The notes: generated from the sequence alone by a model not told the origin. DNA of 44,326 bases from Candidatus Bathyarchaeota archaeon (GCA_016927895.1 JAFGLT010000069.1:1-44326); one strand, 5' to 3'; counted from the first letter of the stretch, positions 1-44,326 are shown. Translations and numbers: made by a program.

Positions 1-1
1 C

Positions 2-68
2 CATGGAGTTTATCGTGACCTCATATAAAGACCGCCGAAAAACTCCATGTGAAGCCTCGGAGGCTTCA
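2..68. other. Nested inverted repeats at left edge
   Basis: Two strong inverted repeats follow each other. Bases 2-11 (CATGGAGTTT) pair perfectly with 40-49 (AAACTCCATG) around a 28-base loop. Bases 50-68 form a perfect 19-base palindrome (arms TGAAGCCTC / GAGGCTTCA around one G). A further CGAAG/CTTCG pair lies at 72-84. This could be the folded 3' end of a transcript entering from the left, a structured RNA, or protein-binding sites; the sequence alone does not decide. Confidence 0.4.
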
Positions 69-259
69 CTTCGAAGTTGCTTCGAGCGTTTTGCCCCTGT
101 CACAGGCGTTGGATGCATTAGTGCGGTAACTTTGCGTGTGTACACTTTTAATTCTGCAAGCTACAGCTGATTGTGACTTGTTGCTAGCGTTTGGGTGTGT
201 GGTGACTGAAGGTGGCTAAGTTTTGAGGGAGTTGAATCGCTTCAGGGCGTTTAGGCAGT

Positions 260-285
260 GGGTTTGGGGGATGTTTTGGTATACG
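260..285 (+). repeat. Diverged copy of dispersed 25-29 nt repeat
   Basis: Aligned by eye with the copy in mfnF (12155-12180), 22 of 26 positions match. The shared core is GGGGATGTTTTGGTATACG here against GGTGATGCTTTTGTATACG there. It is intergenic and in plus orientation. Confidence 0.45.
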
Positions 286-536
286 CAAACCGTGTGTAGT
301 GACTTTTCTCGGGTCACCAGCCTCAGATTTTGGGTAATGAGTGCATCTGAAAGGAGCCGTTTTTCGGGTCTTTTTAGGTGAGGATATGTTTTTGTATCTG
401 TTGGAGTAGCCTAAACTATGCATATTTTTGTTTTCTCCACATATTGTTTTTCTTTACGGGTGGACCTGGTGGAGTACGTATTACGTGAGATTTATTCCGT
501 CACCAGAGCCCTCTGGGGCAGGGTAGAAAAGGAACG

Positions 537-561
537 GTATACACAAGCATCAACAACACTC
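537..561 (-). repeat. Diverged copy of dispersed repeat, minus strand
   Basis: Read on the minus strand, 20 of 25 positions match the mfnF copy, including the run TGATGCTTGTGTATAC (TGATGCTTTTGTATAC in the conserved copies). It lies about 75 bases before hjc and points away from it. This is the weakest of the five copies. Confidence 0.35.
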
Positions 562-637
562 ACAATTTTTAGTGCAAGCAAAAGAATTTTTTATTTAATA
601 CAGCAATCTTAAGTAGGTAAAACGCTGAGGGAAAAAC

Positions 638-1069
638 TTGGTAAAGACCGCGGACAGAATCAAACTTCGCAGATGGCGCAAAAGAGGCTTCTACAGCGAG
701 ACAGTGCTTGTGAAGCTCCTACAGAAAAACGGGTACAACGCCGTGCGAATCCCAGTCAGCAACCCCAGCTTAAGCCCCCTGCCCGACCTCATGGCCCGCA
801 AAGGCGAGCACACCTACGCTTTCGAAGTGAAAAACTCTAGCTACTACGCGTATTTCCCTAAGCCCCAAGTTGACAAGCTCTTCAGGTTCCTCAACGAACT
901 CATACCTGGAGACAACACGAACAAGCATGCCATAATAGCAGCGCACCTCGGCAAGAAGTGGCTGTTCAAAGAAGTCAGCTGGGAGGAATGGGAAAAAGAC
1001 AAGCTTCCAGATAAGCTGCGAATAGTTAAGCGAGACAGGGGGAACTTTTCCATAGAGAAAAGCTACTGA
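638..1069 (+). CDS. hjc: Holliday junction resolvase Hjc
   Basis: Archaeal structure-selective endonuclease that cuts four-way DNA junctions symmetrically during recombination and fork repair; it acts as a dimer in the cytoplasm. The 143-residue product has the usual Hjc length and the RecB/PD-(D/E)XK-type core: SE at residues 20-21 in the first helix, PD at 49-50, and E63-V-K65 as the third catalytic element, followed by the conserved aromatic/basic segment and a QVDKL helix. The start is TTG at 638, chosen because GAGGG (627-631) sits 6 bases before it; the N-terminus KTADRIKLRRWRKRG is basic as in other Hjc proteins. It is monocistronic, with a T-run right after the stop. The family is clear; specificity is inferred from homology. 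Confidence 0.9.
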   Translation: MVKTADRIKLRRWRKRGFYSETVLVKLLQKNGYNAVRIPVSNPSLSPLPDLMARKGEHTYAFEVKNSSYYAYFPKPQVDKLFRFLNELIPGDNTNKHAIIAAHLGKKWLFKEVSWEEWEKDKLPDKLRIVKRDRGNFSIEKSY

Positions 1070-1075
1070 TTTTTT
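1070..1075 (+). terminator. T-run terminator after hjc
   Basis: Six T residues start directly after the TGA stop of hjc, the typical archaeal oligo-T termination signal. Confidence 0.45.
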
Positions 1076-1104
1076 GTAGAGCGTAAAGAACTGTACCTAA
1101 AAAG

Positions 1105-1114
1105 CATATTATAA
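1105..1114 (+). promoter_or_regulatory. TATA-like element of the decayed ABC operon
   Basis: CATATTATAA is centred about 25 bases before the ATG at 1135, as for a leaderless archaeal transcript. It would drive the ABC transporter pseudogene pair that follows. Confidence 0.4.
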
Positions 1115-1134
1115 CTACCGTCACATTTTCAATC

Positions 1135-1826
1135 ATGCGTCAGAAAATGAGCGAATTTGTTGTTGCTAGTGATTTGTTAACTAAAACGTACCAGCTAGGC
1201 GATGCAGAAGTTGAAGTTCTAAAGGGCATAAAACAGGGTTACGAGAGGCGAGTTCGTAGTAATATGTGGGCCTTCAGGGTCTGGAAAAACCACATTGCTC
1301 AATATTATAAGCGGAATTGACAAGCCCACAAGCGGAATACTCCTCGTGTTAGGTCAAGACTTAACAGTTCAAGACTAAAATTTCCTATCGGATTTCAGAT
1401 GTAACCACGTGGGCTTCGTTTTTCAATCTTACAATCTCGTTTCAACCTTGACGGTAGCGGAGAACATTGCGTTTCCAATGGAGTGGAGACGAAAAACCGA
1501 GGAGCAAATAGAAACACGAGTTACAGAGTTACTTGAGACCGTTGGTTTACGGCGCAGGGCAAATCATTTTCCAGCTCAACTAAGTGGTGGTGAACAGCAA
1601 CGAGTAGCGTTCGCGCGTGCCTTAGCAAACGATCCTGAGTTGATTCTAGCTGATGAATCAACTGGAAACTTACACAAAAAACGGCCAGAAAATAACTCAG
1701 ATGCTGCGGATGCTTAAGGCTAAAGGAAAAACAGTTATCGTTGCAACTCATGACCCAGAACTGATGAAACTTGCCGACCGAACCGCTTGTTTAGAAGACG
1801 GGAGACTATCAAGTCAAAATGAGTAA
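1135..1826 (+). pseudogene. Decayed ABC transporter ATPase (MacB/LolD type)
   Basis: All ABC ATPase motifs are present but spread over three frames. The first piece encodes an N-terminus (SEFVVASDLLTKTYQLGD). One extra A in the A-run near 1229 shifts the frame; the shifted frame then gives [17 protein letters not shown] (Walker A, about 1240-1290). An in-frame TAA at 1376-1378 interrupts GQDLTVQD, after which the same frame continues with the Q-loop GFVFQSYNL, the signature [15 protein letters not shown] and Walker [13 protein letters not shown] (S replaces the usual P of DEPTGNLD). A second frameshift near 1665 is needed to reach the H-loop TVIVATHDPE and the stop at 1824-1826, which overlaps the permease ATG in an ATGAGTAA junction. 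Three or more independent lesions point to a true pseudogene, although single-base indels could be assembly errors. Confidence 0.88.
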
Positions 1827-3695
1827 AGCTACCTTTCCAGTAAACGATCTCCTACGCAGAAAACTGCAAACAAGCCTAACTGTAGCTACATTAACATTAA
1901 GTGTTGCATCTACACTTTTTCCATTAATCTTCAGCAGGCGAATCAGCTGGGACATAACCGCTACAGGCGAAGCCTTAACCTACGGGATGTCAGCAGTCTT
2001 CTCACAGCTTATCCTGTTCATCGGAGCCCTAATTTTCGCGGTGGGGGCCGTTATAACCTCGTTTATCGTTTTCTTGACCATGAAACAGCGAACTCGCGAC
2101 TTCGGTTTAATCAAGGCTGCGGGATGCCCAAACGGTCTTGTATTTGGATATTTCATAACTGAACTGCTCATGATTACTTTTCTGGGTTGCGTCTTAGGCG
2201 TAATACTTGGTTTTACAGCAGACTTCGCCGTTACCAACATACTTCAATTAAAAACTCAACCGTCACGCATCGATTTTTGGCTTGCACTAATAGTTTTCGC
2301 CGTTTTTTTCGTCCTAGCCCTCATATTTGGAACAAAACCTATGCTTGACGCGGCTGGAGTATCGCCGATAAAGGCGCTTTCACCCGTGCAGTATTTCGGG
2401 TTAACCACGGGAAATAAACTCAAACCGTTATCCCGGGCAGGGTTAACCCTGAATATCGCCTCAAGAAGCTTGTTTCGCCGGCAATCAACAAGCGTTCGCA
2501 TCATTATATTGCTCTCAACAGTCTTTTTGCTGCTTACAGTATCGATCTCTGGTAGCGTAATCGCCAGTGACACAAGCAAGTCATGGATTGAAAACGCCGT
2601 TGGAACAAACATTATTGCAGTCGCCCACGAAGACATGGCGATTCAGTACACTCAACTATTGACAAAGTTTTCAGGAGCCAAAACAGCGATTTCAACTATC
2701 TGGACACAGAACTGGCCGTTCCAGACACACTTCTCCAACGACTAGAAACCCTGCAGGGTGTAGAAACAGTTGACACACGCTTGATTTTGAACGCGCGCGT
2801 CCAAGAAGTAAGCAACTTTACGATTGATCCGGAAACTTTGGCAACTTTTCCCGTCGGCGACAGCCGCGAAGGTTGGTCGTTAATTGTAGGTGTTTACCCG
2901 AAAAAAGTCACAACATCATGGTCAATTAAAGGGAGCTTCTTGAATACAGAAGACACAGATGGAGCTGTCATCGGCGATTCCATATCGCAAAAAATGTTCT
3001 CAATCGACCCCAAAGCAGAGATTTACAGTTCAGACCCTTTATGCCAAGGAATCAGACTGTAAAATAGCACGTTCGGCATAGTAGGCGTTTGTGTAGATCC
3101 CATAAATAATGGAAAAGTCACTTATATTTCACTTGAAAAACTGCAAAACCTTACCGATGTATCTAACGCCAACATTGTCCTTGTACAATCAGACCCTGAT
3201 GTCGACCGCTCAACCGTTATAGCACAGATAGAAGCCGAACTAAACGCCATAAATTCGGCTTTTCTCGTTTTCGAGCTGGATGCCGCCTTGCAGAAGAACA
3301 TTGATTTTCTAGGTTCCATATGGTCAACGGTCATGTTTTTGCCAGTGTTTACTTTAGCGTCGGCTGCCCTATCTCTAGTTGGTTATACCATGCTTGGAGT
3401 GGAGGAGCAACGTCACGAATTCGCTGTTTTGCGGGCTATGGGCACAAAGCCTAAAACTGTTGTGACGATACTTGCAGTGCAAAGTTTGATTATTCTGCTT
3501 TCGAGTATTGCAGTGGGAATTTCTCTCGGAGTAATAATTACGCTAATGATTCTTATGCCGCAGCCCGTCGTGACCACCTACACTATATTAGCGATAGCGG
3601 AATGGCTTCTTGCGGCTTTAGTTGCGATGTTCATTTTAAGCCTCTGGCCTGCGGTGCGATTTGCTAAGAAGCCAATATTGGAAATTATGTCATAA
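1819..3695 (+). pseudogene. Decayed ABC permease (FtsX/MacB family)
   Basis: Partner permease of the preceding ATPase. The first frame (1819-2745) encodes an FtsX-type membrane domain with hydrophobic segments around residues 45-85 and 105-170. Near 2675 the frame shifts; the other frame reads SQNSDFNYLDTEL and continues through the extracytoplasmic domain until an in-frame TAA at 3060-3062. The same frame resumes directly after it (STFGIVGVCVDP) and runs to 3695 with the C-terminal FtsX segments (VMFLPVFTLASAALSL, SLIILLSSIAVGISL, EWLLAALVAMFIL). An intact gene would give roughly 625 residues. Such permeases work with a LolD-like ATPase in efflux or envelope transport; the substrate cannot be told. 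Its end meets the convergent nuclease-like gene at 3690. Confidence 0.88.
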
Positions 3696-4394
3696 ATGAC
3701 TGAATTCTTTTGTGAAGTACTTGACTGACCCTACGTAAGCAGGCAGTTGAGTTAAGAAATTCTGCAGTTGCAGAACAGGAACTACGGGAACATCATCGTA
3801 AAACTTGAAGCTGCCTGGCATAAGCGATACTATTACGGGAACAAACTTTGCTTTATTCCACTTAACGCACTCAACTTTTAACGAGGGGGATGGCAACGTG
3901 TCAGCCAGCGCACGTGCTCGTTCTACTTGCGCCTCAACAATTTTCTTTAGAGCAGAAGGATTCACGCTCCGCTGCCAACGTTTACAGTCAATACATAAAA
4001 CTAACGGTTTTCTACAGCCAACCACATCGATTTCCCATCTGCGTCCACCATGCTTGAATCTCACATTCTTGCGAGAAAGGTAACCGTTCCTTTCTAAAGC
4101 AACAGCACTAATGTCCTCAAACTCCTGCCAACGGAGAAACTCGCTAACATGCTCAATATCAGCACCTAATGAGACTGCTTTAACAGCGAGCCTAAGTCGA
4201 TTTCCACTGTCGGCGTCGACAAAATCGTCTTTCAGATAAAATAAACCTTCATTTTGAAGCTTTTTAAGCAATTTTAATGCAATATCTGAGGCAATCTTAG
4301 CGTCTTTTTTAACGCATTCAATTAAAACCGAGCCATCTTTTGTCAATTTCAGAAGTGAAATTAGCAAATCCCTCTCAACTAACACCATTAACAC
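3690..4394 (-). CDS. Winged-helix / PD-(D/E)XK nuclease-like protein
   Basis: 234-residue protein of unknown specific role. Residues 1-75 look like a helix-turn-helix segment (ERDLLISLLKL, then SDIALKLLKKLQNEGLFYL). Residues 88-200 match the restriction-endonuclease-like fold: F92-E93-D in a helix, AL..NGY, then W120-E-I-D123-V-V-G, and C134-I-D136-C-K138-R-W as the catalytic strand. A related architecture occurs in archaeal Mrr-like and recombinase-associated proteins. The start is the GTG at 4394; an ATG two codons later is equally possible. No methyltransferase or defence partner is adjacent, so a restriction role is not supported; a DNA-repair or junction-processing role is only a guess. 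A copy of the dispersed repeat lies 93 bases upstream. Confidence 0.7.
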   Translation of the reverse strand: MLMVLVERDLLISLLKLTKDGSVLIECVKKDAKIASDIALKLLKKLQNEGLFYLKDDFVDADSGNRLRLAVKAVSLGADIEHVSEFLRWQEFEDISAVALERNGYLSRKNVRFKHGGRRWEIDVVGCRKPLVLCIDCKRWQRSVNPSALKKIVEAQVERARALADTLPSPSLKVECVKWNKAKFVPVIVSLMPGSFKFYDDVPVVPVLQLQNFLTQLPAYVGSVKYFTKEFSHL

Positions 4395-4486
4395 CTATAT
4401 GAATATACATTAAAATGCGGAAAAAATTCACCTTTACACGTCAATTTAAAAGCAGCCAAACAAACCCGCTTTAACCTAACGAAAGG

Positions 4487-4515
4487 GTATACAAAAGCAT
4501 CACCCAAACACAGTT
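4487..4515 (-). repeat. Conserved copy of dispersed 29-nt repeat
   Basis: On the minus strand these 29 bases are identical to 12151-12179 inside mfnF. They begin AACTGTGTTTGG and end TGATGCTTTTGTATAC. A little similarity (CTGAAG against CTGGAAAA) extends upstream; the flanks downstream are unrelated. The copy lies in the intergenic region upstream of the nuclease-like gene. The local open frame repeats the peptide LCLGDAFVY but has no other support as a gene. Confidence 0.85.
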
Positions 4516-5234
4516 CTTCAGCAACAGCGACCCCAGCCATCGTCAACCAACCGGTAAGAGATAGAGAGAATATGCCTTGCCGACATTTAAACGCTGACAC
4601 ATGCCTCACTAAACTTTTCGATGAAACATCACACGACCCACTTCGAAGCCTTATGCCACAGAAAAGAAGATAAAAACGTGTTATTAACATTTATGTTATA
4701 TTTTCAGTTTAGAATATGGCTGATTTTTAACTGTTAAATTGCAAATCTCAGGGTTCGAAATTTTTTCGCAACAAACAAGTGCATGCATAAACAGTTATCT
4801 GGAGTCAGAAAAGCTCAAAATTAACCTTCTACGGATACAATTTGACCGGTGTACACGCGTTTTCACATTTTCCGGAGTTCAACTTCGCTAAAAAAGGCAG
4901 TTATCGCACATTTTGCTTCTTTTTTCTCGGTTTAATCTTACGTATTTATAAGATTCGTTCATTTTCGACTCCGCAAGAAGAGGCAGGCACACCTAAAATA
5001 CAAGTTTAATGAAAAACCTTGGCTTGAACTCAAGTTACAAAAAATAGGCTCGACTCCGCTCGCCACGTGACACTCTCAGGTTGAGCAACTTTTCAGTGCA
5101 GACGAAAGGTTTTGCCGGGGCTCTGCATATTAAACCTATACAGGAAAAGAAGGTTGAATATTGGCTATAAGCTCTTGCGGTAAGCAAAGTTCTGTGCAAA
5201 GCTCTTTCACCCCATTTTTCTGCTTGAATTTGCA
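4516..5234. other. Gene-poor intergenic stretch
   Basis: No gene can be supported between the repeat copy and the terminator of the beta-propeller gene. Short frames on both strands lack motifs. A locally G+C-rich pocket at about 5048-5125 is described separately as a weak small-RNA candidate. Confidence 0.4.
5036..5125 (-). ncRNA. Possible small RNA (weak)
   Basis: Read on the minus strand, a TATA-like GGTTTAATATG (about 5128-5138) precedes a compact G+C-rich stretch that ends in six T residues (5044-5039), in a region without genes. No known RNA family or convincing conserved fold is recognised, so this is a weak candidate. Confidence 0.15.
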
Positions 5235-5243
5235 AATAAAAAG
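5235..5243 (-). terminator. T-rich terminator after the beta-propeller gene
   Basis: On the minus strand CTTTTTATTT follows a C-rich run about 30 bases after the stop of the large secreted protein gene, consistent with oligo-T termination. Confidence 0.4.
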
Positions 5244-5273
5244 AGGGGGTGGTTGTGTGTTTCTGTCGCGATT

Positions 5274-7910
5274 TCAGCTTTTTCTAAGCATCAGGATTAA
5301 CACTATTCCAATTGCTATAATTGCGACCATTGTTGCTATTGACATTGGCAGGAAGTAAAGGTCAGCTGCGGATGCTGGCATCGGTGTTGGTTCAGCAGTA
5401 ACCTCTGGAGCTTGCATCACGGTGAATGCGGTTTCCGCTTGTGAAGGCCAGTAGCCGTTTGAGCCTTCAAAAGTAGCGAAGACTGTGAACTTACCTGGAA
5501 TCTCAGGAGTCCACTCGTAGCTGAAGAAGCCGTTAGCATCGGTGGTTACAGTGCCTACGTCGTAATAGTTGTTGTTCGAGTCGAGAACACTCAAAGTAAC
5601 GCTGACGCCTAAAACGTCCGCCGGAAGAGGCTGCTGCTGGTAAACGTAGCCCATCCAATCCTTCATGCTTGCATCAGACATGGCTGGGACACCGTGCGGG
5701 AAGCGTGCCGCCTGCTCGTTCTGTGTAGTGCCTGAGGAAATGTCCATCACAGTGCCCTTGATTACCACGGGTGTTCCGAATGCTGCAGCAATGTCTGGCG
5801 CTGAAACCGTGGTAACGCTGGGTCCTCTGCCCACAACGTAGATTTGGTTGTCGTATCCATTGCACCATGTTGCATAGCCGTCTGCGATAGCAGTTAACGA
5901 AGAAGAGGCTACGGCTGATGAAAGGGTCCAGATTTCTGTTCCATCAGTGGCGTTGATACCGCGTGACAAAGCACCCTTGAAAATCGGTGTTTCGAAAGTG
6001 TGCTCACCAGTAATAGTGTATATTACTCCGCTGCCGATAGCGTATATTGTAGTTGGATACGGACCAGGTACTTCAAAGCCACTGTTAGTGCTGTTGCCTT
6101 CGCCGCCGTTACCGTAGGTCCACAGTAGGTTTCCAGTTTTCAAATCATAAGCGTAGATTATTCCGCCCATACCGTTGCAACTGTAGAGGTTCCCATAAGC
6201 TAGTTTCCCTGACATGCCAGACCATCCCATGTAGTAGAAGTCAAGGGGTGTTTGGTCGCCGGTTGGACCCCAAATTTTTTCACCGTCTTCTAAGCTGTAT
6301 CCTACCCATTGCATTGTTTCCGCATTGTATTCAACGAAGACACCAGTCGTTGGATCGGCTCCGGTAAATGTGACGGTGAGGTTGCCTGATGGTGGATTAA
6401 TCGTTTTTTTCCATAGCACATTACCGATTGACCCTTCAGTTTCGTCGAGGTTGACAGCAAAGTACATGTAGGGATCGGTGTGTGATGAACCGAATACAGT
6501 ACTAGGAGCAGAAGGCAAATAGCCGCTCAAGCAAAGCATCATATCACCGTAGAAAGCTGCTCTTATAGCAAGCGGTGAGGCCATAGTGTTGAGTGATGGC
6601 ATCGAAACGTTCCAGTCGTATAAAATTGGATTGGTTCCGTTAGTATATGGCGGAACTACCTGTGGTGTTGTTGACGGCCCTGAATATTGACCCTGCCAAA
6701 GTTTAGACGAGTTCCATTGCTGCAAATAGTAGTTTGGACTAGAGGGGGTTCCGTAGTTTACTAAACTTATTATTAGGCGTTCGCCTTGCGGACCATCGAC
6801 TGCTGTGCCTGAGGGAATATCGGTTATGGTGAACAGAAAGTCTCCTGTGTATGCATTATAAGCGTTCCAGCTTGTTGGCACTGGAGGCCCAAAGAAGGAT
6901 CCTCCGACGCTTTGAATTAAGATCGGCGGGTAAACTCCGTGTTGGTTGGGGTCTTGAACGTCGTAGAGGTAACCGAAGGATAGTGCTGGTACGTCGGTGC
7001 GGGACCAAATAAGTTCACCTGTGCGCAGGTCAACACAGTCGGTTGGTCCATAAATATTTCCCGATGTGAATCCACCTGGGACACCTGCAAGCGATATTGG
7101 TTCCGTGTAGTATAGGAACCCGTTTATTATTATTGGGTTGTTGAATCTAGTAGCGTATGCAGATCCTTCACCGTATGTATCTCCCGCAATGATAAAGTGT
7201 TCTCCTCCGACAACTCCGCCCATTTCGTTCGGTTTTGTCCACATGATATGACCAGTGAGAGGACCTACAGCATCCTCTATAACGAGGTCCGAGTAGCCTG
7301 GTGAACTTTGGCCTAGCCAGTTTGACGAAATTTCATACCAGTTCCAGTTCGTACCATATATAGGGCGTGTCCAGTACTCCGTCGGAAGCGGATTGTTTGG
7401 AATTGTGAATATTGGCTCGTCCTGTACGACTAATTCGGCTGATGCAGAGCTGCTCAAGTAAGTGTCGTTTGTGTTTTGATTCGGCATAAGCATACCCATG
7501 AAGCTTAAGGGTTGGTCCCACGTGTATATTTGTCCTGGAAAAGAAAACTCAAGGGTATATGTACCAGTTTGGGTAGGAGTGAAAGAATAACCTTGACTTG
7601 ATGTTGAGTCCCAGATGATGTCCCAAGTTTGTGTTTCTGTTGTGCCGTCAGGCGCAGTAATGGTAAGCTCGTAATCATGGAATCGAATGTTATTGGTTGG
7701 ATCTGCTCCAGCTATTACCTTGTCAAGCCACATGTAGACATGTACCTGCTGACCAACACCTACAGGGTTAGGCGTTGGCTGCACGTAAGCGTACGTTGGA
7801 ATTTCCCATTTAGGTGTGTGAGCGTTAGCGACTGGCAAAAGAACAATCGAAAAAGCCATAGTCAAAATCAGAAAAACGGTGGTTGCTATAGCAATTCTGT
7901 TGTTACGCAT
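5274..7910 (-). CDS. Secreted PQQ-type beta-propeller surface protein
   Basis: 878-residue exported protein anchored at its C-terminus. The N-terminus is a signal peptide (hydrophobic core about residues 10-30, ending VANAHT). Residues 35-155 form an Ig-like domain. From about 200 to 680, repeated blades carry the PQQ/WD-like signature xxTGxxxW: DLRTGELIWSR, LEDGEKIWG, DLKTGNLLWTYG, NATDGTEIWTLSS. A second Ig-like domain near 750-835 (TDANGFFSYEWTPEIPGKF) precedes a P/T/E linker and a final membrane helix (MSIATMVAIIAIGIVLIL) with RKS end. The start ATG has AAAGGAGA about 11 bases upstream. Whether it binds a quinone is unknown; most archaeal members appear to be cell-surface scaffold or adhesion proteins. 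It is monocistronic. Confidence 0.8.
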   Translation of the reverse strand: MRNNRIAIATTVFLILTMAFSIVLLPVANAHTPKWEIPTYAYVQPTPNPVGVGQQVHVYMWLDKVIAGADPTNNIRFHDYELTITAPDGTTETQTWDIIWDSTSSQGYSFTPTQTGTYTLEFSFPGQIYTWDQPLSFMGMLMPNQNTNDTYLSSSASAELVVQDEPIFTIPNNPLPTEYWTRPIYGTNWNWYEISSNWLGQSSPGYSDLVIEDAVGPLTGHIMWTKPNEMGGVVGGEHFIIAGDTYGEGSAYATRFNNPIIINGFLYYTEPISLAGVPGGFTSGNIYGPTDCVDLRTGELIWSRTDVPALSFGYLYDVQDPNQHGVYPPILIQSVGGSFFGPPVPTSWNAYNAYTGDFLFTITDIPSGTAVDGPQGERLIISLVNYGTPSSPNYYLQQWNSSKLWQGQYSGPSTTPQVVPPYTNGTNPILYDWNVSMPSLNTMASPLAIRAAFYGDMMLCLSGYLPSAPSTVFGSSHTDPYMYFAVNLDETEGSIGNVLWKKTINPPSGNLTVTFTGADPTTGVFVEYNAETMQWVGYSLEDGEKIWGPTGDQTPLDFYYMGWSGMSGKLAYGNLYSCNGMGGIIYAYDLKTGNLLWTYGNGGEGNSTNSGFEVPGPYPTTIYAIGSGVIYTITGEHTFETPIFKGALSRGINATDGTEIWTLSSAVASSSLTAIADGYATWCNGYDNQIYVVGRGPSVTTVSAPDIAAAFGTPVVIKGTVMDISSGTTQNEQAARFPHGVPAMSDASMKDWMGYVYQQQPLPADVLGVSVTLSVLDSNNNYYDVGTVTTDANGFFSYEWTPEIPGKFTVFATFEGSNGYWPSQAETAFTVMQAPEVTAEPTPMPASAADLYFLPMSIATMVAIIAIGIVLILMLRKS

Positions 7911-8009
7911 CTCTCATTTCTCCTTTAAATTTATTTTGCACATTGAGTGCAGCCTCAGATTATGTTTAAGAAAATTTATATGCTTTATGTTTACAAATGA
8001 AACACAATT

Positions 8010-8330
8010 AGTTTTTTAGAAGATGTACCTTGTATGCTTGGTTGTCCATTATTCTCTTCGCTTCTATAAGCTCACGATGTTTTGCAGAAACCAGGGCAGA
8101 AAGCGATGTCCACTCAATGGAAGAGCTCATTAAACTGGGATTCAGCGAAGAAAGGCGTGCAAAGCAATAGGGACAACGAAATGTCCCACTTGTGGATGGC
8201 ACTTAAGCGCTAACGATTACGTTATTCAAGAAACGCAAGCACTAAACAACCTTGTTTTTTTATGAGCGTGCTAAAATCTGGCGGAACACGGAGCCCGAAC
8301 GATTTTGATTCACCGCATTAAAAACTTTGA
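8010..8330 (+). pseudogene. Probable remnant of a small zinc-finger gene
   Basis: The plus strand carries MEELIKLGFSEERRAKQ and then TAG at about 8170. A neighbouring frame continues KAIGTTKCPTCGWHLSAN and NDYVIQETQALNNL, which looks like a CxxC zinc-ribbon segment. Joining the two frames with one shift near 8165 gives a plausible small protein, so this is probably a frameshifted remnant. No family is recognised and the upstream part is unclear. The rest of the gap (8230-8330) shows nothing. Confidence 0.3.
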
Positions 8331-8333
8331 GTT

Positions 8334-9065
8334 TTAAAGTAACCCTGCCCGTTTCAGGTTTTCAGGAGAGATTTTTCCTGAATGCAAAGCGGTAGCCACT
8401 AAAACCCCAAAAACTCCGATGCGCTCCAATTCCTTCAAATCCTTAACGTTACGTATGCCTCCACCGACTATCAGGTTAGCCTTGATGTTCCTAAGTGCAT
8501 GATTTAGAAAAGTCAGGTTGGTTCCTTCGCAACTGCCGACTTTTAGCAAATCCAGCACAATAATTTGAGCAACACCCATTGCCTCTAACTCTCGTAAGAA
8601 CGTTATGGGCTCCGCAAGCCGGCCAATCTCAAAGTCGCTGAGGACATGATTACCCATCAAGTCGAGGCTAAGCATCACCTTATTGCTTCCAAGAAATTCA
8701 ACTGCTTCAGCCACAAAATCCATGCTCGGAAGGGTTTCTGTTCCGATGATAACCTTTGAAACACTGCTGTTAAGCACTTCTTTTGCCCTTTTCAGATTCG
8801 CTACGCCAGCGTCAACCATCATTTCAAGACCTGCCTTATCCACAATTTTCTCGAACAGTGAAAAACTTGGTTGTCCGCCAGTGATTGCGTCTAAATCTGC
8901 CAGATAAAGCTCGCTAAAGCCAAACGCCTTAAGCGAAACCGCAACGTCCACGGGGTCAACAGACGCGCATAGCACACTGTTTAGTGACTGGTAGTATTTT
9001 CTTCTGCCCCTTACGGCATGAACCACAACACCGCCGAGAACATCAATAACGGGTATTACCTTCAA
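8334..9065 (-). CDS. HisA/HisF-related (beta/alpha)8 protein of C1-cofactor loci
   Basis: TIM-barrel protein related to phosphoribosylformimino-AICAR-phosphate isomerase. It keeps the HisA-type N-terminus KVIPVIDVLGGVVVHAVRG, YLADLDAI at the end of a strand, MVDAGVANL, KVIIGTETL, and the phosphate-binding end NLIVGGGIRN / GVLVATALHSG. From memory, this subgroup (hisAF-related) occurs in methanogens and methylotrophs near tetrahydromethanopterin and methanofuran genes rather than in his operons; no his gene is adjacent here and it is divergent from mfnB. Its reaction is not established. I chose TTG at 9065, with GGAG at 9077-9074 eight bases upstream, giving 243 residues; the frame is open to 9101 but the extra 12 residues do not fit the family. 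Confidence 0.75.
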   Translation of the reverse strand: MKVIPVIDVLGGVVVHAVRGRRKYYQSLNSVLCASVDPVDVAVSLKAFGFSELYLADLDAITGGQPSFSLFEKIVDKAGLEMMVDAGVANLKRAKEVLNSSVSKVIIGTETLPSMDFVAEAVEFLGSNKVMLSLDLMGNHVLSDFEIGRLAEPITFLRELEAMGVAQIIVLDLLKVGSCEGTNLTFLNHALRNIKANLIVGGGIRNVKDLKELERIGVFGVLVATALHSGKISPENLKRAGLL

Positions 9066-9187
9066 GACAGCATCTCCGCCTTTGCAATGAGTGTTAACCA
9101 ATAAAAAAATCTACTCATAACCTTACAGCTGAGAATTTGGAACAAAAGCTTTAAAGGCATAGAAATTCCGCATCAATATGAACACCT
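9066..9187. promoter_or_regulatory. Divergent promoter region HisA-like / mfnB
   Basis: The 122-base gap holds promoters in both directions. AAAGCTTTAAAGG (about 9147-9158) is a TATA-like element for mfnB, leaving a leader of roughly 10 bases before TTG 9188. On the minus strand a T/A-rich TTTTTTTATTGG (about 9099-9110) could serve the HisA-like gene. The arrangement suggests co-regulation. Confidence 0.4.
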
Positions 9188-9901
9188 TTGAAACTACTGA
9201 TTAGCCCAAAAAACGAAAAAGAAGCCGTGGAAGCGGCAGCGGGAGGCGCGGATATCATAGATGTCAAAAACCCTGATGAAGGTCCGCTAGGCGCAAATTT
9301 CCCGTGGATAATACGGCGCATCAGACAAGTTACCCCAGCAAACATTGAAGTAAGCTGCACCTTGGGAGAAGCACCAAACCTGCCCGGCTCCATGGCTTTA
9401 GCGTCATTAGGTGCAGCTTCAACCGGCGTAGACTACATCAAAGCTGGACTTTACGGGTTAAAAACACCTGAAGAAGCGCTATACCTTATGCGGAACGTCA
9501 TAAAAGCCGCTAAAGAATACAACACTGCAATCAAAGTGGTTACCTCAGGATACGCAGACGCCGCTAGAGTAAACACAGTTGACCCGCTGTCCGTTCCCAA
9601 AATAGCGCATGAAGCTCAAGCGGACGTAGCTATGCTTGACACAGCAATTAAAGACGGAAAAACGATTTTTACGTTTCTGACAAAAAATCAGCTTCAACAA
9701 TTCGTCGAAGCAGCTCACAGTTACGGTTTGAAAGCAGCATTAGCTGGTTCATTGCGTAAAGAGGATTTGAGTGCGGTTTACGCTTTGGGCGCTGACATCG
9801 CAGGCGTGAGAGGCGCAGCTTGCACCCTAAGCGACAGAGTCAACGGTCAAATAACACGAGAAAAGGTTGAAGAACTCGTGGAAATCGTCAAACGCGCATA
9901 A
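9188..9901 (+). CDS. mfnB: (5-formylfuran-3-yl)methyl phosphate synthase MfnB
   Basis: First committed enzyme of the furan ring of methanofuran: it condenses two glyceraldehyde 3-phosphate molecules to 4-(hydroxymethyl)-2-furancarboxaldehyde phosphate. The 237-residue TIM-barrel product matches the family along its whole length. The Schiff-base lysine K27 lies in IIDVKNPDEGPLGAN, K85 in DYIKAGLYG, and D151/K155 in LDTAIKDGK; the numbering agrees with the characterised methanococcal enzyme as I recall it. The ribosome starts at TTG 9188, because the ATG at 9178 is out of frame and quickly stops. It heads the mfnB-D-F-E cluster, 47 bases before mfnD. The presence of methanofuran genes implies a tetrahydromethanopterin-type C1 pathway in this archaeon. 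Confidence 0.93.
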   Translation: MKLLISPKNEKEAVEAAAGGADIIDVKNPDEGPLGANFPWIIRRIRQVTPANIEVSCTLGEAPNLPGSMALASLGAASTGVDYIKAGLYGLKTPEEALYLMRNVIKAAKEYNTAIKVVTSGYADAARVNTVDPLSVPKIAHEAQADVAMLDTAIKDGKTIFTFLTKNQLQQFVEAAHSYGLKAALAGSLRKEDLSAVYALGADIAGVRGAACTLSDRVNGQITREKVEELVEIVKRA

Positions 9902-9948
9902 ATAATTTAAGACAAAAACTTTCTCAACAAAAGGTATGAGGCGAGCTA

Positions 9949-11175
9949 TTGAGGCTTCTTGTTTATGAACACGTTTCCGGCGGGGGCTTCTGTAACAAGC
10001 CAATTCCAGCAAGCGTCTTAAGCGAAGGCTTTGGCATGCTGAAAACGCTGGTTTCTGATTTTAAAGCCGCTGGACACAATGTTGCCACAACACTTGACTT
10101 GCGCGTTGCAAAGTTGAATCCGCCCATTCCCTCTGGTTCTATAGCGCCTGTTTCTTCTTCAAAGGAGACCCAAGCGAAACTCCTTGAACTTTCCGAGCAG
10201 GCTGATGCAGTTTACATTATTGCACCAGAAACTGATGGCGTATTGAAGTCGATTGTCGAACTTGTAAAGCAAACGGGCGCAAAGTCGTTGAACTGCTCAA
10301 CCGGCGCCATCGCAAAAATATCTGACAAAGCCGATTTCTACAAGGACACGAGGAAAATCGCGCCTCAGCCTGAGAGCATCCTGCTAAGCGTAGCTGAAGA
10401 CTTAAAAGAAATCATTGAAACAATTCGAGACCGCTTGAATTTTCCGGTGGTTTTCAAACCCGTGGACGGTGTCAGCTGCGGCGGAATAAGCCTTGTCAAA
10501 ACTGAGAACCAAGTGGCTCGTGCAATCGCTAAAATTAGGGAGTTAACAAGTGACCGTTTTCTGGTTCAACAATTAATCGAGGGCGCCGCAGCAAGTGTCA
10601 GCTTGCTTTCTACTGGCAGTAAGGTGGTGCCAGTCAGTTTGAACCATCAAGAGGTTAAACTTGAAACGGTAGAAGCGTGTTCTAGCTACAGTGGCGGCAC
10701 GGTTCCTTTTGACCATCCGCTCAGGCAGAAAGCGTTCGAAGCGGCAGAAAAACTTGTAAAATCCTCTCCGGGCTTGAGAGGATATGTTGGCGTGGATTTC
10801 GTTTTGACCGATGAGGCGGCGGTGGCTATAGAGGTTAACCCGAGACTAACCACTTCATACGTTGGATTAAGAAGAGTTGTCAACTTTAATCTTGCCCAAT
10901 CCATCGTTGACGCTGTTCTAAAACGCGAACTTCCGACTAACGTTGAAAGTTGCGGCTGCACATACTTCTCGAAAGTAGAGACGCCTAACCCGACGATTAG
11001 CGCGCTTCAAGAGATGTATGCCTTGGAGGATGTGGTTTCGCCGCCTTTTCCAGTTTCAGGAAACAATGCGGCTTCGGCGCTCATCGCAGTTTACGGTGCC
11101 ACACCAGAGAAAGCTAAGGCGGATTTCCGTGAAGCTAAAAAGCTGGTTCTTAACACTATAAGCAGGGGCAGGTAG
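9949..11175 (+). CDS. mfnD: Tyramine--L-glutamate ligase MfnD (ATP-grasp)
   Basis: Joins tyramine to the gamma-carboxylate of L-glutamate using ATP, forming gamma-glutamyltyramine, the other half of methanofuran. The 408-residue product begins RLLVYEHVSGGGFC, a hallmark of this family, and has an ATP-grasp core: FPVVFKPVDGVSCGGISLV (about 165-185, ATP lysine and glycine loop), RFLVQQLIEGAAASVSLL, YVGVDFVL and AVAIEVNPRLTTSYVGLR (the metal-binding E..N). The start is TTG 9949, with GAGGCGAG about 6-12 bases upstream. The next gene starts 2 bases after its stop, so translation is probably coupled. The tyrosine decarboxylase MfnA that makes tyramine is not in the window. Confidence 0.9.
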   Translation: MRLLVYEHVSGGGFCNKPIPASVLSEGFGMLKTLVSDFKAAGHNVATTLDLRVAKLNPPIPSGSIAPVSSSKETQAKLLELSEQADAVYIIAPETDGVLKSIVELVKQTGAKSLNCSTGAIAKISDKADFYKDTRKIAPQPESILLSVAEDLKEIIETIRDRLNFPVVFKPVDGVSCGGISLVKTENQVARAIAKIRELTSDRFLVQQLIEGAAASVSLLSTGSKVVPVSLNHQEVKLETVEACSSYSGGTVPFDHPLRQKAFEAAEKLVKSSPGLRGYVGVDFVLTDEAAVAIEVNPRLTTSYVGLRRVVNFNLAQSIVDAVLKRELPTNVESCGCTYFSKVETPNPTISALQEMYALEDVVSPPFPVSGNNAASALIAVYGATPEKAKADFREAKKLVLNTISRGR

Positions 11176-11177
11176 CG

Positions 11178-12284
11178 TTGGTAACGGTTATCGGCTGGGA
11201 CATTGGAGGCGCCAATACCAAAGCCGCATTCCTGCGCACGGAAAACAGCAACATTGAACAGATTGAGACGGCAGTTGAGTATTTTCCGGTGTGGAAAGAC
11301 CCCGAGAAGCTCGTCAGCGTTCTTTCAACGTTAAAAAAGAGGTTAAGCGGAAACGCTGAGGTTGATGGTGTTGGCTTAACCATGACTGCTGAGCTGGCTG
11401 ACGCCTATCAAATTAAACGGGAGGGCATCGCGCACGTGTTAGCCTGTGTGGAGAAAGCGTTTGCGGGTTTGCCCGTTTTTGTTTTGGATGTGGATGCAAA
11501 GTTGAGGTCGGTGGACGCTGCCATGTCGGAGCCTCTGAAGGTTGCTGCGGCGAATTGGGCTGCAACGGGCTGGATGGTTGCCCAAATGGTTAAGACTTGC
11601 GTGGTCATGGATGTTGGAAGCACAAGCACCAGTATCATACCCGTGGTTGACGGCTGTATCTCAGCGGCTGGAAAAAACGACTTGGAGAAGCTTATGGTTG
11701 GCGAACTCGTTTACACTGGTAGTCTACGCACAAACGTGGCGGCAATCGTACGTTCGGTTCCGCTTCGAGGCGGGAAGGTGCGGGTTTCCTCGGAGCTGTT
11801 TGCGCAGTCAGGCGACGTTCACTTGGTTTTGGGCAACATTAGTGAGGAGGATTATACAACTGAAACGGCGGATGGTCGTGGAAAAACACGGGGGGAAGCG
11901 TTGGCGCGTCTTGCTCGTGTTGTCTGCGCTGACACTGAAATGCTGGATGAAAAGGAAATCGAGGGAATCGCACGGTACGTGTACGCTAATCAGGTGGAGC
12001 AGGTTGCTGATGGACTGAAGCAGGTTTACTCTCGCGTTAAGTCGTCTACGACGAAAAAAGTTCCTGTTGTGGTCACGGGGCTGGGTAAAACATATCTTGC
12101 GGGAGCGGCTGCGCACAAAGTTGGTGTTGAGGAGGTTGTTGAGCTGGAAAAACTGTGTTTGGGTGATGCTTTTGTATACGGAATGCCGCAGAGTCCATTG
12201 GCATGTGATGGTGTGGTTAAGGCGTCTCCTGCCGTTGGGGTCGCGTTGATGGTTGCGAGTAAGTTGGATGGGAGGTTAGTGTAG
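11178..12284 (+). CDS. mfnF: MfnF, furanmethanamine-glutamyltyramine coupling enzyme
   Basis: MfnF couples the activated furan (from MfnE) to gamma-glutamyltyramine, making the methanofuran core ether. The 368-residue product has the ASKHA/hydantoinase-like N-terminus GWDIGGANTKAAFL (residues about 5-18), VVMDVGSTSTSIIPV near 150 and GKTRGEALARLARVV near 235. Start TTG 11178, two bases after mfnD; its TAG shares a G with the mfnE GTG start. Oddity: residues 326-334 (LCLGDAFVY) are encoded by a 29-base sequence found identically in an intergenic region elsewhere in this window. The C-terminus around it (to ASPAVGVALM) seems longer than I remember for the family, so an in-frame repeat insertion is possible. 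The reading frame is otherwise intact. Confidence 0.87.
   Translation: MVTVIGWDIGGANTKAAFLRTENSNIEQIETAVEYFPVWKDPEKLVSVLSTLKKRLSGNAEVDGVGLTMTAELADAYQIKREGIAHVLACVEKAFAGLPVFVLDVDAKLRSVDAAMSEPLKVAAANWAATGWMVAQMVKTCVVMDVGSTSTSIIPVVDGCISAAGKNDLEKLMVGELVYTGSLRTNVAAIVRSVPLRGGKVRVSSELFAQSGDVHLVLGNISEEDYTTETADGRGKTRGEALARLARVVCADTEMLDEKEIEGIARYVYANQVEQVADGLKQVYSRVKSSTTKKVPVVVTGLGKTYLAGAAAHKVGVEEVVELEKLCLGDAFVYGMPQSPLACDGVVKASPAVGVALMVASKLDGRLV
12151..12179 (+). repeat. Dispersed 29-nt repeat copy inside mfnF
   Basis: Identical over 29 bases to the minus-strand copy at 4487-4515, and 24 of 25 to 19328-19352. It is read in frame as (K)LCLGDAFVY in mfnF and ends TGATGCTTTTGTATAC. The flanks differ between copies. 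Confidence 0.85.
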
Positions 12285-12955
12285 TGGAAGCGGTTGTGAA
12301 GGTTGGTGGAAGTTTGTCTGAGGAGCCCAAAGTGTTGATTAAGTTTTGTGCTAAGTTGAGCCAGCTTGCGAAAAATTATGGATTGGTTGTTGTGCCTGGA
12401 GGCGGCAGGTTTGCTGATGTTGTGCGGGATTCTGATGAGCAGTTTAACTTGTCCAGCAGTGTTTCGCATAGGATGGCGATTTTGGGGATGGACCAGTTTG
12501 GAATGTTGCTGGCGCAGATTACGCCTAACTCTTGTGCGACGTACTTGCTTGGTGACGCGAAGCATCTTTCTCAGACTGAGGCTGTGCCCATTTTTTTGCC
12601 GTCGCGGCTGCTGTTTAAGGAGAATCCGTTGAAAAACTCGTGGGAGGTTACTTCGGATTCGATTGCGGCTTATGTGGCGGGCATGTTGCAAGCCTCTAAA
12701 CTGGTTTTGGTCACGGATGTTGATGGGGTTTTCACGGAAGACCCTGCTCGCAAGGATGCGGTTTTGATAGAGCAGCTGTCACCTGAGGAACTTTTAAAGT
12801 TTAATAAGCGAACCAGTGTTGACCGTTTCTTGGCGAAGCTGCTTTTGGAGGCGCCTGTGGACTGCTACGTGGTCAACGGAAAATATCCTGAAAGAGTCGA
12901 GGCGGTGCTTGCGGGGCAGCAAACTACGTGCACGTTGATTTCCGCGAAAAAATAG
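12284..12955 (+). CDS. mfnE: [5-(aminomethyl)furan-3-yl]methyl phosphate kinase MfnE
   Basis: Amino acid kinase-fold enzyme that phosphorylates the aminomethylfuran phosphate to its diphosphate, the substrate of MfnF. The 223-residue product shows the fold's N-terminal glycine loop VVKVGGSL (residues 3-10), LVVVPGGGRFADVV near 38-51, and the nucleotide side LVLVTDVDGVFTEDP near 140-155 followed by the KRTSVDRFLAKLLLEAP helix. It is much shorter than aspartate or glutamate kinases, as expected for MfnE. The GTG start overlaps the mfnF stop by one base, and the next gene starts immediately after its TAG, so the operon is translationally packed. Confidence 0.88.
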   Translation: MEAVVKVGGSLSEEPKVLIKFCAKLSQLAKNYGLVVVPGGGRFADVVRDSDEQFNLSSSVSHRMAILGMDQFGMLLAQITPNSCATYLLGDAKHLSQTEAVPIFLPSRLLFKENPLKNSWEVTSDSIAAYVAGMLQASKLVLVTDVDGVFTEDPARKDAVLIEQLSPEELLKFNKRTSVDRFLAKLLLEAPVDCYVVNGKYPERVEAVLAGQQTTCTLISAKK

Positions 12956-13849
12956 ATGAATGGTTATAAGCTAAGCTTCGTTGATGTTGGCATGCAAGAG
13001 TCTCCTGTTGTGGCTGTGGTCCGCGGCGACCGTGGTCACAAGCCAGTTTTCGAAGCCTTAGACCTGATTGACTACAGACGCGCGCTAGCTGGTTACGACA
13101 CGGTTCTCATCAAAGTTAACTTCATAACCACAAAGACGTGGGACACGGGGGCCACAACAGACCCCATCGTTGTTGAAGCCATAATTAGGAAGCTGGCAGA
13201 TTTGCCTGTGAAAGTTTACGTTGTGGAGTCAGACGCGATGATAACTAATGCGGATAAGGCGTTTGAAGTTACAGGCATGAAGGACATGTGCAGGCGCAAC
13301 GGCGTTGAATGGCTCAACCTTCGCCATCTTCAAGACAAGGTTACGCTTGAGGTTCCTAACGGTGAAGTGCTGAAAACGGTAACGGTGCCGCGTCTCGTCA
13401 CGGAATCTGCCGTTATCAGCGCCGCGAAACTCAAAACGCATGTAGACACGACGGTGACGTTGGGCATGAAAAACATGTTCGGTTTGCTGCCTGACAAGTT
13501 CAAAGGCAAATATCACCTGAAAGACATAAGCAAAGTCGTCGTCGACATCAATACCGTGCTTCACCCCGCGTTAACAGTCATAGATGGCTTCGTAGGCATG
13601 GAAGGAAAAGGCCCCATAGACGGCACACCAGTCCAAATGAACCTCATAATCGCAGGAACAGACCCAGTCGCCACAGACGCCACAGCAGCCCGAATCATGG
13701 GCTTCAACCCTTACGAAATCACACACATACGTAAAGCCTACGAAAAAGGCTTAGGAAAAAGCGAAGCCCACATCATAGGCGAAAAAATAGAAGCAGCACT
13801 AAAACAATTCAAAAAAATTGAAAGTCTTTTATCCAGACAAAGAAAGTAG
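12956..13849 (+). CDS. DUF362 protein downstream of mfnE
   Basis: 297-residue DUF362-family protein; the family's reaction is not established. Seen: ATVLIKVNF-like segment YDTVLIKVNFITTKTWDTGATTD split over residues 45-65, VYVVESDA near 85, VISAAKLKTH near 158 and TVTLGMKNMFGLLP near 170 (the conserved family signature), then TVIDGFVGMEGKGP near 205 and AGTDPVATDATAARIMGF near 230. It has no iron-sulfur cluster cysteine motif, unlike some members. ATG directly abuts the mfnE stop, so it is the last gene of the methanofuran operon and a candidate for a pathway or tail-modification step; this is inference from position only. The coding-strand base composition changes sharply near 13,480, inside the gene. 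Confidence 0.82.
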   Translation: MNGYKLSFVDVGMQESPVVAVVRGDRGHKPVFEALDLIDYRRALAGYDTVLIKVNFITTKTWDTGATTDPIVVEAIIRKLADLPVKVYVVESDAMITNADKAFEVTGMKDMCRRNGVEWLNLRHLQDKVTLEVPNGEVLKTVTVPRLVTESAVISAAKLKTHVDTTVTLGMKNMFGLLPDKFKGKYHLKDISKVVVDINTVLHPALTVIDGFVGMEGKGPIDGTPVQMNLIIAGTDPVATDATAARIMGFNPYEITHIRKAYEKGLGKSEAHIIGEKIEAALKQFKKIESLLSRQRK

Positions 13850-13886
13850 CCTTTCCGCAAGCGATTAAAGGAAGTTTAACTTATAA

Positions 13887-15320
13887 TTGCTTGTGGTGCC
13901 CTTGACAAAGAAAGCGTTAGTATTCATACTTGTTTTATTGCTCTCAGTCTCAGCGGTAGCTTGTATAATGCGTTTCGCCGCTGTTCAAGCTGATACAAAC
14001 GTCAGTGGCGTAATAGCCGCAGATGTTACTTGGACTGAAGCAAACAGCCCATACGTCCTCACAGGAAATATTCTCGTTGGTAATGGGGTAACTTTAACTA
14101 TTGAGCCAGGGGTGACGATAGATCAACACCCAAGCGTTGAAAGCTATTACATAATGGTCAATGGTACATTACAGGCCGTGGGAAGCACAACAAATCCTAT
14201 TACTTTTAAGGGAGGTCAAATTCTTTTTACTGAATATTGTACTGACTGGAATGAATCCACAGGTTTGGGCTGCATAATTCAGAACGCAGTATTACATTCT
14301 AGCATTGATGTTGAAGGCGGCGTGCTAAACATTTCAAACAATACTATCACACTCGCTATTCGTGTTGATGGAGGGAATCCGCACATTTCAAACAATACAT
14401 TTCTAGGACAAGGAATCGACTTAGGATACCATAGTAGAAATTCCACAATTTCTAACAACATTATTTCAGGATGCTCAAGCGGGATTGTTGCTCGTTTGGA
14501 CCATAATAGTAGCTCGATAATACAAGGAAATTTGATAATCAATAACGAAAAGGGATTATTGCTGGGTTATTGGTTTACAGATTCGGGTCATCCGATAGTT
14601 CAAAACAACACTATCACAAATAATGAAATTGGAATTTCTCTTGGTTCGCTTGGTGACCAATTTTCTCCCATAATTCGATTCAATAATATTTTTGATAATA
14701 CTAACTACAACATGATAGTGGATAACGAATATCCATTGAATACTAACGCAACATATAATTGGTGGGGAACAACTGACCAGCAAACAATAAACCAGACGAT
14801 TTACGATTTCAAAAACGATTTCAACTTGGGCACCGTAACTTTCGTTCCCTTTTTAACCGAGGCAAACCCTGCCGCACCAGTATCCACATTTACTATCACC
14901 GCTTCGGCTGGAACTGGCGGCTCAATAAACCCCAGCGGAAGCGTCCCCGTCGAATACGGAGACACCCAAACCTTCACTGTAACGCCGGACTCAGGCTACC
15001 AAGTAGCCAGTGTCCTAATGGACGGGGTCCCAGCCACAGCCCCGTACACATTCGTTAACGTTGTTGCTGACGGACACACAATCACCGCAACATTCGAACC
15101 CACCTCCACACCAACGCCTACGACAACACTCACACCTACGCCCCAACCAACTCCAACTCCTTCGACTACAAGTACACCGTCTCCAGAACCCACGCCCACA
15201 CCAGAAATACCCGAATTCCCGTTAGGAATAATTCTGCCATCCTTCATGATAGGAATACTTGTTTCAGCAGTAATTTACAGAAAAAACGCAACCATAAAGA
15301 GAAAACTCATCAAGCGCTGA
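13887..15320 (+). CDS. Secreted right-handed beta-helix protein with PEF-like anchor
   Basis: 477-residue surface protein. A signal peptide (KKALVFILVLLLSVSAVAC) opens it; the true start is uncertain, with TTG at 13887 or 13902. Residues 45-330 form a NosD/parallel beta-helix domain with repeated turns such as ISNNTITLAIRV, ISNNTFLGQGID, ISNNIISGCSSGI, IQGNLIINNEKGL and VQNNTITNNEIGI. Residues about 335-405 are an InlB-type repeat domain (TASAGTGGSINPSG, VTPDSGYQVASV, HTITATF). A T/P-rich linker follows, then EIPEFPLG, a membrane helix and a basic tail (RKNATIKRK), resembling archaeal PEF-CTERM sorting signals processed by an archaeosortase. Likely an extracellular carbohydrate- or surface-binding protein; no catalytic site is visible. 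Confidence 0.78.
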   Translation: MLVVPLTKKALVFILVLLLSVSAVACIMRFAAVQADTNVSGVIAADVTWTEANSPYVLTGNILVGNGVTLTIEPGVTIDQHPSVESYYIMVNGTLQAVGSTTNPITFKGGQILFTEYCTDWNESTGLGCIIQNAVLHSSIDVEGGVLNISNNTITLAIRVDGGNPHISNNTFLGQGIDLGYHSRNSTISNNIISGCSSGIVARLDHNSSSIIQGNLIINNEKGLLLGYWFTDSGHPIVQNNTITNNEIGISLGSLGDQFSPIIRFNNIFDNTNYNMIVDNEYPLNTNATYNWWGTTDQQTINQTIYDFKNDFNLGTVTFVPFLTEANPAAPVSTFTITASAGTGGSINPSGSVPVEYGDTQTFTVTPDSGYQVASVLMDGVPATAPYTFVNVVADGHTITATFEPTSTPTPTTTLTPTPQPTPTPSTTSTPSPEPTPTPEIPEFPLGIILPSFMIGILVSAVIYRKNATIKRKLIKR

Positions 15321-15336
15321 AACATCAATCAGTTTT

Positions 15337-16425
15337 TCATTTTTGATAAGCACCCTGAATTGGAAATCTAAGGAGCGCTGCAATTCCTGTTAGCGCCAGA
15401 AGTTTTTCGCCTGCTTCGTGTTCTGTACTGACTACGGTTATGCTGCCTCTTCGCTGTTCTGCTTCTCGCATGAGCTTCTCCAATTGTAAGCGTTGTTCTT
15501 CGTCTGATTCGCGCAGCACCGTGTCTGCTACAACCAGTTTTTCGACTGCACCCATGGCTACGGCGTTTTCAACCGCGTCAAGCCCGTAAGTAATTGTGCC
15601 TTCCCCTTTGCCCAGCCTCTTCATGACTTCCTCCATAACCTCGGTTTCATCAACAATGCGCAGCTGCTTTGCCGCTTTCAAGAGCACGCCTGAGCGTAGT
15701 GCCTCGTAGATGCCACTTACGCCGCCGTTGTTGACGCTTTTCACGTCCACCACCGATTTAGCCATATCTTTAGCCTCGTCTGACAGGAACTTGGTGAAGT
15801 CGCCTTTAACGAAGCCCACGCCCACGATTACGATGGGGTTGTGGTTTGGCGTCCAGAGTTGCCGTAGGCTGTTTACTGCGCGTTTGAAGTATTCTTTTGT
15901 GGCGGCTACTCGTTTGTCGGCTTCGTTTTTTCCGGGCAGTTTCATGCGTTCTTCTACTTTGACGTCTACGCCGTACTGTTTGGTTTCGGCTACGGCGAAG
16001 CCTTCGTCGTCTATGGCAATGATTATCATGGGTTTTTCGGTTTTGCTTGCATGGTACAGCCTGTCCAAGAGGTGTTTGGGCCATTCTTTCTTCACGATGG
16101 TTACAGGCTGGTTCAAGGCTATGTTGAGCGTGTGATGGGCGGCTGTCGGCATGATGTCTGGCGCGTGGATGATTATTCCGTGAACGCGTAGCTTGCCCAA
16201 GAACTTGTCCCACGCTACGGATTCTACTTTGACGCCCATGAATGCGGAGACGCGTTCGGCGCTTTTCGGCCTAGAATACTCCTGATCAGTCTTCACGGCT
16301 CGTGACGAGTAGGCGTAAACCTCGTCGCCCTTGTAGACAACGTTGTACAAGTGCCAAAGGTCATCGTCAGAGCTGGGAACAACCTTAACGAAGCCTTGCC
16401 TGAGGTTTCTGCCTATAATCTTCAC
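15337..16425 (-). CDS. pelA: mRNA surveillance protein Pelota (aPelota)
   Basis: Archaeal release-factor paralog that, with aEF1A and ABCE1, rescues ribosomes stalled on mRNA. The product shows the three eRF1-like domains: an Sm-like N domain (KIIGRNLRQGFVKVVPSSDDDLWHLYNVV split across residues 2-30), a central domain (HHTLNIALNQPVTIVKKEW near 95-115, VIVGVGFVKGDF near 200) and a C-terminal domain (ITYGLDAVENAVAMGAVEKL near 275, then VVSTEHEAGEKL). It lacks the GGQ peptide-release motif, as expected for Pelota. The open frame reaches 16455, but homologs start at MKI; GTG at 16425 gives exactly that and GGGAGG lies 12 bases upstream, so I chose it (362 residues). It is divergent from proB. Confidence 0.9.
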   Translation of the reverse strand: MKIIGRNLRQGFVKVVPSSDDDLWHLYNVVYKGDEVYAYSSRAVKTDQEYSRPKSAERVSAFMGVKVESVAWDKFLGKLRVHGIIIHAPDIMPTAAHHTLNIALNQPVTIVKKEWPKHLLDRLYHASKTEKPMIIIAIDDEGFAVAETKQYGVDVKVEERMKLPGKNEADKRVAATKEYFKRAVNSLRQLWTPNHNPIVIVGVGFVKGDFTKFLSDEAKDMAKSVVDVKSVNNGGVSGIYEALRSGVLLKAAKQLRIVDETEVMEEVMKRLGKGEGTITYGLDAVENAVAMGAVEKLVVADTVLRESDEEQRLQLEKLMREAEQRRGSITVVSTEHEAGEKLLALTGIAALLRFPIQGAYQK

Positions 16426-16568
16426 GGTTCCGCTGAGCCTCCCAATTAAATTCACTTAACACATAATTAACCTTCACCCACGAAAACCACATGCGGTTGC
16501 TTTTTTAAGCTACAGATACACTATTGAGCAGTAACAAGAAAACACGTAACACAGCCTACGGGTCACAT

Positions 16569-16573
16569 GGAGG
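16569..16573 (+). promoter_or_regulatory. Shine-Dalgarno deciding the proB start
   Basis: GGAGG lies inside the ATGGAGG at 16567 and is 8 bases before GTG 16582. This argues that GTG 16582, not ATG 16567, is the proB start; the TTTTTTAAGC element near 16501-16510 is a candidate TATA box. Confidence 0.6.
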
Positions 16574-16581
16574 AAAATTGG

Positions 16582-17718
16582 GTGGCTTCAAGATTAGTCG
16601 TGGTGAAAGTCGGCACCAGCGGCATAACAACAGGCAAAGGTAAACTCGACGAGGAAGAAATGCGCAGGCTAACCGCTCAAGTTGCAGCCGCACACAAACA
16701 AGGCGACAAAATAGTCTTAGTCACATCTGGCGCTGTAGCCGCGGGCATAGCCGAACTGGGCATACCTCCGAAGCCCAACGACATTGTCTTCCAGCAAGCC
16801 GCCGCAGCCACAGGACAAAGCGTGCTGATGGCAAAGTACCGTATACTTTTCAAGGAACACGGGCTGAAAGTTGCCCAAATCCTGCTTACCGCAGAAGACC
16901 TTTCCAACAGAGTCTCCTACCTGCACACATGCAACGTCTTGGAAATGCTGTTGAAAACAGGCGTCATACCCATAATCAACGAGAACGACGTGACATCCGT
17001 TGAGGAACTCATGCCCTTAACCGAGGGTTACAGAGTAAACTTTAGCGACAACGACATACTCTCCGTGCTCGTGGCCAATGCCGTAAGAGCGAACCTCGTC
17101 GTTATACTCTCAGACGTAGACGGCATATACACAACTGACCCGCAAAAGCCAGAGGCAAAAGTGATAAAAATCGTGGAAAACATCACCAGTGAATTGAAAA
17201 ACGCGCTTAACGGCAAAGGCAAGTGGGGTAGAGGCGGAATCCAAAGCAAAGTGAAAGCCGCGGAAATAGCCACAACATGCGGCATAGCCGTAGTGGTAGC
17301 TAACAGCCGAAGAGAAAACGTGCTCACAGACATCCTCGCCGGCAAAGAAGTCGGCACATACTTTAAACCGCAGAAGTGTATGCCAGCGGTGAAACGTTGG
17401 ATAGCATACGGCGCTTCAGTTAAAGGCCAAATCTATGTTAACGAGGGCGCCAAGAAAGCCATATTGGACGGCTCCAGCCTGTTGCCTGTTGGCGTAAGCA
17501 AGATAATCGGGCACTTCAATGCAGGTGATGTCGTTGGGATAGTTGGTCCGGACAACGTTGAGTTTGCAAAGGGAAACCCGAACTATAACAGCGGCGAGTT
17601 AAACCTGATGAAAGGCTTACAAATCAACGAAGTCAAAAAAGAACTGGGTTACATTCGCCAAAAAGAAGTTATTGAACATAAACACATACACTTGTTGAGT
17701 GAGGAAAATGATACTTGA
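16582..17718 (+). CDS. proB: Glutamate 5-kinase ProB with PUA domain
   Basis: Phosphorylates L-glutamate to gamma-glutamyl phosphate, the first step of proline synthesis. The amino acid kinase domain begins LVVVKVGTSGITTGKG, continues with VLVTSGAVAAGIAELG (about 45-60), IPIINENDVTSVEE near 135 and LVVILSDVDGIYTTDP near 175, and ends with the GRGGIQSKVKAAEIA substrate loop near 215. A C-terminal PUA domain (about 275-365, GHFNAGDVVGIVGPDN) is present as in full-length ProB (367 is usual; 378 here). The start at GTG 16582 follows the GGAGG noted separately. It overlaps proA by 11 bases, so the pair is translated together. Proline usually feedback-inhibits this enzyme. Confidence 0.92.
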   Translation: MASRLVVVKVGTSGITTGKGKLDEEEMRRLTAQVAAAHKQGDKIVLVTSGAVAAGIAELGIPPKPNDIVFQQAAAATGQSVLMAKYRILFKEHGLKVAQILLTAEDLSNRVSYLHTCNVLEMLLKTGVIPIINENDVTSVEELMPLTEGYRVNFSDNDILSVLVANAVRANLVVILSDVDGIYTTDPQKPEAKVIKIVENITSELKNALNGKGKWGRGGIQSKVKAAEIATTCGIAVVVANSRRENVLTDILAGKEVGTYFKPQKCMPAVKRWIAYGASVKGQIYVNEGAKKAILDGSSLLPVGVSKIIGHFNAGDVVGIVGPDNVEFAKGNPNYNSGELNLMKGLQINEVKKELGYIRQKEVIEHKHIHLLSEENDT

Positions 17719-18949
17719 AATCTGCAAAAAAGCTAAAGCAGCCTCAGTTCAGCTAGCTAAGCTTTCCACTGAAGAAAAAAACGCGGCGGTCTGCAAAATG
17801 GCTGACGCTCTTGAAGCAAACGCGGATCAGATTCTTGCAGCTAACAAGAAAGACGCGGACGCAGCCAAAGTTAAAGGCTTGAAAGCCGCGTTATTGGACA
17901 GGCTCGCGTTGGACAACCGCAAAATAGCAAACATGGCAGTTTGCCTCCGGGAAGTGGCGGAAATGGATGACCCCGTAGGCGAAATCGTGAAAACTTGGAC
18001 TAGACCTAACGGATTATTGATTGGGCAGATGCGCGTGCCCTTAGGTGTAGTCGGAATAATTTACGAGTCCAGACCAGACGTCACCTCAGACGCGACGGGT
18101 ATTTGTATAAAATCCGGCAACGCCGTGATTCTTAGAGGCGGTTCAGACGCCATAAACTCCAACGTTGCGATAGGCGACGTGCTCCGAGATGCGTTAGTCG
18201 AAACTGCCGTGCCCGTTGACGCCGTGCAAGTTGTCACGTCAACTGACCGAAAAGTCGCCGAAGAATTCATGCGAATGCGCAACTACGTGGACGTGCTGAT
18301 TCCCCGTGGAGGCGCGGACCTAATCCGAACCGTGGTGGAGAAAGCATCGATTCCAGCAATTGAAACGGGAACAGGCAACTGCCACATCTACGTTGAAGAA
18401 GACGCAGACTTGGACAGTGCAGTACCCATAATCATAAACGCCAAATGCCAAAGACCGGGAACATGCAACGCCGTAGAAAAACTCCTTGTGCATACCACCA
18501 TAGCGGAACAGTTTCTGCCCGTGGCAATCGCAGCACTCCGAGAGAAAGGCGTGGAAGTCCGTGGCTGCCAGAAAACAGCCAAAATAGTTCAGGACGTAAA
18601 ACTTGCTACTGAGGAAGACTGGTACAGGGAATACTTGGACTATATAATCGGCGTGAAAGTCGTGAAAGACCTAGACGAAGCCATAGCACACGTAAACAAG
18701 TACAGCACCAAACACTCCGAGTCTATACTAACCTCAGACTTCGACAAAGCAATGCGCTTCATCAGGGAAGTAGATTCGGCAGCAGTCTACTGGAACGCTT
18801 CCACACGCTTCACAGACGGCAACCAGTTCGGCTTAGGCGCAGAAATCGGAATCAGCACACAAAAACTCCACGCCAGAGGACCCATGAGCGTCCGACACTT
18901 AACCACCACAAAATACTTCATCCTCGGCAGTGGCCAAATCAGAAAATAA
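17708..18949 (+). CDS. proA: Gamma-glutamyl phosphate reductase ProA
   Basis: NADPH-dependent reduction of gamma-glutamyl phosphate to glutamate semialdehyde, the second proline step, coupled to ProB. The product (about 413 residues, family length about 417) is an aldehyde-dehydrogenase-like enzyme. It shows PLGVVGIIYESRPDVTSD near 110, the nucleotide region NAVILRGGSDAINSN near 140, VDVLIPRGGADLI near 195, and the catalytic cysteine in RPGTCNAVEKLLVH near 255, then NASTRFTDGNQFGLGAEIGI split near 360-380. ATG 17708 is preferred, with GAGTGAGG just upstream; GTG 17699 is in frame and possible. It is the last gene of the proBA operon; proC is not in the window. Confidence 0.92.
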   Translation: MILEICKKAKAASVQLAKLSTEEKNAAVCKMADALEANADQILAANKKDADAAKVKGLKAALLDRLALDNRKIANMAVCLREVAEMDDPVGEIVKTWTRPNGLLIGQMRVPLGVVGIIYESRPDVTSDATGICIKSGNAVILRGGSDAINSNVAIGDVLRDALVETAVPVDAVQVVTSTDRKVAEEFMRMRNYVDVLIPRGGADLIRTVVEKASIPAIETGTGNCHIYVEEDADLDSAVPIIINAKCQRPGTCNAVEKLLVHTTIAEQFLPVAIAALREKGVEVRGCQKTAKIVQDVKLATEEDWYREYLDYIIGVKVVKDLDEAIAHVNKYSTKHSESILTSDFDKAMRFIREVDSAAVYWNASTRFTDGNQFGLGAEIGISTQKLHARGPMSVRHLTTTKYFILGSGQIRK

Positions 18950-19035
18950 CAAACACCTACCTTTTCAACCACAAACAACCTCATGAACCAATCAACACTA
19001 CTCCAAATCATCATATTTGGGACCTATTAGAAAGT

Positions 19036-19050
19036 GTTTTATGTTATATC
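19036..19050 (+). promoter_or_regulatory. TATA-like element for the zinc-ribbon gene
   Basis: GTTTTATGTTATATC lies about 30-45 bases before the ATG at 19080 and fits an archaeal TATA box with a short leader that includes GAGG at about 19069-19073. Confidence 0.4.
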
Positions 19051-19079
19051 AGGCCTAAGAGTGTAAGCGAGGTTATACA

Positions 19080-19244
19080 ATGGCTAAATGCCCTAATTGT
19101 GGAAAAGAAGTTAAAAACGCAAAGAAAACGTGGAAAATGGCTGGCAGGCCCGACAAAAACGGCAAACGAACGCAACTTACCATAGGCTTATACGAGTGTT
19201 GCGGAAAAAGCTTCAGGCAAGTCTTAGATAAAAGGAAAATCTAA
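19080..19244 (+). CDS. 54-residue zinc-ribbon protein
   Basis: Short gene easily missed by length filters. It encodes KCPNCGKEVKNAKKTWKMAG, then a basic stretch (RPDKNGKRTQ) and LTIGLYECCGKSFRQVLDKR. The first CxxC (C4, C7) is clear; the second cysteine pair is adjacent (C40, C41) rather than CxxC. I recall similar small basic zinc-ribbon proteins as widely conserved in archaea but know no established function; nucleic-acid binding is plausible from its charge. Start: ATG with GAGG about 7 bases upstream; a TATA-like element and a T-rich terminator frame it, so it is its own transcription unit between proA and the convergent glmU-like gene. Confidence 0.75.
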   Translation: MAKCPNCGKEVKNAKKTWKMAGRPDKNGKRTQLTIGLYECCGKSFRQVLDKRKI

Positions 19245-19264
19245 GCGTCCCATCATCCTAAACC

Positions 19265-19278
19265 CTTTTTTTATTTTT
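19265..19278 (+). terminator. T-rich terminator after zinc-ribbon gene
   Basis: CTTTTTTTATTTTTCC, about 20 bases after the stop, matches archaeal oligo-T termination. Confidence 0.5.
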
Positions 19279-19327
19279 CCAGCCTCTCTAAGAGGAAAAT
19301 CTCAAGTCTGCACCAGAACTAAAAAGT

Positions 19328-19352
19328 GTGTTTCGGTGATGCTTTTGTATAC
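19328..19352 (+). repeat. Conserved copy of dispersed repeat
   Basis: 24 of 25 bases match the mfnF copy (one G to C change giving GTGTTTCGG), ending in the same TGATGCTTTTGTATAC. It sits in the short gap between the convergent zinc-ribbon and glmU-like genes. A small hairpin (CCTCT/AGAGG, about 19283-19295) lies upstream. Confidence 0.8.
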
Positions 19353-19382
19353 GAGTTGACTTCACGTGAAAAAAGAAGCCCA

Positions 19383-20663
19383 CTACGAGCTCTTTTTGCT
19401 TCTATCTGCATCCTGCCTAAGCAAGACTATAGTGTCCGCCGGTACATCCTTGTGAACAGTGAAGTTTGCCCCTATCCAACTGTTAGTTCCAACCTTTACG
19501 CCAGGCATGAAAAGCGCGTTTATCCCCGTTTTAACGTCGTCGCCCAGAATCGCCCCAAGCTTCCGTCTTCCACTATCAACGACTTCGCCTTTCACTATCA
19601 TCTTCACGTGCCCATCATCAAGTCGAAGATTAGCAGTAATGGCGCCTGCTGCCAAGTTACATCGTTCACACAGTATGCTATCGCCCACATAAGACAAGTG
19701 ACCAACATGCGTCCCATCCATTATAAGGCTGTTTTTAACTTCACACGCATTGCCAACCCGCACGTTTTTGCCTACGCTTGTGCACGAACGAATGTAACAG
19801 TTGGGTCCAATGTCGCTGCCTTCACCGATAAAACATGGGCCTTCAATATAAGCTCCCGAACGTATCCTCGCGGTTTCAGCAACCGTCACAGGTCCCATCA
19901 AGTGAGCACCCTCCTCCACGGTTCCGTAAACATTATGCTCCATACGCCTAAGCGCCCAACTGTTCGCCTCAAGCAAATCCCATGGTCTCCCAACATCAAA
20001 CCAGTCAGCCTCCGAAACCTTAGATGATAGCACAGTCTTATCATCGTCTATAAGAAGCGAAACAGCGTCAGTGAGCTCCCACTCACCGCGAACAGAAGCC
20101 TTAGTCTGCTTTATCTTACCAAAAATCTCTTCTGACAACACATACAGCCCAGCATTAGCTAAGTTCGACGGCGCTTCTCCCACCACTGGCTTTTCAACTA
20201 TCCTCCTGATTGTTTTCTCGTTTTCAAGCTCCACTACACCGTAGCTTTCAGGCTTCTCTACAGGAACCACGGCCATAACAGCAGCAGGCTTCTCCGCCTC
20301 ATACAACCGAACAACATCAGCCATAGCTTCACGCGCAAAAAGCAAATCACCGTAAACAAGAACAAAATCGCCGTCAACATAAGGCTCAACAACACTCACA
20401 GCGTTGCCTGTACCAAGCATCTCAGCCTGCTCGATATAAGATATCTTCAACCCCCTGCTCTCGCCGTCACCGAAGTACCGGCGAATAGCGTCACCCATAT
20501 AATGCGTGACAACAACGACTTCAGTTATTCCAGAAAACTTCAACGCGTCCAAACAGTGCTCTAGAATCGGTTTCCCACCCACCTGAATTAAGTGCTTTGG
20601 CCGAGTTGCCGTGATGGGTTGAAGGCGCGCTCCTTCGCCAGCAGCTAAGACTACAGCTTTCAT
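19383..20663 (-). CDS. glmU: Bifunctional sugar-1-phosphate nucleotidylyl/acetyltransferase (GlmU-like)
   Basis: Makes a nucleotide sugar, probably UDP-GlcNAc, from the sugar 1-phosphate. The N-terminal nucleotidyltransferase domain has the signature AVVLAAGEGARLQPITATRP (residues 3-22), K24, GTGNAV near 83 and VLVYGDLLF near 99, with EWELTDA near 200. The C-terminal third is a left-handed beta-helix of hexapeptide repeats (IRSGAYIEGPCFIGEGSDIG, SVGKNVRVGNACEV, GVKVGTNSWIGANF), which would carry acetyl transfer. The 426-residue length fits archaeal GlmU-type enzymes. Its ATG overlaps the stop of the upstream phosphoglucosamine mutase gene (ATGA), strongly supporting a shared pathway. Substrate choice (glucosamine against glucose) is inferred. 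Confidence 0.82.
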   Translation of the reverse strand: MKAVVLAAGEGARLQPITATRPKHLIQVGGKPILEHCLDALKFSGITEVVVVTHYMGDAIRRYFGDGESRGLKISYIEQAEMLGTGNAVSVVEPYVDGDFVLVYGDLLFAREAMADVVRLYEAEKPAAVMAVVPVEKPESYGVVELENEKTIRRIVEKPVVGEAPSNLANAGLYVLSEEIFGKIKQTKASVRGEWELTDAVSLLIDDDKTVLSSKVSEADWFDVGRPWDLLEANSWALRRMEHNVYGTVEEGAHLMGPVTVAETARIRSGAYIEGPCFIGEGSDIGPNCYIRSCTSVGKNVRVGNACEVKNSLIMDGTHVGHLSYVGDSILCERCNLAAGAITANLRLDDGHVKMIVKGEVVDSGRRKLGAILGDDVKTGINALFMPGVKVGTNSWIGANFTVHKDVPADTIVLLRQDADRSKKSS

Positions 20664-22024
20664 TTCTTCAACTCCTCATACTGGTTTTCAATTAAAACTG
20701 TTCCTCTGCCCATTATGTCGTTTGCAGCTTTTAATGATTCACCCTCAACAGTCACCCGAATAAGAGGTTCAGTTCCAGACGCCCTAATCAAAAGCCACCC
20801 GGTATTAAGAGCTATCCGCACGCCATCAACAGTCGATAAATTCGTGTACTCAGGAAATACAGCATTTGCAGCTTTCTCAATGCTTGCAACCACCTTATGC
20901 TTCAAGTCGTTCCTGCAAGGCAAGTTCTCTCGCAACGTTACGTACTTCGGCACCTCAGCAACGAACTCCCGCAAACTCTTATCCTCCTCCTCTAAAGCCT
21001 TCAAAAGCAAAACCGCAGAAAACGGCCCATCAGGACAATAATGAAAACTTGGATGCACCCAAGCTCCACACGGCTCTCCACCGAAAACAGCACCGTAACG
21101 CTTGATAGCCTCTGAAACATAAACGTCACCAACCCTTGTTCGAACAACCTTCCCTCCGAATTTCTCAGCCATATTCTCAACACACATTGACGCCTCAACA
21201 TTCGTAACCACAGTTCCGCCGCAGGCACGCTTCACAGAGTAAGCAGCATAAGCAGCAAGCAAAAGGTCAAAATCCATAAAGCTACCTTCCGCGTCAACAA
21301 AAGCCACACGGTCGCCGTCGCCGTCAAAAGCCACCCCAACATCGGCACCAACCTCCTTTACAACTTGCATCAAATCCTTCAGGGACTCAGCAGTAGGCTC
21401 AGAACTCCTTGCTGGAAAGAACCCGTCAGGCTGTGCATTTAAGGCAGTTACATGGCAACCAGCATTCTTCAGCAACGCCGGACCCACATCAAATGTAGCG
21501 CCACAACCCGAATCGACAACAACACGCCACTTCTTACATAACGCTACAGCGTCACGAGCCATTTCAAAGTAGAAGGGCTTGACATCAACGTTAGAAGCCT
21601 CGCTTATTTCACGCCAATCTGCCATATCAAAGCTATTCTCCGCAATTATCTTCTCTACAGCGGTTTGGCTTTCATCAGTGTAAGATAAACTTGTTCCGTC
21701 GAAGATTTTTATGCCGTTATACTGCGGTGGATTATGCGATGCAGTAAGCATGAATCCAACGTCAGCCTTTAACCTCATTGTTGCATAAGCCAAAACAGGA
21801 GTTGGCACAGAACCCACCAAAGACACACGCACGCCACAGGCAAGCAACCCAGAAACAAGTGCGTCCTCAATCATTGAACCCGAAACACGCGTGTCCCTCG
21901 CCACCAGCGCTTTATCCGCTTTGGCATACGATGCTACAGCTAAACCCACTTTGCAAGCTAACTCTGGCGTTAAGAAACTGTTAACTAATCCTCGTACTCC
22001 AGAACTCCCAAACAGTTTAGCCAA
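20660..22024 (-). CDS. glmM: Phosphoglucosamine mutase-like enzyme
   Basis: Alpha-D-phosphohexomutase interconverting hexosamine 6- and 1-phosphates, feeding the GlmU-like enzyme encoded directly downstream. The four family sites are visible: catalytic TASHNPPQYNGIK (phosphoserine S96), metal loop VAFDGDGDRVAF near 235, substrate loop GEPCGAWVHP near 320 and the phosphate-binding RASGTEPLIRVTVEG near 415. I chose TTG 22024 (MAKLFGSSGVRG), which has GGGGAT six bases upstream and matches family N-termini; the open frame extends to 22135 but would overlap the kinase gene and add 37 unrelated residues. The length is 454 residues. A phosphomannomutase activity cannot be excluded. Confidence 0.85.
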   Translation of the reverse strand: MAKLFGSSGVRGLVNSFLTPELACKVGLAVASYAKADKALVARDTRVSGSMIEDALVSGLLACGVRVSLVGSVPTPVLAYATMRLKADVGFMLTASHNPPQYNGIKIFDGTSLSYTDESQTAVEKIIAENSFDMADWREISEASNVDVKPFYFEMARDAVALCKKWRVVVDSGCGATFDVGPALLKNAGCHVTALNAQPDGFFPARSSEPTAESLKDLMQVVKEVGADVGVAFDGDGDRVAFVDAEGSFMDFDLLLAAYAAYSVKRACGGTVVTNVEASMCVENMAEKFGGKVVRTRVGDVYVSEAIKRYGAVFGGEPCGAWVHPSFHYCPDGPFSAVLLLKALEEEDKSLREFVAEVPKYVTLRENLPCRNDLKHKVVASIEKAANAVFPEYTNLSTVDGVRIALNTGWLLIRASGTEPLIRVTVEGESLKAANDIMGRGTVLIENQYEELKK

Positions 22025-22076
22025 ATTTGTATCCCCTATTAGTTTGAATACTTCTATGGTTAAAAGGCTAATCAGC

Positions 22077-23198
22077 TTAAAACGATTTAGCCCAAAAACT
22101 ACCCACGCTGTGGGTATTAAACGCTGAATTCTCAACGAACTTGGCTAGTTTCCGCCGTGTTGGATGGACACCATCCAAGTTGGATAGGTAATATGCAGAA
22201 ACAGCGTTTGCTAAGGTTAATCGGCACTCATCTGAAACTCCGTTTCCATCGCCTAAAATGTTTCCTGCGTTCCAAGCGTCACCTGCGCCAGTAGCTCTCA
22301 ACGCTTTAATTTTGAAAGTTGGAACAACAACTTCGGTTTTTTTTGTGAAAGTAGCTGAGAAAACGGTGGTGTGCAAATCGATTCTCGCGGGTAAATTCTT
22401 AGCCAAAACTCTAGCGGCTTCAATTGCTAACTCGTCAAACCGCTTGTTCTTTTGGTTCCCGAGTATTTCACCGCTTAAAATTCCCGCATAGCAGATTGCC
22501 TCGTTCTCGTTTAAACTTAAAACGTCAATTCGGCTGGTTTTCAAAACATCCCGCATAAGTTCCGGAATTTTATCTTTGTTAGGTGTTGGATCTGCTGTGT
22601 CATAGTACGTTTTGCCCTTTCCCTCAGTTTTTACCCTGTGAAAAACGTTTTCAGCCAGAGCAGTTCCAAACTTCTTGGTTCCAGCCCAGTTAAATAAGCA
22701 AACGTAATCCGCGTTTTCAATCAACTCGTAATCTCGTTCAGTTAGGTCTGAAGGACCAAAATTAGCAAGTGAGCCTACGTCTCTGAGCATAATGTTGGCT
22801 TTTCCATCTTCCTTCTTGAGTTCCAGTGCTGTTGTTAGCGAGGCTTTTTTTACAATTTTTACGTGTGAAAGGTCAGTACGGTATTTTCCAAGATAAAATT
22901 TTATCTGGTGAAGACCTAGTTTGCTGGTGCAGACAATTGGAGTAACATTTACGCCTAACGCAGCTAGAGCCGAAGTGGTGTTAACTGCGTTTCCACCTCT
23001 TATGTCCATTTGGGCTACGCCATCTATGCTACCGCCTTTTCGCAGAGTTATGTCTGTAATTACTGAGGAAAACTGCTCTGGGTCATAGTCTATGCTTATT
23101 AGGCGGTCATAGAAGAAGTCGGGCATAACGACTGCATCAATTTTTGAATGTTTTTCTTTCAGAAAGTTCAGTAGTTTGTGTTTGTAGTCTTGTGTCAA
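22077..23198 (-). CDS. PfkB-family carbohydrate kinase
   Basis: Ribokinase-like kinase of 373 residues, substrate unknown. Seen: the GGN-type substrate region IRGGNAVNTTSALAALGVNV (residues 67-86), a domain with LSLNENEA near 228, and the C-terminal PfkB signature RATGAGDAWNAGN (301-313) with catalytic D307. Unlike fructokinases the N-terminal lid is preceded by about 25 extra residues. It starts at TTG 23198. The mutase gene begins 53 bases after its stop, suggesting one transcription unit for sugar activation (kinase, mutase, nucleotidyltransferase), which makes an amino- or other hexose a reasonable substrate guess. Confidence 0.8.
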   Translation of the reverse strand: MTQDYKHKLLNFLKEKHSKIDAVVMPDFFYDRLISIDYDPEQFSSVITDITLRKGGSIDGVAQMDIRGGNAVNTTSALAALGVNVTPIVCTSKLGLHQIKFYLGKYRTDLSHVKIVKKASLTTALELKKEDGKANIMLRDVGSLANFGPSDLTERDYELIENADYVCLFNWAGTKKFGTALAENVFHRVKTEGKGKTYYDTADPTPNKDKIPELMRDVLKTSRIDVLSLNENEAICYAGILSGEILGNQKNKRFDELAIEAARVLAKNLPARIDLHTTVFSATFTKKTEVVVPTFKIKALRATGAGDAWNAGNILGDGNGVSDECRLTLANAVSAYYLSNLDGVHPTRRKLAKFVENSAFNTHSVGSFWAKSF

Positions 23199-23311
23199 TA
23201 CTTGAAGTCACCCCTAACGTTTATTTTCCACAAAGCTAAAATATAGTTTTTTATTATATGTTGGAAATTAACTCGGAATAATGGAAAAATTGGACGGGAG
23301 ATAAGAAAGAG

Positions 23312-23554
23312 ATGAAGTTTAAAGCTGAAATGTGCTTGCTGGTTGTAGCTATTGCGCTTTTTGCGTTGAGCGCGTTTTTCTACTCGTATCAGCCATCCAG
23401 TGAAAGCCTAACGTTCAGTGTAGATGCAAGCAGTTATCCTTACAGAATGCAAGCGTTAACGTTTGTTGGTTTTGGCTCAGCGCTGATGTTAACTGCGTCA
23501 GTCTCTTATTCGAAGCGTAGCAAAAATTTTGGAAACAGTAGTCACCGAGTTTAG
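23312..23554 (+). CDS. Small two-helix membrane protein
   Basis: 80 residues with two hydrophobic segments (CLLVVAIALFALSAFFYSY, about 7-25, and ALTFVGFGSALMLTASVSY, about 48-66), a polar loop between and a basic C-terminus. GGGAG lies about 11 bases before the ATG, and a TATA-like TTTTTATTATATG is at about 23250. No family is recognised. It is divergent from the PfkB gene and convergent with, and overlapping by a few bases, the prepilin peptidase gene. Confidence 0.5.
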   Translation: MKFKAEMCLLVVAIALFALSAFFYSYQPSSESLTFSVDASSYPYRMQALTFVGFGSALMLTASVSYSKRSKNFGNSSHRV

Positions 23555-24366
23555 CCTAGAACGTAGCTAACTAGTATCCAGACTAGGTCTCCAAATAGTA
23601 AAGCGACAATCAAACCAATTGTTACAAATATAAGCATGGGTAAGCCTGGCGTAGCCCAAACGTAATCACTGATTTTTCCAGAATCAATCGCGTTGGATAG
23701 ATGTTCAACTATTTCGTCTCTTCCCTCATCTCTTGGTACAACAACAAGTTTTCGGTTAAGCTTGTTTTCACCATCATCATTTTCAACGTCTTCCATGGGG
23801 TAAACGTGCCATTTTTCCTTTAATTTAGCGACAGGAACCTTGTATCCAGTTACGAGGACAACTAGCTTTTTTCCAATGGATTCGGTTGCAAGTGTTCCTT
23901 CAAACAGTTTTTTCCCGGTTGCTACGCGCTTGCTGAGGTTACGTAGAAGCATGTAAAGCCCGCTTGCCGCTGCGAACAAAACGGAGTTGCTGAAAATCGT
24001 TAAGGGGAAGATGTTCTGCGAAAGAGGCGAAATCCCTGAATTGAGAAGCGGCGTGAACAGCATTTCTGTAGAGAAAGGTAAAGCAAGAGCAATGCACATA
24101 AGAGCCTTAGAGTCTGCGCCTCCGAATCCGCCAGAATAAAACAAGAGCAGGGCAAAGGCTGCTGTTACACCGAAGCTTAAGCCAAAAAAAGGCAGTTTCG
24201 CGGGTTCGTATAGTAGTAGTTCAGCAAGGGATATACAAAGAGCGATGGGCGCGTAGACTGCCCAAACACGGTTGCTTACTTCTCTGGTTTTGTGGTCACT
24301 CCAAGAGGCGTAGAGAAGAACAGTTAAGGAAAGGGTAATGTTTGCGGCAATGAAGGCTGTTTGCAT
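23551..24366 (-). CDS. Archaeal prepilin peptidase (A24 family)
   Basis: Membrane aspartic protease that removes class III signal peptides from pilins. The two catalytic aspartates are visible: D24 in SWSDHKTREVSN and D85 in GGFGGADSKALM, the A24 GxGD-type site (here GGAD). Hydrophobic segments lie at about 5-20, 38-53, 62-78, 122-140 and 245-268, with a charged insertion (about 150-225) between. At 271 residues it is longer than bacterial PilD cores because of this insertion. It lies downstream of the major-pilin candidate and closes the pilus locus, so its substrates are probably the pilin-like proteins encoded upstream. Confidence 0.82.
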   Translation of the reverse strand: MQTAFIAANITLSLTVLLYASWSDHKTREVSNRVWAVYAPIALCISLAELLLYEPAKLPFFGLSFGVTAAFALLLFYSGGFGGADSKALMCIALALPFSTEMLFTPLLNSGISPLSQNIFPLTIFSNSVLFAAASGLYMLLRNLSKRVATGKKLFEGTLATESIGKKLVVLVTGYKVPVAKLKEKWHVYPMEDVENDDGENKLNRKLVVVPRDEGRDEIVEHLSNAIDSGKISDYVWATPGLPMLIFVTIGLIVALLFGDLVWILVSYVLG

Positions 24367-24477
24367 GTTGAAGACATCCTAAGAGTTTTCAGATGTAGCT
24401 TATGTGGTTTCTAATTTAAGGTAATAAAATTTTGTCCTCGAACTTACTTTGTCTGATGTGCTAAAAAATCAAAAGAG

Positions 24478-24939
24478 TTATTGGGGTGCTTGCTCTTGGA
24501 ATTCCAAGAATTGTCCTGGATTAGGCACTATCCTGAAGTAGTAGTTGGCTCCTTCTGTCCAAGTGCTGGCTAAGCTGTTTGGCCAATCAATTGTCAGTGT
24601 GGCTATTCCGCCTGCGGAAAGTGCTTTACCTGAACCCGTTATCTCTGTGACGAAAGAGGTTACGTCTGTCATGTTTCCAGAGGAGTCACCAAGCCAAACT
24701 CTTACGATGTAGGTGTCTTCTGTTCCTGAGTTACCAACTGTGATTTCGGTTACGTCGGTATCGAAACGTATGTTTTCCTTGTAGAGTATAACTCCTGCTG
24801 AAGAAGTTGCGCTGCCCATGTAGGTTGATATCCACGCGTAGGTTACGACTATGGCTGCAACTGCGATGACTATCAGAAGCAACGTGGCAAGTATTGGCGA
24901 TATGGCTTTCTTGGAGTTCAGTAACTTCCTAATCGACAT
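24478..24939 (-). CDS. Type IV pilin, probable major subunit
   Basis: 153-residue archaeal pilin. The class III signal peptide is MSIRKLLNSKKA, with predicted cleavage before ISPILATLLLIVIAVAAIVV, the hydrophobic helix that forms the filament core. The rest (about 40-153) is a beta-rich head (AGVILYKENIRFDTDVTEI, GNSGTEDTYIVRVWLGD). The KAISPILATLLL start is typical of archaeal pilins. It is the smallest and simplest pilin of the locus, has its own promoter and AAGGTG ribosome-binding site 10 bases before the ATG, and so is the likely major subunit; the other pilin-like proteins would be minor or tip subunits. Confidence 0.82.
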   Translation of the reverse strand: MSIRKLLNSKKAISPILATLLLIVIAVAAIVVTYAWISTYMGSATSSAGVILYKENIRFDTDVTEITVGNSGTEDTYIVRVWLGDSSGNMTDVTSFVTEITGSGKALSAGGIATLTIDWPNSLASTWTEGANYYFRIVPNPGQFLEFQEQAPQ

Positions 24940-24981
24940 TTTTATGGTACACCTTGTTTGGCTAGGGTTTGCTCATTTTTT

Positions 24982-24990
24982 GTATATAAC
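24982..24990 (-). promoter_or_regulatory. TATA box of the pilin gene
   Basis: On the minus strand GTTATATAC is about 47 bases before the pilin ATG, leaving a leader of about 20 bases with AAGGTG. The 249-base gap to the upstream gene shows that the pilin gene is transcribed independently of the long operon. Confidence 0.5.
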
Positions 24991-25188
24991 ATATGTGAAG
25001 CTGTAATCAACATTTCAAAGTATTCGGAATTCGACAACCAAATAGAAAGATATGGAAAAGAAAGGTGGAAGCAACTGACTATCTTTTCGATTTTTGTGAA
25101 TTCTGAATTCTCAGCTTTATAGTTGGGAAAGGTTATACCCCCCTTATATAGTTAGATTTTAATGTGCATTTGATTGTTAATTGGCGGT

Positions 25189-28035
25189 TTAGCTTTCTGA
25201 GGTTACGGTTATTGTTGGCAAGTATTCGGCGAGTATCCACAACCCGGTTGGAGTGCTGCCGTCAAGTTTGTAAATGGGCATTGTATCATCGAAAGTTACT
25301 ACCGCGCCTTTCCAAGTTACGTCCAAAGCATCATAGAAGTTGTTAACTGAGTTAAGTCCAACTGGAAGCAGTTCAATTGTCTTGCTAGATGTGGATGTTT
25401 TGAGAGCGCCCACAGTAGTTCCAGCGACGGAATCGAATCTGTATAGTTTCACGTTTGCGGTGTCGGTGAACATTATTCCGGCGCCCCTTGTGCCACTTGA
25501 TATCATTTGGCTCCAGTGATGAGCTAAGCAACTGCCTGAGTAGTCGTAGAACGTGCCGGAGCCTTCTGCTACAATTGGATACCCGTTAGATGTTCCGTTC
25601 TCAGTCTGCACTGTTATTGAACTGACTGAGGTCGTTAAGCTTATGGGGCATAAGTCCGTAATTGTCCGTGATTGCGCTGAATCTATGAACATCAGCCTAA
25701 GTTGATAGTTGTAGTAGGTTACATTAGCAGGCAACGTAATCACTATGTTGGCGTAGACGTTTGGACAGTTGGAAGCGCCGCTTGACCATTCGGCTTCTTG
25801 CTGTATGATGTCTCTGACTACACCATTGTATATGACGTAGGCTGCTCCAGCGCCATAAACGCTGTCTTCGTTATTTATGCGCATGAAAGTTGCTGTGCTA
25901 GAAGTGTATGTGCCGATGACTGTTGAGGTTACGCTGAAACTTCCAATATCGAGATGTATTATCCCGTTGCTTAATTCATCATCGTCAGGGTCGTCTCCAG
26001 TGAAGTATTGGTTGGTGTATGCTAATGGTGTTTGAATTGCTTCGTCGCTTCCATCCCACCATAACTTAAATTCGGATACACCGCTATCTAAAAGAAACAC
26101 TACCATTTGGCTGCTACCGAAAACCGTAGAGTTGCTTGTTAAGCCCAACGGGATTTTGTATCCTGACGCCCAGTCCTCTACTTGGAAAGGAACTTCCTGT
26201 TCCACGCCATTTATGGTTTGGTTCAAATGGAGAGATTTAACAGAAATAGGCGGTATCGCTTTTGCTTCTGTGGACATGTCCAAGTTTTCACCTAGAAACC
26301 GCATTGTACCATTCTGTAACCATTCTACAACTATTGTTGAGTCCTCCTGTGACAAAATCATACTAAGATCAGGCTGAGGACCCAGCAACACGGCATCGAT
26401 TTCCCATGAATCTTGAATTGAATCTAAACCATCACTGCTTCCTCTAAATCTTATTGTTAATGTTGCTGAAGTCAAATACGAAGAAACAGAGACGTTTTTC
26501 CACCCGTTAACCAGTCCAGTAAGAGTAGTAAGAGTAGCCCAATTACTGCCAGTCCAAACGTCAACCACCAAATCCTCTGAGCCTAATGAACCAGCTTTGA
26601 TGCAAAGGGCTTGCTGGGGATCCGTGTAATTCACGTTTGTAAACTGCTCTTCAATATCCAACTGGAAACTAGTGCTATCCACCTCTTTTGTAACGGTCAC
26701 CAAATCAACGTATGCATGCTCGCCGCCTTCAATATCATCTGCCCGGAATCTTATTTGGAAATCTCCGATTAAGTATTGACTTTCGTCAATTTCATGTTGC
26801 CAGTGAACCCACTGATATTCAGTATACGCTCCTAACTGAACAATCTGGTCCCAGTCATGTCCATCCCAATAATAAAGCCTAAATTCATCGTTTTCACAAC
26901 CAGCATCGTAAAACCAGAAATCAACGAATATTTTTGATGCGTCGGAGCAATCCATTGAAGGAGTATACAAAGAACCTGACCTGCCCGTGTCCCACCCGTC
27001 AAAATCCGCGGAATAGCCACCATCCTTTACCTCATCGCTTTCCTTATTCCAATTACTGCTTTCATACCATCCCGATGGAACCCAACTTCCTTCAAACGAT
27101 TCGCTGTTAATCAGGGTGATATTTAACGCGCCACCCCCAGTGTTAGTTTCGGTCAAAGTGTCATATGTCGAGTCTGGCGCGGACTGTTGAGCAGTAAAGT
27201 TCGATTGAGAGCCAATGTCAGAAGAAGAGTCAACATCTGAGGTGTCCAGATCCACGTAATCCGCGTCGGTGTAAGTGCTGTTCTGTATAATCGCAGCAAC
27301 ATAACTGCTGAAAGATGAAGCAACCACTATTATGCCTCTGGTATCCTCAATTTTTATGAGGTACGAGTCAGGGTCTACTCCAGCAGGAAAATCAATTATG
27401 TAAGTGCCGTTTGCGTAAACTATGGGATCAGTAGTCGGAGATACGAGCTCCCATGTTGATGTCTCATCGAGATAGTGATAGAAACGCAAGTTCTGTTTTG
27501 CCAAGTTAATTAGGGGCTCAGTTCCGTCTTTATTTACGCTCACAACTGCTTGGGTTTCTGAGGAGCCTAGGATTTCTACGTCTAATCTGGACGATGCAAA
27601 GTAAGTCATGTTATACAAACCGATACCTGCCAAATCGTATGTGACAGAAAGATTTCCTGAACTGAAACTTGCATTCGAGAACCAGTCTGTTCTCAAATTT
27701 AAAGTAGTGACGTTAAATGATGCACTCCATTCTGGTCGGATATCTCCAATGTTTTCCAATCCGCTCTGCAGATAATTCGAGGCTAAAAGCCTAGCATACG
27801 ATGTGTTTCCAGTAACCTGCAAAACTGAGCCGTAATAACCCACTGTGAAACCTACAACCTGTTTCAAAGCCAAATTTATTTCATCTACGGCACTTAATAC
27901 CTGCGGATTATCTTCAACAGTACTGTAACGAATAGCGGAATAAGTGGTCATTACTGCGGCGATTAGAACTACTGCAACAAGCAAAGCTGCAATAATTGTA
28001 AACTGGCCTTTTTTATTGATCTTCAATTTTTTCAT
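25189..28035 (-). CDS. Giant pilin-like surface protein (948 residues)
   Basis: Begins with a class III signal (MKKLKINKKG, cleavage before QFTIIAALLVAVVLIAAV) and pilin-type hydrophobic helix, but is six times longer than a normal pilin. Residues about 50-320 are a beta-rich, N-glycosylation-rich (NxS/T) region. About 320-465 resembles a MAM/carbohydrate-binding jelly roll (SESFEGSWVPSGWYESSNW, FWFYDAGCENDEFRLYYW, HAYVDLVTVT), and about 470-570 a second such domain (GNSWEIDAVLL-like end). The C-terminal part (570-948) is again beta-rich with no membrane anchor. It starts 2 bases after the stop of the upstream gene. A pilus-tip adhesin is the best inference; no enzymatic motif is seen. Confidence 0.7.
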   Translation of the reverse strand: MKKLKINKKGQFTIIAALLVAVVLIAAVMTTYSAIRYSTVEDNPQVLSAVDEINLALKQVVGFTVGYYGSVLQVTGNTSYARLLASNYLQSGLENIGDIRPEWSASFNVTTLNLRTDWFSNASFSSGNLSVTYDLAGIGLYNMTYFASSRLDVEILGSSETQAVVSVNKDGTEPLINLAKQNLRFYHYLDETSTWELVSPTTDPIVYANGTYIIDFPAGVDPDSYLIKIEDTRGIIVVASSFSSYVAAIIQNSTYTDADYVDLDTSDVDSSSDIGSQSNFTAQQSAPDSTYDTLTETNTGGGALNITLINSESFEGSWVPSGWYESSNWNKESDEVKDGGYSADFDGWDTGRSGSLYTPSMDCSDASKIFVDFWFYDAGCENDEFRLYYWDGHDWDQIVQLGAYTEYQWVHWQHEIDESQYLIGDFQIRFRADDIEGGEHAYVDLVTVTKEVDSTSFQLDIEEQFTNVNYTDPQQALCIKAGSLGSEDLVVDVWTGSNWATLTTLTGLVNGWKNVSVSSYLTSATLTIRFRGSSDGLDSIQDSWEIDAVLLGPQPDLSMILSQEDSTIVVEWLQNGTMRFLGENLDMSTEAKAIPPISVKSLHLNQTINGVEQEVPFQVEDWASGYKIPLGLTSNSTVFGSSQMVVFLLDSGVSEFKLWWDGSDEAIQTPLAYTNQYFTGDDPDDDELSNGIIHLDIGSFSVTSTVIGTYTSSTATFMRINNEDSVYGAGAAYVIYNGVVRDIIQQEAEWSSGASNCPNVYANIVITLPANVTYYNYQLRLMFIDSAQSRTITDLCPISLTTSVSSITVQTENGTSNGYPIVAEGSGTFYDYSGSCLAHHWSQMISSGTRGAGIMFTDTANVKLYRFDSVAGTTVGALKTSTSSKTIELLPVGLNSVNNFYDALDVTWKGAVVTFDDTMPIYKLDGSTPTGLWILAEYLPTITVTSES

Positions 28036-28037
28036 TC

Positions 28038-29351
28038 TTAAGCCGCCCCCACAAAACCAAGTTGTAGAATAATCAGCCTAGATGTCCCATAACTCGTGTA
28101 TTCAGAACGATAAAGCCTAGGCTGATAATACGTAAGAAGACTAAGACATGTTAGACGGATATCAGGAGTACGCGTTAAACCAAGAGCCAAAAACGTTCCA
28201 GTAGTAGATGTAGATCCACTATTAACATGTCGATATATAGCCCCAGGAATATAATTTCCGACCGGATTAAAAACATAGAGTCCAACCTCCAAATCGTAAG
28301 TTGATAATATGGAATTCGACAATGCTCGCGTTGAAGTTTGGTATTCTGAAGGGTAAATGCCATAATAATTGCAGCAGTACATTGCTTCAGATGTAAGCGT
28401 AACAACACCGACGTCACTGGTGACACCGTTGGAATTATAAACATAAGCTTGATTATCTAGGCCTTGGAGAAATGCTCTAACGCCGCCTTGAGCTGTCATG
28501 CGCATGCCGTAAATTCCCCAGTCATTCTGCTGAGTCGGGAAAGCTGCTGTGTTGCTTACATAGTAAAAGGGATATCCTACAATGCTTGCCCACGTCCAAT
28601 TGTACTCGTTGACTTTTTGCCCAAGAAAGTAACTGTAACGCGCATACGAATTATCAGAATAAGGCGATGTACAATAAGCAGTAGGTATAGGCACGGCTTC
28701 CCCGCACGTGTTAATAATTACTGCGTTCTCTAGTGTTTCACCTTCCAATGGGGTGCCGCCCAATAGCTGCCCAAGTTCTGCGGTGTTTTGCACCATCACG
28801 GTGTTTACGAAATAGGGCGAGAGTAATTTATACAAATCTTCTGCCAAACTCTGGGCCGTGTAACCAGTAATCCACCATCCGTTTGCGTCACTGCAGTTTA
28901 AAATATACAGTGTACCTTCGCCACTGTCTTCCCCTATCTTTTCGGGAATAACGTTAAAGGTAACGTTTGCAGAAGCAGCCAAATAGGAAGACGCATCTGA
29001 AGTGGTGCCTAAACTGTCCGTGTTCGAAATAGTAATCAAGTTATTGTATAATTCAGCTCCACTGGCACTACTACCCACCTCATAAACTGTGAGGTTGTAT
29101 ATTACGTTAGCCGGCAGAGAAGCTGAAAGGGCAATCTGAACTTCATTCCAGAGCGTGACATTTTCAATGTCAAAAGCGGCGGTACTCAAACCATAGTCTG
29201 AATCCAAAACCTGCAATGTAGTAAAGGACAGTCGCCTAAGATTTACGGGTGAAACCTCTCTTGGCCCTGGCAAAACGGCAAAAAAAGATACACCTATAAA
29301 AGCGCCAGTAATTATGATGATGACTACTAAGACTTCGATTGTACGCATCAT
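28038..29351 (-). CDS. Membrane-anchored secreted protein of the pilus operon
   Basis: 437 residues of unknown family. The N-terminus MMRTIEVLVVIIIITGAFIG is a single hydrophobic segment without the K/R-A/G cleavage site of its neighbours, so it may be an uncleaved anchor or a pseudopilin that starts directly at the helix (E at position 6, as in filament subunits). The rest is exported, with a Rossmann-like stretch near 150-215 (GTLYILNCSDANGWWITGY, AVIINTCGEAVP) that recalls a glutamine-amidotransferase-like fold but has no clear catalytic triad. It is located 2-4 bases from both neighbours, so it is part of the pilus operon. Confidence 0.6.
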   Translation of the reverse strand: MMRTIEVLVVIIIITGAFIGVSFFAVLPGPREVSPVNLRRLSFTTLQVLDSDYGLSTAAFDIENVTLWNEVQIALSASLPANVIYNLTVYEVGSSASGAELYNNLITISNTDSLGTTSDASSYLAASANVTFNVIPEKIGEDSGEGTLYILNCSDANGWWITGYTAQSLAEDLYKLLSPYFVNTVMVQNTAELGQLLGGTPLEGETLENAVIINTCGEAVPIPTAYCTSPYSDNSYARYSYFLGQKVNEYNWTWASIVGYPFYYVSNTAAFPTQQNDWGIYGMRMTAQGGVRAFLQGLDNQAYVYNSNGVTSDVGVVTLTSEAMYCCNYYGIYPSEYQTSTRALSNSILSTYDLEVGLYVFNPVGNYIPGAIYRHVNSGSTSTTGTFLALGLTRTPDIRLTCLSLLTYYQPRLYRSEYTSYGTSRLIILQLGFVGAA

Positions 29352-29354
29352 CTT

Positions 29355-30569
29355 TTAGCCGACCACCTGATACCCTTCTAAACTCCACAAAGCAATAGTA
29401 ACCTGATAAGCCACACCACCAACTATGACTTGTCGCATGTCAGTTGCGACCCACTCCTGTGACGCAGGGTCGCCCCCGAAAACCACAGGAAAAGCAAGAG
29501 AACTAACACCCCAAGGCATCATAACTAATCCACCTTCAACAGTACTTTTCTTGTAAGTAATTATCAAAATTCCCGGATTATCTGTAGGGATGTTAACGAC
29601 TTCATAAGGGGACCCCTCACCAGAGTTAACGTGCCCGTAAGAATTTTCTAATGGCATCTCACGTAAGGTAAAATCATCGGCCAAGTAAACAAGAGTTGCA
29701 TTATACTTCACCTCTGAACTTGGAGGATCATAATAGTCGATGTCAAAACTATGTGCAATTAAGATCCTGCCCTCAGATACGTCATCAACAAGAGGAATTA
29801 TATACGCCTCTTCACCAGAAACTCGCTCGTGATATCCTACTCCAACCAAACCGCCTATATGAACATAAGCAATAAACGAGTAACTCGAACTGCTCTTTGT
29901 AACCTCAACAAATTCCAAAGTAACTGAACCATCTTCGTTGGTAGTAGACTCTCCAGTATCAATACTATAGGAGGGTTGACCCCCGTTGAGTGAAACAGAT
30001 AGCATGCAGTAAGTCACACGTGCATTAGCTAACGGAAAACCAGTGCCATATGCATTAAGAGATAAGCGCAATGGGCTCGCAGCTTGATCTTCTGTAATCG
30101 TAACTGTTACTATCGGCTTGAAAGTAAGTTGAAAACCATATTCGTTTCTGATTCCGAGAAGATCCAGCGCTGTGGTATAATTAAGGCTACTACCATGAGA
30201 CACCAGCAGAAAGTTTTTGTCCCCAATAGTTATATTACTATAAGTCTCGCCAGTTTTCGGATAAAAAACTGAGGTTCCACTAGAAGAAGTCAAGCGCATA
30301 AGGGAAAACGAACTAATCCTGTACTGGGTAAACTCGGGGTCTTGTAAACCAAAACCTGTGGGAAGTTCATCTTCTTGTCCCCAGTTCACTGGAATACCCG
30401 GATTTAACAACATGTTGTCAAGTAGATCGCTGGCTCTAGTGGCAGTTGCTCTGTGACGCTGATAAATAACCGCCGTTTGAATTGTTTGATTAAAAAGACC
30501 AATGAAAAGCAGGGTCGCAGCTAGAAAAACGGTGACTGCTACCATATGGTCTATTGTTGAGCTTACCAT
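29355..30569 (-). CDS. Pilin-like secreted protein
   Basis: 404 residues. The N-terminus is a very short lead MVSSTIDHM followed by the hydrophobic helix VAVTVFLAATLLFIGLFN and an amphipathic continuation with TRASDLLDNMLLNPG, like the N-terminal helix of Tad-type pseudopilins. No classical leader is visible. The exported part includes an Ig-like segment (SPLRLSLNAYGTGFPLANAR, NEDGSVTLEFVEVT). It is encoded 3 bases before the next gene and 5 bases after the previous one, in the pilus operon. A minor pilin or assembly-priming subunit is likely; no other family is recognised. Confidence 0.6.
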   Translation of the reverse strand: MVSSTIDHMVAVTVFLAATLLFIGLFNQTIQTAVIYQRHRATATRASDLLDNMLLNPGIPVNWGQEDELPTGFGLQDPEFTQYRISSFSLMRLTSSSGTSVFYPKTGETYSNITIGDKNFLLVSHGSSLNYTTALDLLGIRNEYGFQLTFKPIVTVTITEDQAASPLRLSLNAYGTGFPLANARVTYCMLSVSLNGGQPSYSIDTGESTTNEDGSVTLEFVEVTKSSSSYSFIAYVHIGGLVGVGYHERVSGEEAYIIPLVDDVSEGRILIAHSFDIDYYDPPSSEVKYNATLVYLADDFTLREMPLENSYGHVNSGEGSPYEVVNIPTDNPGILIITYKKSTVEGGLVMMPWGVSSLAFPVVFGGDPASQEWVATDMRQVIVGGVAYQVTIALWSLEGYQVVG

Positions 30570-30574
30570 GTTTA

Positions 30575-31054
30575 CTAGTCTCCTTCGAACGACAGCAAAA
30601 TCGTGCCGTTAACCAACTTTTCAGCAACCAAGTTTGCATCCGTTGAGTTGCTCATAAACTCCGAGCCGGAGTCCCAATTAACGTTCGACCCCAACGTAAC
30701 TGACGTCGTCGCCTCTATGCTACCTCCCATAAACTTTAGCTTAATATCTAGAAACTGACTGGAATTAGCCTCCGCCGCTCTCAATGATGCGTTACCCGTG
30801 TACGCATAGCCTTCTATGAAAGGCGAAATCGCTAAGCTGCTTCGAACAGTGCCTGATGATATTGAATCATGACTCAAAGCGGAGTATATTTGTTGAATAG
30901 AGCTTCCCAAATGGCTTGCTGTCTCCTCCAGTGCAAGCGTCTGACGTGAGTCTACCCAACTGTTCATGAGCCAAGCAGCTGTCAAGGGAAAGAGGAAAAT
31001 CTGCATTATCAACAGCGGAATCATGATCATGTATTCGATAGTTATCTGTGGCAA
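30575..31054 (-). CDS. TadE-like minor pilin
   Basis: 159 residues. The opening MPQITIEYMIMIPLLIMQIF has an early glutamate (E7) before a hydrophobic helix (residues 9-30), as in TadE-like pseudopilins, and continues with RQTLALEETASHLGSSIQQIY, an amphipathic helix. The head is small and beta-rich (LDIKLKFMGGSIEATTSVTL). No leader peptide is seen, so cleavage is uncertain. Its place in the operon, between a pilin with a class III signal and the 404-residue pilin-like protein, supports a minor subunit of the filament. Confidence 0.62.
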   Translation of the reverse strand: MPQITIEYMIMIPLLIMQIFLFPLTAAWLMNSWVDSRQTLALEETASHLGSSIQQIYSALSHDSISSGTVRSSLAISPFIEGYAYTGNASLRAAEANSSQFLDIKLKFMGGSIEATTSVTLGSNVNWDSGSEFMSNSTDANLVAEKLVNGTILLSFEGD

Positions 31055-31071
31055 ACGTTCTCCTCCATTTT

Positions 31072-31971
31072 TTAAACTTGACCTATCGTCACGATTACTT
31101 TTCCAATGTAAAACTCAACCACGGAGTCTGGAAGTAGAGTAACTGTCTCAGTGGTATGGTCGAATTGAAAGAAATCAGCGTCAAACCCTAAATCAGCGTT
31201 TGGAAAAGTGACGGTAATCCGAACTTGGTCAACGCCGCTTCTCACTATTTTTATGACATCGTTTCCGGTCAGAGTTATCGATTGGGACTTGTACTGATGA
31301 TTGCCCGGTTCAAGAGCAGGCAAATAAAACTTCGCGTAGTATGAGGTCCCTTCAGGTCCCGTTATTGTTGAATTTAACATTCTCATGGAAGGAATGGCAA
31401 CTATTCGGGTGTAGTTTCCCTCTTGCATAGGTAATTTTTCGACGCAGAATACTTGACTCACGGGTGCTGAAGAACCCTTTTGCAGAAAAGAACCGTTAGA
31501 CGAAGGCAACACACGTTCAAAGTAATTGTTGCCAACAGAGTATGTGCTTACAGGTATGTTAAACAGGATCATTCCAGTGAAATTGCTAAACAGGGGTTCC
31601 CACGCTGAACCGCCATGTGGGTAAATTTCAAAAGTATAGTTTACCGCTATCGATTGAAATTTCATGTTCCCGTATTGGCTTGAGTAACGAACTGTTTGAG
31701 TGCGGCCGATGGTCCACGCTATATCGTCAAGTTGAAGACCTGTTGTAAGCATGAACTGCTTGTTAGTGCTGAACTCGTTTTCAGCCATTCTTGAATCCAA
31801 GAAAGTGTTCGCGTAAGTCATAGCTACAAGTATCATAACGACTACGGCCGCGGTCATTATAGTCGTTGCAACGGCTGGAGCAACTGCTCGCTTATCTTTC
31901 CGTAAACTTTGCGTAAGACCGTCTCTCGTTTTTTCTCCGCTCCTATCAAATTGATATGAAAAGAGGCACAA
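31072..31971 (-). CDS. Pilin-like protein with class III signal
   Basis: 299 residues. A 30-residue basic leader (ending LRKDKRA) precedes VAPAVATTIMTAAVVVMILV, so prepilin peptidase would cut after A30. The head is about 230 residues, beta-rich (FEIYPHGGSAWEPLF, QVRITVTFPNADLGFDADFF). The long leader is unusual; ATG 31971 is the only start codon in frame before the cleavage site and overlaps the membrane-protein gene by 26 bases, although GGAG occurs later, inside the leader. It is the first pilin gene after the assembly machinery. Confidence 0.7.
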   Translation of the reverse strand: MCLFSYQFDRSGEKTRDGLTQSLRKDKRAVAPAVATTIMTAAVVVMILVAMTYANTFLDSRMAENEFSTNKQFMLTTGLQLDDIAWTIGRTQTVRYSSQYGNMKFQSIAVNYTFEIYPHGGSAWEPLFSNFTGMILFNIPVSTYSVGNNYFERVLPSSNGSFLQKGSSAPVSQVFCVEKLPMQEGNYTRIVAIPSMRMLNSTITGPEGTSYYAKFYLPALEPGNHQYKSQSITLTGNDVIKIVRSGVDQVRITVTFPNADLGFDADFFQFDHTTETVTLLPDSVVEFYIGKVIVTIGQV

Positions 31972-33652
31972 CCTTAGCTGCTACACATGCTATGATTACT
32001 AGTATTGATGCATGCTTGAACCCGGCGGCCACTGACTCCTCGCTAATCTTTCCAGCTACAATACCTATCAAGTAGCTATGGAAAATCACTGAAGTCATGA
32101 ATACCAACGTGACTGCACTGTTATCTTTCGGCGTAGTTTCTCCTCCTACGCTAGTGGGTATGATACTCCCAGTTGTGAAACTTAGCATCATGACTGTGGT
32201 TGCCACAAGCAGAATCGAAGCCAAGTAAGGCATCATGATGTAAGGGCGAACAGACATCTTCTTTTCTTTCTCTACTTCCTGCGTCAGATTATTGAATCTG
32301 GCAAGTGACTCAATCATGGCAATCGTACCGCCTCCAACGTCTATAGTTTCGACGAGGAGAAACATGACTATCTGCGTCATCCAGCTTTTAGTTCTATTCA
32401 GAAATCCCATTATTACCTTCTTTAAAGGTAAACCCCACGATATTTCAGAGCTTATTTTGCGTAGATCTTTGCTGAAAGAGCCGTAATCGCGATTGGATAA
32501 GCTTTCGATGCACTTTTCAGGTGATAAACCAGTTTTTCGCACTTCAGTTAAATCTCGGAGAAAGCTGGCAACACCTTGCTCAGTATCGACTTTTTTCTTG
32601 TTTAGTCTAATATACACCACCGCTGCAGGCGCTGTAGCAATAAACAATGCGATTGATATTGCAACGGGCATATCAATAATTGTCTGAATCCCCGCCATAA
32701 ACGGAAGATCAACCATTCCCACAAAACTTGTGAGGATGAGGAAAACTACAATACCTATTATACCGCAGATTCCGTATACTTTGTAAGGGCGCATATCTGT
32801 GATTGGTGTCTTTGGCTGCATGCTGTGAGCTAAGTAAATGAACATCATCGACAGCATAGGCGTGAAAAGATACGTATACATGATAATGCCAGACATCATA
32901 GAGGTGCCTGCTGTAGGCTGAATCTCGTTGACGGCAAACAGGATGTAGAAGCACAATGACATCATGACCATTACGATAATGAAAGTTTCTAAGAGCATAC
33001 CAAGGCGTTCTGCCGCAGACTTGACTCGTAGCGCACGTGTCTTGAATATTTCTTCAGCTTTTCGTTCAAGAAAGTGTCCGATATCTCCGCCGATGATGAC
33101 AGTTGAGGCGTAACCTGATAGGAAGTCCCTGAATATGTCTAATGGATTCTTTTTTGCCGCTTGTTCCAAAGCTGTTAGAGGGTCTCTGCCAAAGATTTCC
33201 ACATCTTTTATTACTTCCCTAGCTTCTACACGCATAGCGGGCATTAGCTCAACCTCGGATAGCCTCTTGAAGCTTGTGTAAGGCGCAATACCTCCAGATG
33301 CCATAACGCTGATGTAGGCAGCGGCGAAGGGCATCTCTCTTTCTAAGCCAGATGCGCGGTCACTGGCCTTGGAGAGTGGAACTATAAGGAAACCTACCAT
33401 TATGTAAAGCGGAAAGGGAATTAAGAATAGAAGTGGGAGAAAGCCAAATAATGCGAAAATTAGTGATATTACAGATACAGGGATTGTTAATACTGCAATA
33501 AAAAGCATAAGGGATACGTATGTTTCAGGATAGATTTTGATTTGGGCCTTGTTAAGTTTATCCTTGAATTGATAAACGTGTTTAAGAAAGAAGGGGGCTA
33601 TGCCGCCGAAGAGGCGAAAAGACCACGCTTCAAGAGTTTCTAGAAGCGGCAA
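31946..33652 (-). CDS. TadC/GspF-like pilus assembly membrane protein
   Basis: 568-residue inner-membrane platform protein with two type II secretion F domains in tandem, as in archaeal ArlJ-related and pilus platform proteins. The first is near 90-215 (EMPFAAAYISVMASGGIAPYTSF, with FLSGYASTVIIGGDIGHFLE) and the second near 365-500 (FLRDLTEVRKTGLSPEKCIE, LVETIDVGGGTIAMIESLARF). Around them are about nine hydrophobic segments, e.g. ETFIIVMVMMSLCFYILF, YLFTPMLSMMFIYLA and ILVIIACVAAKVVPLFI. It would be moved by the ATPase encoded just upstream, whose frame it overlaps by 23 bases. Archaellum genes (arlF, G, H) are absent, so a pilus and not an archaellum is indicated. Confidence 0.85.
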   Translation of the reverse strand: MPLLETLEAWSFRLFGGIAPFFLKHVYQFKDKLNKAQIKIYPETYVSLMLFIAVLTIPVSVISLIFALFGFLPLLFLIPFPLYIMVGFLIVPLSKASDRASGLEREMPFAAAYISVMASGGIAPYTSFKRLSEVELMPAMRVEAREVIKDVEIFGRDPLTALEQAAKKNPLDIFRDFLSGYASTVIIGGDIGHFLERKAEEIFKTRALRVKSAAERLGMLLETFIIVMVMMSLCFYILFAVNEIQPTAGTSMMSGIIMYTYLFTPMLSMMFIYLAHSMQPKTPITDMRPYKVYGICGIIGIVVFLILTSFVGMVDLPFMAGIQTIIDMPVAISIALFIATAPAAVVYIRLNKKKVDTEQGVASFLRDLTEVRKTGLSPEKCIESLSNRDYGSFSKDLRKISSEISWGLPLKKVIMGFLNRTKSWMTQIVMFLLVETIDVGGGTIAMIESLARFNNLTQEVEKEKKMSVRPYIMMPYLASILLVATTVMMLSFTTGSIIPTSVGGETTPKDNSAVTLVFMTSVIFHSYLIGIVAGKISEESVAAGFKHASILVIIACVAAKVVPLFISI

Positions 33653-35270
33653 TTGTTTTTACCTCCTCCCCTGCGAGTACTTTAGTGTAGATGAGTTTAG
33701 GTCTAGCGTAATATTCTGCTACGATGGCGGCTACGTCCCTGTAGCTACGTATATTACGTTCTCGCATCCAATGCAGAACATCTTTGCGTCTGCCAATTTC
33801 CGCTATCAAGTCTCTCTTGCTGATGCCTTGTCGCTCGGCTATGGAGGTTAACAGTGGACTCTTGTCGAAATCCCCTTGATGGAAATCTTCTGAGGGTTTC
33901 CATACAAAAGGAGTGTGGTAGTCTTCGTAATCCGCGATTTCGTTGACGGTGATGACTCGTCTGTACGCCTTTTTCTCGTTATTTTTAACGAGATGAACCC
34001 GCTGAATTGGAATAACGATATTCATCAGCGGAATGTATGCTGGAGAGATTTCCATGGGTTTCTGAGTTAGACGCTTAACTGCTGAATCGAGTCCATCAGC
34101 GTGCATGGTGCACATGCCGCCGTGGCCTGTGGCTAAGGCCTGAAAGAGAACGTATGCCTCGTTGCCTCTGACCTCGCCCACAATCATTATATCTGGGCGG
34201 TGCCGCATTGAGGTCTTCACGAGGTCAAAGAGGGCTACTTCGCCGACTCCGCTTCCGCCTAAGCCGTAACTTTGGCGGGCGATAAGTGAAACCCAGTTGT
34301 CGTGCGGTAGGTTAAGCTCGGCTGTTTCTTCGATTGTGATAATTTTGCTTCCAGGTTTGATTAGGCATGCTAAAGAGTTTAGCGCTGTTGTTTTACCTGC
34401 TGCAGTTCCGCCTAGGACCATTATTGAAGCCCTGTTTTCGAGGCACATCCAGAAGTATGCAGCCATTTCTTCAGAGAACGTACCGATGTTTATCAAGTCT
34501 ATAATTGAGTATGGGTCTTCTCTGAATTTTCTTATGGTGAACGCTGTTCCGAATGGTGTGATTTCTCTTCTGTAGGCTACTGCGAGTCTGTGTTTGCCTG
34601 GAAGAGAAGCGTCGACTATTGGAAATGCTGTGCTGACGTGTTTTCCAGCCATGTGGACTAGTTTGACAACTGTGTTGTCGAGGACTTCGTCACTTGGAAA
34701 TTCAAGGTTGGTTTGAATGCTTTCGTAGTTTCTGTGCCATATGTAAACTGGCTTCTGTACTCCGTCGCAGGAAATATCCTCTATGTTTGGGTCTCGCATT
34801 AGCGGGTCGATTCTGCCGAACCCTACGAGATCTCTTTCTGCATGGTAAAGGATTTTGTACCATGAGACGTCTGGAAGCCATCCTAAGCTGATTCGGTACT
34901 TGTCAACTATTTTCTTGGCTTCTTCTGCAAAGAATTTCCTTGGATCTAGAATTTCTTCTTTCGGAGATTCGATTTCAGCAAGTAAGATTTCTAGAATGCG
35001 ATCGTAAACGCCTCTTTCTAGCGGGTCAAGTTGAAGTTCGTCAAGAATGTATCGGTGTTCGCCTGTTTTTGGGTTTTGAACTATGACGACGTGTGAGAAG
35101 GGCTCGTATAAGGGGTATTTCTCGATTACCTTGAGTCCTTTAGGTATTGGCTTTGGTGGAGGTGGAGGAAGAGGCATTTGCTGCTCTTTTTTCTTAAAAC
35201 GAATGTTTATCTTGATTTTTTTCAGCTTTTTTAAGCCTGAAAGGGATTTTTTGAGGCGTAGCTTTGGCAT
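33630..35270 (-). CDS. Type II/IV secretion (pilus assembly) ATPase
   Basis: 546-residue hexameric ATPase of the GspE/TadA/ArlI group that powers pilin assembly. N-terminal residues 1-45 are strongly basic, then proline-rich (PLPPPPPKPIPKG). Walker A is GGTAAGKTT (287-295), the Asp/acidic box ITIEETAELNLPH near 311-323, Walker B IMIVGEVRG (361-369) and the His box TGHGGMCTMHADG near 381-393. It is the first gene of the pilus operon, and its stop lies inside the start of the membrane-platform gene. A TATA-like element and an AACGGAGAA ribosome-binding site precede the ATG at 35270. Confidence 0.9.
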   Translation of the reverse strand: MPKLRLKKSLSGLKKLKKIKINIRFKKKEQQMPLPPPPPKPIPKGLKVIEKYPLYEPFSHVVIVQNPKTGEHRYILDELQLDPLERGVYDRILEILLAEIESPKEEILDPRKFFAEEAKKIVDKYRISLGWLPDVSWYKILYHAERDLVGFGRIDPLMRDPNIEDISCDGVQKPVYIWHRNYESIQTNLEFPSDEVLDNTVVKLVHMAGKHVSTAFPIVDASLPGKHRLAVAYRREITPFGTAFTIRKFREDPYSIIDLINIGTFSEEMAAYFWMCLENRASIMVLGGTAAGKTTALNSLACLIKPGSKIITIEETAELNLPHDNWVSLIARQSYGLGGSGVGEVALFDLVKTSMRHRPDIMIVGEVRGNEAYVLFQALATGHGGMCTMHADGLDSAVKRLTQKPMEISPAYIPLMNIVIPIQRVHLVKNNEKKAYRRVITVNEIADYEDYHTPFVWKPSEDFHQGDFDKSPLLTSIAERQGISKRDLIAEIGRRKDVLHWMRERNIRSYRDVAAIVAEYYARPKLIYTKVLAGEEVKTIAASRNS

Positions 35271-35312
35271 TACTGGTTCTCCGTTAGGTAAGATGGATTG
35301 AGCAGTCTATTA

Positions 35313-35323
35313 AATATTACGTC
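35313..35323 (-). promoter_or_regulatory. TATA box of the pilus operon
   Basis: On the minus strand AATATTTAATA lies about 45-50 bases before the ATPase ATG, leaving a leader with GGAG. It is the only visible promoter before the long minus-strand run from 35.27 to 25.19 kb. Confidence 0.45.
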
Positions 35324-35425
35324 TCAATACACTATATTGAAGACATGTTAAACACAACTACATATTCACGATCAAAATCAGAACCCAAACAAAAAAACGC
35401 ACTCAACATACAAAAAACTGCATAG

Positions 35426-36031
35426 CTACAACCAAAGCAAAAACGGATTAACCCGCTTCTCCTCACCGATTGTCGAAGCGCAACCATGCCCAGGATACAC
35501 AACATAATCATCCGAGAGACCCACAAGCTTCTTTAACGAGACCCTCATGTCACGATTAGAACTCCCTGCAAAATCCGTTCTGCCAATGCCCCCAGCAAAC
35601 AACGTATCACCAGTAAAAACAAGCGTTTCACCTACAAGAGATATACTACCCAAAGAGTGCCCCGGCGTGTGCATAACCTTCAACGACACCCGCCCAAACT
35701 TCAGCAATCCCCCATCTTCAAGCAAAACATTAACGGGAGAGAGGTGCTCACCCAAGTCATTGAGGCAACCCGCATCATACGTGTGGATACAAACGGGCAC
35801 GCCGTACTTGCTTTTCAGAACCAAGTCGCCACTAATGTGGTCCGCATGCCCATGCGTGTTAACTATGAACTTAACTTTCAACTGGTTCTCATCAACGTAA
35901 CGCATTACTTGCTCAGCTTCATAATCAGCCTCGAACCCCGGATCAATTATTATGGCTTCTTTTGTTTCGGGGCAGCTAACGACATAACAGTTAGTCGACA
36001 GCATACCAACAGTGAAAGCTTGAATCTTCAT
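35426..36031 (-). CDS. MBL-fold hydrolase (glyoxalase II-like)
   Basis: About 201-residue metallo-beta-lactamase-fold hydrolase. The metal ligands are in NTHGHADHISGD (HxHxDH, about 56-67), a further H in HTPGHSLGSISLV near 115, D in VFTGDTLFAGGIGRTDF near 135 and the last H in YPGHG near 185. This is the compact glyoxalase-II-like form; the substrate (S-lactoylglutathione equivalents, persulfides or other thioesters) is unknown. ATG 36031 has GGTGAG four bases upstream and matches MKIQAFTVGMLSTNCYVV; GTG 36040 is possible. It stands alone, divergent from the M50 protease gene. Confidence 0.85.
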   Translation of the reverse strand: MKIQAFTVGMLSTNCYVVSCPETKEAIIIDPGFEADYEAEQVMRYVDENQLKVKFIVNTHGHADHISGDLVLKSKYGVPVCIHTYDAGCLNDLGEHLSPVNVLLEDGGLLKFGRVSLKVMHTPGHSLGSISLVGETLVFTGDTLFAGGIGRTDFAGSSNRDMRVSLKKLVGLSDDYVVYPGHGCASTIGEEKRVNPFLLWL

Positions 36032-36211
36032 ATAACTCACCGATTGGAATGTAATCAGCGGTAGATAAAGTGTTTGTCATGCCGCTGGTAATAACGTGGA
36101 AAAACGTAAATTCCTGTTTTAGCAGCAACGCCACATACACCAAATGGACAGCCAATAGCCTTTTCTACTGCTGAATAATCTGTAATACAAAACCAAGTCA
36201 GGAAATACGCT

Positions 36212-37300
36212 ATGACCGACATTCCAAGCGACACTGCCGATTCGCAGACATTCCAGCAAGCAGATTTTGAGGAAATAACGCAGTTAGTAGCCGCCGAGTT
36301 CCGAATTGAAGAATCAATCATGGAACAAGGTACTCCCATGTATTATTTGGTGTGGCCTCAAGAAACTAAGCAGGCGTTCCTTAGGCTTCTGACGCGCTTG
36401 GAAGAAAGGAAGCTAATTGCCTTCCTTCGAAAAGTAGACAACCGCGTAGTCTTGAGAGTGGTTTCGAAGCCCCCTGTAAAACCCAGCAACCCAAGAACAA
36501 ACATAATTTTGCTTCTAGCTACGATTGCCACAACATTCATCACGGGATACCTCAGTTTTACAAACACAGGTATGCACCCTATTGTCAGCGGGGCTATCTT
36601 CTCCGTAGCAATCTTACTGGTACTCGGAATTCACGAAATGGGTCACAAGATAACAGCCAACAAAAAGAAAATAGACGCAACCTCACCGTACTTTATTCCA
36701 GGACCGCCGCCGCTTGGAACATTGGGCGCCGTGATAATGCAGAAGTCTCTTCCTCGAAACAGAGACGCCCTGTTTGATGTGGGAGCTAACGGTCCCATTG
36801 CAGGCTTCATCGTTGCCTTAGTCTTCAGCGCCATCGGCTTGTTACTTTTGATTCCGGCACCCATGCCACCAGACGCTGGCACCTTAGATTTGATGCCAAC
36901 AAGTTGGATTCTACTATCGCGGTTATTTTCCAGTTTAAATTTGCTTCCTCAGGCTCCAGCTGACGGCGTTCTTCTTTTGCATCCTATAACTTGGGCTGGA
37001 TGGGCGGGCATGGTCGTCACGATGCTCAACTTGCTGCCTGCTGCCATGCTTGATGGCGGTCACGTAGCGAGGTCCACTCTTGCCGGCGATAAACCAAGGA
37101 TGATTTTAACGTTTGCTTCAGTAGCTCTTCTGCTGCTGGTGGGCACTGAATTCATGGTTATGGCGTTTCTGATAGTTTTCATGTCTATGTTTAAGCATCC
37201 TGGTCCGTTGGATGATGTTTCAGGCTTATCGAGAAACAGGAAACTGTTAACTGTGGCTCTAATCGCGGTTTTTATATTGGCGTTTCCGGTTAGAGTGTGA
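36212..37300 (+). CDS. Site-2 protease family (M50) membrane metalloprotease
   Basis: 362-residue intramembrane zinc protease. The zinc site HEMGH sits in VLGIHEMGHKITANKKK (about 145), and the second motif MLNLLPAAMLDGGHVA near 275 (the LDGG form of NPDG) gives the third ligand. About six or seven hydrophobic segments surround these. The cytoplasmic N-terminus (residues 1-85) is polar, with FEEITQLVAAEFRIEES and RLEERKLIAFLRK, resembling the domain that precedes M50 cores in archaeal and plastid (EGY1-like) members. It probably cleaves a membrane-bound regulator or signal peptide remnant; no anti-sigma-type partner is adjacent. A small membrane-protein gene follows closely. Confidence 0.85.
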   Translation: MTDIPSDTADSQTFQQADFEEITQLVAAEFRIEESIMEQGTPMYYLVWPQETKQAFLRLLTRLEERKLIAFLRKVDNRVVLRVVSKPPVKPSNPRTNIILLLATIATTFITGYLSFTNTGMHPIVSGAIFSVAILLVLGIHEMGHKITANKKKIDATSPYFIPGPPPLGTLGAVIMQKSLPRNRDALFDVGANGPIAGFIVALVFSAIGLLLLIPAPMPPDAGTLDLMPTSWILLSRLFSSLNLLPQAPADGVLLLHPITWAGWAGMVVTMLNLLPAAMLDGGHVARSTLAGDKPRMILTFASVALLLLVGTEFMVMAFLIVFMSMFKHPGPLDDVSGLSRNRKLLTVALIAVFILAFPVRV

Positions 37301-37393
37301 TTGGCAATCTGTATTTTTGTTGAACAGAAAAACAACAAGGTTTATTATTGTTTGATTGACCGTTCATATATTGAATACGGAGTCGGAATACTC

Positions 37394-37612
37394 GTGAGAG
37401 GTTTAATAATAATAGTTTTCTTTTCACTTTTCGCGGTAGCCTCGCTCTTGATTCCCACACCAATGTTCCCAGGCAGCTGGTTCTGCGCGTTAATTGGGTC
37501 AGGAATCCAAGAATACGTTGGCGTTTTAAGTGCAGTGTTTAACGGCTTGTTCTACGGCACTATTCTATGGCTAATATTTGTTGCCTTAAGCCGGAAACTC
37601 ACCACAGGATAA
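37394..37612 (+). CDS. Small membrane protein after the M50 protease
   Basis: 72 residues from GTG 37394 (GGAG about 11 bases upstream), nearly all hydrophobic: GLIIIVFFSLFAVASLLI, then GTILWLIFVALSRK at the end. The frame is open from TTG 37301, immediately after the protease stop, but the extra residues are polar and look non-native. No family is recognised. Its position suggests cotranscription with the protease gene. Confidence 0.45.
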   Translation: MRGLIIIVFFSLFAVASLLIPTPMFPGSWFCALIGSGIQEYVGVLSAVFNGLFYGTILWLIFVALSRKLTTG

Positions 37613-37640
37613 AAATTCGTTTGTGCTTGCTTCGTAACCC

Positions 37641-37883
37641 TTAGATGGTTCCCTGAAAACCAGTTAGCTTGATGTTGCTTCCGCAGTTACCGCACATTAT
37701 AACGAGTTCAACGAGTTCGTCATTGACTATCTTCGTATCCACGATTTTGTAGATTTCTTCAGTTTCATCTTCAGGAGAGATTACAGTTGCGCATTTCGGG
37801 CAGGGGAACGAGCCGTCTCCTTCAATCTCTGTGAGGTTTACTGTGTAGATTATTCCTTTCTTAGACATGCTTTTTTTCATCAT
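37641..37883 (-). CDS. Small zinc-ribbon protein
   Basis: 80 residues with two CxxC knuckles, FPCPKCATVISPEDET (about 27-42) and IMCGNCGSNIKL (about 63-74), separated by a charged linker. This is the four-cysteine zinc ribbon pattern typical of small archaeal nucleic-acid-binding or chaperone-like proteins. No specific family is recognised. ATG at 37883 starts MMKKSMSKKG; an internal ATG five codons on is possible. It follows the PEP carboxykinase gene by about 100 bases in the same orientation. Confidence 0.65.
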   Translation of the reverse strand: MMKKSMSKKGIIYTVNLTEIEGDGSFPCPKCATVISPEDETEEIYKIVDTKIVNDELVELVIMCGNCGSNIKLTGFQGTI

Positions 37884-37984
37884 GTTTCTTCACGTCTTGA
37901 ACTTTCATGGATATCAGTTAATAATTAACGATTATGAATCACTAATCAGTAAACTAGACACGTTTAAGATTTCGCACAAGCTTT

Positions 37985-39865
37985 TCACCATTCAAAGCTT
38001 TCAGGGGATATGTAGTCACCGTATCGTTCTCTCGCTTCAACTAGTCGCTTACGCTGTTGGTCCAATATGTCAAACAGTTCCGCGGGTGTATCGGTGACGT
38101 TTTCTTGGTAGAATCTTTGGACACGTTGGATTTTAGCCAAGTTTTCAGGAACGCGAATCGTGAATTGGTTTATGTAGTCTTCTTTTGAGTAGTCTTTGTT
38201 TAGAACCCTGTTGAACAGCTTACGCAAGTCTTGGTATTTTGGGAGAAAGCCTGTAGGGGACCTTATTGCTCCTGCTTCTCCGTGAACCCGCAGTTCCATC
38301 CATTTTATCCACACGTGTTTGTCTTGAGGGGTATTCAAGAATTTGCCGTTGTTCCTTTCTCTTAAGAAGTAGTTAACGCCGAATACGAGTGGTGCTTTCT
38401 TAAGTTTCTTTCCGAACTCCAAGTTGTTGCTTACGTTCTGACCCAGCGGAATTGAAATGAAGTCTTGGGTGCTCATCATGTTTATCTCTGGTACGCCTTC
38501 CTGGCCAACTGTAGCAAAGGTTGTTTCCGTCTCCAAAGATGCGCCATAAGCAATTATCCCGTGCTCCCAACCAAAGCTTTGCTGTACAGGCACGTAAGCC
38601 TTAGCGTCTCTGCCGCCATAAATTACGCCGCTCAACTCGACGCCCATCGGGTTATCCAACTCCGGGTCACAGTTGTCGAGTGCTTTAAGTGTAACAGCGT
38701 AACGGGCGTTTTTGTGAGCAGCTGGAATCTCGTTGCCGTCCGCGTCTGTTTTTCCTTCGTGCCAGTCACCAGAAAAGTTTTTGCCTTCTTTTGGAAGTTC
38801 ACTGCCCATGCCCAGCCAGTACGGTTTGCAATCATTAACCAGAACGTTGGAGAAGATTATTTCTCCAGGGCTGTTAAGCACCTTGTAAATTAAAGCGTCG
38901 TCTTCGGGGTTGACATCTTGAATTATGCCGAATATGCCGGATTCAACGTTCACGGCGCGGGCAACTGAACCAATGTCACGGATGTATGCGATGTCGTCGC
39001 CCAGTATTGTCTCTCCTGGAAGCATGGCAGTGGAAGTCTTGCCACACGCGCTGGGAAATGCACCAGAGAAATAGGTTTTGCGGCCTTCAGGTCCGTGCAC
39101 GCCCATAATCATCATGTGTTCAGCTAGCCAACCCTCGTAGTTAGCCTTGCGAATGGCAAGGCGAAAAGCAAGCTTCTTGAAACCTACTGAGTTACCAGCG
39201 TACTGGGTGTTGACGCTGTAAATTGTGCTGTCCATATGATCGATGTAGATGCGTTTTTTGTCGTGTTCTTCGCTGGTCATGTCAGGGGTTAATTTACCTG
39301 CAGAGTGTAAGACTCGCAGGAATTCTCTGTTTGGTTCTGATTGGCGGAACACTTCATAACCAGACCTGTAAAGTAGGTCTTCTGAGTGGGCTACATACCA
39401 AGAGTCGGTGCATTGTAATCCGAGAATTGTAAACACTGAGTTAGGAGGACCTAAGGAAATGAAACGCACAATCATAGTGCGACCTTTCATTGAATCACGA
39501 AGCAAACCTTTTACTTCTACAAGACCTTCTTGCCTGTCGATCTGGTTTAGGGCTTTGCCGAAAGAGATGCCTCGGGGAACAAGGTATTTGGTAGCTTGTC
39601 GGTCTCGTCCCTGATCATATACGCCGTCGAAGTGGACGGTGTGTCCCTCAAGTTTCAGAGCAGCCTCCTCTCCTGTAGCAAGCGCTTGCTGCCGGACATA
39701 TGCAATGTCTTCGGCAGAGTCACTGCATATGAAAATTTTTTCGCAGTTGCAAAGGTCGCTAGATTTGGCGATGAACTCGTAAACTTTAGGGTTAGTTAGG
39801 GCGCATAGTTCTTTGTAGTCTTCTTCACTCATTTTTGGGCGTATAGCTTCTAAATATCCATTCAT
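37985..39865 (-). CDS. pckG: Phosphoenolpyruvate carboxykinase (GTP)
   Basis: GTP-dependent decarboxylation and phosphorylation of oxaloacetate to PEP, the gluconeogenic entry (reversible as anaplerosis). The 626-residue length equals the GTP-type family. Motifs: YLVPRGISFGKA near 94, the metal/substrate lysine and histidine region AEHMMIMGVHGPEGRKTYFS split near 248-267, the P-loop (kinase-1a) AFPSACGKTS (269-278), ETILGDDIAYIRD near 285 and a FSGDWHEGK and NARYAVTL stretch downstream. ATG is preceded by GAAAGG. It begins 18 bases after the asparagine-synthetase gene stop, so the two form one operon linked through oxaloacetate, aspartate and asparagine. Confidence 0.94.
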   Translation of the reverse strand: MNGYLEAIRPKMSEEDYKELCALTNPKVYEFIAKSSDLCNCEKIFICSDSAEDIAYVRQQALATGEEAALKLEGHTVHFDGVYDQGRDRQATKYLVPRGISFGKALNQIDRQEGLVEVKGLLRDSMKGRTMIVRFISLGPPNSVFTILGLQCTDSWYVAHSEDLLYRSGYEVFRQSEPNREFLRVLHSAGKLTPDMTSEEHDKKRIYIDHMDSTIYSVNTQYAGNSVGFKKLAFRLAIRKANYEGWLAEHMMIMGVHGPEGRKTYFSGAFPSACGKTSTAMLPGETILGDDIAYIRDIGSVARAVNVESGIFGIIQDVNPEDDALIYKVLNSPGEIIFSNVLVNDCKPYWLGMGSELPKEGKNFSGDWHEGKTDADGNEIPAAHKNARYAVTLKALDNCDPELDNPMGVELSGVIYGGRDAKAYVPVQQSFGWEHGIIAYGASLETETTFATVGQEGVPEINMMSTQDFISIPLGQNVSNNLEFGKKLKKAPLVFGVNYFLRERNNGKFLNTPQDKHVWIKWMELRVHGEAGAIRSPTGFLPKYQDLRKLFNRVLNKDYSKEDYINQFTIRVPENLAKIQRVQRFYQENVTDTPAELFDILDQQRKRLVEARERYGDYISPESFEW

Positions 39866-39883
39866 CCTTTCATCACTAATTTT

Positions 39884-40894
39884 TTACAGTTCGTTAACTG
39901 TTCCAGGCACCCTTGGGAACGGCTGGGTTTCAGCTATGTGTTCGACTCCGCTTATCCAGCCTACTAGGCGTTCCATGCCGATTCCTCCGCCTGCAGTGGG
40001 CTTCAGTTTTCCCTCTTTTGCGAGTTTCAGTATTAATGCGTAGTTGCTTTTGTCGACGTTGTCGCGTTCGATTTTCTGGAGGATTTTTTCGTATTCCCAT
40101 TCACGTTTTGCGCCTGACAGAACTTCTCCATATTGGGGCATGAACAGATCGTAGTTGTCCCATTTTCCTGTTTTGAAGTCTTCGAAGTCATAGAATTCTC
40201 GCGGAATGTTCGTAACCCATACGGGGTCACTGGTTTCCTGTGAAATGGCTTCTTCCCAGTCTGCGCCGTACTTAGCTTCTAGTTCTTGTCGGTCATAGAC
40301 TTTGAAAGGCCGTTTGGGTAATTTTATCGTGTCACATCTGCACAAGAAGGTTAATTCGTCTTTCATGTCGCGTTTCAGGCTTGTCAGTAAGCTGCAAACC
40401 GCATCTTCAACGAGGATCATAACGTCTTTTGTGGATGCGTCTCTCGCTTCAAAGTCCAGTTGCGTGAACTCGTAGATGTGTTTGCCTGTTGTTGCGCGTT
40501 CAGCTTTTTCTATGCGTATGTTGGGTGACAGAATGAACAGTTTTGGGTAAGCGAGGGAAGATGCAATTAGCTTATGGATTATCATGCTTGCTGTAGTGCG
40601 GACTGTTTTTCCGTAAATGTCAACTTCAATTCGTTTTTCAATTGAAGCACCTGGGTCAGGCCACAGGGGGTCGGTTGACTGGGAAAGGGCTACTGGTAGC
40701 AGCCACTCGAAGCCACTGTCCACAAATTGGGATGTAAGATTTCTTAGTGTGTAAGTCATAATTTTGCCAATGCAAGCTTTTCTTTTGATTTCGCTTTCTG
40801 AAAGCTTGTCTAAGGGTTTTGGAATTTCAATTAACGAAACGGTTTGTTGAGTTAAAGTTTGTTTAGTTTTCAAGAGTTTCATCTCGACATTCAA
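39884..40894 (-). CDS. Archaeal asparagine synthetase (AsnRS-related)
   Basis: Catalytic core of a class II aspartyl/asparaginyl-tRNA synthetase without any anticodon-binding domain. It matches the archaeal AS-AR group that makes asparagine from aspartate (characterised in Pyrococcus). Seen: the motif 2-like YEFTQLDFEARDAS near 140, YDNYDLFMPQYGEVLSGAKRE split near 245-265, and motif 3 GGGIGMERLVGWISG near 302-316. Its 336-residue length is in the family range. The start is TTG 40894 or ATG 40882; neither has a strong ribosome-binding site. The divergent neighbour encodes an Lrp/AsnC regulator, and AsnC activates the unrelated asnA in bacteria, so the arrangement looks functional. Full AsnRS is excluded by the missing domain. 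Confidence 0.85.
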   Translation of the reverse strand: MNVEMKLLKTKQTLTQQTVSLIEIPKPLDKLSESEIKRKACIGKIMTYTLRNLTSQFVDSGFEWLLPVALSQSTDPLWPDPGASIEKRIEVDIYGKTVRTTASMIIHKLIASSLAYPKLFILSPNIRIEKAERATTGKHIYEFTQLDFEARDASTKDVMILVEDAVCSLLTSLKRDMKDELTFLCRCDTIKLPKRPFKVYDRQELEAKYGADWEEAISQETSDPVWVTNIPREFYDFEDFKTGKWDNYDLFMPQYGEVLSGAKREWEYEKILQKIERDNVDKSNYALILKLAKEGKLKPTAGGGIGMERLVGWISGVEHIAETQPFPRVPGTVNEL

Positions 40895-41019
40895 GGATTT
40901 CTGGCGTTATTTTTCTTTAGAAACATGGAGATACATGCATATAAATTTTTTATGAAAAATATTATAAATTTTCTAAAAACTATAAGCTTTTATACCCATT
41001 ATCTGTAATAATTACAATT
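40895..41019. promoter_or_regulatory. Divergent AT-rich promoter, asparagine synthetase / Lrp
   Basis: Very A/T-rich region. TTTTATACC (40988-40996) is a TATA box for the regulator gene, with predicted transcription start at about 41018, giving an almost leaderless mRNA. An imperfect inverted repeat (GAAAA..TTTTC, about 40956-40975) and several TATAAA-like stretches may serve the minus-strand operon. Confidence 0.5.
41004..41016. promoter_or_regulatory. Perfect palindrome, candidate Lrp autoregulation site
   Basis: TGTAATAATTACA is a perfect 13-base palindrome, between the TATA box and the ATG at 41020. A site here would block transcription of the regulator when bound. Lrp/AsnC proteins commonly bind such A/T-rich palindromes. 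Confidence 0.55.
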
Positions 41020-41532
41020 ATGAGCGTAAAACTTGACGAAAAAGACATGGCTATACTTGCACTGATACAAGAGAACAGCAAACTAACTGCAAAACAAATC
41101 TCCAAGCAAATCAACGCGCCGATAACCACCGTTTTCGCAAAAACAAAACGCATGGAAGAGCTCGGAGTTATAAAAAGCCACAGGGCGATTTTGGCTCCTG
41201 AAAAGCTGGATTCAGGTACAGCAGCGTTCCTTTTGGCTTCTGTCTCTTATAGAGCAAAGATTGATGATGTACCCGTCTCGCAGAGAGTTGTGGCGGAAGA
41301 AATCGCCAAGTTTCCAGAAGTGCAGGAAGTACACATAATCACCGGCGACTGGGACCTTCTAGTGAAGCTTAGAGCTGAAAGTGTGGATGCTGTTGGAAAG
41401 TTCGTAGTGGACAAGCTAAGGCTCATTAAAGGTCTTGAGAAGACGCTTACGTGTATGGTTTTCGAAACTGTAAAGGAAACAACAAAGATCAATCTCCCGA
41501 AAAAGCGGACATTTGCCAAGAGGATTACTTAG
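41020..41532 (+). CDS. Lrp/AsnC family transcriptional regulator
   Basis: 170 residues with the standard layout. The N-terminal helix-turn-helix spans about residues 6-55 (KDMAILALIQENSKLTAKQI, then INAPITTVFAKTKRMEELGV), followed by a linker strand IKSHRAILAPEKL. The C-terminal ligand-sensing domain runs about 70-155 (FPEVQEVHIITGDWDLLVKL, with the GD turn for amino-acid effectors). The ATG directly follows its promoter palindrome. Its divergent neighbour encodes asparagine synthetase and PEP carboxykinase, so control by asparagine, aspartate or general amino-acid status is inferred. Confidence 0.85.
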   Translation: MSVKLDEKDMAILALIQENSKLTAKQISKQINAPITTVFAKTKRMEELGVIKSHRAILAPEKLDSGTAAFLLASVSYRAKIDDVPVSQRVVAEEIAKFPEVQEVHIITGDWDLLVKLRAESVDAVGKFVVDKLRLIKGLEKTLTCMVFETVKETTKINLPKKRTFAKRIT

Positions 41533-41591
41533 GTGGAAACAAAGTATCTTAAGTTGAGGTCTGATTTCAAAGAGTTTGTTTAGGTTCCGCT

Positions 41592-42020
41592 TTAGGCTGA
41601 GCTTGAGTAGTAAAGCAGAGGCAATGCTAGGAGCACGGTGTTTTTTCCTTTCGGGGTCAGCGAGTATTCCACGCGTAGAGGCGGTCCTTCATCCACGTTT
41701 CTTTCAATGTAGCGGTGTTTGGTAAGCATCTTAAGCTTGTCTGACAGTGTGCGGGAGTTGACGCCGAGAATTCTCTTGAGTTCGCCAAAGCCAACTGGAG
41801 TCTTTAAGAATAGCGTGTAAAGGATTTCCAAGTTCCACTTCCGGAATAGAAGGTTGAAGCTTTCCTCGAGGCTTTTCAGGTTTTCCTGCAGTTCTTTGGG
41901 CTGCACCTCTTGCGTTTCCAGTATTTTGTGGAGTGTGTCTTCTATGCCTTTGAGGGTTTGATCTAAACGGGCTTCCACAAGCTTGCGGAGTTCGCCGCTT
42001 AAGGTGAATTGGGTGCTCAT
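41592..42020 (-). CDS. HxlR-type winged-helix regulator
   Basis: DNA-binding regulator. Residues from about 60 hold the HxlR winged helix: FRKWNLEILYTLFLKTPVGF, ELKRILGVNSRTLSDKLKML, LTKHRYIERNVDEG and the wing YSLTPKGK. The N-terminal part is a predicted coiled coil (ARLDQTLKGIEDTLHKILE, ELQENLKSLEESFNLL), not usual for HxlR. The open frame begins at GTG 42050, but TATAAATT (42064-42057) puts the transcription start near 42035, so ATG 42020 is the more likely start (142 residues). It diverges from the ferredoxin-reductase pair and shares a promoter region containing an inverted repeat with it. Confidence 0.78.
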   Translation of the reverse strand: MSTQFTLSGELRKLVEARLDQTLKGIEDTLHKILETQEVQPKELQENLKSLEESFNLLFRKWNLEILYTLFLKTPVGFGELKRILGVNSRTLSDKLKMLTKHRYIERNVDEGPPLRVEYSLTPKGKNTVLLALPLLYYSSSA

Positions 42021-42056
42021 TTCACGTACACTCGGTGTGATAGCGCTCACTTCATA

Positions 42057-42100
42057 ATTTATAAGGGTTTACTTATACAACTAGATATACAGAATATATC
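42057..42100. promoter_or_regulatory. Divergent promoter with GATATA/TATATC inverted repeat
   Basis: TATAAATT on the minus strand (42064-42057) is the promoter of the HxlR gene. On the plus strand, CTTATACAA (about 42072-42080) and GATATACAG are TATA candidates for the ferredoxin gene (ATG 42124). GATATA (42084-42089) and TATATC (42095-42100) are a perfect inverted repeat around CAGAA, a plausible dimer operator for the adjacent regulator. Confidence 0.5.
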
Positions 42101-42123
42101 ATGTGTTCACAGGTTGAGTTTTC

Positions 42124-42300
42124 ATGGCGTGGAACATAAACAATAACAAGTGCCTGCGATGCGGGGGCTGCGTTTCCGTTTGCCCAACCGCGGCTTTAGA
42201 ATTACGAGATAACATTATTCACGATGAAAAATTGTGCACGCTTTGTGGTGTGTGCGAGAAAGCTTGCCCCGTAGAGGCTATAAAGGTGACAAAAAAATGA
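42124..42300 (+). CDS. Two-cluster [4Fe-4S] ferredoxin
   Basis: 58-residue ferredoxin. Two CxxCxxCxxxCP motifs are visible, CLRCGGCVSVCPTAALEL (C10, C13, C16, C20) and CTLCGVCEKACPVEAIKV (C38, C41, C44, C48), so it carries two [4Fe-4S] clusters. Its stop overlaps the ATG of the reductase gene (ATGA), making it the probable electron donor of that enzyme. It is too short for the usual length filter. Confidence 0.9.
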   Translation: MAWNINNNKCLRCGGCVSVCPTAALELRDNIIHDEKLCTLCGVCEKACPVEAIKVTKK

Positions 42301-43460
42301 ACGATGTTGTAATAATCGGCGCTGGACCTGCAGGAACAGCCTGCGCAAAGCTACTGGCTGAAAACGGGTTCTCAGTTAAAGTGTACGATAAGAGGGCTGA
42401 GATAGGGGCGCCAAAGCGTTGCGGAGAAGGCATAAGCGAGGCGTCTCAAGACTTCGTGGGAAAAATCCCTGACAAGTGCATTGCACAGAAAATTAAGGGC
42501 GCAAGATTATACGCCCCAGACGGCAGATACTTAGACGCAATATTGTCTTCTGGAGGTTTTGTGCTTGAGCGGAAAGTGTTTGACAAGTGGCTTGCCGAGG
42601 AAGCAGTTAAGGCTGGAGCGGTAGTTCAGGCTAACACGTTCATTTCTGACATAACCAAGGACGAAAGAGGCTACTTCAGTGGCGTTAAAGGCGAGTTCTC
42701 AGGCAACAAGTTTGAAGAAAAAGCGCGAGTTGTTGTCTGCGCTACGGGCGCGGAGTCTCCTTTGAGGAATAAGGCGCTGGGCGTATTCTCAAAAGTTAAC
42801 TTGATTGACTCTTGCATACAGTATGAAATGACAAACATTGACATAGTCCCCGATCTTATTCACATTTACTTGTCAAATGTGCTGGCGCCTAGAGGTTACG
42901 TGTGGGTTTTCCCAAAAGGCGAGCACAAGGCAAACGTTGGACTCGGCATTGTCCCACAGGATAAGAAGCCAGGAGCATATATGGAAGAGTTCCTGAAACT
43001 GCATCCCGAAATAAGCAAAGGCTCAATTCTGGAAGTAAATGCTGGCTGCGTCCCTGTAGGGGGACTAGTGAAAGACATGGTTGCTAATGGTTTTGTGCTT
43101 TGCGGGGAAGCCGCGAACCACGTTAATGCTATCCACGGTGGAGGCATCAAAGAAGCAGTCCTCTCCGGTCAGATGGCAGCCGACACTATAGCTGAATGTC
43201 TAAAGAAAAAAGATGTTTCAAAAAGCGCGTTGTCAGCGTTCAATAATAGATGGTGGAAGGAAAGAGGCAAATACCTTAGAAAAGTGGAAAAACTAAGAGA
43301 GACACTGGAAAAACTATCTGACCCAGACTTGAACGACCTTGTTGACGCGCTGAAGCCAGAGGACATTATAGAGTTCTCTCGCGGCGCAAAGCTATCCATC
43401 CTAGCAAAAGTGCTCATGAGAAAACCAAAACTAGTAAGCATAGCGAGGCATCTCTTGTAA
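42297..43460 (+). CDS. Geranylgeranyl reductase family flavoprotein
   Basis: 387-residue FAD enzyme that saturates isoprenoid chains of archaeal membrane lipids or related compounds. Seen: dinucleotide fold VVIIGAGPAGTACAKLL (4-20), the family signature KRCGEGIS (40-47, with the cysteine expected in the active site), PRGYVWVFPKGEHKANVGLG near 200 and the FAD site LCGEAANHVNAIHGGG near 265. ATG 42297 is chosen because it overlaps the ferredoxin stop; the frame extends upstream to 42234 but that is the ferredoxin coding region. A menaquinone-specific or digeranylgeranylglycerophospholipid substrate cannot be distinguished by sequence. Confidence 0.87.
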   Translation: MNDVVIIGAGPAGTACAKLLAENGFSVKVYDKRAEIGAPKRCGEGISEASQDFVGKIPDKCIAQKIKGARLYAPDGRYLDAILSSGGFVLERKVFDKWLAEEAVKAGAVVQANTFISDITKDERGYFSGVKGEFSGNKFEEKARVVVCATGAESPLRNKALGVFSKVNLIDSCIQYEMTNIDIVPDLIHIYLSNVLAPRGYVWVFPKGEHKANVGLGIVPQDKKPGAYMEEFLKLHPEISKGSILEVNAGCVPVGGLVKDMVANGFVLCGEAANHVNAIHGGGIKEAVLSGQMAADTIAECLKKKDVSKSALSAFNNRWWKERGKYLRKVEKLRETLEKLSDPDLNDLVDALKPEDIIEFSRGAKLSILAKVLMRKPKLVSIARHLL

Positions 43461-43470
43461 ACACGCCTCA

Positions 43471-44074
43471 TTATGGTGCATTATCCCATAGGGGAGTAAT
43501 GAGATACGAGAAAATTACGTCATAGGGATAAACATAACCTTCGCCATCTATCCAAAATTCGCTTGGAACTGAAACAACTTCCCTTTTAGTAAACCATCTG
43601 CTGGTTAATGTATATGTTTCTCCAATAGCTATTTTTACTGGCTAAAATGGCAGGGTCCAAAGTAATTGCCTATTTAATGTTACAGTTGTATCCATACCTT
43701 TTGAACCGTTAGAAAACCATGTTTGTACGTGAAGCTTAACATTTTATGCTGTTTGAGTTTCAGTGTTCGTTAAGTTTCCTGCAATCAAAAGCTTAAGTCC
43801 TCCGTCAGTTCCAAAACTTAGCTTTTTCTACATTGATTACTAAATTTGAGGGTCCTTAGCCTGTTGGTTTAGGAGTTGGTGTTGCTACTGGTGATTGTTT
43901 AGGTGTTGGTTCAGGAGATAGCGTAGGCGTTGGTCAAGGAATATTCGGAGTTTGGTTTGGTTGGCTAAATACAAAATAGATTAGGTTGGATATGATAACT
44001 ATAGCTAATATTATTATTACAAGTATTCCAAGTACTCTTTTGTCCACGTGACTTAGACCCGGTTTTACTTGCAC
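43471..44074 (-). pseudogene. Decayed anchored surface-protein gene
   Basis: On the minus strand, GGAGGG and GTG 44074 begin a frame with an N-terminal basic stretch, a membrane segment (LGILVIIILAIVIISNLIYF) and QPNQTPNIP, where TGA (43936-43934) stops it. The same frame goes on with a P/T-rich linker (PTPTLSPEPTPKQS, VATPTPKPTG) to a TAA, then GPSNLVINVEKAKFWN. One shift near the end of that segment restores DGGLKLLIAGNLTNTETQTA, a TAA, then HVQTWFSNGSKGMDTTVTLN, a TAG after LPF and finally FTKREVVSVPSEFWIDGEGY and ITPLWDNAP before TAA at 43473-43471. Four internal stops of all three types plus a frameshift make this a pseudogene of a roughly 200-residue exported protein with N-terminal anchor. 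No family is recognised. Confidence 0.82.
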
Positions 44075-44326
44075 AAGTATCCCTCCTTTACCACTTTTAG
44101 GCTTGACACAACCAAGACGGCGAATAGCATTAGAGTTAAGCGTTTACTCATGCTAAGCCCCTAAAGATAACGAGAGTTAGTTCAGCGGTAAAAGCGTTCT
44201 TGTAAAAGTTTCTTGACAAGCATATTAGGAGCCTATTAGGATTCTAATAGAAAATGCATACAGAAAACGAGGAGGGGAGGTCTACCCAATGTGCTTTTAG
44301 TGTTTTCTTGAGTTTATGATGCCTCG
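44075..44326. other. Right-edge intergenic stretch with hairpin
   Basis: No gene seen. CTATTAG (44233-44239) and CTAATAG (44244-44250) form a perfect inverted repeat around GATT, and ATTAGGA occurs twice just before. This may be an operator or terminator of a gene beyond the edge. A tRNA-like D-arm stretch near 44180 is discussed among the rejected items. Confidence 0.3.

Follow-up and report, generated by a model that had tools for sequence, protein, structure and literature searches.

The HisA-like gene that diverges from mfnB in a bathyarchaeal methanofuran gene cluster is probably the archaeal Orf17, a dedicated methanofuran-synthesis enzyme distinct from histidine HisA, and the DUF362 gene that ends the same cluster is probably a late neighbour; together these two assignments explain the locus best. 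In methanogens and acetogenic archaea CO2 reduction begins with methanofuran, which in methylotrophs closes the oxidation of formaldehyde. An association of Orf17 with methylofuran is already known in bacteria. Added here is the archaeal side, namely a sharply bounded subfamily, near-perfect tracking of the genes for synthesis, and a divergent gene pair found across domains.

The window, the 44,326-nucleotide stretch of DNA that was analysed, comprises the entire contig C70 of a bathyarchaeon MAG (1.69 Mb, 93% complete), and the nearest relatives found by MfnB search are Bathyarchaeota. All six ORFs that an earlier note had listed were found in place, with the HisA-like gene on the minus strand diverging from mfnB-mfnD-mfnF-mfnE-DUF362 on the plus strand, as the note had it (Table 1). 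The tight packing described there holds for mfnD, mfnF and mfnE (a 2-base gap at 11176-11177 and a 1-base overlap at 12284) and not for mfnB, which ends 47 bases before mfnD. Likewise, DUF362 abuts mfnE if it starts at the ATG directly after the mfnE stop codon; relatives start ~12 residues later (near 12992), implying that the gap may be ~36 bases. The HisA-like ORF extends to 9101, and alignment to relatives places its start probably at TTG 9065. MfnB is full length, and its identity to MJ1099 runs across the entire protein. The mfnD product is a remote ATP-grasp homologue below the threshold of the MfnD equivalog NF040722 (cut-off 400 bits), and its position suggests MfnD rather than a MyfA-like ligase. 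A 15-residue in-frame insert in mfnF, at about 12140-12200, is common to the window and one other locus (L011) only. An Rfam search of the window gave no match.

Table 1. Features of the methanofuran locus, in window coordinates.
Feature	Position	Strand	Evidence
HisA-like TIM barrel, Orf17 / TIGR00734-type family	8334..9065	-	PF00977 151 bits, TIGR00734 140.8 bits; model; mfn co-occurrence
Intergenic region, HisA-like/mfnB, divergent	9066..9187	no strand	122 bp; from sequence
mfnB, (5-formylfuran-3-yl)methyl phosphate (4-HFC-P) synthase	9188..9901	+	PF04476 268 bits; MJ1099 59% identity
mfnB-mfnD gap	9902..9948	no strand	47 bp; mfnA (tyrosine decarboxylase) position in most bathyarchaeal relatives
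mfnD-like ATP-grasp ligase (tyramine-glutamate ligase, remote match)	9949..11175	+	PF02655/PF18301; NF040722 136.6 bits
mfnF, condenses F1-PP with gamma-glutamyltyramine	11178..12284	+	TIGR03123 327.5 bits, above cut-off 244.1
mfnE	12284..12955	+	NF040622 (MfnE) 179.5 bits; PF00696
DUF362 protein, LarA-like fold; lineage-specific neighbour, no general methanofuran gene	12956..13849	+	PF04015 168 bits; survey, fold, tree

The MfnB, MfnE, MfnD and MfnF steps are established in Methanocaldococcus, and by homology the locus would be a bathyarchaeal cluster for the biosynthesis of the methanofuran core. MfnB would convert two glyceraldehyde-3-phosphates to 4-HFC-P, MfnE would form the furan diphosphate F1-PP, MfnD would form gamma-glutamyl-tyramine, and MfnF would join the last two. 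In vitro work with purified enzymes is described as showing the core assembled by MfnA-F (PMC11365854). The genome also carries two Ftr genes, consistent with the proposal of the earlier note that such a cluster indicates a tetrahydromethanopterin (H4MPT) C1 pathway.

To follow the HisA-like family, a 16-sequence profile was run against 121 genomes of one class, and mfnB, mfnF and Ftr were searched in the same genomes. Scores were bimodal: 31 genomes fell at 244-350 bits, and the histidine HisA/HisF proteins reached 142 bits at most. Every one of the 31 Orf17 carriers has mfnB or mfnF, and 31 of the 33 genomes with either gene have Orf17, a pattern found in six families; the Fisher test gives p = 8e-27 over the 121 genomes, a value that overstates independence in a phylogenetically structured sample. 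The two mfn genomes with no detectable Orf17 are G004 (98% complete, with mfnB and mfnF) and a second genome that is 79% complete. Among the 54 Ftr-positive, mfn-negative genomes none has Orf17, and therefore the family tracks the making of methanofuran, not its use. Where both genes are present, Orf17 lies within about 5 kb of mfnB in 24 of 30 genomes, so that the association of this family with mfn genes holds in occurrence and in adjacency.

We also scanned 80 MfnB loci with the window proteins. Twelve Bathyarchaeia loci show the window arrangement, with the HisA-like gene divergent from mfnB; at one further locus the two genes are divergent, yet 4.2 kb apart. In five rearranged blocks the HisA-like gene instead diverges from mfnD, as it does in the bacterium Hakubella. 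On Azospirillum and Thiodictyon plasmids a gene annotated as HisA/HisF-related faces genes for an ATP-grasp protein and a hydantoinase/oxoprolinase (MfnF family), in clusters that also hold fae, mch and methylene-H4MPT dehydrogenase. At many Methanobrevibacter loci the HisA-like gene is found downstream of mfnB, about 4-6 kb away. The linkage of Orf17 to mfn genes is thus kept through rearrangement, and the divergent gene pair is kept across domains.

The predicted structure of the HisA-like protein (mean pLDDT 92.9) is a HisA/HisF barrel, with TM about 0.8-0.87. Residues D8 and D135 are invariant in all aligned members of the Orf17 subfamily and, from the alignment, we take them to be the counterparts of the catalytic aspartates of HisA/HisF. 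Beyond the fold and these two aspartates, Orf17 departs from the histidine enzymes: the whole subfamily has V at the position of the KDG(T) aspartate, and R22, Y25, Y54, D85, E110 and H228 are constant in the subfamily and absent from the HisA of the same genome. This pattern suggests an acid-base chemistry related to that of HisA/HisF, acting on a different substrate. The window protein shares 30-69% identity with Orf17-type proteins, compared with 27-28% with the genome's own HisA and 23% with HisF. That the gene encodes a histidine-pathway HisA, or a bifunctional HisA/TrpF that came to lie near mfn genes by chance, would agree with the common Pfam family (PF00977) and the HisA-like fold, yet we give this reading almost no credence. 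Adjacent hisF and hisA genes are present on another contig (C19) of the genome, the window protein reaches 118.8 bits on TIGR00007 against a cut-off of 228.95, the KDG aspartate is V, and the gene tracks mfn genes near-perfectly. A histidine HisA identity was accordingly rejected.

Within the Orf17 families, the window protein falls below the TIGR00734 cut-off of 179.85 bits, as does the Hakubella member (138.9 bits), whereas the Methanobrevibacter member passes it (208.8 bits). By sequence, we therefore place the window protein in the wider Orf17 group, a placement that stops short of TIGR00734 itself. Methanogen proteins of the MJ_0703 type have the same diagnostic residues at 30-34% identity. 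With Methylorubrum extorquens Orf17 (Mext_1835, 'HisA/HisF-related TIM barrel protein') the window gene has in common the PF00977 TIM barrel and the company of MfnB/MfnE/MfnF-type genes, the sequence comparison being with the Azospirillum family member, which is 35% identical. The settings differ: here the host is an archaeon and the gene diverges from mfnB, whereas in M. extorquens it lies inside a fae/mch/fhc cluster.

In M. extorquens, deletion of orf17 (PF00977) abolishes methylofuran (MYFR) and the MYFR-Glun intermediate, a defect that is complemented, and the mutant retains methenyl-dH4MPT with H4MPT intact (PMC8141765). The authors propose an early step, leave the role open and name MJ_0703 as a homologue (PMC8141765). 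Among the methylofuran papers since 2021 in the literature searched, none is on Orf17 function as judged by title and abstract. Because the mutant has neither coenzyme nor intermediate, it points to the core and not to the side chain, and this published mutant of a bacterial family member makes an early position of Orf17 the most likely one. The earlier note had instead proposed both extra genes as candidates for extending the side chain. Both do lie inside the cluster, and it is not known which archaeal enzymes add glutamates after the first (PMC8141765). However, the known gamma- and alpha-glutamyl additions are the work of ATP-grasp ligases (MyfA, MyfB) and not of TIM-barrel or LarA-fold proteins; unlike myfA and myfB mutants, the orf17 mutant is devoid of even short MYFR-Glun intermediates (PMC8141765); and DUF362 shows no association with mfn genes. 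We hence regard a side-chain role of the two genes as very unlikely.

For an early-acting Orf17, the most likely role would lie beside MfnB, where it would make or handle the phosphorylated precursor of the furan. The enzyme may act on an open-chain, phosphorylated substrate by means of the aspartate pair that serves HisA/HisF as acid and base. This chemistry is put forward tentatively, at somewhat less than an even chance. We lean slightly towards a wider proposal, in which the MfnA-F core scheme is incomplete in vivo. In archaea and bacteria alike, Orf17 would then catalyse, or make possible, an obligatory step in the furan branch that has gone unrecognised, probably one on a phosphorylated intermediate around MfnB/MfnC or ahead of them. 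Two observations run counter to these readings of Orf17. The core is reported to be built in vitro by MfnA-F with no Orf17/MJ0703 present, so that the need for an extra obligatory step is not obvious, and G004, described above, combines near-completeness and mfn genes with no detectable Orf17. Orf17 could either perform a step that is bypassed in vitro or be accessory, possibly as a damage-control enzyme.

The expectation that both extra genes would prove methanofuran candidates was borne out for the HisA-like gene and failed for DUF362, in co-occurrence as in adjacency. Counting proteins of about 50% identity or more to the window protein, fragments included, the DUF362 subfamily is present in 47 of the 121 genomes: in 15 of the 32 mfnB genomes, leaving 17 without it, and in 32 of the 89 others (p = 0.30; p = 0.41 when mfnB or mfnF is scored). 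PF04015 likewise gave no match in M. jannaschii, a methanofuran maker searched as a control, and in the literature searched we found no paper linking DUF362 with methanofuran. DUF362 adjoins mfnE in six surveyed genomes, that of the window among them, and at L011. In the tree the linked copies form one clade (support 96) spanning four genera of one family, which indicates a single origin of the linkage. In genus g4 of the same family the gene lies elsewhere, beside unrelated genes. Over 20 loci the unlinked copies have no common partner apart from the neighbours in g4 and in family f14, which are, named from sequence only, a beta-CASP-like gene and a membrane protein in g4, and class-III-aminotransferase-like and helicase-like genes in f14.

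The DUF362 model (mean pLDDT 93.1) has LarA-like structures as its only significant PDB fold matches (9q3k and 9q3j, E 4e-4 and 7e-4), with TM of only 0.38-0.42 and 10-13% identity; a search for sequence relatives in the PDB found none. The weak LarA likeness is in line with Pfam clan CL0471, which unites DUF362 with DUF2088 (PMC11770544). LarC (PF01969) is absent from the window genome and from 33 of the 47 DUF362 carriers, which disfavours a nickel-pincer enzyme.

Most likely, DUF362 is a late operon neighbour, a free-standing protein of LarA fold that methanofuran synthesis does not generally require; it would have been placed behind mfnE once, in the ancestor of part of one family. As a general enzyme of the pathway it is rejected by co-occurrence. 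A narrower role, in which DUF362 was recruited to methanofuran within the linked clade, for instance for a clade-specific modification, so that the linkage is functional there, appears unlikely to us, albeit with some points in its favour. The mfnE-DUF362 order is kept throughout the clade, its persistence across the four genera is some evidence for co-regulation, and the protein is well conserved among the nearest relatives (77-88%). On the other hand, conservation is high also in genomes without mfn (63-71%), the closest homologues in the same family, those of g4, are unlinked, and mfn genomes without DUF362 are common.

A separate feature of the window genome, on which the earlier note was silent, is that searches found neither MfnA nor any PF00282 protein, so that the missing step here is the supply of tyramine. 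For the majority of relatives, mfnA is found between mfnB and mfnD, and at L013 its product reaches 498.8 bits on TIGR03812. The gene adjoins mfnB in ten surveyed genomes; 18 of the 32 mfnB genomes are without a strong MfnA. The nearest relative, G121, and two other genomes have a different PF00282 decarboxylase of about 470-500 residues, and three more have one of 553-608 residues. These observations suggest that MfnA has been replaced repeatedly, or that the coenzyme is of the tyrosine type, as it is in M. extorquens; in the window genome the absence may also stem from incompleteness of the MAG. That DUF362 takes the place of MfnA and supplies tyramine would fit the window genome, where DUF362 stands behind mfnE and a PF00282 decarboxylase is missing, yet is highly improbable. 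Of the seven genomes in which DUF362 follows mfnE, five carry a clustered mfnA as well, LarA-like is not a known decarboxylase fold, and G121 has another PF00282 enzyme. The presence of both genes in these five genomes led us to reject DUF362 as an MfnA substitute.

With DUF362 off the candidate list, fruitless assays are saved. In both domains Orf17 tracks the synthesis of methanofuran and not its use, and the bacterial family member is essential; such a gene would mark a step absent from the textbook pathway. The diagnostic residues together with the clean boundary of the subfamily make the role of Orf17 directly testable.

In most relatives, the tyrosine decarboxylase gene mfnA lies between mfnB and mfnD. 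Within the methanofuran cluster no mfnA is found in the window, where a gap at 9902-9948 separates neighboring genes, nor at the relatives' loci L011, L012, L024, and L034. Several relatives lacking mfnA encode other decarboxylases of the PF00282 family elsewhere. In genome G063 (locus L142) a 1304-aa ORF (9957-13871) separates mfnB from the HisA-like gene, the two remaining divergent.

A dispersed repeat of ~33 nt, AAAAAcTGTGTTTgGGTGATGCTTTTGTATACG, occurs in several copies in the window, with none expected by chance, and further copies are present in G120 (L152) and G063 (L142). At the copy located within mfnF, the encoded protein carries a 15-residue insert common to the window and L011 and missing in the other aligned relatives. 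The repeat recalls those found in coding regions of Rickettsia. Elsewhere in the window, several ORFs of a pilus-like operon, the largest of 948 aa, are without Pfam match, and two FtsX-domain ORFs are possibly fragments of a single broken permease gene.

Repeat copies and further genes in the window
Feature	Position	Strand	Remarks
Repeat copy	253-285		
Repeat copy	4487-4519	-	
Repeat copy	12147-12180		in frame within mfnF
Repeat copy	19321-19353		
Two FtsX-domain ORFs	1819-3695	+	308 and 135 aa
Type IV pilus-like operon	23551-35270	-	T2SSE ATPase, T2SSF, prepilin peptidase A24

In the class survey, Ftr was not found in G099 (96% complete), yet mfnB, mfnF, and the gene for the HisA-like subfamily Orf17 are present. 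MfnB, MfnF, and Orf17 were all missing in the survey searches from 54 of the 86 Ftr-positive genomes, 19 of these 54 being at least 95% complete. Encoding Ftr, these 54 genomes point to methanofuran users that lack the known synthesis, and therefore to scavenging, an unknown route, or a different formyl carrier.
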